Part shown: positions 1-54,708 of the stretch, piece by piece
How the letters are laid out: every line of letters begins with the position of its first letter
Numbering within the stretch: position 1 is the stretch's first letter
Assembly: GCA_013151745.1 (NCBI GenBank)
Contig: JAADHS010000069.1
Span: 1-54,708, forward strand
Length of the DNA: 54,708 nt
From: Gammaproteobacteria bacterium
Lineage (GTDB): Bacteria; Pseudomonadota; Gammaproteobacteria; JAADHS01
Direction of reading: 5' to 3'
Notes under the pieces: model-generated
What the model was told of the DNA's origin: nothing
Seen by the model: only the letters and a program-made list of their open reading frames with translations
Database searches by the model: none
Made by a program: the position numbers and the translations under genes

Positions 1-598
1 GAGCCGGTTGTGAATTTCCGGCAGCAATGGCTTGTTGGCGTACCAGTTCGAGGATTTTCTTTTCCGCGACTTTGTCAGGGTAGTCAATCCGCACTAACAT
101 CAAAAACCGATCTAGTTGGGCTTCGGGTAGCGGGTACGTGCCTTCTTGCTCTATCGGGTTTTGTGTTGCCATCACTAAAAAAAGAGGCGGTAGGGCATAG
201 GTACTTTTACCCACGGTGACTTGTCGTTCCCCCATCGCTTCGAGCAATGCCGATTGTACTTTTGCCGGTGCGCGATTGATTTCATCAGCCAAGACAAAGT
301 GATGAAACAGCGGCCCTTTTTGAAATTCAAATGACCCCTCTTGAGGTCGGTATATTTCGGTTCCGGTGACATCAGCGGGTAATAAATCGGGCGTAAACTG
401 AATACGATGAAATTCGCCCTCTAAGCCTGAAGCCAAACTTTTGATGGCCGTCGTTTTGGCGAGCCCCGGAGCGCCTTCGACTAATAGATGACCATCGGCG
501 AGCAAGGCAATCAGCAAGCGGGTGACTAACGCCTCCTGTCCAATGATGGAGGCGTTGAGATCAGTTTGTAATTGGGTAATAGCGTGTTGTGCAGACAT
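1..598 (-). CDS. MoxR-family AAA+ ATPase, 3' end outside the window
   Basis: About 199 residues of a MoxR-type AAA+ ATPase can be read on the minus strand from an ATG at 596-598; the C-terminus lies beyond base 1. Seen: Walker A GAPGLAKTT near residue 40, FTPDLLPADVTG, Walker B followed by FVLADEINRAPAK, and the sensor region ATQNPIEQEGTYPLPEAQLD, all hallmarks of the family. MoxR ATPases act as chaperone-like remodelling enzymes, often next to DUF58 and von Willebrand-factor-A genes; those partners would lie off the left edge. The specific client cannot be told from this fragment. Confidence 0.93.
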   Translation of the reverse strand, partial: MSAQHAITQLQTDLNASIIGQEALVTRLLIALLADGHLLVEGAPGLAKTTAIKSLASGLEGEFHRIQFTPDLLPADVTGTEIYRPQEGSFEFQKGPLFHHFVLADEINRAPAKVQSALLEAMGERQVTVGKSTYALPPLFLVMATQNPIEQEGTYPLPEAQLDRFLMLVRIDYPDKVAEKKILELVRQQAIAAGNSQPA

Positions 599-623
599 AA
601 GATTGTATTATTTTCTTGTATTT

Positions 624-770
624 AGGGCCTGTAAATAAATAACTTAGCACTCTGCGCTGGCTAGCGTTTCGTCGCCAAGGCGCTCATACTCGTTGTATGT
701 GATCCTTTGAGCAACACCGGCGACGGAATGATAGACCAGTAGAATGTTAAGTTATTTCTTTACAGTCCCT
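624..770. mobile_element. MITE-like inverted-repeat element, ~147 bp
   Basis: The ends are long imperfect inverted repeats: AGGGCCTGTAAATAAATAAC on the left and, reverse-complemented, AGGGACTGTAAAGAAATAAC on the right, continuing through CTTA and TCT to CTGG. The inside is also palindromic: TTTCGTCGCC pairs with GGCGACGGAA. The whole unit would fold as one hairpin and has no coding capacity. No clear target duplication was found, so the parent transposon is unknown. The rest of the 599-895 gap, between the moxR start and the apeB stop, is AT-rich and shows no gene or terminator I can support. Confidence 0.7.
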
Positions 771-895
771 TAGCTTAAGTTTTTCTATAGTGAATAACAA
801 TAATTCATATTTAAAGACAAACGTAGCTGGCTTAAGTTCAGTATGTAATGGCTAAAATTATTTCACATTTTTGATTATTCTAAAAAACGCATTGT

Positions 896-2200
896 TTATA
901 CACCATGTTTAAAATAATTAATAAATACTTGGTATAAATTAAATGCATCGTCTGCCCCGGCAAGTTCACGAATTGAATGCATGGCAAAGGTGGGTAATCC
1001 AATGTCTACGGTTTTAACGCCGAGTTCTGCTGCTGTAATGGGGCCGATCGTACTGCCACAGCCCATATCACTACGCACAACGAAGGATTGAAATGGGACG
1101 TTTGCCTTTTTACAAAAAAGTTTAAATAATGCACTGGTTTCGCTATTTGTTGCGTAACGTTGATTTGCATTGAGTTTAATCACCGGGCCGCTATTAAAAA
1201 TTGGCCCATGATTGTCATCGTGTTTATCTGGATAATTGGGGTGAATGCCGTGTGCATTATCGGCGGAAATCATAAAAGAACGATGCATACATTGTGTCAA
1301 CGATTCTCCAGCTCCGCATAAACGTTCTAGAACAGATTTTAAGAAGGGGCCGTGTGCTCCGCTACTTGATGCGCTGCCGACCTCTTCGTGATCACTGCAC
1401 ATCAGTAAATTAGTATGTGTGTCATCCGAATCCAGCAATGCGGTTAAACCCGTATAACAACTTAGTAAATTATCCAGGCGAGCGCTAGCAATAAACTCTT
1501 GATTTAATCCGACATAGGCTGGTTTTTGCGTGTCATAAAAAAATAGTTCGTGATCTAAAATTTGTTTAACGCTGACTTCCTGATATTGGCTGTTGATTTG
1601 TTTTTGTAATAAATCAACAAACTTAATTGTTTTATCCTTAGATAATAAACCCAATATGGGAGGTAAATGATTTTGTTTATTGATCGTTCTATTTTTATTT
1701 GCATCTTTATCCAGATGTATTGCTAAACTTGGAATAATCGCGATGGGCTCTTTAAAATCAATTAATGCTGATTTCAATTCTCCATTGCTGTTTTCATAAC
1801 TGACCCGACCTGCTAAGGATAGATCCCTGTCAAACCAAGGGTTTAACAATGCACCGCCATAAACTTCCACCCCTAATTGAAAATAACCCGTTTTAGTTCG
1901 TTCAGGATTAGGTTTTATTTTTAAGCAAGGGCTATCAGTATGTGCGCCTATCATATTAATTGAAGGTCTGTTTTTAAAATTTTTACCCAGAGTGAATGCA
2001 ATGATTGAAGATTCATTACGTGTCACGTAATATTTCTTCCCCCTACTAAGTTGCCAGCTTTCGTCTTCGATGAGTGCTACAAAACCATTTTTTTCTAGTG
2101 CATGAATTGAAGTCTGTACTGCATGGAAGGGGGTTGGAGAGTCAGCCAAAAATGTAAACAAATTTGTATTAAACGTAGTTTTTGTCTTGTTTTGAGCCAT
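896..2200 (-). CDS. apeB: M18-family aminopeptidase
   Basis: 434 residues, the usual length for M18 (aspartyl aminopeptidase-type) cytosolic metallopeptidases, which remove N-terminal residues from peptides using two zinc ions. Seen: first metal-binding stretch MIGAHTDSPCLKI (His87), SARLDNL, the acidic SDHEEVGS motif, DMGCGSTIGP, and the C-terminal MHSIRELAG with the last histidine ligand. The ATG is preceded by GGAG at good spacing. It stands alone between two MITE-like elements. The function is a housekeeping one; substrate preference cannot be read from the sequence. Confidence 0.95.
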   Translation of the reverse strand: MAQNKTKTTFNTNLFTFLADSPTPFHAVQTSIHALEKNGFVALIEDESWQLSRGKKYYVTRNESSIIAFTLGKNFKNRPSINMIGAHTDSPCLKIKPNPERTKTGYFQLGVEVYGGALLNPWFDRDLSLAGRVSYENSNGELKSALIDFKEPIAIIPSLAIHLDKDANKNRTINKQNHLPPILGLLSKDKTIKFVDLLQKQINSQYQEVSVKQILDHELFFYDTQKPAYVGLNQEFIASARLDNLLSCYTGLTALLDSDDTHTNLLMCSDHEEVGSASSSGAHGPFLKSVLERLCGAGESLTQCMHRSFMISADNAHGIHPNYPDKHDDNHGPIFNSGPVIKLNANQRYATNSETSALFKLFCKKANVPFQSFVVRSDMGCGSTIGPITAAELGVKTVDIGLPTFAMHSIRELAGADDAFNLYQVFINYFKHGV

Positions 2201-2309
2201 TAATTACTCCAAATTATGAATTTATTTATACCGTATTTTTGAGTGGTTTAACTAAAACAATGCCAGATTATATTTATATATATCTGTCTTGACAATGGAG
2301 TTTACTATA

Positions 2310-2422
2310 AGTGCTCCGCCATAATTATTTTTACTAAATTTCTGAAAGACTTTTCGCGTAAATCTAAAGCGCAGCGAAACGAGAAAGACCCATAAATGTT
2401 AAAATAAATATGGCGGGGTACT
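2310..2422. mobile_element. MITE-like element flanked by TA, 113 bp
   Basis: Terminal inverted repeats of about 25 bp: AGTGCTCCGCCATAATTATT on the left against AGTACCCCGCCATATTTATT from the right, with TA immediately outside both ends (2308-2309 and 2423-2424). A TA duplication and no coding capacity fit a non-autonomous derivative of an IS630/Tc1-mariner type transposon; that family assignment is inference. It fills most of the gap between the divergent apeB and UPF0149 genes, so it lies in or next to their promoters. Confidence 0.65.
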
Positions 2423-2500
2423 TAAATAGCTATTGTTTTCTTTAGGCGTTATAATTGCGGTTTTTCAAGTCTTAAAACTTTTCATTCAAGGTCTACTACC

Positions 2501-3049
2501 ATGTCTGCTCAATTTGACAAACCGCTTTCCGATGAGGAGCTGGCGGAGCTTGATGTTTTTCTTCTCGATAGTGATGCAAATGATCGTTTACAGATAGACG
2601 AGGCGCATGGTTATCTTTCTTCTCTTATTGTCGGCGGAGGTGGGATCGATACGGCAGTATGGTTGAGCGATATATGGGGAGAGCCTGAATGTTCTGATGA
2701 ATTTAAAGCACGAATGTCTGATCTTTTTCTGCGTTTATATTATGAAACCGAATTAGGTTTGCGTGAACAACATCCTTTTGAACCTTTGGTGATAGAAGAA
2801 GAGGAAGAGGGCGAAGTTTATGAAGTTTACGATGGTTGGTGTTTTGGTTTTATGTTGGGGATAGCTAATTATCAGGAAAAATGGGGTAGTGTGGCAAAAG
2901 AGTCGGAAGATTTGCTTGCTCCCATTGCAACTTTAGCCTTGTTACATAGTGATGAAGATCATGAATTAAGTGACGAAGAGTATACGACTTGTGTTGATTT
3001 GTTGCCCGGTGCTGTGTTTGAACTTTATCGTATTATGGTTAAAGCCTAA
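2501..3049 (+). CDS. UPF0149 (YgfB/YecA) family protein
   Basis: 182 residues, a normal length for the family. Seen: an N-terminal SDEELAELDVFLLD, the family's glycine patch in AHGYLSSLIVGGG, an acidic EEEEEGE stretch near residue 100, and the helical GWCFGFMLGI segment. The sequence is strongly acidic and has no signal peptide, so it is cytosolic. YgfB-type proteins are widespread in gammaproteobacteria; their biochemical role is poorly defined (some act in gene regulation). It is monocistronic here, convergent with the DUF2797 gene. An AAGG lies a few bases before the ATG. Confidence 0.85.
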   Translation: MSAQFDKPLSDEELAELDVFLLDSDANDRLQIDEAHGYLSSLIVGGGGIDTAVWLSDIWGEPECSDEFKARMSDLFLRLYYETELGLREQHPFEPLVIEEEEEGEVYEVYDGWCFGFMLGIANYQEKWGSVAKESEDLLAPIATLALLHSDEDHELSDEEYTTCVDLLPGAVFELYRIMVKA

Positions 3050-3065
3050 CTTTTGTTTTTTCGGT

Positions 3066-3092
3066 ACACCGTCAAAATAGCCTTGACGGTGT
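3066..3092. terminator. Hairpin between convergent genes
   Basis: Perfect 10-bp stem ACACCGTCAA / TTGACGGTGT with a 7-base loop, between the stops of the UPF0149 gene (plus) and the DUF2797 gene (minus). The T-rich stretch lies before the stem on the plus strand rather than after it, so it is not a textbook intrinsic terminator. It may still end transcripts or protect 3' ends from either side. Confidence 0.5.
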
Positions 3093-3093
3093 G

Positions 3094-3894
3094 CTAGGCT
3101 GTAAACTCGATATGATATCCGCCAAATTTTCTAATATTGAGTACGCCGGTATCGAAAATCAAATATTGCCCTTTGATGCCTTGCAATAGGCCGCTGATTT
3201 GAGGCGTTTTATCAAAATTAAGTGAGGTCACCTTAGTGGGATAACTTAATACGGGATAGCGAATTTCAGTGATGTCGAAGTTTTCATTGTATTGTATTGC
3301 TTCGCTGCCGATTTGAGTTTTCAGTTGATCTATTTCAGCGTCGCAAAGCGAAAGTAGTTTTTTACGCTCAGCTACAAGGTCGAGGGGTTCAGAGGTATTT
3401 TTTAACATTTTTCGCCAGTCGGTACGATCCGAGACTTGTTTTTTCAAAATGACTTCGACTAAACCTGACTGTAGTCGATTGGCTACAGTCAATAAGGGGA
3501 TGGCCTGGATGGCGCCTTGATCTATCCAGCGCGTTGGCACTTGGGTGTGGCGGGTAATGCCGACTTTGAGACCGGAGCTATTTGCTAAATAAACAAGGTG
3601 TGGTTGATAACAATGTTGTCGCCCCCAGGATTCATCTCTGCAGGTTCCTTGCTCAAAATGACAGGTTTCTGGGCGAACGATACAAGTGTCACATTGAGCT
3701 AAAGACCTCATACATGGAAAACAATAGCCTTGTTGGAAACTCTTATTGGTTTTTCTACCACAACTCATACAATGAATCGCGCCTGTAAAATTCAAATGGA
3801 TGGTTGAGCCAATATAGGGGTTCAATAGTTGTCGTTCAGTGCCTATTCGCATTGTATATTGAACCGCTGTGGCAGGACGCAGTTCCACATCCAT
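3094..3894 (-). CDS. DUF2797 family protein
   Basis: About 266 residues from the chosen start. Seen: two cysteine clusters likely to bind zinc, CMSCGRKTNKSF..YCFPCM and CDTCIVRPETC..C, then HLVYLANSSGLKVGITR, which resembles the opening of a GIY-YIG-like fold, and a long C-terminal region ending in GLLQGIKGQYLIFDTGVLN. The family has no established function. A longer reading starts at 3918, but a good -10 box (TATAAT, 3927-3932 on this strand) would place the transcript start at about 3920, leaving no leader for that ATG; the ATG at 3894, behind a GGAAA, fits better. Confidence 0.8.
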   Translation of the reverse strand: MDVELRPATAVQYTMRIGTERQLLNPYIGSTIHLNFTGAIHCMSCGRKTNKSFQQGYCFPCMRSLAQCDTCIVRPETCHFEQGTCRDESWGRQHCYQPHLVYLANSSGLKVGITRHTQVPTRWIDQGAIQAIPLLTVANRLQSGLVEVILKKQVSDRTDWRKMLKNTSEPLDLVAERKKLLSLCDAEIDQLKTQIGSEAIQYNENFDITEIRYPVLSYPTKVTSLNFDKTPQISGLLQGIKGQYLIFDTGVLNIRKFGGYHIEFTA

Positions 3895-3926
3895 TTTTAT
3901 TAAGTTTCCGCTGAGCATAGTAGGCG

Positions 3927-3932
3927 ATTATA
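3927..3932 (-). promoter_or_regulatory. Predicted -10 box of the DUF2797 gene
   Basis: TATAAT on the minus strand, 33 bases upstream of the preferred start codon at 3894. No good -35 hexamer is visible at 17 bases spacing, so the promoter as a whole is only suggested. Its value is that it decides between two possible start codons. Confidence 0.35.
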
Positions 3933-4026
3933 CCGGTGCTTGCTGCTAAAGGATAGACTTGTGGCGTTGGGCTTATTTCATAGTGATGCCGAAGAGGGTG
4001 TGTTATAAAATCCGATTTTCACGTGC

Positions 4027-5826
4027 TTAGTTGTACAAAATAGGGTGTTTTTTTGCTGCTGTTAATTGATTTGAAGCCCAGTCAATGCGTGAAGCAGGAA
4101 CCGCTTTGCTAAAATAAAAACCTTGTAACAGGTCGCAGCCGCAATCCATCAAGTACTTGACTTTTTCCAGGCAGTCGACGCCCTCAGCAACAACATCCAG
4201 TTTCAAGCTATGACCCAGTTGTATCATTGCTGTCGCAATCGCGTTGTCGTCGGGTTTATGGAGTATATTTCTTATAAAAGATTGGTCAATCTTGATTTGG
4301 CTGATGGGAAATTTTTTTAAATAACTCAGTGATGAATATCCAGTGCCAAAATCATCTAGCGCAATACAAACGCCTAAATTGCGAAGTCGTGTTAACAATC
4401 GTTTAATTTGATCACTGTCTTTCAAAATGACAGATTCTGTCATTTCTAGTGTAATTTCTTCTGGGCTGACACCATATTTTTTAAGTGCGTCACTTAATGT
4501 CCGAACAAGGTCGCCTCGCGACAACTGGATAGTTGAGATATTGATTGATACGGAGTTTTGTGTTGACGCAGGGTAGGTTTCTGACCATCTCGATTTTTGT
4601 GCAATGACCTTGTCTATGAGCCAGTTACCCACATGGGTAATGAGACCATTAGCTTCCAGCATAGGAACAAATTTAGAAGGAGGAATCAAACCTTTGCTTG
4701 GATGTCTCCATCGTAACAAGGCCTCAGCGCCGCTGATTTGACCTGTTTGACTATGAATTTGAGGCTGATAATGAATATGAAATTCTTGACGTTTTGTCGC
4801 GAGATGTAAGTCGCTTCCTAAGTTCATACGTTGCAGTGCCGCTTTATTTAGTGCCGGTGTATAGTGATGGTAGGCGCGGTGTCCCGTTTCTTTTGCTTTG
4901 CGCATGGCAATGTTAGCTTGCTTGATTAGGTCGTCAGGTGAATTTTGATTATTTTTAGCAATGGCAATGCCTATATTGGTTGAAACAAAAAAAGTTCGAT
5001 CATTAATCTCAAAGGGGGCTTGAGATTTTTTGGAAATATAGGCAGCAACCTTATTTGCCTGGTGCTCATCTGAGATATTTTCCAATAAAATGGTGAATTC
5101 ATCACCGCTAAAACGGGCGACGGTATCTTCTTTGCGAACGCAGGTTGAGAGTCTGTTCGCAAAACGGGTTAATAATTTATTGCCTAAATCATGTCCTAAG
5201 GCCTCACTGATGATTTTAAGTTCATCAATATTCAAATAGAGTAAAGCCAGCATACCGTGACGCTCAGTACGTAAACAAGCTTGTTGGAGCCGATCAAAAA
5301 AAAGCGTGCGGTTAGTTAGTCCCGTGAGCATGTCATGGTGAATATTATGAGGCGCCGGTTCGATACTGCTCAGCTCAGGAACAGCGCAAGCATACGAGGG
5401 GGAGGGGACGAGATGTCCCGTTTTGTTGAGTTGTAAGGCGCGATGCAGCGTAATCAGATACGCCTCTTTATTTGCATATTTAAATGGTACTAAAGAAGCA
5501 TAAAGAGGGCACGATTCTCCATTTGCTTTGGTTCCTGCGAGGAGTCTATGACCTTGGCCTGTGCGCCGTTCTTTTTCGGGCGGTACGGATGAGCGACCAT
5601 TCAAGCTGCGTAGTTCGACGGCAAGGAATTGTTGTAAAGAGCGGTTAATGGCTTCGCAGGGGCTAATTTCAAATAACGATGCTGCTGCATTATTAAAATG
5701 CAGAATGTTGTGTGAGGCGGCGTGAACGATGATGCTGGGGTCGGCGGATTGTTCAATGACCTGTATGAGCAGCCCCAGGTTTTGTGGTATAGCTTCTCGT
5801 GCTAAAAGCGCTTGTTGCTCTCTCAT
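4027..5826 (-). CDS. PAS-GGDEF-EAL cyclic-di-GMP protein
   Basis: 599 residues. Order: PAS-like domain at about 20-130 (DPSIIVHAASHNILHFNNAA), GGDEF domain at about 165-330 with the signature FSGDEF near 240, and EAL domain at about 345-590 with AEALLRWRHP, EMTES, DDFGTGYSSL, KIDQSFIR and VVAEGVD. SGDEF is a variant that is often active as a diguanylate cyclase, and the EAL residues needed for phosphodiesterase activity look intact, so it may make or break c-di-GMP. No membrane segment, so it is a cytosolic sensor. The ATG follows AAGG at 7 bases. It is monocistronic; the MshE pilus ATPase in this window is a plausible c-di-GMP target. Confidence 0.92.
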   Translation of the reverse strand: MREQQALLAREAIPQNLGLLIQVIEQSADPSIIVHAASHNILHFNNAAASLFEISPCEAINRSLQQFLAVELRSLNGRSSVPPEKERRTGQGHRLLAGTKANGESCPLYASLVPFKYANKEAYLITLHRALQLNKTGHLVPSPSYACAVPELSSIEPAPHNIHHDMLTGLTNRTLFFDRLQQACLRTERHGMLALLYLNIDELKIISEALGHDLGNKLLTRFANRLSTCVRKEDTVARFSGDEFTILLENISDEHQANKVAAYISKKSQAPFEINDRTFFVSTNIGIAIAKNNQNSPDDLIKQANIAMRKAKETGHRAYHHYTPALNKAALQRMNLGSDLHLATKRQEFHIHYQPQIHSQTGQISGAEALLRWRHPSKGLIPPSKFVPMLEANGLITHVGNWLIDKVIAQKSRWSETYPASTQNSVSINISTIQLSRGDLVRTLSDALKKYGVSPEEITLEMTESVILKDSDQIKRLLTRLRNLGVCIALDDFGTGYSSLSYLKKFPISQIKIDQSFIRNILHKPDDNAIATAMIQLGHSLKLDVVAEGVDCLEKVKYLMDCGCDLLQGFYFSKAVPASRIDWASNQLTAAKKHPILYN

Positions 5827-6105
5827 TTTCTAACCTTACCCATATAGATGGAATGACAGGCGTTCAGTAAAAATATTATTATTCTAAGTTGTATAGATTG
5901 TAGTTACTTGTACGTATGTCTTAAGATGGAGACACTATAAACGGATTAATAAATTTATCAAGTGTTTTTAAGTAGATAACATTTTCATTGAAATGGTGTT
6001 CAAAATAGATGAGGTTTATATATTTTTTCAAAATAATAAAAAATGGGTTTTGCTGTATTGCCATTATGGACACTTAAATTGCGCTTTTTAGCCGTGACTT
6101 TGCTG

Positions 6106-6111
6106 TATAAT
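6106..6111 (+). promoter_or_regulatory. Predicted -10 box of glgP
   Basis: A perfect TATAAT 38 bases before the glgP ATG gives a leader of about 31 bases. The -35 region is weak (no TTGACA-like hexamer at 16-18 bases). The rest of the 5827-6148 gap is AT-rich and I see no gene, RNA or repeat in it; it carries the divergent promoters of the GGDEF-EAL gene and glgP. Confidence 0.35.
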
Positions 6112-6148
6112 TCGGCTTCATTTTGGAAAAAAGATCAGGCTCCTGAAT

Positions 6149-8677
6149 ATGAATGTAAAGCTTAAACGGTTTAAAAATGGTACGCCTACGCTGGATTTAA
6201 CAGAAAATCTAACCCCTCTGGGTTTGCACCAAAAAGACTTAGAAGAGGATTTTCAACGACACTATAATCATAAACGACACTATAATCATACTCTTGGGCG
6301 TGATAAACGGTGTACATCCATTCACTATCCCTATGCGGCATTAGCGTTGACTTTACGAGACCGGCTGACAGAGCGCTGGAAAAATACACGTTATGCCCAT
6401 GAAACCAAAGATTGTAAACGCACACACTACCTGAGTCTGGAATTTTTAATGGGTCGGGCGCTGGGTAACGCGATGTTGAACCTAGGTGTAGAGGATACGG
6501 CACAAAAAGCACTACTTACTTATGGTTTACAGCTAGAAGAAATTGCTGAAGCTGAGCATGATGCCGGGTTAGGCAACGGGGGATTGGGTCGACTTGCCGC
6601 CTGTTTTCTCGACAGTTGTGCGACTTTACAATTGCCTGTCGTTGGCTATGGCATTCGTTATGAGTATGGTATGTTTCGGCAAAAAATTGAGCAAGGTTGG
6701 CAAATTGAAGAACCCGACCATTGGTTGCGTGATGGCAACCCTTGGGAGATTGAGCGTCCCGAGTTTACCCAAAGAGTGCATTTTGGGGGGCATTGTGAGC
6801 ACTATAAAGATGAAAATGAAATATCCAGAGCACGCTGGGTACAAACCCAAGATGTGCTTGCTATTCCATTTGATGTGCCTATTCCCGGTTATAAAAATGG
6901 CACAGTAAATACCTTGCGTTTGTGGCAGGCCGCAGCAACAGATGAATTTGATTTAGGGGAATTTAATGCCGGTAGTTATCCTGAATCCGTCGCGGCCAAA
7001 AATTCTGCTGAACATATCACGATGGTGTTGTATCCCAACGATTCGAGTGAGAATGGTAAGGAGCTGAGGTTAAGGCAGCAGTACTTTTTAGCTGCGGCCA
7101 GTATGTACGATGTAATGCGACGCTGGATTCGTGATCATGGTGAAAATTTTTCAACTTTTGCTGAAAAAAATTGTTTCCAGCTCAATGATACCCATCCTAC
7201 GGTAGCCATTGCAGAACTAATGCGACAGTTACTCGATGAACATCGTTTTGAATGGGGTGAGGCGTGGGAGATTACATGCAAAACGATGGCTTACACGAAC
7301 CATACTTTATTACCCGAAGCATTAGAAAAATGGTCTGTTAACTTATTCAAACGATTATTACCTCGTTTGCTTGAAATTATTTATGAAATTAATGCACGTT
7401 TTTTAGGCTTGGTCGCGCAGCGCTGGCCTGGTGATGGCGAGCGTCAACGCCGCATGTCAATCATTGAAGAAGGAGATGAGCCACAGGTTCGCATGGCTTA
7501 TTTAGCTATTGTCGGTAGTTTTTCCATTAATGGGGTCGCCGCACTGCATTCTCGTTTGTTGCGAGAAGGTCTGTTTCATGATTTTTATGAGCTGTGGCCT
7601 GAAAAATTTAATAATAAAACAAACGGCGTGACACAGCGGCGCTGGATGGTTTGGTGTAATCCCGATTTAACTCGGTTGCTAAATAACGCTATTGGCTCTG
7701 CCTGGATTACAGACCTGGCACAATTAAAAAAACTGACGCCACTGGTTAATGATGCTGGTTTCAGGGCACAATGGGCGGAAGTGAAATTGAATAACAAAAA
7801 ACGCTTGGCAGCATTAGTGGCCGAGGAGTGCGGTGTTCAATTTTCTCCTGATGCCATGTTTGATGTTCAAGTAAAACGTATCCATGAATACAAACGACAG
7901 TTGTTGAACGTGTTGCATGTTATTCATTTGTATGACCGGATAAAAAGAGGCGATACTCAAAACTGGACGGCTCGCTGTGTGTTGATAGGCGGCAAAGCCG
8001 CGCCAGGTTATGCAATGGCGAAACTGATTATTAAATTGACTAATAATGTGGCTGCTGTTGTGAATAACGATCCCTCTGTTGGTGCGTTGTTGAAACTGGT
8101 TTTTTTACCGAATTATCGGGTGACAGCAATGGAAGTGATTTGTCCCGGAACCGATTTATCAGAACAAATTTCAACGGCAGGTAAAGAAGCCTCTGGCACG
8201 GGAAACATGAAATTTATGATGAATGGTGCGATTACGATTGGCACATTGGATGGTGCTAATATTGAAATTCGTGAAGAAGTCGGGGAAGATAATTTCTTTT
8301 TGTTTGGCTTAACCGCAGAAGGGGTTGATAATATACGGGACTCTTATGACCCCAATCGTATTATTAGCGGTGATGATGATTTTCAACGCGTGATGCAGCT
8401 GTTGGAAAGTGGTCATTTTAATCAATTTGAATCGGGTATCTTTGATCCGATCATCCAGGCTATTCGAAGCTCTGGAGACCCTTGGTTGGTCGCCGCAGAT
8501 TTTCGTGAATTTATTGATGCGCAGCAACGAGTCGCTGCCGTCTATCGTGATCAAGAACGATGGCTGAAAATGAGTATCATGAATACCGCATCAAGTGGTC
8601 AATTTTCTACGGATAGAACGATGCGTGAATATAATGAGGAAATATGGGGTCTAGAGAGCATACCGCCTTTGAGTTGA
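6149..8677 (+). CDS. glgP: Glycogen (alpha-glucan) phosphorylase
   Basis: 842 residues, close to the usual length of about 815-840. The enzyme releases glucose-1-phosphate from glycogen or maltodextrin ends, using pyridoxal phosphate. Seen: GLGNGGLGRLAACFLDS, WRDGNPWE-like LRDGNPWEIERPE, NDTHPTVAIAELMR, KRIHEYKRQLLN, the PLP motif EASGTGNMKF with the Schiff-base lysine at about 688, and GTLDGANIEI. No other glycogen gene is adjacent, so it is a stand-alone copy. Residues 37-47 carry a six-residue repeat (RHYNH twice) caused by an 18-bp tandem duplication, described separately; it lies before the catalytic core and does not break the frame. Confidence 0.97.
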   Translation: MNVKLKRFKNGTPTLDLTENLTPLGLHQKDLEEDFQRHYNHKRHYNHTLGRDKRCTSIHYPYAALALTLRDRLTERWKNTRYAHETKDCKRTHYLSLEFLMGRALGNAMLNLGVEDTAQKALLTYGLQLEEIAEAEHDAGLGNGGLGRLAACFLDSCATLQLPVVGYGIRYEYGMFRQKIEQGWQIEEPDHWLRDGNPWEIERPEFTQRVHFGGHCEHYKDENEISRARWVQTQDVLAIPFDVPIPGYKNGTVNTLRLWQAAATDEFDLGEFNAGSYPESVAAKNSAEHITMVLYPNDSSENGKELRLRQQYFLAAASMYDVMRRWIRDHGENFSTFAEKNCFQLNDTHPTVAIAELMRQLLDEHRFEWGEAWEITCKTMAYTNHTLLPEALEKWSVNLFKRLLPRLLEIIYEINARFLGLVAQRWPGDGERQRRMSIIEEGDEPQVRMAYLAIVGSFSINGVAALHSRLLREGLFHDFYELWPEKFNNKTNGVTQRRWMVWCNPDLTRLLNNAIGSAWITDLAQLKKLTPLVNDAGFRAQWAEVKLNNKKRLAALVAEECGVQFSPDAMFDVQVKRIHEYKRQLLNVLHVIHLYDRIKRGDTQNWTARCVLIGGKAAPGYAMAKLIIKLTNNVAAVVNNDPSVGALLKLVFLPNYRVTAMEVICPGTDLSEQISTAGKEASGTGNMKFMMNGAITIGTLDGANIEIREEVGEDNFFLFGLTAEGVDNIRDSYDPNRIISGDDDFQRVMQLLESGHFNQFESGIFDPIIQAIRSSGDPWLVAADFREFIDAQQRVAAVYRDQERWLKMSIMNTASSGQFSTDRTMREYNEEIWGLESIPPLS
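6255..6290 (+). repeat. 18-bp perfect tandem duplication inside glgP
   Basis: The unit AACGACACTATAATCATA occurs twice without a mismatch. It adds six residues in frame just before the stretch HTLGRD, where phosphorylases normally have a single RHY..H copy. The perfect identity suggests a recent slippage event. Confidence 0.95.
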
Positions 8678-8702
8678 GGTCGTTTTTGTGATGTTTCCAG
8701 GG

Positions 8703-9308
8703 TTATTGTCGTTGCCAACAAATCAGGTGGTTGTTTCTTGGCATGGTATAACGCTGTTTGGGAAGCATTTTCGCCTGTTTGGCAAGGCGATCCAAAGTTT
8801 CGATGTCGCGAATATTACTGCCTACATTACGATGTCTAAGCTGTTGGTCAAATAAGGCGTCATTTTGACTGCTGAATTGACCGTCGATTCTAAAAGGGCC
8901 ATATAATAAAAACAAACCGCCCTTTGGTAGTTGTTTGCCCGCATGTTCGATCATGTTTCCGACATCATTTTCATTCATAATATGTGCGGTATTCGCTGAA
9001 AAAATAGCGTTGACCTGGAGTTTGGGGCAGGCATCGTGACTAACATCGAAAGAGTGCGGTGGACGCACATTCTTCAGTCTACTTTCTTTGATCCACCGTT
9101 GTATCCCGGGGTGGTACTCCGGCTTATCGCTGGTATGCCAGATGAGATGGGGCATGCGTTCAGCAAAATAAACCGCATGCTGACCGGTTCCCGATCCGAT
9201 TTCCAGTACCGCCTGTGCGTGTGCGAACAAAGGGGAAATTATTTCAAAAATAGGTTGGCTGTTGCGCTCGCATGACTCGGCACAGGGTTTTTCTAACATC
9301 GTATTCAT
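8703..9308 (-). CDS. DUF938 class I SAM-dependent methyltransferase-like protein
   Basis: 201 residues, typical for DUF938. Seen: the SAM-binding loop VLEIGSGTGQHAVYFAERMP at about 35-55, HTSDKPEYHPGIQRW, FSANTAHIM, and the glycine-rich LPKGGLFLLYGPF. These match the DUF938 group of predicted class I methyltransferases, whose substrates are unknown. It is convergent with glgP and separated from the SRP RNA gene by about 140 bases. Cytosolic; no partners in the immediate context point to a pathway. Confidence 0.88.
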   Translation of the reverse strand: MNTMLEKPCAESCERNSQPIFEIISPLFAHAQAVLEIGSGTGQHAVYFAERMPHLIWHTSDKPEYHPGIQRWIKESRLKNVRPPHSFDVSHDACPKLQVNAIFSANTAHIMNENDVGNMIEHAGKQLPKGGLFLLYGPFRIDGQFSSQNDALFDQQLRHRNVGSNIRDIETLDRLAKQAKMLPKQRYTMPRNNHLICWQRQ

Positions 9309-9445
9309 CTTTTGCTTATTGGATAGTTATAGTCTCTCAGGGTTGCCCTCAGAACAACGTAACATGATGACACATCAATAGGGAACATGATAGAATAGTA
9401 GGTTCTAAACGTGCAATGCGACTTTAGAGTACACGCAATAATTAT

Positions 9446-9560
9446 GGTGGCTTATACCGGTCTTCTGGCAACGATAGATTGTGAACCCCGTCAGGCCTGG
9501 AAGGGAGCAGCGGCAGCAGTTGATTCGGGTGTTGGAGTTGGGCGGGTGTGAGCCGCCACC
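9446..9560 (+). ncRNA. ffs: Signal recognition particle RNA (bacterial small, 4.5S type)
   Basis: About 115 nucleotides. The diagnostic apical loop is present: GTCAGGCCTGGAAGGGAGCA followed by GCGGCAGCAG, the GGAA tetraloop and the asymmetric internal loop that bind Ffh. The ends pair (GGTGGC at 9446 with GCCACC at 9555-9560). It guides nascent membrane proteins to FtsY and the Sec translocon. Position just upstream of dnaX is common in gammaproteobacteria. The exact ends are set by the pairing, give or take a few bases. Confidence 0.94.
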
Positions 9561-9646
9561 ATTGACGGAAATGCCAGGAAAAAAATCTGACTCTCTGTTA
9601 ATATATCTCATAATTCCATAATTCATTATAGCGTCAGCGCAGGTTT

Positions 9647-11287
9647 ATGAGCTATCAAGTCCTAGCAAGAAAGTGGCGACCCCGAAATTTTTCCGAAATG
9701 GTCGGGCAAGAGCACGTGCTGCAAGCATTGATTAATGCGTTGGATCATGACCGCTTGCACCATGCGTATTTATTCACAGGGACACGGGGTGTTGGTAAAA
9801 CAACGATCGCTAGAATATTAGCTAAATCGTTAAACTGTGAACAGGGTGTGGGCTCTCAGCCCTGTGGACAGTGTTCAAGCTGTTGCGAGCTTGATCAAGG
9901 GCGTTTTATTGATCTCATCGAAGTGGATGCGGCGTCCCGAACCAAGGTCGAAGATACGCGTGATTTGCTGGATAATGTTCAATATGCGCCAACGCGAGGT
10001 CGCTACAAAGTCTATTTAATAGATGAAGTTCATATGCTTTCCACCCATAGTTTTAATGCCTTGCTTAAAACACTGGAGGAGCCACCGCCTCATGTAAAAT
10101 TTTTGCTGGCGACCACAGATCCTCAAAAATTACCTGTTACGGTACTCTCTCGTTGTTTACAGTTTAATCTCAAGCGACTGCCCCTGGATTTAATCGCTCA
10201 ACACCTTCAATTTATTTTAAATGAAGAGCAAGTTCAGTTTGATGAGGCCGCAGTTAAACTGATTGCAAAATCTGCTGATGGTAGTCTGCGTGATGCATTA
10301 AGCTTAATGGATCAGGCGATTTCGTATGGTAATGGTCACTTACGAGAACAACAGACCGGTGCTATGTTGGGCACTATTGACCGTGATTATATCGTGACTT
10401 TGGCTCGTGCCTTGGTTGCGAAAGAGCCCGGTAGCATTCTGGATGCTATTGCCCAGGTTGCTGAGCACAGCCCGGATTTTGATCATCTGTTAGCTGAATT
10501 GTTGTCTTTTTTTCATCAAGTTGCTGTTCATCAAATGTTAGGGCAGGGTGCTAAAAATGATGAAACAGATGACTTGGCCAAGGCTATTGCCGATGAGATC
10601 AGTGCCGAAGATTTACAGCTTTATTATCAAATTGCTTTGAATGGTCGGCGTGATTTGCCCTTATCCCCTGACCCACGTACGGGATTGGAAATGATCATGT
10701 TAAGAATGATCACCTTTTGTCCGGTAATACCAGAACAGCAAGGCAGAGGGAAAGCAAGCGCTCAGGCTAATAAAAGCAGAGTGCAAGCCTCAAAACAACA
10801 GATTGCATCTGCTCGTAAATCCACAACAATAACGAATGGGTCACAGCAAACACGCATCCCTGATAAACCGGTTGCAGCGGAGCAGGGCGGGCAATCTGAC
10901 AAATGGTCGGAGATTGTAAAAAGCCTGGGTCTTGATGGTATGGCAAAACAATTGGCTGCCAATTGTGTCGTTAAAAATTTTGTTGATGAAAAGTTGCATT
11001 TGCTGGTGGCACCGAGTCATGCTTCGATGTTGAGCGCCGGTATTGAGCAACGCTTGAACAGCGCCTTGGTTGCTTATTATGGCCATAATATTAACTTGCA
11101 TATAGAAACCGGAGAAACGGCTGCGCTTAATGAAAAAACGCCAGCGGAGCAGTTAAAAAAAGAGCAACAGCATCGTCTAAAACAAGCTGAACAAGCCATT
11201 GCTCAGGATGATAATATTAGAGCGTTAAAGGAAACATTTAATGCGCAGGTGTTACCTAATTCGGTACAGCCTCGCGATAACGAATAA
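9647..11287 (+). CDS. dnaX: DNA polymerase III subunit gamma/tau
   Basis: 546 residues, shorter than the 643 of E. coli tau. The clamp-loader ATPase. Seen: Walker A FTGTRGVGKTT near residue 45, the four-cysteine zinc module (C..CGQCSSC), IDEVHMLS (Walker B), and the SRC motif LSRCLQF. After domain III (about residue 365) comes a K/Q/A-rich linker and a C-terminal domain (SLGLDGMAKQLAANCVV) like tau domain V, which binds the polymerase alpha subunit. It heads the dnaX-ybaB-recR set. A run of seven A at 11156-11162 is in the right phase for a -1 slip but very near the end; see findings. Confidence 0.96.
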   Translation: MSYQVLARKWRPRNFSEMVGQEHVLQALINALDHDRLHHAYLFTGTRGVGKTTIARILAKSLNCEQGVGSQPCGQCSSCCELDQGRFIDLIEVDAASRTKVEDTRDLLDNVQYAPTRGRYKVYLIDEVHMLSTHSFNALLKTLEEPPPHVKFLLATTDPQKLPVTVLSRCLQFNLKRLPLDLIAQHLQFILNEEQVQFDEAAVKLIAKSADGSLRDALSLMDQAISYGNGHLREQQTGAMLGTIDRDYIVTLARALVAKEPGSILDAIAQVAEHSPDFDHLLAELLSFFHQVAVHQMLGQGAKNDETDDLAKAIADEISAEDLQLYYQIALNGRRDLPLSPDPRTGLEMIMLRMITFCPVIPEQQGRGKASAQANKSRVQASKQQIASARKSTTITNGSQQTRIPDKPVAAEQGGQSDKWSEIVKSLGLDGMAKQLAANCVVKNFVDEKLHLLVAPSHASMLSAGIEQRLNSALVAYYGHNINLHIETGETAALNEKTPAEQLKKEQQHRLKQAEQAIAQDDNIRALKETFNAQVLPNSVQPRDNE

Positions 11288-11290
11288 GAT

Positions 11291-11310
11291 GGTCTGTTTT
11301 TTGACAGACC
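11291..11310 (+). terminator. Hairpin between dnaX and ybaB
   Basis: Stem GGTCTGT / ACAGACC with a 6-base loop, a few bases after the dnaX stop and 25 before ybaB. It is followed by CTTTAT rather than a full T tract, so it is more likely a partial terminator or an mRNA processing/stability element than a full stop. Confidence 0.45.
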
Positions 11311-11334
11311 CTTTATAGAGAAAAGGTAGAGAAC

Positions 11335-11655
11335 ATGAATCCACTAGGTGGCTTGATGAAACAAGCACAAAAAATGCAAGAAAATATGCAAAAGGCGCAA
11401 GAAGAGCTGGCGAACATGGAAGTGACCGGGCAAGCCGGTGCCGGCTTGGTTACCGTAGTGATGACCGGTCGCCATGATGTTAAACGGGTTTCTATTGATG
11501 ACAGCTTAATGCAAGAAGATAAAGAAATGTTAGAAGACTTGCTTGCAGCAGCAGTCAATGATGCCGTACACCATGTTGAAAAAATCAGCCAGGAACGGAT
11601 GTCTAATATGACAGCAGGGATGCCTCTGCCGCCTGGATTCAAAATGCCGTTCTAG
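11335..11655 (+). CDS. ybaB: YbaB/EbfC family nucleoid-associated protein
   Basis: 106 residues, the family length. Seen: [18 protein letters not shown], a charged amphipathic helix; the central [17 protein letters not shown]; and the C-terminal [16 protein letters not shown]. The protein forms a tweezer-shaped dimer that binds DNA. The order dnaX-ybaB-recR is conserved in many bacteria, and the 19-base gap to recR supports one transcript. An AAAGGTAGAG ribosome-binding site precedes the ATG. Confidence 0.96.
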
Positions 11656-11674
11656 TCCGTAGTCGTATTTATTT

Positions 11675-12271
11675 ATGGCGCAGAGTCCTTTAATAGAACA
11701 ACTTGTCGTTGCATTAAAATGCTTGCCAGGCGTGGGGCCTAAGAGCGCACAACGCATTGCTTTCCATTTGCTGGAACGGGATCGTGATGGCGCTCGAACT
11801 TTAGCCGGTGCATTGAACCGAGCCAGCGACGAAGTTGGGAATTGTCGCTGTTGTCGTACCTTGACAGAAGATGAGTTTTGTCAACTTTGTGCGAATACGC
11901 AGCGTGATCGAACTCTATTATGTATCGTCGAAACACCTTCAGACGTGGCAGCAGTGGAGTATACAGCCAGTTACAACGGTCTTTATTTTGTTTTAATGGG
12001 GCATCTTTCACCCTTGGATGGTATTGGGGTTGAGCAACTGGGTTTGCCGTTATTAGCAGATCGTTTGGATCAGTCCGAAGTTAAAGAAGTCATTCTTGCT
12101 ACCAATGCAACGGTAGAAGGTGAAGCGACAGCGCATTACATTGCGGAAATGGCGAGAGGACTCGGAGTCAAGACAACACGTTTGGCTCAGGGTGTGCCCA
12201 TGGGTGGTGAGCTTGAGTACGTAGATGGTGGTACATTAACTCATGCTTTAAATGGTCGGCGGGAAATGTAA
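11675..12271 (+). CDS. recR: Recombination mediator protein RecR
   Basis: 198 residues, standard length. Seen: the N-terminal helix-hairpin-helix [17 protein letters not shown], the zinc finger C..CC..C..C within [17 protein letters not shown], the Toprim domain ([15 protein letters not shown]), LDGIGVEQL, and the C-terminal [19 protein letters not shown]. RecR works with RecF and RecO to load RecA on SSB-coated single-stranded DNA gaps. It is the last gene of the dnaX-ybaB-recR set. Confidence 0.97.
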
Positions 12272-12307
12272 TAAGCTATTGTGTTCTACTCCTAAAGGTA
12301 TAAAAAT

Positions 12308-12718
12308 ATGGATGCGGGTGAAATTACTATCCTGGTTGCGGTCATAACATTAGTTGTCATGATCGGTGCCTACTTTTTATCAAAAAACAGACGGGTTCAT
12401 ATTGGCATTATGGGAGGGGTGATCGCCTTTGATCTTATGATACCGGTCTATCTTTTGTTGACAAGAGACTGGTATACTCGTTTGATTGAAAGAGAAGACA
12501 TACTGACCTTTGGTGTATGGATGCACTTTTTTGTTGTACTGGTACTCTATGTTCTTTATCTTTTTCAGATTATAACCGCATTGAAAATTTTAAAAAAAGA
12601 GGATGCGGACGGTATTGCACGCAATGAACACCGTGCACAAGCGAAAGGAATTATTTTAATTCGCGCCTTTGTGATTTTCACCGGGGCTCTACTTTACGAC
12701 CCCGAGTATATTCTTTAG
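12308..12718 (+). CDS. Four-helix membrane protein of unknown function
   Basis: 136 residues with about four hydrophobic helices (roughly 6-26, 34-53, 72-96 and 112-130). Conserved-looking histidines sit near helix ends (RRVHIGIMGG, WMHFFVV, NEHRAQ). The layout recalls DUF420-like small membrane proteins, but I do not recognise the family with certainty. It starts 36 bases after recR, with AAAGG before its ATG, and ends 13 bases before the NsrR-type regulator, so it may share a transcript with that repressor. A role in nitric-oxide or respiratory stress is a guess from this neighbour only. Confidence 0.7.
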   Translation: MDAGEITILVAVITLVVMIGAYFLSKNRRVHIGIMGGVIAFDLMIPVYLLLTRDWYTRLIEREDILTFGVWMHFFVVLVLYVLYLFQIITALKILKKEDADGIARNEHRAQAKGIILIRAFVIFTGALLYDPEYIL

Positions 12719-12731
12719 GGATGAAGAATTT

Positions 12732-13169
12732 ATGCAGCTTACGGTCTATACCGATTATTCATTACGGGTCTTGGTCTATCTTGGCTTACGACCCGATACC
12801 CCTGTAACTATTACTGAAATAGCAGACAGTTATGCTATTTCACGAAACCATTTAGTTAAAGTGGTACATAACCTAGGCACACATCGTTTTATTTTGACAA
12901 CGCGTGGACGAGGCGGCGGTCTTATTCTGGCACGAAACCCTGAGGAAATTAATATAGGTGATGTTGTGCGACATACGGAACTTAATTTTGATTTACTGGA
13001 GTGTTTCAATATGGAAAAAAATACGTGCCCTATTGCCTCGGTCTGTGCATTGAAAACAGGTTTGCAAGCTGCCCAAAAAGCCTTTGTCGATGTTTTAGAC
13101 CAGTTTTCACTGCAAGATGTCATTCAGAATAAAAAAGAATTAGCAGCTCTGCTGAGCGTGCCCTTATAG
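12732..13169 (+). CDS. nsrR: Rrf2-family Fe-S transcriptional repressor, NsrR type
   Basis: 145 residues. Seen: the N-terminal MQLTVYTDYSLRVLVYLGLR typical of NsrR, a winged helix-turn-helix (ITEIADSYAISRNHLVKVVHNL), the wing TTRGRGGGLILAR, and three cysteines, Cys91, Cys99 and Cys105 (spacing CX7CX5C). That spacing matches the cluster ligands of Bacillus-type NsrR; it differs from E. coli NsrR and IscR. Rrf2 proteins of this kind carry an Fe-S cluster that is damaged by nitric oxide, relieving repression. No flavohaemoglobin or nitrite/NO reductase gene lies nearby; the only linked gene is the membrane protein upstream. Confidence 0.88.
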   Translation: MQLTVYTDYSLRVLVYLGLRPDTPVTITEIADSYAISRNHLVKVVHNLGTHRFILTTRGRGGGLILARNPEEINIGDVVRHTELNFDLLECFNMEKNTCPIASVCALKTGLQAAQKAFVDVLDQFSLQDVIQNKKELAALLSVPL

Positions 13170-13259
13170 TTTGTAGTTTGGTCTCTGACTTTTCCCGCTA
13201 CGTTATTCAATTTTCATTCATTAGATGGCGCATACCAAGGGGGAACCGGGTATATGACC

Positions 13260-16200
13260 TCAAGGTGTTTCACGCCAGTCGAGGTAACGATCATCGCCTC
13301 GAAAAATACCGAAAGTTGCTGTTGCAGAGGGGCTGTCATTATACAGACCGCCACCATCTAGGTCGAAACGTAACCAAGTCTCCCAGTTGGTTGTCACTTG
13401 ACTGCTGCCTCCAATGTTACCGCTATCACCGGTAATGCTTAATGTCAGGTTACCGATGCCATTGCTGATGGGAACGGCGCTGCTCGGTGAGGCGCTGACG
13501 GTGATTTCTGTTGAGGTGGGTGTGCTGTAGCTGAAGGTGCTACAAGAGTCATCCGTATTGTCTAGCCAGTCGCCATTCCCTGCGAAATATTGTGCGCCCA
13601 TGTTCAGTGTTAAACTGTCGCCAATCTGAGCCAGGGTACCATAGGCGTCCTGAGCATAGCCTCGGCCAAAACGTTGTAGGTTACCCGCGGGTTTGATGTC
13701 CTTGGGCGATGCTAAATCGTTGGCGCTTGCTTCGCCATCGGTCACCGCTGTCAGTTGAATGCTCAAATCCGCCATAAAGGGTGCGACTTGCCCCGCACTG
13801 CGATCATAAACGAAACTATCAGGGCTGCCAGCGCCCAGCGTAAAGGTGAGTGAACCGTCACCATGATCAAGGCGAGTCAGGCTCCCCTCTAACGAGCTTA
13901 AAGTCAGAGCTGTGCTGCCATTTTCGTCTACTTGTGTATTATCAGCGCTAGGATAATTTAGCGAAACACCGCCGGTTGTGAGTTTGGCAAATGCATTGCT
14001 ATAATTAACCGTTGTGGTACCTGTTGAGTTTTTCGCAGTTGTTGTTATCGTTGGTTGGGACATATAGGAAAAACTTTGCCCGAGATAGGTAAACGGGGTA
14101 CTGAGCGGGGTACTGCTGATGCAAATATTGGCGAAACTGCCATCGGTTTTGGTCGTTATAAAGTAGCTTGGGTAGAAACGCCCGATATTGTTGCTGGTGG
14201 TGCCGATGATGTCACCTGTGCCCAGATAATCGCCATCGGCAACGCTGGGGGTGAGGCTGATGATGCCGACTTCTGTCCATTTATAGCTTCCCGTGTCGAC
14301 GCCGGAGACAAAGCCATCAAAGCCGGTGCCTGAAGCATACTCGCTAAATGTACCTGTTGCGCCGCCACTGGGGGCGATCAGTGCGGGTGTTAATGTTATG
14401 GCTTCCGGGCTGGTTTCCTGGCCATAATTGGGTGTGGTGTCACCATCGCTGTTTACTGCGCTGACGGCCACTGAAAATGGTTCTCCTGCGGCCATGAACT
14501 TTTCACCACTTGCTCCGCTGGCTGCCGGGTTGGCGAGGCTGTCGCTGGTTCGTACGATATCGCTTAAAATAAATCCGGCGGGTTTGACGACGAAAGTGCT
14601 ACTGGCACCTTTGATACCTCCAGGTAAATTGGGGTCGCTGTTAGTGGCATCTTTCATCTCAATTGAAATTGCCCCCACGTCGGTGTAATTAACTGTGATT
14701 TCAGCCTGACCTTGTGTGAACGTCACATTTTGCGCCGTACTGGCACTTTCGTTAGTGGCGATATTACTGCCCTCTATGGTAACTGTAACGGTGCCGCTGG
14801 TCGGATTACTGTAATTCGACCAAAAATTCAGATTTTTTACACCAGTGTAACCTTCAATAATGCCGCAAGTGCTGTCATTTGCGGTCGCGCCATAGGCGGC
14901 CAGGTACAGGTTCAAGTTGGTCGCCGCGATTTGATTAGCGATACTCAGGTCGATAGGCAAGTTGGGCGGGTTATTTAACGCCGTAGCGGTAACGGTAAAA
15001 CCACTGGCGGAAAAGACCAGATTGCTTTCACTGTCATCATCACGGATGAAACCATCGTAGCTATCTATATCAATACTGGCCGTACCACTCAGGTAGCTGA
15101 GGCTAAAGGTTGCGACACCGTTGTCTGAGATATCGTAAGTATAGGTGGCGATACCATCGTCAGGGAGGGCATCGTTAAAGCTGCCTGAACCGGATGTGAG
15201 TGTCCAGGTGCCATTCCCACTTTGCGTATCTAAAGTGATACTACCAATGTAACTGGTATACGTGCTGCCGTCGATAAATTTGGCGCTGACACTAACATCT
15301 TCTCCCGCGCAATGGATTCCCTGGCCATCATGAGTGACGACGAAGTGATCAAGATATTGTGGGCAGGGGTGAGTATTGTCGCGGTCATTTATGATGTCGT
15401 TGGCACTGAGTACGCTATTGTAAATACGCACTTCATCCAGGGCGCCGTTGGCCGAATTTTCAGTCATATAAGTCGTAAAATAATTGCTGCGATTATCTCC
15501 GAGATAAAGGGTATCCAGTTGCCCCAGGGTACCGCTAGTGATGTACTGTTGAGAAACATCGAGCGAGCCATTGATGTAAATTTGTAGTACATCATTGCTC
15601 AAGTCCCAGGTGATGGTAAGATGTACCCAGGTGTTGGCGGCAAAATTCTGTGAATTGCCCGCGAGACGAATATCAAAATCACTGCTGTCTTCCAACCCCA
15701 GATGCAATATGCCAAATTTATCCAGACTCAGATAGAAATATTTGTTTGTTCTGGACGCGTCCAAAAGTTGCCGGTCAGCACCGCTGGCGTCGTTCCATTG
15801 GGTATTGCTTTTGTACCAAAAACTAATGGTGCCGGTATTGCCAACGTCATCATTGATATCAACAGTGGTATCGATGGCATCGAAAATAGTGGCGCTGGTA
15901 TTAGCGGGTATGTCAGCATAACCACAAGTACCGATGTTCCCGGCGATGACCGGCGTGTTGTTGCGAGGGATGACGCCACTGATGACACTGCCATCGTTAT
16001 TATTGCCACTGTTGTCGGCAACGACACCCCAATTGGCTTCATCCAGGTTATAGTAAGCGATGATATCCGCTGTGCAGGTATAGGTTTGATTCATCGCGAC
16101 GTTAATTTGTGAGGCACTCAAGGCGGCGTTATAAATACGAACTTCGTCAATCTGGCCGTCAAAGTAACGACCGGTGGAGCCTGTAGTAGCGCCTATTTTC

Positions 16201-19200
16201 AGTGTGCTTGCCGTTGTTTTTAAATTTTCAGCAAGGGTATCGCTATTGCGCTCGATACCGTCTATATAGATTTTTTGTGAGCCACTATTATCATAAACAA
16301 GGGCGACGTGATACCAGTTTCCTGGCGTAATCGTTACCCCACTGCTGGTTAATGAGCGACTGGTGTCACTGGCATTATTCCACCACCAATAAATATTGCC
16401 GTTTTCATCGAGGTAAAGTTCGTAGTTTAAGTTTTTAACAATAATACCTTTCAATTGCCCACTACCGGGTAAACTGTCTGCTTTAAACCAGCCCATTACG
16501 GTCAATTTATCATTGATATCCAGTAAATTATTATCTGCAACTTCAAGAAAATCACTGCTTCCATTCAGCGTCGCACCATTACAGGATTTCGCTGTAGTGG
16601 GTGTTGCCCCTCCTTGACGAACACCATGTAATAAAGCATTGACCCCGCTATCTACGACTTCATTCACCGTACCATCCCAACTGAGTTCGTTTAAACGCCA
16701 TTCGGCGATCGGTGCAGGTAAGGCGGGGTTACAGGGGTGGGTCGCCGCTTTGTCGCTTTGTATTTTTGACGTTGATAAAATTTCATCATAAATACGCAAT
16801 TCATCAATGGCGCCGTTGGCAGAGTTTGGTGTCATATTTCCGTTTTGATAACTGCTGCGGTTGTCACCGATATAGAGACTGTTCAGATTACTGATGATAC
16901 CGTTACTTGAATATGAAGAATCTGTTTTGTCTAAACTCCCGTTGATGAAAATCTGCAGCTGATTATTGGGTAAATCCCAGCTGATCGCGATATGTACCCA
17001 GGTATTTGCCGTAAAGTTTTGTATGTTTCCGGCAAGATCCAGGTTAGTGTTAACACTGTCGATGATACCGAAAAACAGTTGCCCGGTACTCTTTAACGTT
17101 AGGTAGAAAACCTTCCCGGCGGCGGTTGAAGCATCGAGCAATTGTCGGTCTGCGCCGCCTTGCCAGTTACTGTTGCTTTTGTACCAAAAGTTAATCGTAC
17201 CGGTGTTACCGATGTCGCTTTCGATATTGACTCCGGTATCAATGGCATCAAAGCTGAGTAGAGTGGTATTGGCATCGATGTCGGCATAGCCACAACTGCC
17301 CGGATTGCCTGTGACTGCTGGATTGGTATCGCTGGGGGAGACGCTACCAATGATGTTGCCGTGTTGATTAAAACCACTGCTGTCTATGACGCTGCCCCAA
17401 ACGGTTTCATCCAGTTGATAGTAGGCTTTAGGATAGGCAAACCAATCGATATTGTTGTCGCTGTCGATGCTATTGGTGGGACTGATCGTTTTTTGGCTGT
17501 TATCAGAACCGGAGGCATCAGAGTCTTGAACGTCAACGTAGTCAATGGCTTTGCTGGCACCACTGCCAATGTTTAATTTCCATTGTAGGGGGCTGGCGGT
17601 AGAGCGTAAGCTCAAAAGATCCAACGGTGCGCCGCTTAACGTGATGTTATTGTTAATGGTTTGTGTCTCACCGGCACCAAAGGTCAAAATGTCTGACGAG
17701 GAGACGGTTTTATCCAGATTGTAAAACGTATTGTCACCGCGGAGGGTTTGATTGCTGCCGTCGAGAGTGACTGTGCCGCTGTTAGCCGTGAACGTGGCCT
17801 TATTTGTCCAGTTTCCGGCGACATTGAGAGTATAGTTGCCGACGCTGTGGGTATCCAGGGTGCCGGTGTTGATGTCCAGATTGCCATCGATGTCCATAGG
17901 GTCTTGCAGGGTATAGGTACCATAGGCGTTACCGGCGCGAGTACCGCTGGCCAAGGCAGAGACTTCGGCGGCAGACAGGGCGCGATTGTAGATGCGAACA
18001 TCATCAATGTTGCCATCAAATTCATTACTTTCATTCGAGTCTTGAAATTTTCCAATATATAGCCCTGATGGTAAAGGGCTATAATTGATATTCCCAGATT
18101 TTAATACTGAAGAGTTGAGTGTACCATTTACATAAAGTTTGATGCTGCTTCCATCGTATGTGCCTGCTAAATGATACCATTGACCTAATTGCAATGTCGT
18201 TACTGAAGTCGTTGCAAATAAATTATTCGATGACGTTGCCACTCTAAACGCGATACCATTTGTATTGTTTGAAAAGAACAAATCATATCCAGATTCAGAA
18301 GAACCATTGTCCCAGGCATTTGCGACAATGCTCTCCCATTGGGATGATGAGTCTATATAAGCCCATAAAGAAACGGTAACTTGGTCAACAGGTTTAAGTG
18401 AAAAATGAGTGCCTGCATCAATATAATCATCTATCCCGTCAAAACTCAAACTACGATCATTAATAAAATTTACTGAAGGTATATTGTTGGAAATCGCTGG
18501 TGAATTGATATGCGTTCCGATATTGCCAAAGCCAGAGCCATCCGCTGCACTGGTGCCACTGGTTTCATCAAAATTCCAATGGCCCACCAATCCACTGCCT
18601 ATGTCTACATGATTAAATGTTTGTCCGGCATTGCGAATAATACCGCCTGCACCCTGAAATATCACTTCTCCAGTAGAGGTAAACGTGCCACCATTGCTAT
18701 CCCAGTTGCCGCTAACGCTAATCGTATTGGCTTCGCCTATCAGGCTACCGTTGATATCCACATGAGTAGTGACGACACCACCGCCTGGTGTATAAGTATG
18801 TACGCTGGGGATGAAAAGCTCTGTTGCGGCACCATCGGCAAGAAGGTTATCACTGCCATCCACGCTGAAAAGCATATCATTCCCATCACTGTACTGGGCT
18901 GTGCTGAGGTCAGCATTACTTGTTGTGCCGCCATTGTCATTGCGTATGACTAAATGGTTCTGATAAATGTTGAATCCACTCAGAGGATTGCCATCCCCTA
19001 CAGTAACGGTATTACCCACTGTGGCACCATTGGTATCCAGATAAGACAATAAGGTTTGTCCTGGTGACAGTCCCGCTGTGATGGCGTAGGCCCCATTGGC
19101 ATCGGTGGTCGCGGTGAGGTTTTGTTCGTTATTACCATCGATGACCAGGCGTATGGGTTGATTTATTAGGGGCATGATTTCATTGTCATCGGCAAAAGCA

Positions 19201-22200
19201 AAACCGGAAATATCAATACTACTGGTAAACCACCATTGCGGATCACCGGTGCCATCATCGTTGCCCACACCATCCGTTGCGTTATGTGCATAAATATTAT
19301 TACTGCTGGCCGCAGCGTATTCCACATCGACGTAGTCTACATTTTGTATGCCGGCGGTGACATCGAAAATATATTGACTGGTGTCGGTAGAGCGTAATTT
19401 AATTTTGCTGGCGGTAGTTTGGCCATTGAAATCCAGGATGCCATTAATAGTGTAGGTAGCGCCCCCTTTAAAGTTCAGCGTTGAGTTTGGCGTGAGATTG
19501 CTGAATGTGTTGACCGTAAACCCATCGTTGAAGGTGATCCCCGCACTTGATGCATTGCTGAGAGTTAAATCATTAAAAGCATTGCCGCTCATGGTGATAC
19601 TTTGTGCTGTAGAGCCGTCTAAAATAAGGGTTGAGTCTGTCGAAATGAAATTAGCCTGGATGGTACCTGAGCCTTGAGCTTGAATATTCAGATTTGTGCT
19701 GATGGTTATGGTGCTATTGCTGCCATCCAAACGTTTTAAAGCCGTATCATTTCCTGCGCCAACAATAAGGTTTCCTGAGATGCTTAAGTCAAAACCGGCG
19801 GTGTTATAGGTCATATCCCGATTAGGATTATCGCCAATGTATAAATATTTTCCATTATTGATGGTGATATTTCCGGTTTGGTTTACCGTCAGTCCATTAT
19901 TTGCTATTTCAATATTAGCTTCGTAACCATTAGTGAGTGTGGGTATATTTTGATTTCCTATACCAAAAAAACGTAAATCCACATTGGTGACATTGGAATT
20001 AATATCAAAAGCCAGGGAGTCCAAAGCAAACAGATAGATTTTTCTTTTGTTGACACCAAAAGTGCCTGATCCGATAGTGAGTAAATTGGCGATGGCTATA
20101 TTACTATTTACTGTGGTTGTGTTTCCGTTTTGCCCCGCCGTAAGGTTTTTGAACCCATTGGTAATTAACCATGCTGCCGTGTTGGTGTAAACCAGACTTC
20201 CTGTACCGGTCAAGATCAACGAAGCATTGCTGAAACTGGTACTGTCCATCGTGCCATCGGCTGTAAAATCACCGCCCACCGTGATCGTTGAGCCATTCGC
20301 TTTCATTTGGCTGGTTGTTGATGATTGCTCATAATTTCCTGATACCGAGAGCGCGTAGTTATTGGCCGACGTGGTATCCAGAGTTCCTGTGGTGATTGTC
20401 AGATCACCGTTAATATTCAATGTTTCATTAAGAAAAACATTATTTTGTAATGCTGAGCCGGTGTTGCTTATAACCAGGTTATTGAAGCTGTAGCCTGAAG
20501 AGGTGATAGATTGGTTAACATTGCCATCAAAGGTGACGGTCGATATCGCTGCGGTGAACATGTCGTTGTTGATCCAGTTGCCACGCACATTGATGTTGCC
20601 ACTCCCGGCATCAATTTCATTCGTCCCCCCTGAATCGGAGGCGTAAATATTAACATCACCGTTAATGGTTGCCACGGAATTATTAAGCAGTAGTTTTCCG
20701 TATTGATTATTTGAAGTACTGCCAATTTGTAACTGATTGCAAGTCAGTGACTGATTGGCGGTATCCAGAATTGATGTCCTGCCTGCACCATTGCCCATTA
20801 ATAACAACGTATTGCAACTGATATCCCCCAGTAGTATGAAATTATTATCGACACTGCCCGATGCAAGCCATAAATTCGGGTAACTGGTGCTGGTAATGTT
20901 GACCGGGTTACTCCATGGGTTATATTTGAATTGAGAATTAGATAATGTCGCCCCCGAGGTGACCAGCGGTGTACCGCCATTTTTGCCGAGTATGACGACG
21001 CCGCCTGCCACGGTACCCGTTCCCAATGTCATGATATTTGTGGCCACCATACCTCGGGTTGCCAGGATCGTCGTCGTATTACCACTGGCGGCAGCGTTGA
21101 CATTGTAAAAGCGTTTTTCAGAGGCCCACCAATTAGTGATATCAACGCTGATGGTACCACTGCCGGCGAAATCAACAGTACTGGTACCCGCATTGAATGT
21201 CCCGTTGGTATTGTCCCAATCACCGTTGACGGTCAGAGTATTGTCATCTGCGGTAATGGTACCGAGAATCTTGACATGTCGGGTCGTAACTTCACCGGCA
21301 TTCCCCGAGTCCGGACGGTAGGTGTTATTTTCTTTAATGTATAGCGTTTCTTCCAGCAGTGCTCCGGTGATATCAACCGTTAAATTATTCGCGGCATTGA
21401 CATCATAAAAAACATCTTCGTCGCCGCTAACGGAATTGTCGTATTGGCTGAGGTCAGCATTACTGAGGGTTTGATTATCATCACTGCCGATGGTCAGGTG
21501 CTCTTCAATAAGCTCGATTCCGGTCATGTTGCCTGTACCATCATATTTGGTCACCGCGACTGCTTCATTGATATCCATGGCCCCATCAATGAAGACGGTG
21601 ATGATATCACCTGAGAGCGGAGCCACATTAGAAATACTCCAGGAACCGGCTGACGTGGTGGTTGTTTGTCCTTGCAACGTACCATTAATTGCTACAGCGA
21701 TCGTACGACCATCGGCACAATTGCTCGTTTCATTTTGTTGTTTACAGGTGCCTGACAAGCTAATGGGTGTGGAAAAAATCCAGTGGGGTGACGGGTCGAC
21801 GTCATCATTATTTGAGACGCTGGTTGAGTTATTGGCAATGATATTGTTGCTTGAAGCTTCAGCATCGGTGACGTTAACATAGGAGACGGTTTGCATACCA
21901 CTGGTGACATCCAGGGTAAAACGGGTTCCTGCCACGTCACTTTGTAAAATAATTTCACTGCTGTTTGTACCATTGAGGTTCAGAGTACCCAAGACAGTAT
22001 GAGGCGAACCTGTATCGAAAGTTAGCGTTGATCCAGCCGTGGTATTAGTGAAATTGGTAGTGGTCAGGGCGTCGAGAAAACGCACGCCCGCTGTTGAGGC
22101 GTTGGTGACGATTAAATTATTGAAACTTTCGCCGCTACTCAGCACTGTTTGTGCCGCTGTACCATTTAAAAAGACGCTGGAATTGGTTGAAATTAACGTT

Positions 22201-24434
22201 GTTGTACCAGAACGAATATCGAGATGAGTACCGATGGTGACGTTGCTATTGGTTATATTGAAAATTTTGGATCCGGTGTCAGCGCCAGTACCAAGCCGAA
22301 TATAACCTCCTACATTCAGATCAAAGCCACCGGTATTGTAAGTGACGGCTCGGTTGGAAAAGCTATCCCCGTCGAGAATGAGATTATTACCCGTATTAAG
22401 GGTGATCGGGCCGCTTTGGGTGACATTGCTATTGTTGCGACTGAGGCTGATATGGCTATCGTAGCCATTGCTCAGAGGCGGGATATTTTGCGTAACATTA
22501 CCATGAAAATACAAAGTATCGATATCTACGATTGAGTTGATATCGAACGACAAGGGGTTCGGGGCACCTCTTAGATAAATATCCGGTGCATTGCCGCTCC
22601 CCGTCAAGGTTCCGGAACCGACAGTGAGCACATTTAATACGCTAAATTCGATATTGGCCTGGGTTGTGGTATTGCCGCCTTGCCCGGCTGTTAAATTATT
22701 AAAGCCATTATTCCAAGGCGAAGAGAGGTTGTTATAGGTGAGAGAACCGACCCCATTCATCACCAGAGAAGCGTTGTTATAGCCCGTATTGGAATCGCTG
22801 CCATCTGCCATAAAATGGCGACCCACGGTGAGAGTTGATGAACGGGCCTGAATTTGCCCGCCTGACTGTAAAAAATCGTTAGCGACGTTAATGGCGTAAT
22901 TGGATCCATTTTTTGTATCGAGAATGCCATCGCTTATAGTGAGATCATTGCTCACGTTTAAAATGGATTCAAGTTGGTAAATTGCCGTTCCGCCGGTATT
23001 ATTGAAATTGATATTATAAAAGTCGGCGGTGGTGGCACCACTTGAATCGACCGTTTCAGTGCCAGACCCCGCAGTGAAATTCACACTGGAGGTCCCTGCA
23101 GTGAAAATGGCATTGTTGTCCCAGGAGCCGCTCAAATTGATATTGTTACTATCCGCAATAAGTGTGCCGTTGATTTCCAGATCACGCGTGGAAACATTGC
23201 CGGAGGGTTGGTAGGTATTGCCGCTTTTGATATAGAGTCTCTCTACGGTCAATGATCCCGTTATATCGACCGTCAAATCATTCAAAGTGTTGACCTCATG
23301 AAAAATATCTCCGTCGCCGCTGACGGAATTATCGTATTGGCTGAGATCAGCATTGGTCAGGGTCTGGTTGTCATCGCTGCCGATGGTTAAGTGGTTTTCA
23401 ATCAGCTCGACTCCCGTGATGTTACCGGTGCCATCGTATTTGCTTACCGCCACGGCTTCTCTGGCATTTAATGCACCATCGATGAACACAGTAATCACAT
23501 CGCCGCTTGCTGGGGCCGTTATACCGGAAATCGTCCAGCTTCCGCTGACTATCGGTTGTGTTTGTGCTTGCAACGTACCATTAATGGCTACGCGCACTGT
23601 CCCTGTGTCAGAGCAGTTGGTTACTTGATCTACTTGCTGGCAAGTGCCAGAGAGGGTGATAGTGGCTACCGCCGCTCTGTAAGTGGTAATGGATGAAATC
23701 CACCAACGGGGTGTTGCTAATGTGGCTGTGCTGGAATAGGTTCCCGTCGAAGATACAATTTGATATTGGGTATTTAATGTCCTTAAAGGATATCCCGAAG
23801 GGGCCGATGCATTTCCAGTGCGAGGTAACAAGGGCGTGTAACCGGTGCCAGATGTGAACCCGTCGGCAATGGGGCCTTCTACACTGATGCTGCCAAAAAG
23901 CAGTTCATCTGCCAGGTTGGTATTTGTACTACCTGAGTTTGTAGAAACAACGCTTCCGCCAGCGGCGCTACTGCCATCTAGCGTTGTACTCGCACTCAGG
24001 CCAGAGAACTCATGTACACTGATGACTCGACCCCAAATCCAGGGGTGAGTGATCGTGAACGTATCCGCGGTGGTCAGCGCGGTGACATTATGTGCTGAGC
24101 AGGTGACCGAACGCATCACGGTATCATTTCTGTCAAGGTCAATCGTATAACTATTTCCCTGACTGTCACTGCAAGTCACACCCAACCCGCTTCCCTGATC
24201 TAACACCATCGTTATAATCAGGCTGTTGCCAGCGCTAACATTGGAAGAGACACTCAGAACAGAGGTCGTATTAAAAGAGGTGCTGGATGCAGAGGCGCCT
24301 TGCCCCACTGTTTGTACAAAATTAATTGCCGCCTGTGCCTGTTTACTGTCGAAAGAAATCAGTATAAAAAGCAGCAATAAAAAGAGAAATGTAATACCCC
24401 GATGCTGTGGATTGAGTGCGATTGGATTTTTCAT
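13260..24434 (-). CDS. Giant MshQ-like LamG/DUF6701 surface protein
   Basis: About 3724 residues from the ATG at 24434, chosen because it opens a clear signal peptide (MKNPIALNP then a run of F/L/I, ending SKQAQA); the frame stays open to 24509, and neither start has a good ribosome-binding site. Order: N-terminal jelly-roll-like region (to about 260); long beta-rich NGT/GSWT/DVN repeats with a 1.9-kb duplication (about 260-1740); LamG-like domains at about 1945-2160, 2340-2565, 2575-2785 and 2795-3020; and a DUF6701 region ending ATFGIFRGDDRYLDW, the tail typical of MshQ. MshQ belongs to MSHA pilus loci, and this gene lies downstream of such a locus here, but it is several times longer than usual. 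Probably secreted, with an adhesive or glycan-binding role. It is convergent with nsrR. Confidence 0.85.
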   Translation of the reverse strand: MKNPIALNPQHRGITFLFLLLLFILISFDSKQAQAAINFVQTVGQGASASSTSFNTTSVLSVSSNVSAGNSLIITMVLDQGSGLGVTCSDSQGNSYTIDLDRNDTVMRSVTCSAHNVTALTTADTFTITHPWIWGRVISVHEFSGLSASTTLDGSSAAGGSVVSTNSGSTNTNLADELLFGSISVEGPIADGFTSGTGYTPLLPRTGNASAPSGYPLRTLNTQYQIVSSTGTYSSTATLATPRWWISSITTYRAAVATITLSGTCQQVDQVTNCSDTGTVRVAINGTLQAQTQPIVSGSWTISGITAPASGDVITVFIDGALNAREAVAVSKYDGTGNITGVELIENHLTIGSDDNQTLTNADLSQYDNSVSGDGDIFHEVNTLNDLTVDITGSLTVERLYIKSGNTYQPSGNVSTRDLEINGTLIADSNNINLSGSWDNNAIFTAGTSSVNFTAGSGTETVDSSGATTADFYNINFNNTGGTAIYQLESILNVSNDLTISDGILDTKNGSNYAINVANDFLQSGGQIQARSSTLTVGRHFMADGSDSNTGYNNASLVMNGVGSLTYNNLSSPWNNGFNNLTAGQGGNTTTQANIEFSVLNVLTVGSGTLTGSGNAPDIYLRGAPNPLSFDINSIVDIDTLYFHGNVTQNIPPLSNGYDSHISLSRNNSNVTQSGPITLNTGNNLILDGDSFSNRAVTYNTGGFDLNVGGYIRLGTGADTGSKIFNITNSNVTIGTHLDIRSGTTTLISTNSSVFLNGTAAQTVLSSGESFNNLIVTNASTAGVRFLDALTTTNFTNTTAGSTLTFDTGSPHTVLGTLNLNGTNSSEIILQSDVAGTRFTLDVTSGMQTVSYVNVTDAEASSNNIIANNSTSVSNNDDVDPSPHWIFSTPISLSGTCKQQNETSNCADGRTIAVAINGTLQGQTTTTSAGSWSISNVAPLSGDIITVFIDGAMDINEAVAVTKYDGTGNMTGIELIEEHLTIGSDDNQTLSNADLSQYDNSVSGDEDVFYDVNAANNLTVDITGALLEETLYIKENNTYRPDSGNAGEVTTRHVKILGTITADDNTLTVNGDWDNTNGTFNAGTSTVDFAGSGTISVDITNWWASEKRFYNVNAAASGNTTTILATRGMVATNIMTLGTGTVAGGVVILGKNGGTPLVTSGATLSNSQFKYNPWSNPVNITSTSYPNLWLASGSVDNNFILLGDISCNTLLLMGNGAGRTSILDTANQSLTCNQLQIGSTSNNQYGKLLLNNSVATINGDVNIYASDSGGTNEIDAGSGNINVRGNWINNDMFTAAISTVTFDGNVNQSITSSGYSFNNLVISNTGSALQNNVFLNETLNINGDLTITTGTLDTTSANNYALSVSGNYEQSSTTSQMKANGSTITVGGDFTADGTMDSTSFSNASLILTGTGSLVYTNTAAWLITNGFKNLTAGQNGNTTTVNSNIAIANLLTIGSGTFGVNKRKIYLFALDSLAFDINSNVTNVDLRFFGIGNQNIPTLTNGYEANIEIANNGLTVNQTGNITINNGKYLYIGDNPNRDMTYNTAGFDLSISGNLIVGAGNDTALKRLDGSNSTITISTNLNIQAQGSGTIQANFISTDSTLILDGSTAQSITMSGNAFNDLTLSNASSAGITFNDGFTVNTFSNLTPNSTLNFKGGATYTINGILDFNGQTTASKIKLRSTDTSQYIFDVTAGIQNVDYVDVEYAAASSNNIYAHNATDGVGNDDGTGDPQWWFTSSIDISGFAFADDNEIMPLINQPIRLVIDGNNEQNLTATTDANGAYAITAGLSPGQTLLSYLDTNGATVGNTVTVGDGNPLSGFNIYQNHLVIRNDNGGTTSNADLSTAQYSDGNDMLFSVDGSDNLLADGAATELFIPSVHTYTPGGGVVTTHVDINGSLIGEANTISVSGNWDSNGGTFTSTGEVIFQGAGGIIRNAGQTFNHVDIGSGLVGHWNFDETSGTSAADGSGFGNIGTHINSPAISNNIPSVNFINDRSLSFDGIDDYIDAGTHFSLKPVDQVTVSLWAYIDSSSQWESIVANAWDNGSSESGYDLFFSNNTNGIAFRVATSSNNLFATTSVTTLQLGQWYHLAGTYDGSSIKLYVNGTLNSSVLKSGNINYSPLPSGLYIGKFQDSNESNEFDGNIDDVRIYNRALSAAEVSALASGTRAGNAYGTYTLQDPMDIDGNLDINTGTLDTHSVGNYTLNVAGNWTNKATFTANSGTVTLDGSNQTLRGDNTFYNLDKTVSSSDILTFGAGETQTINNNITLSGAPLDLLSLRSTASPLQWKLNIGSGASKAIDYVDVQDSDASGSDNSQKTISPTNSIDSDNNIDWFAYPKAYYQLDETVWGSVIDSSGFNQHGNIIGSVSPSDTNPAVTGNPGSCGYADIDANTTLLSFDAIDTGVNIESDIGNTGTINFWYKSNSNWQGGADRQLLDASTAAGKVFYLTLKSTGQLFFGIIDSVNTNLDLAGNIQNFTANTWVHIAISWDLPNNQLQIFINGSLDKTDSSYSSNGIISNLNSLYIGDNRSSYQNGNMTPNSANGAIDELRIYDEILSTSKIQSDKAATHPCNPALPAPIAEWRLNELSWDGTVNEVVDSGVNALLHGVRQGGATPTTAKSCNGATLNGSSDFLEVADNNLLDINDKLTVMGWFKADSLPGSGQLKGIIVKNLNYELYLDENGNIYWWWNNASDTSRSLTSSGVTITPGNWYHVALVYDNSGSQKIYIDGIERNSDTLAENLKTTASTLKIGATTGSTGRYFDGQIDEVRIYNAALSASQINVAMNQTYTCTADIIAYYNLDEANWGVVADNSGNNNDGSVISGVIPRNNTPVIAGNIGTCGYADIPANTSATIFDAIDTTVDINDDVGNTGTISFWYKSNTQWNDASGADRQLLDASRTNKYFYLSLDKFGILHLGLEDSSDFDIRLAGNSQNFAANTWVHLTITWDLSNDVLQIYINGSLDVSQQYITSGTLGQLDTLYLGDNRSNYFTTYMTENSANGALDEVRIYNSVLSANDIINDRDNTHPCPQYLDHFVVTHDGQGIHCAGEDVSVSAKFIDGSTYTSYIGSITLDTQSGNGTWTLTSGSGSFNDALPDDGIATYTYDISDNGVATFSLSYLSGTASIDIDSYDGFIRDDDSESNLVFSASGFTVTATALNNPPNLPIDLSIANQIAATNLNLYLAAYGATANDSTCGIIEGYTGVKNLNFWSNYSNPTSGTVTVTIEGSNIATNESASTAQNVTFTQGQAEITVNYTDVGAISIEMKDATNSDPNLPGGIKGASSTFVVKPAGFILSDIVRTSDSLANPAASGASGEKFMAAGEPFSVAVSAVNSDGDTTPNYGQETSPEAITLTPALIAPSGGATGTFSEYASGTGFDGFVSGVDTGSYKWTEVGIISLTPSVADGDYLGTGDIIGTTSNNIGRFYPSYFITTKTDGSFANICISSTPLSTPFTYLGQSFSYMSQPTITTTAKNSTGTTTVNYSNAFAKLTTGGVSLNYPSADNTQVDENGSTALTLSSLEGSLTRLDHGDGSLTFTLGAGSPDSFVYDRSAGQVAPFMADLSIQLTAVTDGEASANDLASPKDIKPAGNLQRFGRGYAQDAYGTLAQIGDSLTLNMGAQYFAGNGDWLDNTDDSCSTFSYSTPTSTEITVSASPSSAVPISNGIGNLTLSITGDSGNIGGSSQVTTNWETWLRFDLDGGGLYNDSPSATATFGIFRGDDRYLDWRETP
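19220..23660 (-). repeat. Long internal duplication in the giant gene
   Basis: The stretch encoding SGTC..C..AINGTLQ..Q, SGDVITVFIDGA, TIGSDDNQTL and ADLSQYDNSVSGD is present twice, 1893 bp (631 residues) apart: matching bases begin at 23334 and 21441. A third, shorter and more diverged copy begins near 19220 (DISGFAFADDNEI). The two main copies remain similar at the DNA level over hundreds of bases, which points to duplication within the gene. Boundaries are approximate. Confidence 0.8.
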
Positions 24435-24613
24435 AAAAGGGATAGGCGCACAAAGTCGTCTAGGGACGGAATGTCGTAATTTGTTATAAAAGATGAAATT
24501 GACTGCCAATAAAATTGGACTATTGGATATTTATCCATGACAATGAAGTGAGTCTATAATTTAAGAGTATGATTCCTTGCCTTTAAATATCGACCTGTTA
24601 TGGCTAAAGTTAA

Positions 24614-24734
24614 GTAACCGTTCAGAAGCTCCCATAAATTTCCCATTTCTTCGTTAAAAAATGATCATTTATACTTGTAAACTCATATTTTTTACCTTGA
24701 GCTGAAAAGTTTCCGGGGGTCTCTGAGCGGTTAC
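24614..24734. mobile_element. Putative IS66-type MITE, 121 bp
   Basis: Inverted ends GTAACCGTTCAGA (left) and, reverse-complemented, GTAACCGCTCAGA (right), flanked by AAAGTTAA at 24606-24613 and AAAGTTAC at 24735-24742, an 8-bp duplication with one mismatch. GTAA ends and 8-bp target duplications are typical of the IS66 family, so this is probably a non-autonomous derivative. It lies upstream of the giant MshQ-like gene, behind hipA. Nothing else recognisable is seen in the 24435-24856 stretch. Confidence 0.65.
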
Positions 24735-24856
24735 AAAGTTACTCCTATCGTTGTAAACCTTAAAAGTGCAGGCGAAGCAGGAAGCCAGAGCCGAGGATGC
24801 CGGTAGCAACCTTACGCTCTATATGCGTGGCCAACTGCGTTGTCTAGGGTTGCAAT

Positions 24857-26092
24857 TCACGCTGTCACGCTTAACCGTTTAGCGATCAGCTCGATATTGG
24901 TTTTACTCACGCCAAATTCCTTCGCAAGACGTTCCCAAGCACTCAAAGCGTGTTGCGTTTGCTCAATGATCTGGGTAATCCGCTGTAATTTCAGCTTTGC
25001 CACTTGGCCAAGCTTGATCAAATGTGCTTTTCCGGGATTTTTTCCCTCACCCATCACCATCGTGCTTTGTTCGCCTCGCGGTCCGGAGGAAAACGTCAGG
25101 TCGTAGGCCGGAGCCAGTTTCCACTCTCCCTTTTCATCCATGAGAAAGGTAAAATTTTTCGCATGATCATCGCGATTGTGTGCCAAAACATTAAACACCG
25201 CCAGTTGAAACATCTTCTCAACCTCACGCACATCACGGGTCAGAATTTCGCTCAAGGCAATCAAATCTTCATAATCCAACGAAGGGGTACGAAAATCAGA
25301 ATGAAGTAGCCCACACGCCGTATGGCAATGTAGACGACGACTGCCCTCACGGTCAAAGCGCTGTGTCGCAAAATAACCGGCGCCATGTTGCGCGGGAAAA
25401 AGATGAGACGGGGTTAGTGCAATACCGGCCTCGCGCGCCATTTGAGCATAGATATATTCAATCGCCCCGGCATCGCTCCCATCTTGCATATTAGGAAATT
25501 TTACCAGCCAGGACTCATAAGATTCATGTAAATATTTGAAACCGTGGATAATGTGCTGGCGTGCGCTATCCACACCTATCATGGCCTTGGGTCTTGCTCC
25601 GGCTGAGGAACCGTTAAGCGCCAATAGTTCTTGCAATACCTCTCCCGCATCACCTTTTAAGATGGCTTGTGCATGAGAGGCCAGCACATCAAGGTCAATT
25701 TTGGCATGGGATCCACCTGTATTGTAATCAGGCTCATAAACGAGCGCGCCCATGCCCGTATTTCCCACATATAATAGTCTATCAAGTGAGCTAAGCTGTT
25801 CGGGTAAAATTTCTTGCATACGCAATGTGCGATCCAGCAGCAGACGTCCCCAACCATCAGGTAAACTGTCATTAAACACGCCAGGAAGCCCCTCGAATAA
25901 AAACCGCTCAAAAGTCCGAACACCCGGCTGTAAGGACAAACGTAGAGGAGAGATTTCTAAATCACGCTCGATAAAAGAGAGATGGTATTCAAAGTAAATC
26001 TGTCCGTTCCGAATAGCCAGACGGCCAACCGGTAGTATATCCACTCCAAAATTCAAGCCCACTTTTACTTCCATTACCGGCGAATAACTCAT
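24857..26092 (-). CDS. hipA: HipA-type serine/threonine kinase toxin
   Basis: 411 residues, a normal full length. Seen: N-terminal domain with LEISPLRLSL and LFEGLPGVFNDSLPDGWGR; the glycine-rich loop GSSAGARPKA near 160, which holds the serine that HipA kinases autophosphorylate; the strand SWLVKF; GYFATQRFDR; the catalytic HNRDDHAKN near 305; and APAYDLTFS. HipA kinases inactivate targets such as aminoacyl-tRNA synthetases and slow growth. The start overlaps the hipB end by 4 bases, the usual coupled arrangement. All catalytic motifs are intact. It lies inside the MSHA region, where such a gene is not usual. Confidence 0.94.
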   Translation of the reverse strand: MSYSPVMEVKVGLNFGVDILPVGRLAIRNGQIYFEYHLSFIERDLEISPLRLSLQPGVRTFERFLFEGLPGVFNDSLPDGWGRLLLDRTLRMQEILPEQLSSLDRLLYVGNTGMGALVYEPDYNTGGSHAKIDLDVLASHAQAILKGDAGEVLQELLALNGSSAGARPKAMIGVDSARQHIIHGFKYLHESYESWLVKFPNMQDGSDAGAIEYIYAQMAREAGIALTPSHLFPAQHGAGYFATQRFDREGSRRLHCHTACGLLHSDFRTPSLDYEDLIALSEILTRDVREVEKMFQLAVFNVLAHNRDDHAKNFTFLMDEKGEWKLAPAYDLTFSSGPRGEQSTMVMGEGKNPGKAHLIKLGQVAKLKLQRITQIIEQTQHALSAWERLAKEFGVSKTNIELIAKRLSVTA

Positions 26093-26394
26093 TTACGCCA
26101 GCCCTTCTTCCGAGTTGTTTTTTTACTGGACTCCAGCACCTCATCAATGGATAAAAATTCCGCTTGCTCGAATTCAGTAGCCAACACGACCTGCTCCAAA
26201 ATATCTAAAACCATCAATAGTTTAAGAAAGGATTCCAAAGATATCCCTCCTTTTTGTTCAAATTTGCGTAAACTTGGCAGGCTCACACCCGAACGATTGG
26301 CCAACCCTTCTTGCGTCAGCCCTGTACTCAACCGGCGTGCACGAAGATTTTCAGCCAGCTTTTTCTGTGCTTTTGATACCGTTAATAGTGACAT
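26089..26394 (-). CDS. hipB: HipB-type antitoxin, XRE-family repressor
   Basis: 101 residues. Seen: a helix-turn-helix at about 12-65 (LAENLRARRLSTGLTQEGLA, SGVSLPSLRKFE) and a basic C-terminal tail (SSKKTTRKKGWRK) expected to contact the kinase. HipB-type antitoxins bind HipA and repress their own promoter. A perfect inverted repeat 37 bases upstream of the start is the likely operator. Coupled to hipA by a 4-base overlap. Confidence 0.9.
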   Translation of the reverse strand: MSLLTVSKAQKKLAENLRARRLSTGLTQEGLANRSGVSLPSLRKFEQKGGISLESFLKLLMVLDILEQVVLATEFEQAEFLSIDEVLESSKKTTRKKGWRK

Positions 26395-26430
26395 TATATT
26401 ATCTATATCCAGCTTATAATCAACGATACT

Positions 26431-26455
26431 AACACTATAGTATTAATATAGTGTT
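26431..26455. promoter_or_regulatory. Likely HipB operator
   Basis: Perfect 9-bp inverted repeat AACACTATA - 7 bases - TATAGTGTT, ending 37 bases upstream of the hipB start codon. It is itself AT-rich and overlaps where the -10/-35 region of hipBA should be. XRE-type antitoxins bind palindromes of this kind to repress their own operon; binding by HipB is inferred from position. Confidence 0.6.
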
Positions 26456-26670
26456 ATGCAAGGACAAAAGCCGTTCGAATAACAAAAACTGAAAAACCGA
26501 TGTTTTATTCGGTTCGGTGACCTACACTTATAATCGCCGTGGCAAGGAGCACACGATTCGCGATGTAAAATGCAGAAAGTAGCAAGAAAAAGAGCAGCGT
26601 GAAGATTTCACGACGAAATGGAGGTTAGAATATAATTATTGATGAGATGGTGCGCAGTCATTTTAAAAAA

Positions 26671-26696
26671 CCGGATAGGTGCAGGTGGCTATCCGG
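26671..26696 (-). terminator. Intrinsic terminator after the pilin gene
   Basis: Stem CCGGATAG / CTATCCGG, 10-base loop, flanked by a run of A on one side and T on the other, so it can act in both directions. On the minus strand it lies about 100 bases after the pilin stop and ends the pilin transcript before hipBA. The remaining part of 26456-26798 has no gene I can support; a short stretch near 26510-26580 looks slightly like a broken repeat-rich coding region (see rejected items). Confidence 0.85.
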
Positions 26697-26798
26697 TTTT
26701 TTAATATTTGAGCGCTATTGCATATGTGTAACAAACTGAATTTGGGCTTTTTTGTTGGTGTGTGCCAGACCTAGTTCGTCATCATCGCTAAGCTGGAC

Positions 26799-27242
26799 TT
26801 AAGTACATGTGGGCCCTGTAGCATTGTATGTTCTCACTGCCGAGACTATCGGGGCGGTATTGGCGGCTGCCGATTCGGCGTAAATAAAGCAGGCTGCACC
26901 CCTTGAAATAATCACTTGTGGAGGGGTAGTCGTATTATCATCCTGGATTGTAAAATCAGGGGAACTCAAACCGGCCAAAGGATCAATAGTGATATGATCG
27001 GGATAACCATTGACCCAAGTAACAGCAACGCCTTCGATAGTAGCCGTCGTGTTATTAATGAGCCACTGAGCATGGCTGATCGCCATAGCAGAATTGACCG
27101 CACCACGAGCACCCGCCACAGCCGCATTTTCGGCGTTTCCGGATAAATCCGCAAATTTAGGTAATGCGGTCGCTGCCAAAATACCCAGTATAACGATCAC
27201 CATAACCAGTTCGATCAATGTGAAACCTTGTTGTTTGACCAT
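26799..27242 (-). CDS. mshA: Type IV major pilin, MshA-like
   Basis: 147 residues. Seen: short leader MVKQQG followed by [16 protein letters not shown], the prepilin peptidase site and hydrophobic N-terminal helix; [17 protein letters not shown] in the helix; and two cysteines near the C-terminus (GAACFIY and GPTCT) expected to close the D-region loop. GGGAG lies before the ATG. A gap of about 120 bases from mshG suggests its own promoter. It is the only pilin in the window, whereas MSHA loci usually carry several (mshB, A, C, D, O). Length and position fit the major subunit MshA. Confidence 0.88.
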
Positions 27243-27361
27243 GTTTTTCTCCCAATTTTATTTTTTCACACAGATTCAATAGCACCATACTATTTTATAA
27301 ACTTATTATCGGAAGGTATAATAAAAACTTTAATTGTGTGACGGATTACTCATGTCGAATA

Positions 27362-28576
27362 TTAAATCGCAACGTCGCCCAGGCTCCATAGTGGCAGGAA
27401 GATGCCCCAGGCCAAAACTAGGACGATGCCGCCGATAATGACGGTGAGAATGGGTTCAATTGCCGAACTGAGTTTATCAATATCATCTGCGACTTCAGCC
27501 TCGTAAAAGGTGGCCACTTCGGCCATCAGAGCATCAATATTACCGGTTTCTTCACCCACCGCCATCATCTGCAATACCAATGGGTCAAACATGCCGGTCG
27601 TTGTTGCCGTGCGGGTGATGGACTCACCGCGTTCTATCCCCGTTTGCATGCCGAGAATGCGCTCCTCCATGTAACAATTATCCAATATTTTGGCGACGAT
27701 TTGGAGCGCTGAAATCAGCGGTACACTGGCATGGGTGGCCATGGCAAACAAGCGAGTAAAGCGGGCGAGGGTGGCACGATAAATGATATTACCAACAAGT
27801 GGTATTTTCAGTTTGTATTTATCCCAATGATAACGCCCGTTATCGCTGTTGATGTAGCGACGGACACCAAAAAATGTAATGACAGAGCCGACGAATAGTT
27901 CCTTCCAGAAGGTCACCGTGAATTCTGAGGTGCCTAGTAAAATACGTGTAGCCAAGGGCAACTCGGCACCATATTTACTGAACACGCTCGCAAAAGTGGG
28001 TAATACAAACAGATTGATAATAACAATGGCGATAATGATCGCCGTTATTACAAAACCGGGGTAGCGCAAGGCGGATTTTATTTGCTTACGGGTTTGCCGG
28101 TCGCGTTCCAGGTAATAGGCCAATTGGGTGAAAATGTCTTCAAGTTGACCGGTGGTTTCACCGATGCGTATCATTGAAACATAAAATGGATTAAATATAA
28201 TCGGATGTTCGCTTAACGAAGTGGCCAAATCCCGACCGCTTTCAAGACTGTTGGTGACCGCCTGTAGGGTCTTGACTAGGGTTTTGTTTTTGCTTGATTG
28301 TGTCAAACCATGCAGTGCACTTAACATTGGCACGCCAGCTTTAATGAGGCTATGCATTTGTCGTGAAAACTGGATCAAATCAGTATCGTTTACCTTTTCA
28401 GGAAAAAGTGCATCCAGTTTTCTTTCATTACTGCTGACTTTGATCGGGGTGATGTCAACCGGCGTTAGCCCCCCTTCGATTAACTGGGTGGCGACCGCAT
28501 CACTACTGACGGCTTCCATGTTGCCCGTAATGGCATCACCACGGTGGCCGCGTGCTTTGTATTGATAGAGAGGCAT
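27362..28576 (-). CDS. mshG: MSHA pilus inner-membrane platform protein MshG (PilC/GspF family)
   Basis: 404 residues. Seen: MPLYQYKARGHRGDAITG at the start, two GspF domains (about 70-190 and 270-395), three membrane segments (near 168-190, 215-235 and 375-395), and the signatures MIRIGETTGQLEDIF and MMAVGEETGNIDALM. It forms the inner-membrane base on which the ATPase MshE assembles the pilus. It follows mshE by 10 bases, so the two are co-transcribed. Complete and normal in length. Confidence 0.95.
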   Translation of the reverse strand: MPLYQYKARGHRGDAITGNMEAVSSDAVATQLIEGGLTPVDITPIKVSSNERKLDALFPEKVNDTDLIQFSRQMHSLIKAGVPMLSALHGLTQSSKNKTLVKTLQAVTNSLESGRDLATSLSEHPIIFNPFYVSMIRIGETTGQLEDIFTQLAYYLERDRQTRKQIKSALRYPGFVITAIIIAIVIINLFVLPTFASVFSKYGAELPLATRILLGTSEFTVTFWKELFVGSVITFFGVRRYINSDNGRYHWDKYKLKIPLVGNIIYRATLARFTRLFAMATHASVPLISALQIVAKILDNCYMEERILGMQTGIERGESITRTATTTGMFDPLVLQMMAVGEETGNIDALMAEVATFYEAEVADDIDKLSSAIEPILTVIIGGIVLVLAWGIFLPLWSLGDVAI

Positions 28577-28585
28577 CGATTGATG

Positions 28586-30283
28586 CTACGTTTGCCAGCC
28601 ACTGATGCGCATCACTTCGCTGAGCGAGGTTTTTTTATGTGCAGCTAGGGTTAACGCGTTATTCAGTAGTGGTACAAACTGTTGTTGTTCTTTTGCCCCT
28701 TGTTTGAAGGCCGCATAGTCTTGTTGGCGCAAGGCATCAGCCAGTTCGTTGGTAATTTCTAACATTTCGTATACCGCCGTGCGACCGCGGTAACCGCTGT
28801 GGTTGCACGCAGGGCAACCGGCACCGTGATAAAAATGCAATGTTGTAGCACGTTCTTTTTCGACTACCGCATTGACCCAGGCTTGTTCACCCGGGTCTGG
28901 CTTTTTCAGGGTGATGCATTTTTCACAAATGAGACGGAGTAATCGTTGCGCGATAATGGCTTGTACCGCCGAGGCGACTAAAAATCCTTCTATACCCATA
29001 TCGATGAGTCGTACGGCAGTACTGATCGCATCATTGGTATGTAGCGTCGATAAAACCAGATGCCCGGTAATCGCTGCGCGCAGGGAAATCTCTGCCGTTT
29101 CTCTATCTCGTATTTCACCTACTAGAATAATATCTGGATCCTGCCTCAGTGTTGTTCGCAAGACCCGCGCAAAATCCAGGCCAATTTTCGAATTGACCTG
29201 AACCTGATTGATCCGCGGTAAGCGAAATTCCACAGGGTCTTCAACCGTGATTATTTTTTTCTCAGGGCAGTTCAGTGTATTGAGTGCAGCGTAGAGCGTG
29301 GTGGTTTTGCCACTGCCGGTAGGACCTGTAACCAGGATCAATCCGTGTGGCCGATGGATTGCCTTTTCCAGGCGGACTCGCAATTCTGGAGGCAGGCCTA
29401 TATTTTCCAGGTTGAGGATGTCACCGGATTGATCTAATAAACGCATGACCACAGCTTCACCATACTGGGTCGGCAGCGTCGAAAAACGGACATCCACTTC
29501 ACGTTGTTTGAGTTTAATGTTGAAACGACCATCTTGGGGTAAGCGACGCTCGGCAATATCCAGACCGGCCATCAATTTCAAACGAGAGACCAGTGCCGGC
29601 ACAATAGCTTTTTCATCCATCACCTGCTCATGTAATACACCGTCTATGCGGCGACGAATACGTAATACCGAGGCATCGGGCTCGATGTGAATATCTGATG
29701 CTCCTACGGTCATCGCATCTTCAAACATTTTTTCAATAAGGCGAACAACAGGCGCATCAGAAGAACTGACCGACTGATCGAGCAAACCCAGATCAAACAC
29801 AGTGTCTCCCAGGTCTTCATCTACGGCGGTGGCGAGACTTTGAATTTCACTGTCATTTTGGTAAACCCGGTCGATGGCATTGGCTAATTCACTTTCCTTA
29901 ACGACGGCCACGTCAACAGAGTCTTTTATGATTTTGACAAGATCATCGTAGTCAAAAATATTGGTAGGGTCGGCCATTCCTATCAGCACGCTTTGCCCGG
30001 TTTTTTTCAGGGCGATGGCTCGGTAACGACGTGCTGCTGTTTCCGGTATTAGTTTTACAACATCGGCTTGAAATTGAAATTGATCGAGATCAATATAAGG
30101 AATATCAAGTTGACGAGATAACAGTTTGAGCACATCGTCTTCTTTAACATAACCGTTTTCGATCAGGGTTCGGCCTAATTTACGACCCGACTGTTTTTGT
30201 TCTTCAAGGGCGGCGGCAAGCTGTTTTTCGGAAATCAGTTTATGTTTAACCAGCAAGTCACCCAGGCGAAGACGTTTAGCCAT
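28586..30283 (-). CDS. mshE: MSHA pilus assembly ATPase MshE (GspE/PilB family)
   Basis: 565 residues. Seen: an N-terminal MshEN domain of the c-di-GMP-binding kind with its repeated pattern (LRLGDLLVKHKLISEKQL and RKLGRTLIENGYVKED), a linker, then the secretion ATPase core: Walker A LVTGPTGSGKTTTLY near 320, VEDPVEFRLP, the His box STLHTNDA, and a zinc-binding tetracysteine (CEKC and CPAC) near 460-500. It powers pilus extension from the cytoplasmic face. The MshEN domain makes it a likely target of the GGDEF-EAL proteins in this window. mshL ends 3 bases before it starts. Confidence 0.95.
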   Translation of the reverse strand: MAKRLRLGDLLVKHKLISEKQLAAALEEQKQSGRKLGRTLIENGYVKEDDVLKLLSRQLDIPYIDLDQFQFQADVVKLIPETAARRYRAIALKKTGQSVLIGMADPTNIFDYDDLVKIIKDSVDVAVVKESELANAIDRVYQNDSEIQSLATAVDEDLGDTVFDLGLLDQSVSSSDAPVVRLIEKMFEDAMTVGASDIHIEPDASVLRIRRRIDGVLHEQVMDEKAIVPALVSRLKLMAGLDIAERRLPQDGRFNIKLKQREVDVRFSTLPTQYGEAVVMRLLDQSGDILNLENIGLPPELRVRLEKAIHRPHGLILVTGPTGSGKTTTLYAALNTLNCPEKKIITVEDPVEFRLPRINQVQVNSKIGLDFARVLRTTLRQDPDIILVGEIRDRETAEISLRAAITGHLVLSTLHTNDAISTAVRLIDMGIEGFLVASAVQAIIAQRLLRLICEKCITLKKPDPGEQAWVNAVVEKERATTLHFYHGAGCPACNHSGYRGRTAVYEMLEITNELADALRQQDYAAFKQGAKEQQQFVPLLNNALTLAAHKKTSLSEVMRISGWQT

Positions 30284-30286
30284 GAC

Positions 30287-32074
30287 TCATGTCTCCGGTA
30301 TAACATGAGGTTGGGTTGGTGCCGATTGACTGATCTGATCAAAACGCTGACGGGTGCGATTGAGATCTTGTTGCCAGGTTGAATTTTCATCGACGACCCA
30401 GGGGCGTAGCAAAATGACCAGCTCACTTTTTCGCGTCACTTTTTTGGTATGCTGAAAAAGGGGGCCAATCAGTGGAATATTACCTAACACTGGGACGGAG
30501 GAAACTTGATCGCGAGTCCGGTTTTGCATGAGTCCACCAATCACGATGACTTGGCCACTGCGAGCACGCACAATGCTGTCCGATTCACGAATCGTGCTGA
30601 CCGCAAGGGGGACGTTCAATTGCCCTGCGCTGGTCAGACTGATTTGTTTAAAACGTTCACTGACCTCGCTGACTGAAGGGTGGATATGTAAGGTGATAAT
30701 GCCATCTTCACTGATTTGGGGAATCACATCAAGTGCCACACCTGAAAAAAAAGGGGTAAATTCAACATCAATGGACTGGTTGCTATTGACCGTTGAGCCG
30801 GATAAATTGCTTTGACTTTTGACGTTGGTTACAAAAAACTCATCGGTACCGACTTTGATCACCGCTTTTTGATTATTAACGGTGGAAACGCGAGGGCTGG
30901 ATAAAACATTCACATCGCCCTGAGTTTCCAAAAATTCCAGAAAACTGCTGAAATCACCAAAATTAAGACCCAGCGCGAACATCCCACCAAAAGCTGATGC
31001 AACATCGGAACGAATGGTGCCCAAATCAGTGGGATCAAGGGCATTACTTTGCCCCTGTATATTGCTGAAACCCGTTTCGAAAATCGTGTTGCCACCAAAT
31101 TGACCCGCGACAATGGAATTGGATCCCTGATTGGCAATGCCAGACCAGTTAATGCCGGTTTGAAAGCCATCGCTTAATTCGACTTCGAGAATTTTAGCTT
31201 CCAATATGACTTGGCGTTGAATGATATTTTGTGTTTTTTCTAAATAGATGGCTACTGAGCGCAACTCTGCTGGCATCGCGCGGATAACCACCATGCCCGA
31301 TTGAGCATTAATAACCACTTGACGGCCTTCATTACTGCCAATGAGCGCTTCTAATGCAAGCGCAAGTTCGCTCCAGAAATCAGATACGGAGGACGTATCG
31401 ACTTGACTGCCCGAGATACTGCCTCTACCGTTTGAGTTTGTCGGTCTGTTGCCATTACCGTTATTGTTAAAATTAGGTGAATTCAAATTATTAGAGGGAT
31501 TAGAAGAACCAGAAGGCCGGTTGTTTCTAATCTGACCGGAGCTGATTTGTATTTGTGACCGGCCCTTACGAATAACGTTAAGGTAATCTATTTTAAAAAT
31601 CTGTGATCGTAACTGGGCGGGCATGACTTCAAAACCATTGTTAATGCGTTTATAGTCGTAATTATAAACATTGCGCACGGTTTCCATGACGTCATCTATG
31701 GTCACGTTTTTCAGTGTTAAACTGATGCTGCCCTCTACTGTGGGATGGGTGATCATGTTGTAGGGAGTATCTTTCACCAGACTCATAAAAAAAACCTGAG
31801 CAGGAATGTTACTGACATCAATGTCAAAACGGTGTTCGGGTGGACTCAAGTCAGCGGGATTGAGCTTTGTTTTTTTTGGAGCCGTCGCAATGTTGGAGGA
31901 GGGCGATGTTTGTTGTGCAGCGATGACGGTATTTTGCTCTATACTTTCTGCCAGGCTGTCTTTAATTTCAAGCGCGACACTGCTGCCTCGCGGCGGAACC
32001 GTTTGACAGGCGCCAACCATCAGCATGCTGATTATTATACAAAATCGTCGATAGAATAGTGAGTTTATCATCAT
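30287..32074 (-). CDS. mshL: MSHA pilus outer-membrane secretin MshL
   Basis: 595 residues. Seen: a lipoprotein signal (LMVGAC, cysteine near 22), an N0/STN-like domain (DIDVSNIPAQVFFMSLV), an S/N-rich linker near 180-225, and the secretin core, ending in GGLMQNRTRDQVSSVPVLGN and IPLIGPLFQH, the secretin signature. It forms the outer-membrane ring through which the pilus passes. Downstream of mshK by 7 bases and upstream of mshE by 3, so in one operon. The low-complexity linker is the only unusual point. Confidence 0.94.
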   Translation of the reverse strand: MMINSLFYRRFCIIISMLMVGACQTVPPRGSSVALEIKDSLAESIEQNTVIAAQQTSPSSNIATAPKKTKLNPADLSPPEHRFDIDVSNIPAQVFFMSLVKDTPYNMITHPTVEGSISLTLKNVTIDDVMETVRNVYNYDYKRINNGFEVMPAQLRSQIFKIDYLNVIRKGRSQIQISSGQIRNNRPSGSSNPSNNLNSPNFNNNGNGNRPTNSNGRGSISGSQVDTSSVSDFWSELALALEALIGSNEGRQVVINAQSGMVVIRAMPAELRSVAIYLEKTQNIIQRQVILEAKILEVELSDGFQTGINWSGIANQGSNSIVAGQFGGNTIFETGFSNIQGQSNALDPTDLGTIRSDVASAFGGMFALGLNFGDFSSFLEFLETQGDVNVLSSPRVSTVNNQKAVIKVGTDEFFVTNVKSQSNLSGSTVNSNQSIDVEFTPFFSGVALDVIPQISEDGIITLHIHPSVSEVSERFKQISLTSAGQLNVPLAVSTIRESDSIVRARSGQVIVIGGLMQNRTRDQVSSVPVLGNIPLIGPLFQHTKKVTRKSELVILLRPWVVDENSTWQQDLNRTRQRFDQISQSAPTQPHVIPET

Positions 32075-32081
32075 ATCAAGC

Positions 32082-32471
32082 TTACTCTTCAGCGGTTTTG
32101 GAAATTTGAGGTGAGTGCTGCCAAATGACGGTTTTGACCTCTTTTGGAGCTAGAGACAGTGTTATATTTTTACCTTTTACTCGCAACTGAACTTGTCCCT
32201 GTTGAATATCAACGACCGTGGCACCATTGATGTCATCACCCGGTATGACGACATAATCATTGATGACAGCGGTGCGCCGTTGTGAGGAAACCAGGGTTGA
32301 GCGGAGTACCCATGCTGAGGTTTTGTTTTGTTGCACCGGAGCTATTGTGGCAGTGGCTTTGTTGCTGTTGCCAATAGGAGGGCGTGTTGGGTCCTCCAGT
32401 TCGGCCTGAGCGGGTGCAATAGCACTGGTGTTTATCGCTAACATACAGATAATGAATAAGGTTTTATACAC
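32082..32471 (-). CDS. mshK: MSHA biogenesis protein MshK (PilP-like)
   Basis: About 129 residues from a GTG at 32471. Seen: signal peptide (VYKTLFIICMLAINTSA, ending APAQA), LEDPTRPP typical of MshK, and a small beta domain (LVSSQRRTAVINDYVVIPGD, GATVVDIQQG, VQLRVKGKNITLSL). In the periplasm it would connect the inner-membrane MshIJ to the MshL secretin. The GTG is preferred to the ATG at 32486 because AGAGGTGG precedes it and it overlaps the mshJ stop (GTGTATAA). In the operon between mshJ and mshL. Confidence 0.85.
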   Translation of the reverse strand: MYKTLFIICMLAINTSAIAPAQAELEDPTRPPIGNSNKATATIAPVQQNKTSAWVLRSTLVSSQRRTAVINDYVVIPGDDINGATVVDIQQGQVQLRVKGKNITLSLAPKEVKTVIWQHSPQISKTAEE

Positions 32472-33162
32472 CGATCCACCTCTCATCTAAACTTAATGTG
32501 TGTATGGTAATAGTCACTCTGGCCTGTGGAAATTCCAGGACTTGATAATTCACCGTATCCCAATAAAAACGCCAAGGCATGTCTTCGAGAGCTTGTAGAT
32601 AATGCAATGTACTAAAAAAGTCACCTTCAAAAATAATTTGTACGCCATGTTTGTAAATGTTGTAGGTTTTTTCTGGCGCGACTTCATTTTTAATTTCTTT
32701 TTCAATCGCAACTGTATTGTCAGGAAATAAAGGATGGGTACCCAGGCTGCGGAGTTGTGTTAAGACCAGGCTACTTTGTGTTTCCAACAGGTCTCGTAGT
32801 ACCGAAACCATTTTTTGGGGTGCAATAAATTCCCCGGTCAAGCTGTTTTGTTGCTGTCTGAGCTGTTTTAGAATACGCTCTATTTCATCAATACGTTGTT
32901 TTTTTTGTATTAATTGATGGTGCGCTGGCTGAGTGTCTGCCGCAGTCAATTGTGTTGCAATGCCCTCTATTTTTTGATTGAGATTTTGCATGTCAGTGAG
33001 TACCTGTTCTTGCTTCATGACTTCAGGTGTCATTAACCAGGTATCCCAGCTTATAAAGAGTATAGTGAGAATTGTGATGGAGGCCAAAGCACGCTCACGT
33101 AATGAATAGGATTCAAAGTATTCGCTTCCCTTCTGCAAAGCCTGGCTTATTTTTTCTTTCAT
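32464..33162 (-). CDS. mshJ: MSHA biogenesis protein MshJ (PilO-like)
   Basis: 232 residues. Seen: a short cytosolic start, one membrane segment at about 27-45 (LASITILTILFISWDTWL), a long coiled coil (KIEGIATQLTAADTQ, IEERILKQLRQQQ-like), then a ferredoxin-like periplasmic domain with VQIIFEGDFFSTLHYLQAL and EDMPWRFYWDTV, the motif common to MshJ. It pairs with the PilN-like protein upstream in the inner-membrane alignment complex. Overlaps both neighbours by a few bases, as expected in a tight operon. Confidence 0.88.
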   Translation of the reverse strand: MKEKISQALQKGSEYFESYSLRERALASITILTILFISWDTWLMTPEVMKQEQVLTDMQNLNQKIEGIATQLTAADTQPAHHQLIQKKQRIDEIERILKQLRQQQNSLTGEFIAPQKMVSVLRDLLETQSSLVLTQLRSLGTHPLFPDNTVAIEKEIKNEVAPEKTYNIYKHGVQIIFEGDFFSTLHYLQALEDMPWRFYWDTVNYQVLEFPQARVTITIHTLSLDERWIGV

Positions 33163-33779
33163 TGTTTCGCCTCTTCAGGCGCGTCTGTACCGGTGTATAC
33201 GGTAAAATGGATATACTTTTCATTCGACTTTTGACGTTCAATTTGTAACAAACCAAAATGGGTGCCAGAGAGCGTAGCCTCAGCCGATAGCTGTTCTAAA
33301 AACAGGGGGACTAACGCGGGTTTGAGGGCGCCGCCTCTAATGATCAGGTTTTGGCCGCCTGCTTGAACCGAAAAGCCGGTTAGCCAGACCCCTTTAGGTA
33401 ATTGACGAGAAAAACTCTCCAGATAACCAGAAACGCCTCGGCTATAACTGTTTCGCGCCTGGGTCAATTGTGTCACCGTTTTACGTTCGGTCAGCAATTG
33501 TTGCTCAAGCTGCGCTAATTTTTTCTGAAGTGAAACCTTGGGTTTACCATCAAGCGGTTTAATGCCGATAGCGCTCAGTTGGGTGATTTGTCTTTCGGAT
33601 TGCTTTTGTAATGAGATAAAATCGGATTGTAAATATTGAGTTTGCTGCCAGCCCCAGCCATACAAACCCAATAACAACAATATAACTGCGCCACAAGCCT
33701 GTAATAAAGCATGGAACGAAAGCAATTTTCGTTCCTTACGAAATATAGGCTGAAACAAATTAATTTGTTGTTTTATCAC
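33159..33779 (-). CDS. mshI: MSHA biogenesis protein MshI, PilN-like part
   Basis: About 206 residues from a GTG at 33779; this gives the usual KQQINLFQPIFRKE opening and has GGAAG 10 bases before it. Longer readings start at a TTG (33815). Seen: one membrane segment (about 25-45, ACGAVILLLLGLYGWGW), a coiled coil, and a PilN domain (LPKGVWLTGFSVQAGGQN, LIIRGGALKPALVPLFLEQL). In many MSHA loci MshI also has, or is accompanied by, a PilM-like ATP-binding partner; none is seen here. It heads the mshI-J-K-L-E-G operon. The rest of 33780-34307 holds a repeat, described separately, and no gene. Confidence 0.85.
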   Translation of the reverse strand: MIKQQINLFQPIFRKERKLLSFHALLQACGAVILLLLGLYGWGWQQTQYLQSDFISLQKQSERQITQLSAIGIKPLDGKPKVSLQKKLAQLEQQLLTERKTVTQLTQARNSYSRGVSGYLESFSRQLPKGVWLTGFSVQAGGQNLIIRGGALKPALVPLFLEQLSAEATLSGTHFGLLQIERQKSNEKYIHFTVYTGTDAPEEAKQ

Positions 33780-33982
33780 GGTGTTAATACTTCCGTATAT
33801 CCCTTTACGAAACAAATCTGGATTGAGGCGAAATGCTTATATTCGCGCTACTACTTTTCGATATCGACCATGAGAGGCTTAAACTTGAATGCTAATAGGG
33901 AGATGATGTTGATCGCTGATGTGTCAATATTTTACCGGGCATCCGGTTACGAAATTTTTTGTATTCCTTCATAATGCCGCGG

Positions 33983-34168
33983 GTATATACCTATAGCGTT
34001 ATGGATTTAGTCCTTTCACGCGTATCTGCACCTCATTTTTGGCTTTTCTTTAATCAAAAAAACTCGACTTAGCCCACTAGGCCTGCGTTTTATTCCAATT
34101 AGAAAAACCGAATCTAAAGTACATTTGCACGCGTTAACACCTAAATTCATAACGCCACGGGTATATAT
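33983..34168. repeat. Dispersed inverted-repeat element, copy 1
   Basis: Left arm GGTATATACCTATAGCGTTA followed by TGGATTTAG, mirrored by the right arm CTAAATTCATAACGCCACGG then GTATATA. The arms match the family seen at 38449-38611 (TATACCCGTAGCG..GATTTAGGTGT), though the centre differs. Just left of it, TTCATAATGCCGCGGGTATA looks like the right end of another copy, so two units may abut. It lies between the mshI operon and the end of metH. Confidence 0.6.
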
Positions 34169-34307
34169 GAACTGAAAATGACGATTGAACAAACACAGAT
34201 GAAATACCAAATAGGGAAGTGATGACGCCCTTATTTCTTAGGAGACACTCCAAAAATTGAATAAACCCAAGAGCTGTTATGCGGGAGCGGAGACCCTTGT
34301 CTTTTTG

Positions 34308-37300
34308 TTAATTTGGCGTGTATCCTAAGTTAGGTGCCAGCCAGTATTCCGTATCTTTGAGGCTTATGCCTTTACGTTTTGCGTAGTCTATGACCTGGTC
34401 TTTGTTAATCTTGCCAACAGCAAAGTAATTTGATTCTGGATGGCTGTAATACAATCCGCTTACCGCTGCGGTGGGTACCATGGCTTTGCTTTCGGTTAAA
34501 CAGATGCCGGTATTTTGTTCGACCTGTAACAAATCCCAGATCAGGTCTTTTTCGGTATGGTCAGGGCAGGCGGGATAGCCAGCGGCGGGTCGTATACCTT
34601 GGTATTCCTCTTTGGTTAATTGATTTTTACTTAAGTTTTCATTGGCCTGGTGCCCCCAGAACTCTTTGCGTACCCGTTCATGTAAACGCTCAGCAAAAGC
34701 CTCGGCTAAACGGTCGGCCAGCGCCTTGAGCATGATGGCACTGTAATCATCATGATTTTTTTCATATTCAGTCACCCGTTCATCAATGCCTATTCCTGTA
34801 GTGAGAGCAAAAGCACCGATGTAGTCATTGATACCGCTTTCTTTGGGCGCGATAAAGTCACTCAAGCAACGATTGGGCTTTCCTGAGGCTTTTTCTTGTT
34901 GCTGACGCAGGTTGTGGAAGTTTAATCGTGACTCGCTACGTGATTCATCTTTGAATACGGTAATATCATCGCCCACACTATTGGCAGGAAACAACCCGAT
35001 CACCGCTTTTGCGCCCAGCCATTGTTCTTCGATAATTTGTTTTAACATGGTTTGTGCATCGGCAAAGAGTTTTGTCGCCTCTTCTCCTTTTTCAGCATCC
35101 TGTAAGATTTTAGGGTAAGATCCTTTAAGTTCCCAACTGTGGAAAAAGGGCGTCCAGTCAATGTAATCTACTAGTTCAGCCAGTGGGTAATCATCAAAGA
35201 CCTTTGTGCCCAGAAAGCTGGGCGTTGTGGATTGATAGCCTTGCCAATCCAGCGTTGTCTTGTTGGCTTGAGCTGCGGCTAAACTGAGCCATTTATGTGC
35301 CGCTTGTCGGCTGGCGTGACGTGCTCGAACTTCTTTATAGTCTTTATTGAGATCAGCAATAAAATTGCTACGTAACTGGTCTGAAATCAAACTTTGCGCG
35401 ACGCCAACAGCGCGTGAAGCATCTTTTACCCAGACAACGGGGTGATCATATCCGGGTGCGATTTTTACGGCAGTATGAGCTTTTGAGGTGGTAGCACCAC
35501 CTAGCATTACCGGGGTGTTGAGTTTTAAACGTTGCATTTCTTTAGCAATGTGAATCATTTCTTCTAGCGAAGGGGTAATCAAACCCGATAAGCCAATGAT
35601 ATCAACGTTGTGTTTTTTTGCTTCGTCCAGGATGGTTGAGGTTGGTACCATGACACCGATGTCGATTACTTCAAAATTGTTACATTGCAAGACAACACCA
35701 ACTATGTTCTTGCCAATGTCATGCACGTCGCCTTTCACCGTTGCCATTAAAATTTTACCGTTGCTTCTTGATTCTCCTGCCGATTTTTCAGCTTCTATAA
35801 AGGGGAGTAGATGTGCGACTGCTTTTTTCATGACACGCGCGGATTTGACAACCTGAGGTAAAAACATTTTGCCATCACCAAAAAGATCGCCTACCGTATT
35901 CATGCCATCCATCAGCGGACCTTCAATCACTTGAATAGGGCGGTCAAAAGCGAGGCGTGCTTCTTCGGTATCTTCTACAATAAAACCATCTACGCCTTTT
36001 ACCATGGCGTGAGCGATCCGTTTGGCGACCGGCCAACTGCGCCATTCCAGGTCTTCTTTTTTTGCTTGAACTCCATCGCCTCTGTATTTATCGGCAATCT
36101 CAAGCAGACGATCCGTCGCATCATTGCGTCGATTAAGAACGACATCTTCAACACGTTCACGTAGTTCTTCAGACAAGTCATCGTAAACGGCAAGTTGTGC
36201 GGCATTAACGATGCCCATGTCCATGCCGGCTTTGATGCAGTGATACAAAAATACGGCATGGATGGCTTCACGAACCGGGTTATTCCCGCGGAATGAAAAC
36301 GAGACATTGGAGACCCCCCCACTGACCATGGCATGGGGAAGGTTTTGTTTGATCCAGCGGGTCGCTTCTATGAAATCGACAGCGTAATTGTTGTGTTCAT
36401 CAATGCCGGTTGCGACCGCAAAAATATTAGGGTCAAAGATAATATCTTCCGGAGGGAAGGCCACTTCGTTAACTAATATAGTGTAAGAATTTTTACATAT
36501 TTCGATTTTTCGTTCCAGAGTGTCTGCCTGACCCTGTTCATCAAAGGCCATTACCACGGTTGCCGCGCCATATTTTTTAATGAGTTTAGCGTAGGTAATG
36601 AACTGTTCTTTGCCTTCTTTAAGTGAAATGGAATTAACGATGCCTTTACCTTGGATACACTTTAAGCCTGCTTCAATGATTTCCCATTTTGACGAATCGA
36701 CCATGATTGGCACTTTGCAAATGTCAGGTTCAGAGGCCAACAGGTTTAAATAGTGAATCATGGATGCTTTGCCATCTAGCATTGCTTCATCCATGTTAAT
36801 ATCGATAATTTGAGCACCGTTTTCGACTTGTTCTTTGCAAACCTCCAGCGCTTCGTCGAATTGTCCGGCGAGGATCAGTCGTTTAAATTTAGCGGATCCG
36901 GTAACATTCGCGCGTTCTCCCACATTAACAAATAAGGATTCTTTGTTGGTGTTGAACGGTTCCAGGCCAGAGAGTCGGCTGGCAGTTGGGTTGTTTGGAA
37001 TCTGGCGTGGCGCAGCATCTTTGACGACTTCGGCAATGGCTTTAATGAAACCAGGCGAGGTTCCGCAGCAACCCCCAACAATATTAAGCAAACCACTTTC
37101 CGCCCATTCTTTTATAAAACCGGCCATATTTTCTGGGGTATCATCATAGCCTGTCTCTGCCAATGGATTGGGTAAACCCGCATTAGGATGAGCGCTGACA
37201 TAACAGTTCGCCACACGTGAGAGTTCTTCAACGTATTGACGTAATTCTTCAGCGCCTAAGGCACAGTTTAAGCCAATTGAAATCGGGTTGGCATGAGCGA

Positions 37301-37985
37301 GTGAGTTGTAAAAAGCTTCAGTGACCTGGCCGGTCAGCGTTCGGCCCGATTGATCCGTAATCGTCCCGGATATCATAATGGGCAATTCCATTGCACGTTC
37401 TTCAAAAACGCTTTTCACCGCAAAAATCGCAGCCTTGGCATTGAGGGTGTCGAAGATGGTTTCGATTAAAATCGTGTCCGAACCCCCGTCAATCAGTCCG
37501 CGAGTGGCTTCGCTATAATCTGTTACCAATTGGTCAAAGGTGATTTTTCGTGCGGCAGGATCATTTACGTCAGGTGAAATAGAACAAGTCTGGCTGGTCG
37601 GCCCCAGCACTCCGGCAACAAATCGGGGTTGCTCAGGTGTGGCAATGGCATCACAGGCTTCTCTAGCCATTTTGGCGCCGGCAACATTAAGCTCGTAATT
37701 CAACGACGCCAGACCGTAGTCGTGCAGGGTTGCGGCATTGGCACCAAAGGTATTGCTTTCGATAATATCAGCACCGGCTTCCAGGTATTCAATATGGATT
37801 GCTTTGATGATATCAGGTTGGGTGAGCACGAGCAGGTCGTTATTACCTTTAAGATCTGAAGGCCAGTCAGCAAACCGCGTGCCTCTATACTCTTTTTCCT
37901 CCAGTTTGTATTTCTGAATCATCGTACCCATAGCGCCATCTAGAATAAGGATACGTTCTTTAAGGAGTTGTTCTAGCTGTGACAT
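34308..37985 (-). CDS. metH: Cobalamin-dependent methionine synthase
   Basis: 1225 residues, full length. It moves a methyl group from 5-methyl-tetrahydrofolate to homocysteine through B12. Seen in order: homocysteine domain with its zinc cysteines ([15 protein letters not shown]), the pterin domain ([17 protein letters not shown]), the cap and B12 domain with DVHDIGKN near 754 (the histidine that ligates cobalt) and [10 protein letters not shown], and the C-terminal reactivation domain ([27 protein letters not shown]). No B12 riboswitch was found upstream. It belongs with metF, ahcY and metK on the same strand within 10 kb. Confidence 0.98.
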
Positions 37986-38069
37986 GTTTTTTAGCCTAGT
38001 AAATGAAGCCGATTATTTTATCATTATTTGAGAAGTGCTACAAAGTGATCTTAAAGGTAGCTTCAAAAA

Positions 38070-38342
38070 TTATTTCACATTACAAAGTGAAATATTTTGT
38101 TGGCTCCATTGGGCTACTTGTTGCAATGCTTTATTGAGAACCCAAACGGTTAACGGGTGAATAAGGCCTGTTTGTTCGGCCATCGAAATGACTCGTTCCG
38201 GAGAAATAAATCCTCGTTCAGGATGAGTCCAGCGCAAGAGTGCTTCTACATTTTTAATACGTCGATTCTACATATCAATTTTGGGCTGGTAGTGCAGTTC
38301 GAGTTCTTCTGCATGTGATGCTTGATTTAATTCAGTGTGCAT
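38070..38342 (-). pseudogene. Broken EAL-domain (c-di-GMP phosphodiesterase) fragment
   Basis: On the minus strand about 91 codons read ELHYQPKIDM, a TAG stop at 38268-38270, then IKNVEALLRWTHPERGFISP and AEQTGLIHPL, WVLNKALQQVAQWS. This is the start of an EAL domain (KID..EALLRW). The remainder of the domain and everything upstream are missing, and the 5' edge (38335) coincides with the start of a dispersed repeat, which suggests the gene was cut by that repeat. It cannot make a working enzyme. Confidence 0.88.
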
Positions 38343-38611
38343 CCTATTCATTGTGTTGTCAGGATGATGGGTCAATCATTGTCGGGCTATTCGGGGCATT
38401 TTCAACGCAGCCATGGAATGAGAAACTTTGTAATTGTACGCCTATAGATATACCCGTAGCGCTTGAGATTTAGGTGTTGAGTGTGCGTCCTATTCATTTC
38501 CTGGCAAGGCGAAATGACGAGTAATAGTGGGCTATTGCGAGGAATTTCAACGTAGCCAGGGAATTAAGAGGGTGTGCAATCACACCTAAATCTTAATCGC
38601 TACGGGTATAT
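38335..38611. repeat. Dispersed inverted-repeat element, copy 2, with a tandem degenerate copy
   Basis: The main unit (38449-38611) has almost perfect arms: ATACCCGTAGCGCTTGAGAT plus TTAGGTGT on the left against ATACCCGTAGCGATTAAGAT plus TTAGGTGT from the right. The centre includes TCCTATTCATTTCCTGGCAA, GGGCTATTGCGAGG and TTTCAACGTAGCCAGGGAAT. A second, degenerate copy of that centre lies directly before it (38335-38448: TCCTATTCATT, GGGCTATTCGGGG, TTTCAACGCAGCCATGGAAT). There is no coding capacity. Confidence 0.75.
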
Positions 38612-39037
38612 AGCGGCAGGCTGATCTTTAGATTGACCCTATCGTTTTATAAAAAGCTGACTCAGAATAATTTCACTGCTTTTCTAGGATAAAGCTAGAG
38701 ACTCATATTCTCTAGAGTCCAGAATGAAATGTGTCAGAATTTTTTACAGTTTGGCTAGAATTCCAGAATGAGATATCGATATTTTCTATAAGTGAATGTT
38801 TTGATAAGGTTTCTTTTTTCTGGCATCAATCCTGCTATATCTCCGGTTATAACGGTTTACATTTTAGTTAGCCGGATAACAATAATAAATGAGAATGAAA
38901 TAACTGATTGTGTAGCTTGCATATTGACTCGATGTTATCGACAAGATAACCCGGTCATAATAATAAAAATGCTTTTACCTGCGAAAAGTTCAATATTGCA
39001 AGCTGCTATTTTTTTGTTTTTTACGGTAACCTGAAGT
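38612..39037. other. Gap without a supported gene
   Basis: AT-rich sequence between the repeat and the next gene. It contains a small perfect stem CTAGAGA / TCTCTAG near 38693-38717. An 80-codon open frame at 38792-39034 (plus strand) has no ribosome-binding site or recognisable domain and is not called. No RNA gene was recognised. Confidence 0.6.
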
Positions 39038-39751
39038 TTATTCTTTTAATTTCAACTTTAATTCGCCGTCCGCAATCTGAACCGTTTCGATGCCATCAGC
39101 AAAAGATTTCCAAAAGCCTTGTTCGCCACCGAATTCTCGCACCAGATCAATATTTTTTAATCCGCCTAACCATGCATTAGGTACAGGTACGCCCATGACA
39201 CTGAGGCCTCTTAACATCACTATCGGGCGTTTTTCACGATAAGCAAGTTCAATGCCGCCGCGCACTTTAAGCGTTTTTCCGCCCAATACAGGGAAATCCT
39301 CATCAACAGGCATTAATAATTTTGCACTAATCAAGTCTTCTGATAAATCGATGGCTAATTTATCTGCTAGATTGGTGTTTTTTGCCAATAAAGCATTTAT
39401 TTCATTTTCCGTTAACGAAATTTCTCTTGATGCCCCTTTCTCACTATAAGCTTCAGGTTCAAGAGGTTCGCTTGACTCATTGAAGTTTTGCCGAATATCC
39501 TGTTTTTTGCGCATAGCAAACGATTCAAGGCGCTCCAGCTTATTATCCAATACGCGTTGCTCTTTTTTATTCAGTGTAACCGGGGTGAACTGGGTGGGGA
39601 ATAAATAGGCGTTAAAAACCCAATACGAGAGCGCAGCAGTTACTACGACGGCCAGCAAAACAAACAATACGATATGTACTTGATCAAAGCGTTTTACCGG
39701 TTGAGTACGCATGTTTTCATTATTAGTATCCATAGTTTTATAGTGACGCAT
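39038..39751 (-). CDS. Membrane-anchored protein of unknown function
   Basis: 237 residues (an alternative ATG at 39733 would remove 6). One N-terminal membrane segment at about 28-50 (VLFVLLAVVVTAALSYWVF), a charged helix (KKEQRVLDNKLERLESFAMR), then an extracytoplasmic beta-rich domain with ISLTENEINALLAKN, AKLLMPVDEDFPVLGGKTL, IELAYREKRPIVMLRGLSVM and VPNAWLGGLKNIDLV. The last part looks like a lipid- or ligand-binding domain made of repeated strands, but I do not recognise the family. No ribosome-binding site stands out. It is 33 bases from rsmE on the same strand and may be co-transcribed. Confidence 0.75.
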   Translation of the reverse strand: MRHYKTMDTNNENMRTQPVKRFDQVHIVLFVLLAVVVTAALSYWVFNAYLFPTQFTPVTLNKKEQRVLDNKLERLESFAMRKKQDIRQNFNESSEPLEPEAYSEKGASREISLTENEINALLAKNTNLADKLAIDLSEDLISAKLLMPVDEDFPVLGGKTLKVRGGIELAYREKRPIVMLRGLSVMGVPVPNAWLGGLKNIDLVREFGGEQGFWKSFADGIETVQIADGELKLKLKE

Positions 39752-39784
39752 GATAGAGAATTAGTCAAAAAATAATAATGAGAA

Positions 39785-40519
39785 CTATGATCTGAAATCG
39801 CCCCATAACATTTGAATGCTGGTTAACGCGGCGGCGGTTGCCGTTTCTGTACGCAGTATTCTTGGGCCTATGCGTATGGTATGAAAGCCGTATGTGAGTG
39901 CATATTTAATTTCGTCGGCATGTAAGCCTCCTTCTGGGCCAATTAACAAAGATACGCCATCAGGCTGCTCGGTAAGCTTGCTGATGCTCGTACTACTTTG
40001 CGCATCCAGTAGCAACTTACATTGACTATTTAATGTGGGCAATACCTTTTTGAGTACAGTAATGGGTTTAATGCTGACGATGCGATTACGTCCGCATTGT
40101 TCACACGCGCTGTTGGCTAAAGTTTGCCAATGGCTTAGTTTTTTTTTAGCTTGTTCGCCTTTGAGTGAAATTTCGCAGTGTGTGGTAATGACAGGGTGAA
40201 TTTTTGTAACGCCCAGTTCTACTGCTTTTTGAATAGCATAAGTCATGCGATCTCCTTTGGATATTGCCTGGAGCAGGGTGATAATTAAAGGAGATTCTTT
40301 ATCAATATTCAAAAAACGTAATATTTTAAATTGTAACGATTTTTTATCAACGTCAGTGACTTCGCAGAGATACTCCCCACCTTCACCATTGAAAGCATGG
40401 AATAGATGGCCTTTTTTTAAGCGTAAAACACGCGATAAATAATGTGCTGTTTGACCATTAATATGATGGTCTGTTTGTGGCTGTAATGGCAGGGGTAAGT
40501 AAACTCGACTGATTCTCAT
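39785..40519 (-). CDS. rsmE: 16S rRNA (uracil-1498-N3) methyltransferase
   Basis: 244 residues, standard length. Seen: N-terminal PUA-like part (AHYLSRVLRLKKGHLFHAFN), TLLQAISKGDRMTYAIQKAV, the SPOUT-fold knot motifs LLIGPEGGLHADEI and IRIGPRILRTETATAAAL. It methylates U1498 of 16S rRNA with SAM, which fits the surrounding SAM-cycle genes. Gap of about 257 bases to metF, so possibly its own promoter. Confidence 0.96.
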   Translation of the reverse strand: MRISRVYLPLPLQPQTDHHINGQTAHYLSRVLRLKKGHLFHAFNGEGGEYLCEVTDVDKKSLQFKILRFLNIDKESPLIITLLQAISKGDRMTYAIQKAVELGVTKIHPVITTHCEISLKGEQAKKKLSHWQTLANSACEQCGRNRIVSIKPITVLKKVLPTLNSQCKLLLDAQSSTSISKLTEQPDGVSLLIGPEGGLHADEIKYALTYGFHTIRIGPRILRTETATAAALTSIQMLWGDFRS

Positions 40520-40776
40520 TCCGGCATAGTAACCTTAAAATACTCTGCATACCAAATGGGAAAAAGAGATGCTATGGATGGATGATTGATTGGTCTCGGT
40601 CACATTGCTTTGTGTGTGGAATGGTTGTTTAAATCTAAAAAATCAGTTGATTCATGGTGCATAACTCAAGCTTTTTTAAAGTTAAGGTATTTTACAGGAG
40701 AAATTGGAGGGCAAGTGTAGTCAGTGGTCGTATTCGCCGCTCTTGCTACGAAGGGGACTCTCAGACCCCCCTTAGT

Positions 40777-41613
40777 TTAAGTTAAACCTAAATGATTCCA
40801 AATTTCTGTAGTGGGCTGGGTTCGGTTCATCGTATAAAAATGCAGGCCGGGTGCGCCTTGTTCAAGCAAGTTTTGGCAGAGACGCGTTACCACGTCGAGT
40901 CCGAATGCGCGTAATGACTCAGTATCGTCGCCGTAACCGATGAGTCGCTGTCTGATCCACCTTGGAATTTCAGCGCCGCAGGTATCAGAGAATCTAGCGA
41001 GTTGGATATAATTGGTAATTGGCATAATGCCCGGAATAATAGGGATGCTGATGTTGGACTTTTTGCACTCTTCTACGAAGTAAAGATAACTGTCAATATT
41101 ATAAAAATATTGGGTGATCGCGCTGTTGGCACCCGCTGTCACTTTTTGTTTGAAATGGGTCAGATCGATTTGTGCGCTACTTGCTTGAGGGTGCGTTTCA
41201 GGGTAGGCCGCCACTTCAATATGAAAGTGATCTCCCGTTTCACTACGAATAAATGCAACGAGCTCATTGGCGTAACGAAACTCGCCTATTTCTTGCATAC
41301 CAGAGGGCATGTCGCCTCTTAGAGCGACGATACGTTTGATCCCTTCTTGTTGGTAAGTTTGCAGTATCTGGCGAATGTTCTCTTTTGTAGAACCGATGCA
41401 CGATAAATGGGGTGCGGCTTGCTGTCCTGATTTTTGTAGTTCTACTACAGTTTCCAATGTCCCGTCTTGAGTGCTGCCACCCGCACCAAAGGTCACTGAA
41501 AAAAAACTGGGGTTTAGAGTGCTTAAGCTTTTTGTGGTCGCACGTAGTTTTTCTGCCCCTGCTGTTGTTTTAGGTGGGAAAAACTCTAGGCTAAATTCGC
41601 CGGATGGTTTCAT
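40777..41613 (-). CDS. metF: Methylenetetrahydrofolate reductase
   Basis: 278 residues from the ATG at 41613; an upstream ATG (41655) adds 14, but AAGGA lies 7 bases before the chosen one. Seen: FSLEFFPPKT, FFSVTFGAGGSTQDGT, LSCIGSTKENIRQIL, IKRIVALRGDMPSG, and AITQYFYNID, IPGIMPI: the FAD-dependent reductase fold. It makes the 5-methyl-tetrahydrofolate used by MetH. Downstream (40751-40773) is a 6-bp GC stem, AAGGGG / CCCCTT, without a clear T tract. Transcribed after ahcY on the same strand. Confidence 0.96.
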   Translation of the reverse strand: MKPSGEFSLEFFPPKTTAGAEKLRATTKSLSTLNPSFFSVTFGAGGSTQDGTLETVVELQKSGQQAAPHLSCIGSTKENIRQILQTYQQEGIKRIVALRGDMPSGMQEIGEFRYANELVAFIRSETGDHFHIEVAAYPETHPQASSAQIDLTHFKQKVTAGANSAITQYFYNIDSYLYFVEECKKSNISIPIIPGIMPITNYIQLARFSDTCGAEIPRWIRQRLIGYGDDTESLRAFGLDVVTRLCQNLLEQGAPGLHFYTMNRTQPTTEIWNHLGLT

Positions 41614-41689
41614 AGTGATGTCCTTAAAAATGGGCAAAGAAGGAATAAATGACATCCACTCCTGCTTTGCCCTTGGATAATGCTAGTGC

Positions 41690-43096
41690 TTAATAGCGAT
41701 AGTGATTAGGCTTATAAGGGCCTTCCACCGGAACACCAATGTAGTCTGCCTGCTCTTGAGAAAGCGTGGTTAAATTAACGCCGATTTTCGCCAAATGTAG
41801 ACGTGCAACTTCTTCATCCAGATGTTTTGGCAGAATATGAACTGCGATTTCATACTGATCGGGTCTAACAAAAAACTCAATTTGCGCCAAAACTTGATTG
41901 GTAAAAGAATTGGACATCACAAAGCTGGGGTGGCCGGTACCACAACCCAGGTTAACCAGACGACCTTCGGCCAACATAATGATGCGATTGCCGCTAGGCA
42001 GGATGATATGGTCAACCTGTGGCTTGATGTTTTCCCACTGGTATTGGCGCATGCCGTTGATATCGATTTCGTTATCGAAATGGCCAATGTTGCAGACGAT
42101 GGTTTGGTTTTTCATTTGCACCATATGGTCATGGGTAATGATGTCTTTATTCCCTGTGGTGGTGACAAAAATATCACCTTGAGAGGCCACGTCTTCCATA
42201 GTTACGACGCGGAAGCCTTCCATCGCCGCTTGCAAGGCACAAATAGGGTCAATTTCGGTGATCCATACTGTTGCACCCAGCCCCTTCAACGACTGAGCAG
42301 AGCCTTTACCGACGTCACCATAACCACAGACAATGGCAATTTTCCCGGCGATCATCACATCAGTCGCGCGTTTGATGCCGTCAACCAAAGATTCACGACA
42401 ACCATAAAGATTGTCAAATTTTGATTTGGTCACCGAGTCATTGACGTTCATCGCGGGGAACAGTAATTCACCACTTTCAACCATTTCGTAGAGGCGGTGA
42501 ACGCCGGTTGTAGTTTCTTCGGTGACACCTTGAATGTTTTTGGCTTGTTTGGTCCAGAATTGAGGATCTTCTTTCATCATCTTGGCTAGTACGCCGAGTA
42601 TGCATTTAAACTCTTCGTTATCGGTCGTCGATGGGTCAGGTACGACGCCAGTCTTCTCATATTCCACGCCTTTATGTACCAGCAGTGTAGAGTCACCGCC
42701 ATCGTCAAGAATCATATTGGCCGTTTCACCGTCAGGCCATCTAAACGCTTGCTCGGTACACCACCAGTACTCTTCCAAGGTTTCACCTTTCCATGCAAAA
42801 ACCGGAATATTGGCAGCAGCAATAGCGGCAGCGGCGTGATCTTGAGTTGAAAAGATATTGCAGGAGACCCAGCGTATTTGAGCGCCGAGTTCAATCAGGG
42901 TTTCGATCAGTACGGCGGTTTGAATCGTCATGTGCAGACTGCCCATGATACGAGCACCTTGAAGAGGTTTTGTTGCACCGTATTTTTTACGCAGCGCCAT
43001 AAGCCCCGGCATTTCGGTCTCGGCGATGTTCATTTCCTTGCGACCCCAATCGGCCAGTGAAATGTCGGCTATTTTGTAATCGGTAAATTCAGACAT
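41690..43096 (-). CDS. ahcY: Adenosylhomocysteinase
   Basis: 468 residues from the ATG at 43096, which has GGAGGACAATC before it; a longer open reading (to 43156) runs into the riboswitch and is not used. It splits S-adenosylhomocysteine into adenosine and homocysteine. Seen: [37 protein letters not shown]-binding [46 protein letters not shown] and the C-terminal KPNHYRY. Preceded by a SAH riboswitch, so production follows the level of its own substrate. Between metK and metF. Confidence 0.98.
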
Positions 43097-43114
43097 GATT
43101 GTCCTCCAAATTAA

Positions 43115-43189
43115 CCGAGCGCCGTTGTTAATGAAGCCTCTTTCCGAGCCTGGCAAACTTCAGGGAGTTTGTCGCAGCGCTCCTCGGAA
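43115..43189 (-). promoter_or_regulatory. SAH (S-adenosylhomocysteine) riboswitch
   Basis: In the leader of ahcY, reading on the minus strand: P1 TCCGAG(G) with GCTCGGA; P2 CAAACT / AGTTTG; the conserved GTTTGCCAGGCTCGG; and the 3' arm GGCGCTC that pairs back to GAGCGC as the P4 pseudoknot. This is the SAH riboswitch consensus. It ends about 20 bases before the start codon and next to the ribosome-binding site. Known members of the class turn expression on when SAH is high. Confidence 0.94.
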
Positions 43190-43219
43190 GAAGGGAATAA
43201 CTATAAACGAAATAGTATA

Positions 43220-44383
43220 TTAAATACCGGCAGCATCACGCAATGCGTCTGCTCTATCTGTTTTTTCCCAGGGTAAATCAATATCGCTGCGACCAAAGTG
43301 GCCATAGGCTGCAGTGGGCCGATAAATCGGGCGGAGCAGGTCTAGCATTGCGATCAAACCTTTGGGGCGCAAGTCGAAATGTTCGCGTACCAACTCTATA
43401 ATGCGAGTATCAGCGACTTTGCCGGTGCCAAAAGTGTCTACGGAGATCGAAGTGGGTTCAGCGACACCAATAGCGTAAGAAATTTGAATTTCACAGCGTT
43501 CGGCTAAGCCTGCTGCGACTATATTTTTGGCGACGTAACGGCCGGCATACGCGGCTGAACGATCGACCTTGGACGGGTCTTTGCCCGAAAAGGCCCCGCC
43601 ACCATGTCTAGCCATCCCGCCGTAAGTATCAACAATGATTTTACGACCGGTGAGGCCACAATCACCGACTGGGCCACCGATAACGAATCGACCTGTTGGG
43701 TTAATATGATATTGTGTATCCGCATTTAACCATTCAGCAGGCAATACTGGTTTGATGATTTCTTCCATCACCGCTTCGCGCAGAGCTTCCGTTGTGATGT
43801 CGGGCTGATGCTGGGTAGAAAGAACCACCGCTTCTATGCCGACTGGCTTATGGTTTTCGTACCGAAAGGTCACTTGGCTTTTTGCGTCAGGACGTAACCA
43901 AGACAGGGTGCCATTTTTACGAACTTCGGCTTGGCGCTTAACCAAGCGGTGAGCATAAGTAATCGGCGCGGGCATGAATACTTCGGTTTCATTTGAGGCA
44001 TAACCGAACATTAAGCCCTGATCCCCCGCACCTTGCTCGTGGTCTTCGAATTCATCAACGCCTTGGGCAATGTCAACTGATTGTTTATCGATAGACGTGA
44101 TCACCGCGCAGGATTCCCAGTCAAAACCCATGTCAGAGTGGTTGTAACCAATGTCTTTGATTGTTTGTCGGACGACAGTTTGCATATCGACCCAGGCCGA
44201 AGTGGTGATTTCTCCAGAAATGACCACCATGCCGGTATTGACCATCGTTTCGCAGGCAACACGTGCTTTAGGATCCTGTTCAAAAATGGCGTCGAGAATA
44301 CTATCTGAAATTTGATCCGCTACCTTATCTGGATGACCCTCCGATACGGATTCTGATGTGAAAAGATAGCTATTAGTCGCCAT
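43220..44383 (-). CDS. metK: S-adenosylmethionine synthetase
   Basis: 387 residues, full length. It makes SAM from methionine and ATP. Seen: [51 protein letters not shown] and [19 protein letters not shown], the ATP and methionine binding signatures. It begins the SAM-cycle set (metK, ahcY, metF, rsmE, metH). No SAM riboswitch is seen upstream; the leader has a hairpin and a palindrome, noted separately. Confidence 0.98.
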
Positions 44384-44424
44384 TAATTATTCTCCCTGAT
44401 TTGAAATTGGATATTGTGTTTAAT

Positions 44425-44489
44425 GCTTATCTTTGGGGTGGTTATAGCTAAAGATGAGCGTATAGTCTTCAAAGATACTTAACGTTAAG
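44425..44489. promoter_or_regulatory. Hairpin and palindrome in the metK leader
   Basis: A near-perfect stem GCTTATCTTT / AAAGATGAGC (44425-44434 and 44450-44459, 15-base loop) is followed by the perfect 12-bp palindrome CTTAACGTTAAG (44478-44489). It could be an operator or a leader structure for metK (transcribed leftward). It does not match the MetJ box or a known SAM riboswitch. The remainder of 44384-44697 is AT-rich, with no gene seen. Confidence 0.4.
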
Positions 44490-44697
44490 ATTGTAAGTTG
44501 TTGTGTTTAGATTGCTACAATTCAATATAACTCCGTATTTTACCCCCGAACACAACATAAAAACAAATTTTAATGCTTGATTACTGTTAGATTAACCCTA
44601 ATCGTTGCATAAAAAACTAGGCTCAGGCGCTTTTAGAGCAGTATTTTGTTATCGGTTATACTAAATATTCGATAAAGTGATGGAGGGTTATAAAGCT

Positions 44698-44967
44698 ATG
44701 TTCAGAGGGATTGTTTTTTCAATAATATTACTGCTGCTTTTTCTTTCGCCCGTTTATGCTTGTGAGAGTGCTGGGACGAATGTACATGTTGGTGAAGTGA
44801 CGGCGATCAGCGCGGGTACGTTTACTTTGCTTGATGCCGAGACGGGTTCCCCTATTGAGTTTACCGCCAGCTCGGAACTTTTGCTGACCTTAGCGGGATT
44901 ACAGCGAACGATAGCGGTGGACTATAGTGAAGAACAAGGGCGCTTGGTGGCTTTGGCGGTGCGCTAG
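44698..44967 (+). CDS. Small secreted protein of unknown function
   Basis: About 89 residues from the ATG at 44698 (GGAGG at 44682-44686; a longer start at 44677-44680 gives no better signal). Signal peptide MFRGIVFSIILLLLFLSPVY with cleavage likely after ALA-like VYA, giving a mature start at cysteine (a lipoprotein is possible but the box is poor). The mature part is a compact beta-rich domain (VHVGEVTAISAGTFTLLDA, PIEFTASSEL). I do not recognise the family. It lies upstream of another small secreted protein on the same strand, but about 150 bases apart. Confidence 0.7.
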   Translation: MFRGIVFSIILLLLFLSPVYACESAGTNVHVGEVTAISAGTFTLLDAETGSPIEFTASSELLLTLAGLQRTIAVDYSEEQGRLVALAVR

Positions 44968-45116
44968 GAGGCAATTTTTTCTACAATGCCGACTAATCCG
45001 AACCGTTACTCAACATTATTTAAAGAGGCTGAATGAGCAAGTTATTTCGTGCGCATTCCGAAGTGTGCTGTTATGATAGGTAGTTGTTAATCTTGACTTT
45101 ATTAAGGGAGTATTTT

Positions 45117-45392
45117 ATGAAACTGAGTATTATATTATTTGCATTGATGTTTACAATGAGTTCTTCAGTTTTTGCGGAAATGAGTTTAGGTAAAATAGCT
45201 GATTCTGTTGATACGGAGAAAGCGACGGAATCTGTGGATACGGAAAAGCTGAAGAGTGCGGTGAGTGGTGATGGTGTTGACTTGGACGGTGCAGCAGAGT
45301 CCGTTGATCTAAAAGGCGTAGCCGAATCTGTTGATTTAGATAAAGCGAAAGAGTCAGTGGATATCAGTGAGGCAAAAGGACTTTTAGATTAA
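45117..45392 (+). CDS. Small secreted protein with 9-residue SVD repeats
   Basis: 91 residues from the ATG at 45117 (GGGAG before it). Signal peptide MKLSIILFALMFTMSSSVFA, then six or so copies of a 9-residue unit [A/T/K][D/E]SVDxxKA, for example ADSVDTEKA, TESVDTEKL, AESVDLKGV, AESVDLDKA and KESVDISEA. The mature protein is acidic and likely helical, exported to the periplasm or surface. I recognise no family and no enzyme motif. Convergent with cysZ. Confidence 0.72.
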   Translation: MKLSIILFALMFTMSSSVFAEMSLGKIADSVDTEKATESVDTEKLKSAVSGDGVDLDGAAESVDLKGVAESVDLDKAKESVDISEAKGLLD

Positions 45393-45523
45393 GCAAATTA
45401 TTTCTGCTTGGTTTAGCGTTCTCAAGTGGCAACATGGACTTTTGAAGTGATCTTTAAATGTTCGTGTTTGTTGGGCTACTTGAGGCGCATTGTCAGAACA
45501 CCTGCTACGTTTATCGCTTTTTC

Positions 45524-46267
45524 TCAAGCATCCGCAAAATTTTCGACCCGCATAATCGTAGCGCCTGCGACCGCTGCGGGAATGACAAACAGGTTAAGAC
45601 CCGGAATAATAGTTGCGGTCATTACAATCGTACCAAATCCCATCGAAGTGAGTCTTTTTTCGCGTAATTTTTTCTTGGTATCCTTGAAATTAATACCGTG
45701 ATTAGCCATCGGATAGTCAGTGTATTCAAGAGCCAGTAACCATGCGCCCAGTAAAAACCAGACGAAGGGTGCCGCGATATTAATTACGGGAATGAAGAAC
45801 AACATTAATGCTGGCACGAAACAAAGCAGCATATAGAGTATTTTTCCGAATTCATTGTTAATACTGACGGCAATGTCACGTATTATGCTGAGCTTAGTCT
45901 TCTCATTTTTTTGAACTGCTGCGTTATCAGGGTTGATTGCTCGTTCCACAGCAGCAGCAAGTGGGCCATTAAATGGTGAACTTACAATATTGGCAATGAT
46001 GCTGAACGTATAAAAGACCAGAACCAAACTACTGATGGTAAAGAGCACCCACAGAGGTTGTTTCAACCATTGCAGCCAATCGGGTAGATCAGGCATGATC
46101 CATGCGAGAAAAGTTTCAAATTGATTAATGCCTAAAAATATTAAACCAGAAAAAAGCACAACATTAATGCACAGTGGCACCATTACGTAACGCCAAAGAG
46201 ACCGTTTAAAAATAAAGCCAAAGCCGCGTAAAAAATACGAAGCGCCACGTAGCGGGTTTCCTGTCAT
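45524..46267 (-). CDS. cysZ: CysZ family sulfate transporter (EI24 domain)
   Basis: 247 residues, the usual size. Seen: NPLRGASYFLRGFGFIF, ANIVSSPFNGPLAAAVERAI, a second hydrophobic group (MLLCFVPALMLFFIPVINI), LLGAWLLALEYTDYPMANHG, and MGFGTIVMTATIIPGLNLFV. Four or more membrane segments. CysZ proteins bring sulfate into the cell for cysteine synthesis. A link to sulfur amino-acid use nearby (met genes) is possible but the genes are not adjacent in an operon. Confidence 0.92.
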   Translation of the reverse strand: MTGNPLRGASYFLRGFGFIFKRSLWRYVMVPLCINVVLFSGLIFLGINQFETFLAWIMPDLPDWLQWLKQPLWVLFTISSLVLVFYTFSIIANIVSSPFNGPLAAAVERAINPDNAAVQKNEKTKLSIIRDIAVSINNEFGKILYMLLCFVPALMLFFIPVINIAAPFVWFLLGAWLLALEYTDYPMANHGINFKDTKKKLREKRLTSMGFGTIVMTATIIPGLNLFVIPAAVAGATIMRVENFADA

Positions 46268-46399
46268 CGATTTTTATTTTTTTTAGTAAAAACGAAATGT
46301 GAGTATAGCGTAATAAATTCGAGATTTCACATGGCGTATGCGGTGAACCCGATGGTCATCGATCCATGTGTTTGATCATCACGCTTAAGAAAATATTCT

Positions 46400-49300
46400 T
46401 TAAGTGACTGTTTCAGCATCACATCTCGTATTTAGTGGTTCAAGAATAGTATTGGGTTTTTTAAGTATGGCGGTTATTTCGTCTGCCGGTAAAGGTCGGC
46501 TGAATAAATATCCTTGAATTTCCTCACACTTTAGGTCGTCAACAAATCCGAGTTGATCTCTCGTCTCGATGCCTTCGGCAATGACAGTTAAGCCCATTTT
46601 ATGTGAAATATCCAAAATGGCCGTAACAATGGCAGCATCACTGTCGTCATTGTTCACATTTTTGATGAACCCTCGGTCTATTTTGACAGTATCAATGGGG
46701 AATCGTTTGAGGTGATTGAGTGAAGAGTAACCCGTGCCAAAATCATCAATCGCAATACGAATGCCCAGATTATGCAGCATATTCAATGTGGCTACTGCCG
46801 AGTCTGTATCCTTCATTATGGCCGTTTCAGTAAGTTCTAACTCCAAAAAACGGGGGGCAAGCTGTGTTTCATCCAAAATAGAGACAATCAGTTCAATCAG
46901 ATTATGCTGATGAAATTGTATGGCCGAAAGATTCACGGAAACGGGAACCTCTAATCCCAGTTTTAGCCATTGTTTAGCTTGTTTGCAAGCGGTGCGAATG
47001 ACCCATTCACCAATGTCATTAATCAGACCGGAGTGCTCAGCGATGGGAATAAACTCATCAGGGTTAATCATTCCGGTTTCTGGGTAATGCCAGCGGATAA
47101 GTGCTTCAACGCCACTGATTTTATGGCTATGGAGATCGATTTTTGGCTGATAATAAAGAAGAAATTCCTCATTTTCTACAGCATGGCGTAAGTGGTTTTC
47201 CAGTTGCAATTGCTCAGTTGATATTTGTTGCATTGAGCTGTCGTAAAACTGGTAGCTGTTTGGGCTTTGCGATTTAGAAAAGTGGAGTGCTATATCAGCA
47301 TAACGTAAAAGTAAGTCGGGTTGATTTGCATTTTCTGGATAAATCGAGACACCCACACCAATGTGGGTATAGACCTTATTTTTTTCGATGTAGAAGGGTT
47401 TGTTGATATGCTCGATAATACGAGTAATCGCTGGAATACTGTCTTCTTTTTTTGTAAGATCAGTTAATAAAATACCAAACTCATCACTACATATATGAGA
47501 TATATTAGAAGATGTATTACCATTTTCTAGGCGGGCGACCCGATCATGGGTTCGCAATAAATGGTGTATCCGCTCTCCTATCTCCTTCAATAACTGATCG
47601 CCAACCTGTCTTCCCAGAGTTGAATTGATACGTTTTAACTTGTTCACATCAAGTAACACTACGGCAAATATACGAGATGTGTTTTTAGCGATTTCCTGTT
47701 GAATTTGATCAATAAAACTAATACGGTTTGGTAGGCCGGTAAGATTATCTTGTCGTTGTATGCGTTGTAACTCGGCTGTTCTCTGCTTGTAGTTATGCTG
47801 TAGTTCCTTGATATGCGCGCGCATGTTTATTATTTCAGTATCAAGCTCTTTTTGGGCGGTTTCAGAATGATTTGTTGTGTTGATTTCTTTTCTGTGATTT
47901 TCTGCAGTTTTAAGCTCGGAAGCTTGTTTGGCTAGATCGTCATCCCAGTTTGTGACGCGATTACGACCCAGGTTTTTTGAAATATAAAGTGCCTTGTCTG
48001 CCTGGTCGATTAAATCTTCTGGCGTTGTGGCCTTAAAGCGACTGGAAGATACGCCAAAACTTGCTGTAAAGCGTACTTCCTTTTCAATGCCTTCTTTTTT
48101 AAAACGCATAGCCTCGATGCTTAGGCGTATTTTTTCACCAATATCATACGCTACTTCTAATGTACTGTCGGGTAATAAAACAACAAACTCTTCACCACCA
48201 TATCGGCAAACATAGTTGTCAGTGAGCGCAAAATCTTTAAGGGCTCCAGACATGAGTTTAATGATTTCATCGCCAACGGAGTGGCCATAAGTGTCATTAA
48301 TAGCCTTGAAATGGTCAATATCACACATAATGCAGGACAATTCGTTGTGCTTTTGTTTTGTAGAACAAAAGTCGATTTTTAACCGTGCAAAAAATGAACG
48401 ACGATTTAGGCAATGGGTCAATGGGTCTTGCGTTGCAAGGATATTTAGCTCTTGATTTTGGCGATGTATTTCATCTCTGGATTTTTTAAGCATATTTAAT
48501 GTTTTTTCTAGCTGTACGTTTTTATGCTCAAGTTGAGTGACATTATCGAAGGTCGCCAACGCACCCCGACAGTGACCTTGGGCATCGAGAATAGGTGCAC
48601 CATTAACCATAAATGTTTTGCTTTTACGGTTTTTTCTATCGAGAGTTAAGGGCTGGCCCGTGATTCTTGTTGCTTGTTTAATCGCCGTTACCCAAGGGTA
48701 TTCAACATGGCCTAGTGGAATTTTCCAACCAATATCTGAAATATTTCTGCCAATGATTTCTTTTTCTTTTATATTTATTTCTTCCAGAAACGAGGAGTTG
48801 GCGAGAATTATTCTATTTTTTTCATCGAGAATCGCCACGCCTTCTGTTAGTGCGTCTAAGGCATATTTGACGCGACCGGGGATGACCGCGGTTGGATCGA
48901 GATGGCGTAGTGTTCTTTTCATAAATAAAATAAAGGCACAGAAACCGAGTAGAGTCATAAATATAACAAGTTGATAAAATGCTGGGATGTTCAGCCCAAA
49001 AGGGTATGTATTGGCTAGTGGTGCAAAGCTGACTTCTACTGTACCCCAACGTTTATCCCCCTGAAATATAGGGACACGGACATGAGTGAACGATGAACTT
49101 TCTTCCGGTATATTGGCCCAAAGAGCGCCATGATTACCTGCTTCAGCCAGAATTTTATTTTTATTATCACGCAAGGCGGCAGATAAAATATCTTGGTTGC
49201 GATCAACAATTTTTTCTATTGTTGTCTTGATCATCGAAAAATTATTGTTTTGTGCCGCTATGGAAAACTGTACAGCGAGTGTCTCGCATATTTTCCGTCT

Positions 49301-49423
49301 AGCTTCCATGGTCGCTTTATCAGTATCAGGTACTAAACCCAAAAATTGAGCAGAGAATAGAAAACTTATGGTCATCAATATCAGTGCGAAACTAATGCGT
49401 AATGTGGGTGATATTTTTAACAT
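46400..49423 (-). CDS. Membrane-bound PAS-GGDEF-GGDEF-EAL protein
   Basis: 1007 residues. Order: membrane segment at about 8-30, extracytoplasmic sensor region (30-145), second membrane segment at about 148-170, PAS domain (185-300, EGVAILDEKNRIILANSSFL), coiled coil, GGDEF at about 330-490 with the intact RYGGEEF near 407, a helical linker (510-560), a second GGDEF-like domain (560-730) with CSDEF near 647, and EAL (750-985) with VEALIRWHYP, LTETAIMKDTD, DDFGTGYSSL, KIDRGFIK and VIAEGIE. The second GGDEF lacks the first glycines, so it is probably inactive or allosteric. Likely both makes and breaks c-di-GMP in response to an outside signal. 15 bases from the upstream LEPR-XLL gene on the same strand. 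Confidence 0.9.
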   Translation of the reverse strand: MLKISPTLRISFALILMTISFLFSAQFLGLVPDTDKATMEARRKICETLAVQFSIAAQNNNFSMIKTTIEKIVDRNQDILSAALRDNKNKILAEAGNHGALWANIPEESSSFTHVRVPIFQGDKRWGTVEVSFAPLANTYPFGLNIPAFYQLVIFMTLLGFCAFILFMKRTLRHLDPTAVIPGRVKYALDALTEGVAILDEKNRIILANSSFLEEINIKEKEIIGRNISDIGWKIPLGHVEYPWVTAIKQATRITGQPLTLDRKNRKSKTFMVNGAPILDAQGHCRGALATFDNVTQLEHKNVQLEKTLNMLKKSRDEIHRQNQELNILATQDPLTHCLNRRSFFARLKIDFCSTKQKHNELSCIMCDIDHFKAINDTYGHSVGDEIIKLMSGALKDFALTDNYVCRYGGEEFVVLLPDSTLEVAYDIGEKIRLSIEAMRFKKEGIEKEVRFTASFGVSSSRFKATTPEDLIDQADKALYISKNLGRNRVTNWDDDLAKQASELKTAENHRKEINTTNHSETAQKELDTEIINMRAHIKELQHNYKQRTAELQRIQRQDNLTGLPNRISFIDQIQQEIAKNTSRIFAVVLLDVNKLKRINSTLGRQVGDQLLKEIGERIHHLLRTHDRVARLENGNTSSNISHICSDEFGILLTDLTKKEDSIPAITRIIEHINKPFYIEKNKVYTHIGVGVSIYPENANQPDLLLRYADIALHFSKSQSPNSYQFYDSSMQQISTEQLQLENHLRHAVENEEFLLYYQPKIDLHSHKISGVEALIRWHYPETGMINPDEFIPIAEHSGLINDIGEWVIRTACKQAKQWLKLGLEVPVSVNLSAIQFHQHNLIELIVSILDETQLAPRFLELELTETAIMKDTDSAVATLNMLHNLGIRIAIDDFGTGYSSLNHLKRFPIDTVKIDRGFIKNVNNDDSDAAIVTAILDISHKMGLTVIAEGIETRDQLGFVDDLKCEEIQGYLFSRPLPADEITAILKKPNTILEPLNTRCDAETVT

Positions 49424-49438
49424 CCCGTTTTTTCCTGG

Positions 49439-51583
49439 TTAACCTACAATCTTTTTTAAAAATCGATATTTTTTGTTTTCTTTATCCGCTTCGTTGTTAT
49501 ATTGTTTCTGTTGTTTGATCAATTCTTTGTCCGAAAGAGAGAGGACGGGAAGGGGGTCGAACCAATTCCAGAGTGGTACGGAGGCCATTAAGGATGCGAT
49601 CAAGGAACCTGAGCGCAGCGAAGAGGCAACAATTCCCGCGGAAAGGGACCAGGCGGCTCCTGTGGCTACGCTGACCATCAATTCTTGCTGTTGGTCAAGA
49701 TTTGTTGTGTTGTTACTCATGGATATAGCCATTTCATCCAGCGCATTCCACAATGCGGTATTGTTGATATACAGGGAATGAGTATTGTAATTATGATTGT
49801 AAATATTAATATTGTTACTGTTATCTTTAGATTGACTTGTCTGCGCTAAAAATTCAGCTACGCCCAGAGATACACTGAGATTGTTGGTTAGGTCAGAATT
49901 AATTTTTTTAAATTGGCTGAAATCGGTATCTCTTTGGTGAAATGACCCAGGTTGATCATCCCAGTAATAAATAGGATAGTTGTTTTCAAGATCTTGCTGG
50001 TCTGTTTGTTTTTCCTGTTGAGATTCGTTCGTTTTTTCTTCAAAAGACGAAATAATAGTGACGTCTTCCTTGTTGTTAGTTGTCATAGCTTGTTCCAATG
50101 TAGCCCTGGTCTGAGACGCATCAAGGGTGACGGTTGCTTGATTTTGTTGCTGGGTACTTTGAGTCAGTCCTTGTGCCGAATTTTCCGAGAGCGTTATTGC
50201 TGTTTCGCTCACTTCATTTGTAGAGCTGATAGCGTTAAGCAGATTTTCGGGAATAAGAATATTTTCAACTGGTGTGATAATCAGGGTTAGTGTTGCAATA
50301 ACACTGCCCCCCTGACCATCCACGAGGGTGTAGGTGAAACGATCTTCACCGTTGTAATTAGACTCAGGGAGATAACGCAGGGTACCATCTCCATTATCAA
50401 TTAATGTACCCTGCCCAGGTTGAGTAAACTGTGCGAGTTTCAGGGTATCTCCGTCCAGGTCACTGCCGTATGCTACCAGGGTTGCGATGTTGATCGTTGT
50501 TAGCGTATTGGTTTCTATTGTCAACGTGTTATTCATTACCACCGGGTCGTCATTAACACTGTTGACATTTATTGTTAAAGTATAAGCATTTTCGCTATAG
50601 ACTGATCCGTCGTGAACCAGAAACTCAAAATGATCGTAGTTTATACCGTTAGCGTTCGTCGTTGGTGTAAATACAAAATCACCTGCTGCAATTTGAGCTG
50701 CTGTGATATCTTGATATGATGAAACGTCAACACCATTGAGTTTCAGTGAGCCAAAGCTTTCCAGGTTCGTGATGAAAATGTGTTCGAGACGGTCACTATT
50801 AAAATTACTGAAGTTGAAATCACTTAGTGTAAAAACATATGTCGTGTCTTCATTGGTTACCACGGTATTATTGACATCAATCAGCGTATCATTAACAGCC
50901 CAGCTGGCAAAAGCGGGTTGTTGAGCTTCCGGGTTAAACGCAGTATTAGCTCCAGTATTGCTATATTTATATTCCGAACCCGGGTCATAATTTGGTTTTT
51001 CAGTTCTGTTTAAGTCATCATTTTCGGCGATATCTGTACCGGCTAATACAGAAAGGCTATCAATTAGATTCAAGCCTGTATCGCCACTCGAAAGATCGCA
51101 GCCATAGATCAAAAAATCTGCATTTTGAGAAAGTGCGTTGCCCCAGTTAGCGATGTTACTGCTATAGGTATCGATATTTTCATAAGAAAGGTTGCTGTCT
51201 CCGAGCTGTACTTGACCATTGCTACCCTGAGAAATAAGATGGACTGCATCCAGGTTTTGGTAGTTGCTCAGTGCTGTTGTAATTTGTTCAATACCATTCT
51301 GGTTATTATTTAATATCAAAACATCAAACTGACGTTCATTATTTTGTTGTTTGAGTAAACCATCAACCAAAGACTGAAAATTTGGCGTATTGGAATTAAC
51401 GATGACCAGTTCGTGACGGATTTCATCATTTACTTCAGGTGCAATAAGGGTTTCGTTTTCAGCAATAATTAAATGTTCAGAAGGTTCGGTGTAGTTGATG
51501 TCATTGACTTCATGAAAATTGTCATTTACCAGTAAACCTTCCAGGCTGGCAGACATTAAAATTCGGGGTTCTAGCTCATCCAT
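49439..51583 (-). CDS. LEPR-XLL/DUF4347 surface protein with C-terminal anchor
   Basis: About 714 residues from the ATG at 51583, which overlaps the HlyD-like stop by 8 bases. Order: MDELEPRILMSASLEGLLV (the LEPR-XLL start motif); DUF4347 at about 50-200 (ELVIVNSNTPNFQSLVDGL, AVHLISQGSNGQVQLGDS, FLIYGCDLSSGDTGLNLID); cadherin-like strands (about 225-440, DLDGDTLKLAQFTQPGQGT, FTYTLVDGQGG); a Q/S/N-rich linker; and a C-terminal hydrophobic region (AAWSLSAGIVASSLRSGSL, WNWFDPLPVLSL) then a basic tail. Proteins of this kind are usually much longer. It looks exported or membrane-held and coupled to its HlyD-like partner. Confidence 0.82.
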   Translation of the reverse strand: MDELEPRILMSASLEGLLVNDNFHEVNDINYTEPSEHLIIAENETLIAPEVNDEIRHELVIVNSNTPNFQSLVDGLLKQQNNERQFDVLILNNNQNGIEQITTALSNYQNLDAVHLISQGSNGQVQLGDSNLSYENIDTYSSNIANWGNALSQNADFLIYGCDLSSGDTGLNLIDSLSVLAGTDIAENDDLNRTEKPNYDPGSEYKYSNTGANTAFNPEAQQPAFASWAVNDTLIDVNNTVVTNEDTTYVFTLSDFNFSNFNSDRLEHIFITNLESFGSLKLNGVDVSSYQDITAAQIAAGDFVFTPTTNANGINYDHFEFLVHDGSVYSENAYTLTINVNSVNDDPVVMNNTLTIETNTLTTINIATLVAYGSDLDGDTLKLAQFTQPGQGTLIDNGDGTLRYLPESNYNGEDRFTYTLVDGQGGSVIATLTLIITPVENILIPENLLNAISSTNEVSETAITLSENSAQGLTQSTQQQNQATVTLDASQTRATLEQAMTTNNKEDVTIISSFEEKTNESQQEKQTDQQDLENNYPIYYWDDQPGSFHQRDTDFSQFKKINSDLTNNLSVSLGVAEFLAQTSQSKDNSNNINIYNHNYNTHSLYINNTALWNALDEMAISMSNNTTNLDQQQELMVSVATGAAWSLSAGIVASSLRSGSLIASLMASVPLWNWFDPLPVLSLSDKELIKQQKQYNNEADKENKKYRFLKKIVG

Positions 51584-52406
51584 GTTGAAATTTAATTTTG
51601 CAACGTAAACCACCAGGCATTGCATGATCTTTGTTAGGGAGTAACACATTGACACGAAAGGTACCACTTGATGCATCAATAATACGATCCACTGCTGAAA
51701 TTTTGCCGTGCAGGATGGTGTTTTTAGGAAGTTCCGGGGTGACTTCCGCTCTCATCCCTTTTTTTATTTTACCAAATAGGGATGCAGGGAGAACCGCTTC
51801 TACTTTCAAAGGGTCAATTTTTGCTATTTTTAATATGGGTAGTTCTTTAACAAATTCACCAGGAGACATATAGCGTTCAATGACAATGCCGCTCAAAGGG
51901 CTACGAACGGTACGCCGCTCCAGGCTGGCAATTGCTCTTTGTAATTCAAGATGAGCCAATTCTTTCTTTTTTTTAATTTTTTTAAGATTAAGGTCGGCCA
52001 ACTGCTTTTCCATATCGGCTTCGTCTTTTTTTTGGGATGAGACCGCTTTTTTTTCAAACAGGTCGGAAATTCTTGTTTGTTGCCGGCTTACCATAGCTAA
52101 TGTAACCTGGCCTGATTGTATTTCTCCATCTAGTTTTGAACGTGCTCTGGCCAGATCAACATTAGCTTTTTCAACAGTCGATTCCAGCTTGGCAAGCACT
52201 TGTCCTTTTTTTACAGTATCATTTTTTTCAACGCTAAGTGATAACAGTACGCCTTTAATTGGGCTTCCAATATCGACTTGAACAAAGGGTTCTATCAAAC
52301 AATCAAAGTCCGATTCGTCAGTATCAATGGCCTGAACATTTGAGCAGATAATAACAAGGGCAACATAAGTAATTGATCTGAAATTTTTAATATCTAGCAG
52401 TGTCAT
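51576..52406 (-). CDS. HlyD-like periplasmic adaptor protein
   Basis: About 276 residues from the ATG at 52406, chosen for its signal peptide (KNFRSITYVALVIICSNVQA); ATGs at 52442 and 52508 also give open readings and none has a strong ribosome-binding site. Seen: barrel-lipoyl part (VQVDIGSPIKGVLLSLSVEK, KKGQVLAKLE), a coiled-coil hairpin (about 70-140), SPLSGIVIERYMSPGEFV, and a beta-barrel domain (VTPELPKNTILHGKISAVDR). This is the membrane-fusion or adaptor fold used in RND and type I exporters. No pump or ATPase gene is adjacent; its direct partner is the overlapping LEPR-XLL gene. Confidence 0.88.
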   Translation of the reverse strand: MTLLDIKNFRSITYVALVIICSNVQAIDTDESDFDCLIEPFVQVDIGSPIKGVLLSLSVEKNDTVKKGQVLAKLESTVEKANVDLARARSKLDGEIQSGQVTLAMVSRQQTRISDLFEKKAVSSQKKDEADMEKQLADLNLKKIKKKKELAHLELQRAIASLERRTVRSPLSGIVIERYMSPGEFVKELPILKIAKIDPLKVEAVLPASLFGKIKKGMRAEVTPELPKNTILHGKISAVDRIIDASSGTFRVNVLLPNKDHAMPGGLRCKIKFQHG

Positions 52407-52605
52407 TGTGACTGCAGAACTCCATATTGAGAGATTAATCATTATTATATAAATTCCTACGGGTTTATCGACCTCGATAGAGCAAAACTTGAGAATTTGG
52501 TTGTTCAAATTTCGATTGAATATTGAAGCATATTTTTTTTGTCGACTTTATAACAAAATAAGACAATAGGGTTTAATAGCTACCCAGATGAAGACGTTAT
52601 ATCAA

Positions 52606-52695
52606 AGAGTGTTGTGAAACGATGTCAATGCAACGATGAAATGAAGAGGGCATGCCATGCAAGTCTGAATCTTGATCGTTACGGGTATTTGGGTT
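52606..52695. repeat. Dispersed repeat, copy 3 (right half only)
   Basis: Ends in AATCTTGATCGTTACGGGTA then TTTGG, matching the right arm of the copy at 38449-38611 (AATCTTAATCGCTACGGGTA), with a related body to its left (CAATGCAACGATGAAATGAA, GAGGGCATGCC). No left arm was recognised. It sits just before the lipoprotein gene. The rest of the 52407-52709 gap is AT-rich without a gene. Confidence 0.55.
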
Positions 52696-52709
52696 GTAAA
52701 GAGAAAAAT

Positions 52710-54708
52710 ATGAAAAGAGAACGTCTATCTTATACAGGCTACATTTTTATTGTAGTCAGCATGCTACTCACAGCCTGCGGGGGAGGCGGTGGCAATAGCA
52801 CATCTCCCGATAGTATTGTGAGTGTGAGCAACGACAAGGTGGGTAGCCCTGTGGTTGAAGATAGTACACCCACCGTAAGTAGCGCGAGTATTATCGATAA
52901 CAATGCAGGTCGTCCAGTGGTTGGAGATGAGTTGACGGGCAGCTACAATTTTTCGGATGTCAATGGCAATATTGATGGCACGTTTATTTTCCGTTGGCTA
53001 CGTCATGGTATTCCTATCAGCGGTGCAATAGAGTCAACCTATACTCTAGTTGTCGCTGACAGCGGTCAACCGATTATTTTTGAAGTAACCCTTGTGGTAA
53101 CAGCAGGAACGGGCAGTGCCGTCGCTGCCAGTGGTGTCACGGTAGCGAATAGTGCACCGACGGCCAGTGCTGTGAATATTAGCGGTAGCGCTGTGGTAGG
53201 TGTCACGCTGACGGGTAGTTATACCTATAACGATTTAGATGGTGATGCGCAAGGCACATCGACGTTTCGCTGGTTACGCAATGGTAGCCCGATTGGTGGT
53301 GCGACCGCTTTAACGTATACTTTGGTCGCTGCGGATAGTGGTCAAACAATTGTCTTTGAAGTTACGCCGGTCGCGACAATGGGTACGACGACAGGCAATG
53401 CCGTTGCTTCTAGTGGTTTAACTATCAGTAACAGCGCACCGACAGCCAGTGGTGTGAATGTTAGCGGCAGCGCCGTGGTCGGTGCTACGCTAACAGGGAG
53501 TTACATCTATAACGATGTGAACGGTGATACGCAAGGCGCATCGACGTTTCGTTGGTTACGCAATGGTAGCCCGATTGGCGGTGCCACTGTCTTAACGTAT
53601 ACGCTGGTTATGGCGGACAGTGGTCAATCTGTTAGCTTTGAAGTGACTCCGGTTGCCGTTGCCGGCATACTCACCGGCAGTGCGGTGACGTCGGGTGGTT
53701 TAACGATCACCAACAGCGCGCCAACGGCCAATAGTGTGACGATTACGGATGATAACGGAGGAGGTGCTTATCTTGGGGATACTCTGACAGGAAATTATAT
53801 CTACAGCGATGTGGATGGCGATGCCGAAAATACTTCTACATTCCGCTGGTTACGCAATAGTACGCCCATTGGCAGCGCCACTGCCCTGACCTATAACTTG
53901 GTTGCGGCAGACAGCGGCCGATCGATTAGCTTTGAAGTGACTCCGGTTGCCGCTGCTGGCATACTCACCGGTAGTGCGGTGACGTCGAGTGGTTTAACGA
54001 TATTCAACAGCCCTCCGACCGCTGGCAGTGTGACGATCACGGATGATAACGGAGGGAGTGCTGAAGTTGGAGATATTCTGACAGGGGCTTATGTTTACAG
54101 CGATGTGGATGGCGATACCGAAGGCATATCGACGTTTCGTTGGTTACGCAATGGCAGCCCGATTGGTGGTGCGACCGCCTTAACGTATATTTTGGTCATC
54201 GCGGACAGTGGTCAAACGATTGTCCTTGAAGTCACTCCGGTCTCGGCAACGGGCACGAGGATAGGCAGTGTCGTTGCCTCTAGTGGTTTAACCATCAGTA
54301 ACAGCGCACCGACGGCCAGTGGTGTTAATCTGAGTGGCAGCGCTGTGGTGGGTGCCACGTTAACGGGTAGTTATACCTATAACGATTTAGATGGTGATAC
54401 GCAAGGCGCATCGACGTTTCGCTGGTTACTCAATGGTAGCCCGATTGGTGGTGCGACCGCTTTAACATATACTTTGGTTGCCGCGGACAGTGGTCAAACA
54501 ATTGTTTTTGAAGTCACCCCGATCGCGATAACGGGAACGATGACAGGCAATGCCGTTGCCTCTAGTGGTTTGTTAATACTCAACAGTCCTCCTACCGCCA
54601 ACAGTGTAACGATTACCGATGTTAATGGGGGCAGCGCTGTTGTTGGAGATAATTTGACGGGAAACTATTCTTATACCGATGTGGATGGCGATACAGAAGG
54701 TACCTCAA
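52710..54708 (+). CDS. Lipoprotein of tandem Ig-like repeats, 3' end outside the window
   Basis: At least 666 residues, open to the window end. Start ATG 52710. Lipobox SMLLTAC with the lipid cysteine at 23, then GGGGG. From residue 54 the sequence is six complete units of 94-98 residues and part of a seventh, each with SAPTASxVxxxG, VVGxTLTGSYxYxDxDGD, STFRWLRNGSPIGGA, LTYTLVAADSGQTI and FEVTPVA. This is the pattern of the repeated Ig-like/adhesin domain common in bacterial surface proteins. It should be anchored to a membrane and exposed. Divergent from the HlyD/LEPR-XLL pair. Confidence 0.86.
   Translation, partial: MKRERLSYTGYIFIVVSMLLTACGGGGGNSTSPDSIVSVSNDKVGSPVVEDSTPTVSSASIIDNNAGRPVVGDELTGSYNFSDVNGNIDGTFIFRWLRHGIPISGAIESTYTLVVADSGQPIIFEVTLVVTAGTGSAVAASGVTVANSAPTASAVNISGSAVVGVTLTGSYTYNDLDGDAQGTSTFRWLRNGSPIGGATALTYTLVAADSGQTIVFEVTPVATMGTTTGNAVASSGLTISNSAPTASGVNVSGSAVVGATLTGSYIYNDVNGDTQGASTFRWLRNGSPIGGATVLTYTLVMADSGQSVSFEVTPVAVAGILTGSAVTSGGLTITNSAPTANSVTITDDNGGGAYLGDTLTGNYIYSDVDGDAENTSTFRWLRNSTPIGSATALTYNLVAADSGRSISFEVTPVAAAGILTGSAVTSSGLTIFNSPPTAGSVTITDDNGGSAEVGDILTGAYVYSDVDGDTEGISTFRWLRNGSPIGGATALTYILVIADSGQTIVLEVTPVSATGTRIGSVVASSGLTISNSAPTASGVNLSGSAVVGATLTGSYTYNDLDGDTQGASTFRWLLNGSPIGGATALTYTLVAADSGQTIVFEVTPIAITGTMTGNAVASSGLLILNSPPTANSVTITDVNGGSAVVGDNLTGNYSYTDVDGDTEGTS
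52869..54708 (+). repeat. Tandem ~282-294 bp coding repeats
   Basis: Units begin at 52869, 53157, 53439, 53721, 54015, 54309 and 54591 (288, 282, 282, 294, 294 and 282 bp, last one cut by the window end). Two subtypes differ by four residues near the start: short (VSGSAVVG) in units 2, 3 and 6, and long (ITDDNGG.. or ITDVNGG..) in units 4, 5 and 7; unit 1 is intermediate. The order short-short-long-long-short-long implies duplication of pairs. Confidence 0.9.

Follow-up and report, generated by a model that had tools for sequence, protein, structure and literature searches.

The gene at 13260-24434 on the minus strand of the window, the whole stretch of 54,708 nt that was analysed (positions 1 to 54,708 of contig JAADHS010000069.1, assembly GCA_013151745.1, from a member of the Gammaproteobacteria), appears to have arisen by fusing members of two surface-protein families in frame. 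Judged by homology along its length, it is more than a long MshQ, as residues 1 to ~2,333 fall in a different family of giant surface proteins. We favor the reading that it is probably the mshQ of the genome's MSHA-type IV pilus system, a domain-shuffled, modular adhesin with a swapped N-terminus. From the ATG at 24434 the gene encodes 3,724 aa (391 kDa, pI 4.1). An alternative TTG start would extend the ORF to 13260-24509 (minus strand; 3,749 aa), and the ATG precedes a signal-peptide-like stretch read off the sequence (MKNPIALNPQHRGITFLFLLLLFILISFDSKQAQA, 24330-24434, minus strand).

The C-terminus carries the similarity to MshQ. A Pfam scan of the 3,749-aa form matched DUF6701 (PF20419) at residues 3159-3748 (E 7.1e-98, profile positions 10-577 of 577), in agreement with the sequence-only reading, which had taken the C-terminus to be MshQ-like. 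The colinear homology reaches beyond the Pfam domain, as far as alignment can tell: residues 2572-3724 align without a break to residues 418-1570 of a 1,570-aa relative encoded between mshA and the minor pilins of an msh cluster (L141), at 57% identity. In a class-wide sample, DUF6701 was present in 81 of 369 genomes, in open frames mostly of ~650-1,800 aa; the next longest, of 2,406 aa, is cut by a contig end. The gene had been described as several times the usual MshQ length, and the comparison with complete class-mates upheld this. Giant length is rare yet not unique, since a scan of named genomes found a second giant ending in DUF6701 (L187 2507-13399, 3,630 aa, from MAG M30B56), which rules out length alone as a unique trait. 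That protein differs in its front, built of different repeated units, and in its locus, which has no msh genes, and is regarded as an independent enlargement.

Four LamG domains had also been proposed, and Pfam found four Laminin_G_3 stretches (E 9.8e-87) at genome positions 17958-18440, 16758-17210, 16101-16565 and 15393-15854. The idea that these domains are an addition special to the giant gene did not hold. Laminin_G_3 was found in 22 of 36 DUF6701 proteins, others having PA14, GLEYA or H-type lectin domains, and on these domain matches LamG is ordinary on MshQ rather than a peculiarity of this gene. Homologues were expected to lie near MSHA genes, and msh core genes were seen in the fetched stretches of relatives at 29 of 40 loci from the class sample and at 34 of 51 loci from named genomes; they were not seen in the other 11 and 17, several of which are short contigs. 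No similarity to 11 MshQ relatives was found by alignment before residue ~1950 of the giant protein. The fronts of the closest relatives (L141/L143, L142 and L148) also differ from one another, so front swapping seems usual in the MshQ family, with the giant gene as an extreme case. Since fronts vary within the family, front homology is not strictly defining for membership.

The front has its relatives elsewhere. When residues 1-1968 were searched in the 369 class genomes, nine others matched, with identity of up to 58%; among these nine, DUF6701 occurs only in G368, where it is in a separate gene. None of the ORFs in the other 91 fetched DUF6701 stretches encodes a front homologue, and the source genome has no second copy of the front. 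Residues 1-~2333 are 43-58% identical to the stand-alone giant family, and the individual parts shared with it mostly show 40-58%; for example, the L211 protein aligns to residues 6-878 at 51% and the L213 protein to residues 33-790 at 55%. The stand-alone giants (L211/G203, L213/G201, L216/G129 of 4,506 aa, and L223/G277) have in common with the front the signal peptide, the N-terminal domain and/or repeated modules. They differ in having no DUF6701 and, in the three that were scanned, no Pfam LamG, and several adjoin a gene for a ~1,930-aa OmpA/DUF11-type protein. Similarity to the stand-alone family extends to residues ~2333-2346, and the homology switches at residues ~2333-2337 ('DNNIDWFAYPKAYYQLDE'), which is the start of LamG2. 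The front and tail are joined in frame, exactly at a domain border, with similar GC and GC3 on either side.

In several genomes with front homologues, the gene follows that of a ~355-aa protein and then that of the ~1,930-aa OmpA-like/DUF11 protein, and the neighbors are not msh genes. This set of three, the ~355-aa protein, the ~1,930-aa protein and the giant repeat protein, recurs in L211 (452-10430), L213, L222, L223 and L217, and looks like a surface-structure locus. The ~1,930-aa partner gene is absent from the source genome. In L211, a hipBA pair (17308-18001) different from the one described below lies ~7 kb from the front homologue, possibly by coincidence.

All parts of the giant gene lie on the minus strand. 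Behind the signal-peptide-like stretch, residues ~36-258 (23661-24329) form an N-terminal domain whose homologue is the N-terminus of the stand-alone giants, as the L211 and L213 alignments show. Module 1 (residues ~259-893; 21756-23660) consists of a short beta domain and then a beta-rich, probably solenoid stretch. Module 2 (residues ~894-1741; 19212-21755) is 51% identical to it over the ~620 aa that the two copies share, and carries a ~216-aa insertion. A third, shorter copy follows (module 3, residues ~1742-2333; 17436-19211) and is split by LamG1 (residues ~1948-2178; 17901-18593), nested inside it. The evidence for the nesting is an alignment with L222_10587, in which the continuous residues 265-560 (~295) match residues 1742-1942 and 2185-2332 of the giant protein, leaving a gap of the size of LamG1. 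GC3 is 0.35 in LamG1, compared to 0.41-0.61 in the remaining segments of the gene. Strong similarity to the MshQ relatives begins at LamG2 (residues ~2334-2570; 16725-17435), which is followed by LamG3 (residues ~2571-2789; 16068-16724; 56-60% identical to MshQ relatives), LamG4 (residues ~2790-3026; 15357-16067) and the constant C-terminal region with DUF6701 (13260-15356).

These repeats account for what had been read as a 1.9-kb internal duplication. The exact spacing of 1,893 bp is real, separating 295-nt blocks at 21317-21611 and 23210-23504 that are 75% identical in DNA, and a further 33-nt block recurs at a spacing of 1,896. The extent of the duplication was misjudged. With the insertion in the second copy, the offset of ~631 residues grows to ~849, so the duplication as described covers only the first part of the ~620-aa module. 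An assembly stutter behind the repeat is ruled out by a DNA identity of just 75%. The observation that the second and fourth LamG domains look alike, with a different one between them, was sound: LamG2 and LamG4 are of one subtype and 56% identical, LamG3 is of a second subtype (23-30% identical to the other LamGs), and LamG1 is of a third. A recent duplication of LamG2 and LamG4 is ruled out, as their mutual identity is no higher than that with LamGs of the same subtype in relatives (54-60%), which indicates that the duplication is old.

Structure models agree with an all-beta protein at the C-terminal end. LamG4 with DUF6701 was modeled confidently (pLDDT 86) as a chain of beta domains, and LamG4 matches by sequence pentraxin-type and arabinanase lectin-fold structures. 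Foldseek matches of this model to sialidases and neurotoxin binding domains were set aside, because whole-model TM-scores were low and the likeness is one of common lectin and Ig folds. The model of a front module was beta-rich and poor (pLDDT 55). Its best Foldseek matches were all non-significant and nearly all beta-solenoids (autotransporter passengers, EtpA, tailspikes), and the front is probably a beta-solenoid by this modeling.

By synteny, the giant gene is mshQ. Upstream on the same (minus) strand lie mshK, mshJ and mshI (PilP/PilO/PilN-like, 32082-33815), the mshL secretin gene (30287-32074), mshE (MshEN and T2SSE domains, 28586-30283), mshG (T2SSF platform protein, 27362-28576) and a type IV pilin gene at the position of mshA (26799-27242), identified by an N_methyl match and synteny. 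MshE and MshG are 73 and 68% identical to those of the L141 locus. The gene does follow an MSHA locus, as first read, though the pilin gene and mshQ are separated by a hipBA pair (HipA/HipB, 24857-26394, minus strand); none is found there in the closest relatives. In the closest relatives among named genomes, the Gammaproteobacteria MAG loci L140-L143 and L148, the order is mshI-J-K-L-M-N-E-G-A, a DUF6701 gene (1,215-1,570 aa), three minor pilins, an MshP-like gene and one more gene, and, apart from hipBA, the giant gene has the position of the DUF6701 gene in these loci and in L146. The insertion upstream and the loss of the minor pilins from downstream distinguish it from an ordinary mshQ locus. 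The four pilin-like genes and the gene that normally follows them have orthologues (44-66% identity) on another contig of the same genome (C59; L117 5825-9136), where they stand alone. With hipBA between mshA and mshQ, co-transcription of the latter with the pilus genes may have been lost.

Going by sequence matches, the genome has the parts by which an MSHA type IV pilus is recognized: MshE with its MshEN domain, MshG, MshL, MshI-J-K, and the minor pilins on C59. MshM and MshN are the exceptions. Only 3 bp separate mshL and mshE (30283-30287), between which mshM and mshN lie in most close relatives, and the assembly (95.6% complete) contains no orthologue of MshM (the best match across most of its length is 33% identical) and not a single match to MshN. 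As neither has an orthologue in the assembly, pilus function may be incomplete. A genome of the same family (G002) has kept an MSHA-type cluster and has no DUF6701.

Previous work describes MshQ in several ways. In V. cholerae, losing MshQ, named there as a putative adhesin, reduces surface MSHA (PMC7096442), and in V. fischeri, exchange of mshQ alleles alters squid colonization, mshQ being connected there with host specificity (PMC4094467). MshQ of Shewanella Z12 is larger than that of MR-1 (PMC7439477). The function of MshQ has also been given as unknown (PMC9815625), and this unsettled state counts against the modular-adhesin reading. The proposal of a pilus-linked giant adhesin of undescribed form was right as to the MSHA link, whereas 'putative adhesin' had already been said of MshQ. 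Our literature search found no paper on DUF6701, on TafC with fimbria, or on LamG with type IV pili. The likeness to ordinary MshQ lies in the C-terminal DUF6701, the LamG ahead of it and the place near mshA in the msh cluster; the differences are the length and the front of ~2,333 residues from another family.

Other pilus systems offer analogies. Type IV pili are known to bear swappable adhesive modules on the tip adhesin PilY1 and on modular pilins (PMC10191384), and one minor pilin has a ConA-like module that belongs to a glycan-binding complex (PMC9934059). In type IVa pili, the tip adhesin PilY1/PilC is, by analogy, likewise large, modular, non-pilin and linked to minor pilins. It shows no sequence homology to the giant protein, and membership in its family is ruled out, as the beta-propeller PilC/PilY1 domain was absent from the Pfam scan. 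PilC of Streptococcus sanguinis, a modular minor pilin with a ConA-like module, likewise has a lectin-fold module on a pilus component. Unlike modular pilins, the giant protein has no N_methyl match and no type IV prepilin N-terminus, and its N-terminus resembles an ordinary signal peptide. The TafC family fimbrial protein (NF052521) was rejected at 93.5 bits, under the curated cut-off of 410, and its best-scoring stretch was confined to the LamG region.

In the favored reading of a domain-shuffled MshQ, the tail of LamG2, LamG3, LamG4 and DUF6701 would be the ordinary conserved part of the clade's MshQ. The front to residue ~2333, with signal peptide, N-terminal domain, three beta-rich modules and nested LamG1, would derive from the separate giant family and would have replaced the ~350-450-residue variable front of an ordinary MshQ. 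After its predicted export, the protein would likely be tied by DUF6701, as its constant part, to the MSHA machine or the pilus tip, probably via the minor pilins, much as the PilHIJK minor pilins are capped by PilY1. Glycans would be bound by the LamG domains, and the front would serve as a long stalk or an extra adhesive surface; the order outward from the pilus would be constant DUF6701, then the lectins, then the long front outermost. Orthology with mshQ through synteny, the order of the domains and the fusion relationship come from the analysis itself, whereas export, docking through DUF6701, the pilus-tip role, glycan binding and adhesion are inferred. The mutually differing fronts of the closest relatives are what would be expected if the adhesive end is swappable. 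We also consider, tentatively and as somewhat doubtful, that DUF6701 is a general MSHA docking tail that accepts unrelated giant surface proteins, the pilus here bearing a ~390-kDa fusion fiber with four lectins.

An alternative is that, once fused and cut off from mshA by hipBA, the protein ceased to be part of the MSHA system and is exported by another route, acting as an adhesin on the cell surface or in the manner of an S-layer, with DUF6701 as a mere relic of its origin. The signal-peptide front derived from a stand-alone family, the hipBA pair between the gene and mshA, the missing mshM and mshN, and the giant DUF6701 protein in the msh-free L187 locus are all consistent with this. It is nonetheless unlikely, because the whole LamG-DUF6701 tail is conserved as in pilus-linked relatives (57%), the OmpA/DUF11-type partner of the donors is missing, and the MSHA core and minor pilins have been kept. 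A silent or decaying gene, left after hipBA and rearrangement broke the msh operon, would fit the minor pilins on C59 and the loss of mshM and mshN, but the reading frame of 3,724 codons is free of stops and frameshifts and its conserved C-terminal residues are intact, making decay very improbable.

A misassembly that joined an mshQ gene to a stand-alone giant one in the draft contig must also be weighed. The assembly is a draft of 292 contigs with 3.3% contamination, and the fusion is seen in this one assembly and in no other genome examined. Against this, the junction keeps the reading frame and coincides precisely with a domain border, GC and GC3 are alike on both sides, the genome has no other copy of the front, and the repeat copies (71-84% DNA identity across longer blocks) are too divergent to mislead an assembler; an artifact is thus quite improbable, though a little less so than decay. 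The taxonomic assignment of the contig needs care: MshE and MetH (34308-37985) are closer to another family (f64, at best 73% each) than to the two genomes of the same family (at best 54 and 67%, respectively), which could reflect contamination or a sister-family relation.

If the favored reading is correct, a fusion in which LamG-DUF6701 is retained and all that precedes it is exchanged would mark off a constant part, probably for pilus attachment, from a swappable part, probably for target binding. Few components specific to MSHA still have an unsettled function, MshQ among them, and the fusion would offer a direct test of whether it is the MSHA counterpart of PilY1; it also shows how MSHA-type pili may exchange sticky ends by cut and paste.

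Elsewhere in the window, a bacterial small SRP RNA gene (9455-9550, plus strand) lies just upstream of dnaX, and a SAH riboswitch (43110-43191, minus strand) immediately precedes the gene for S-adenosylhomocysteine hydrolase (41690-43156). A gene at 49439-51679 (minus strand), beside an HlyD-type export gene, encodes a DUF4347 and cadherin-like protein that is probably another surface protein.
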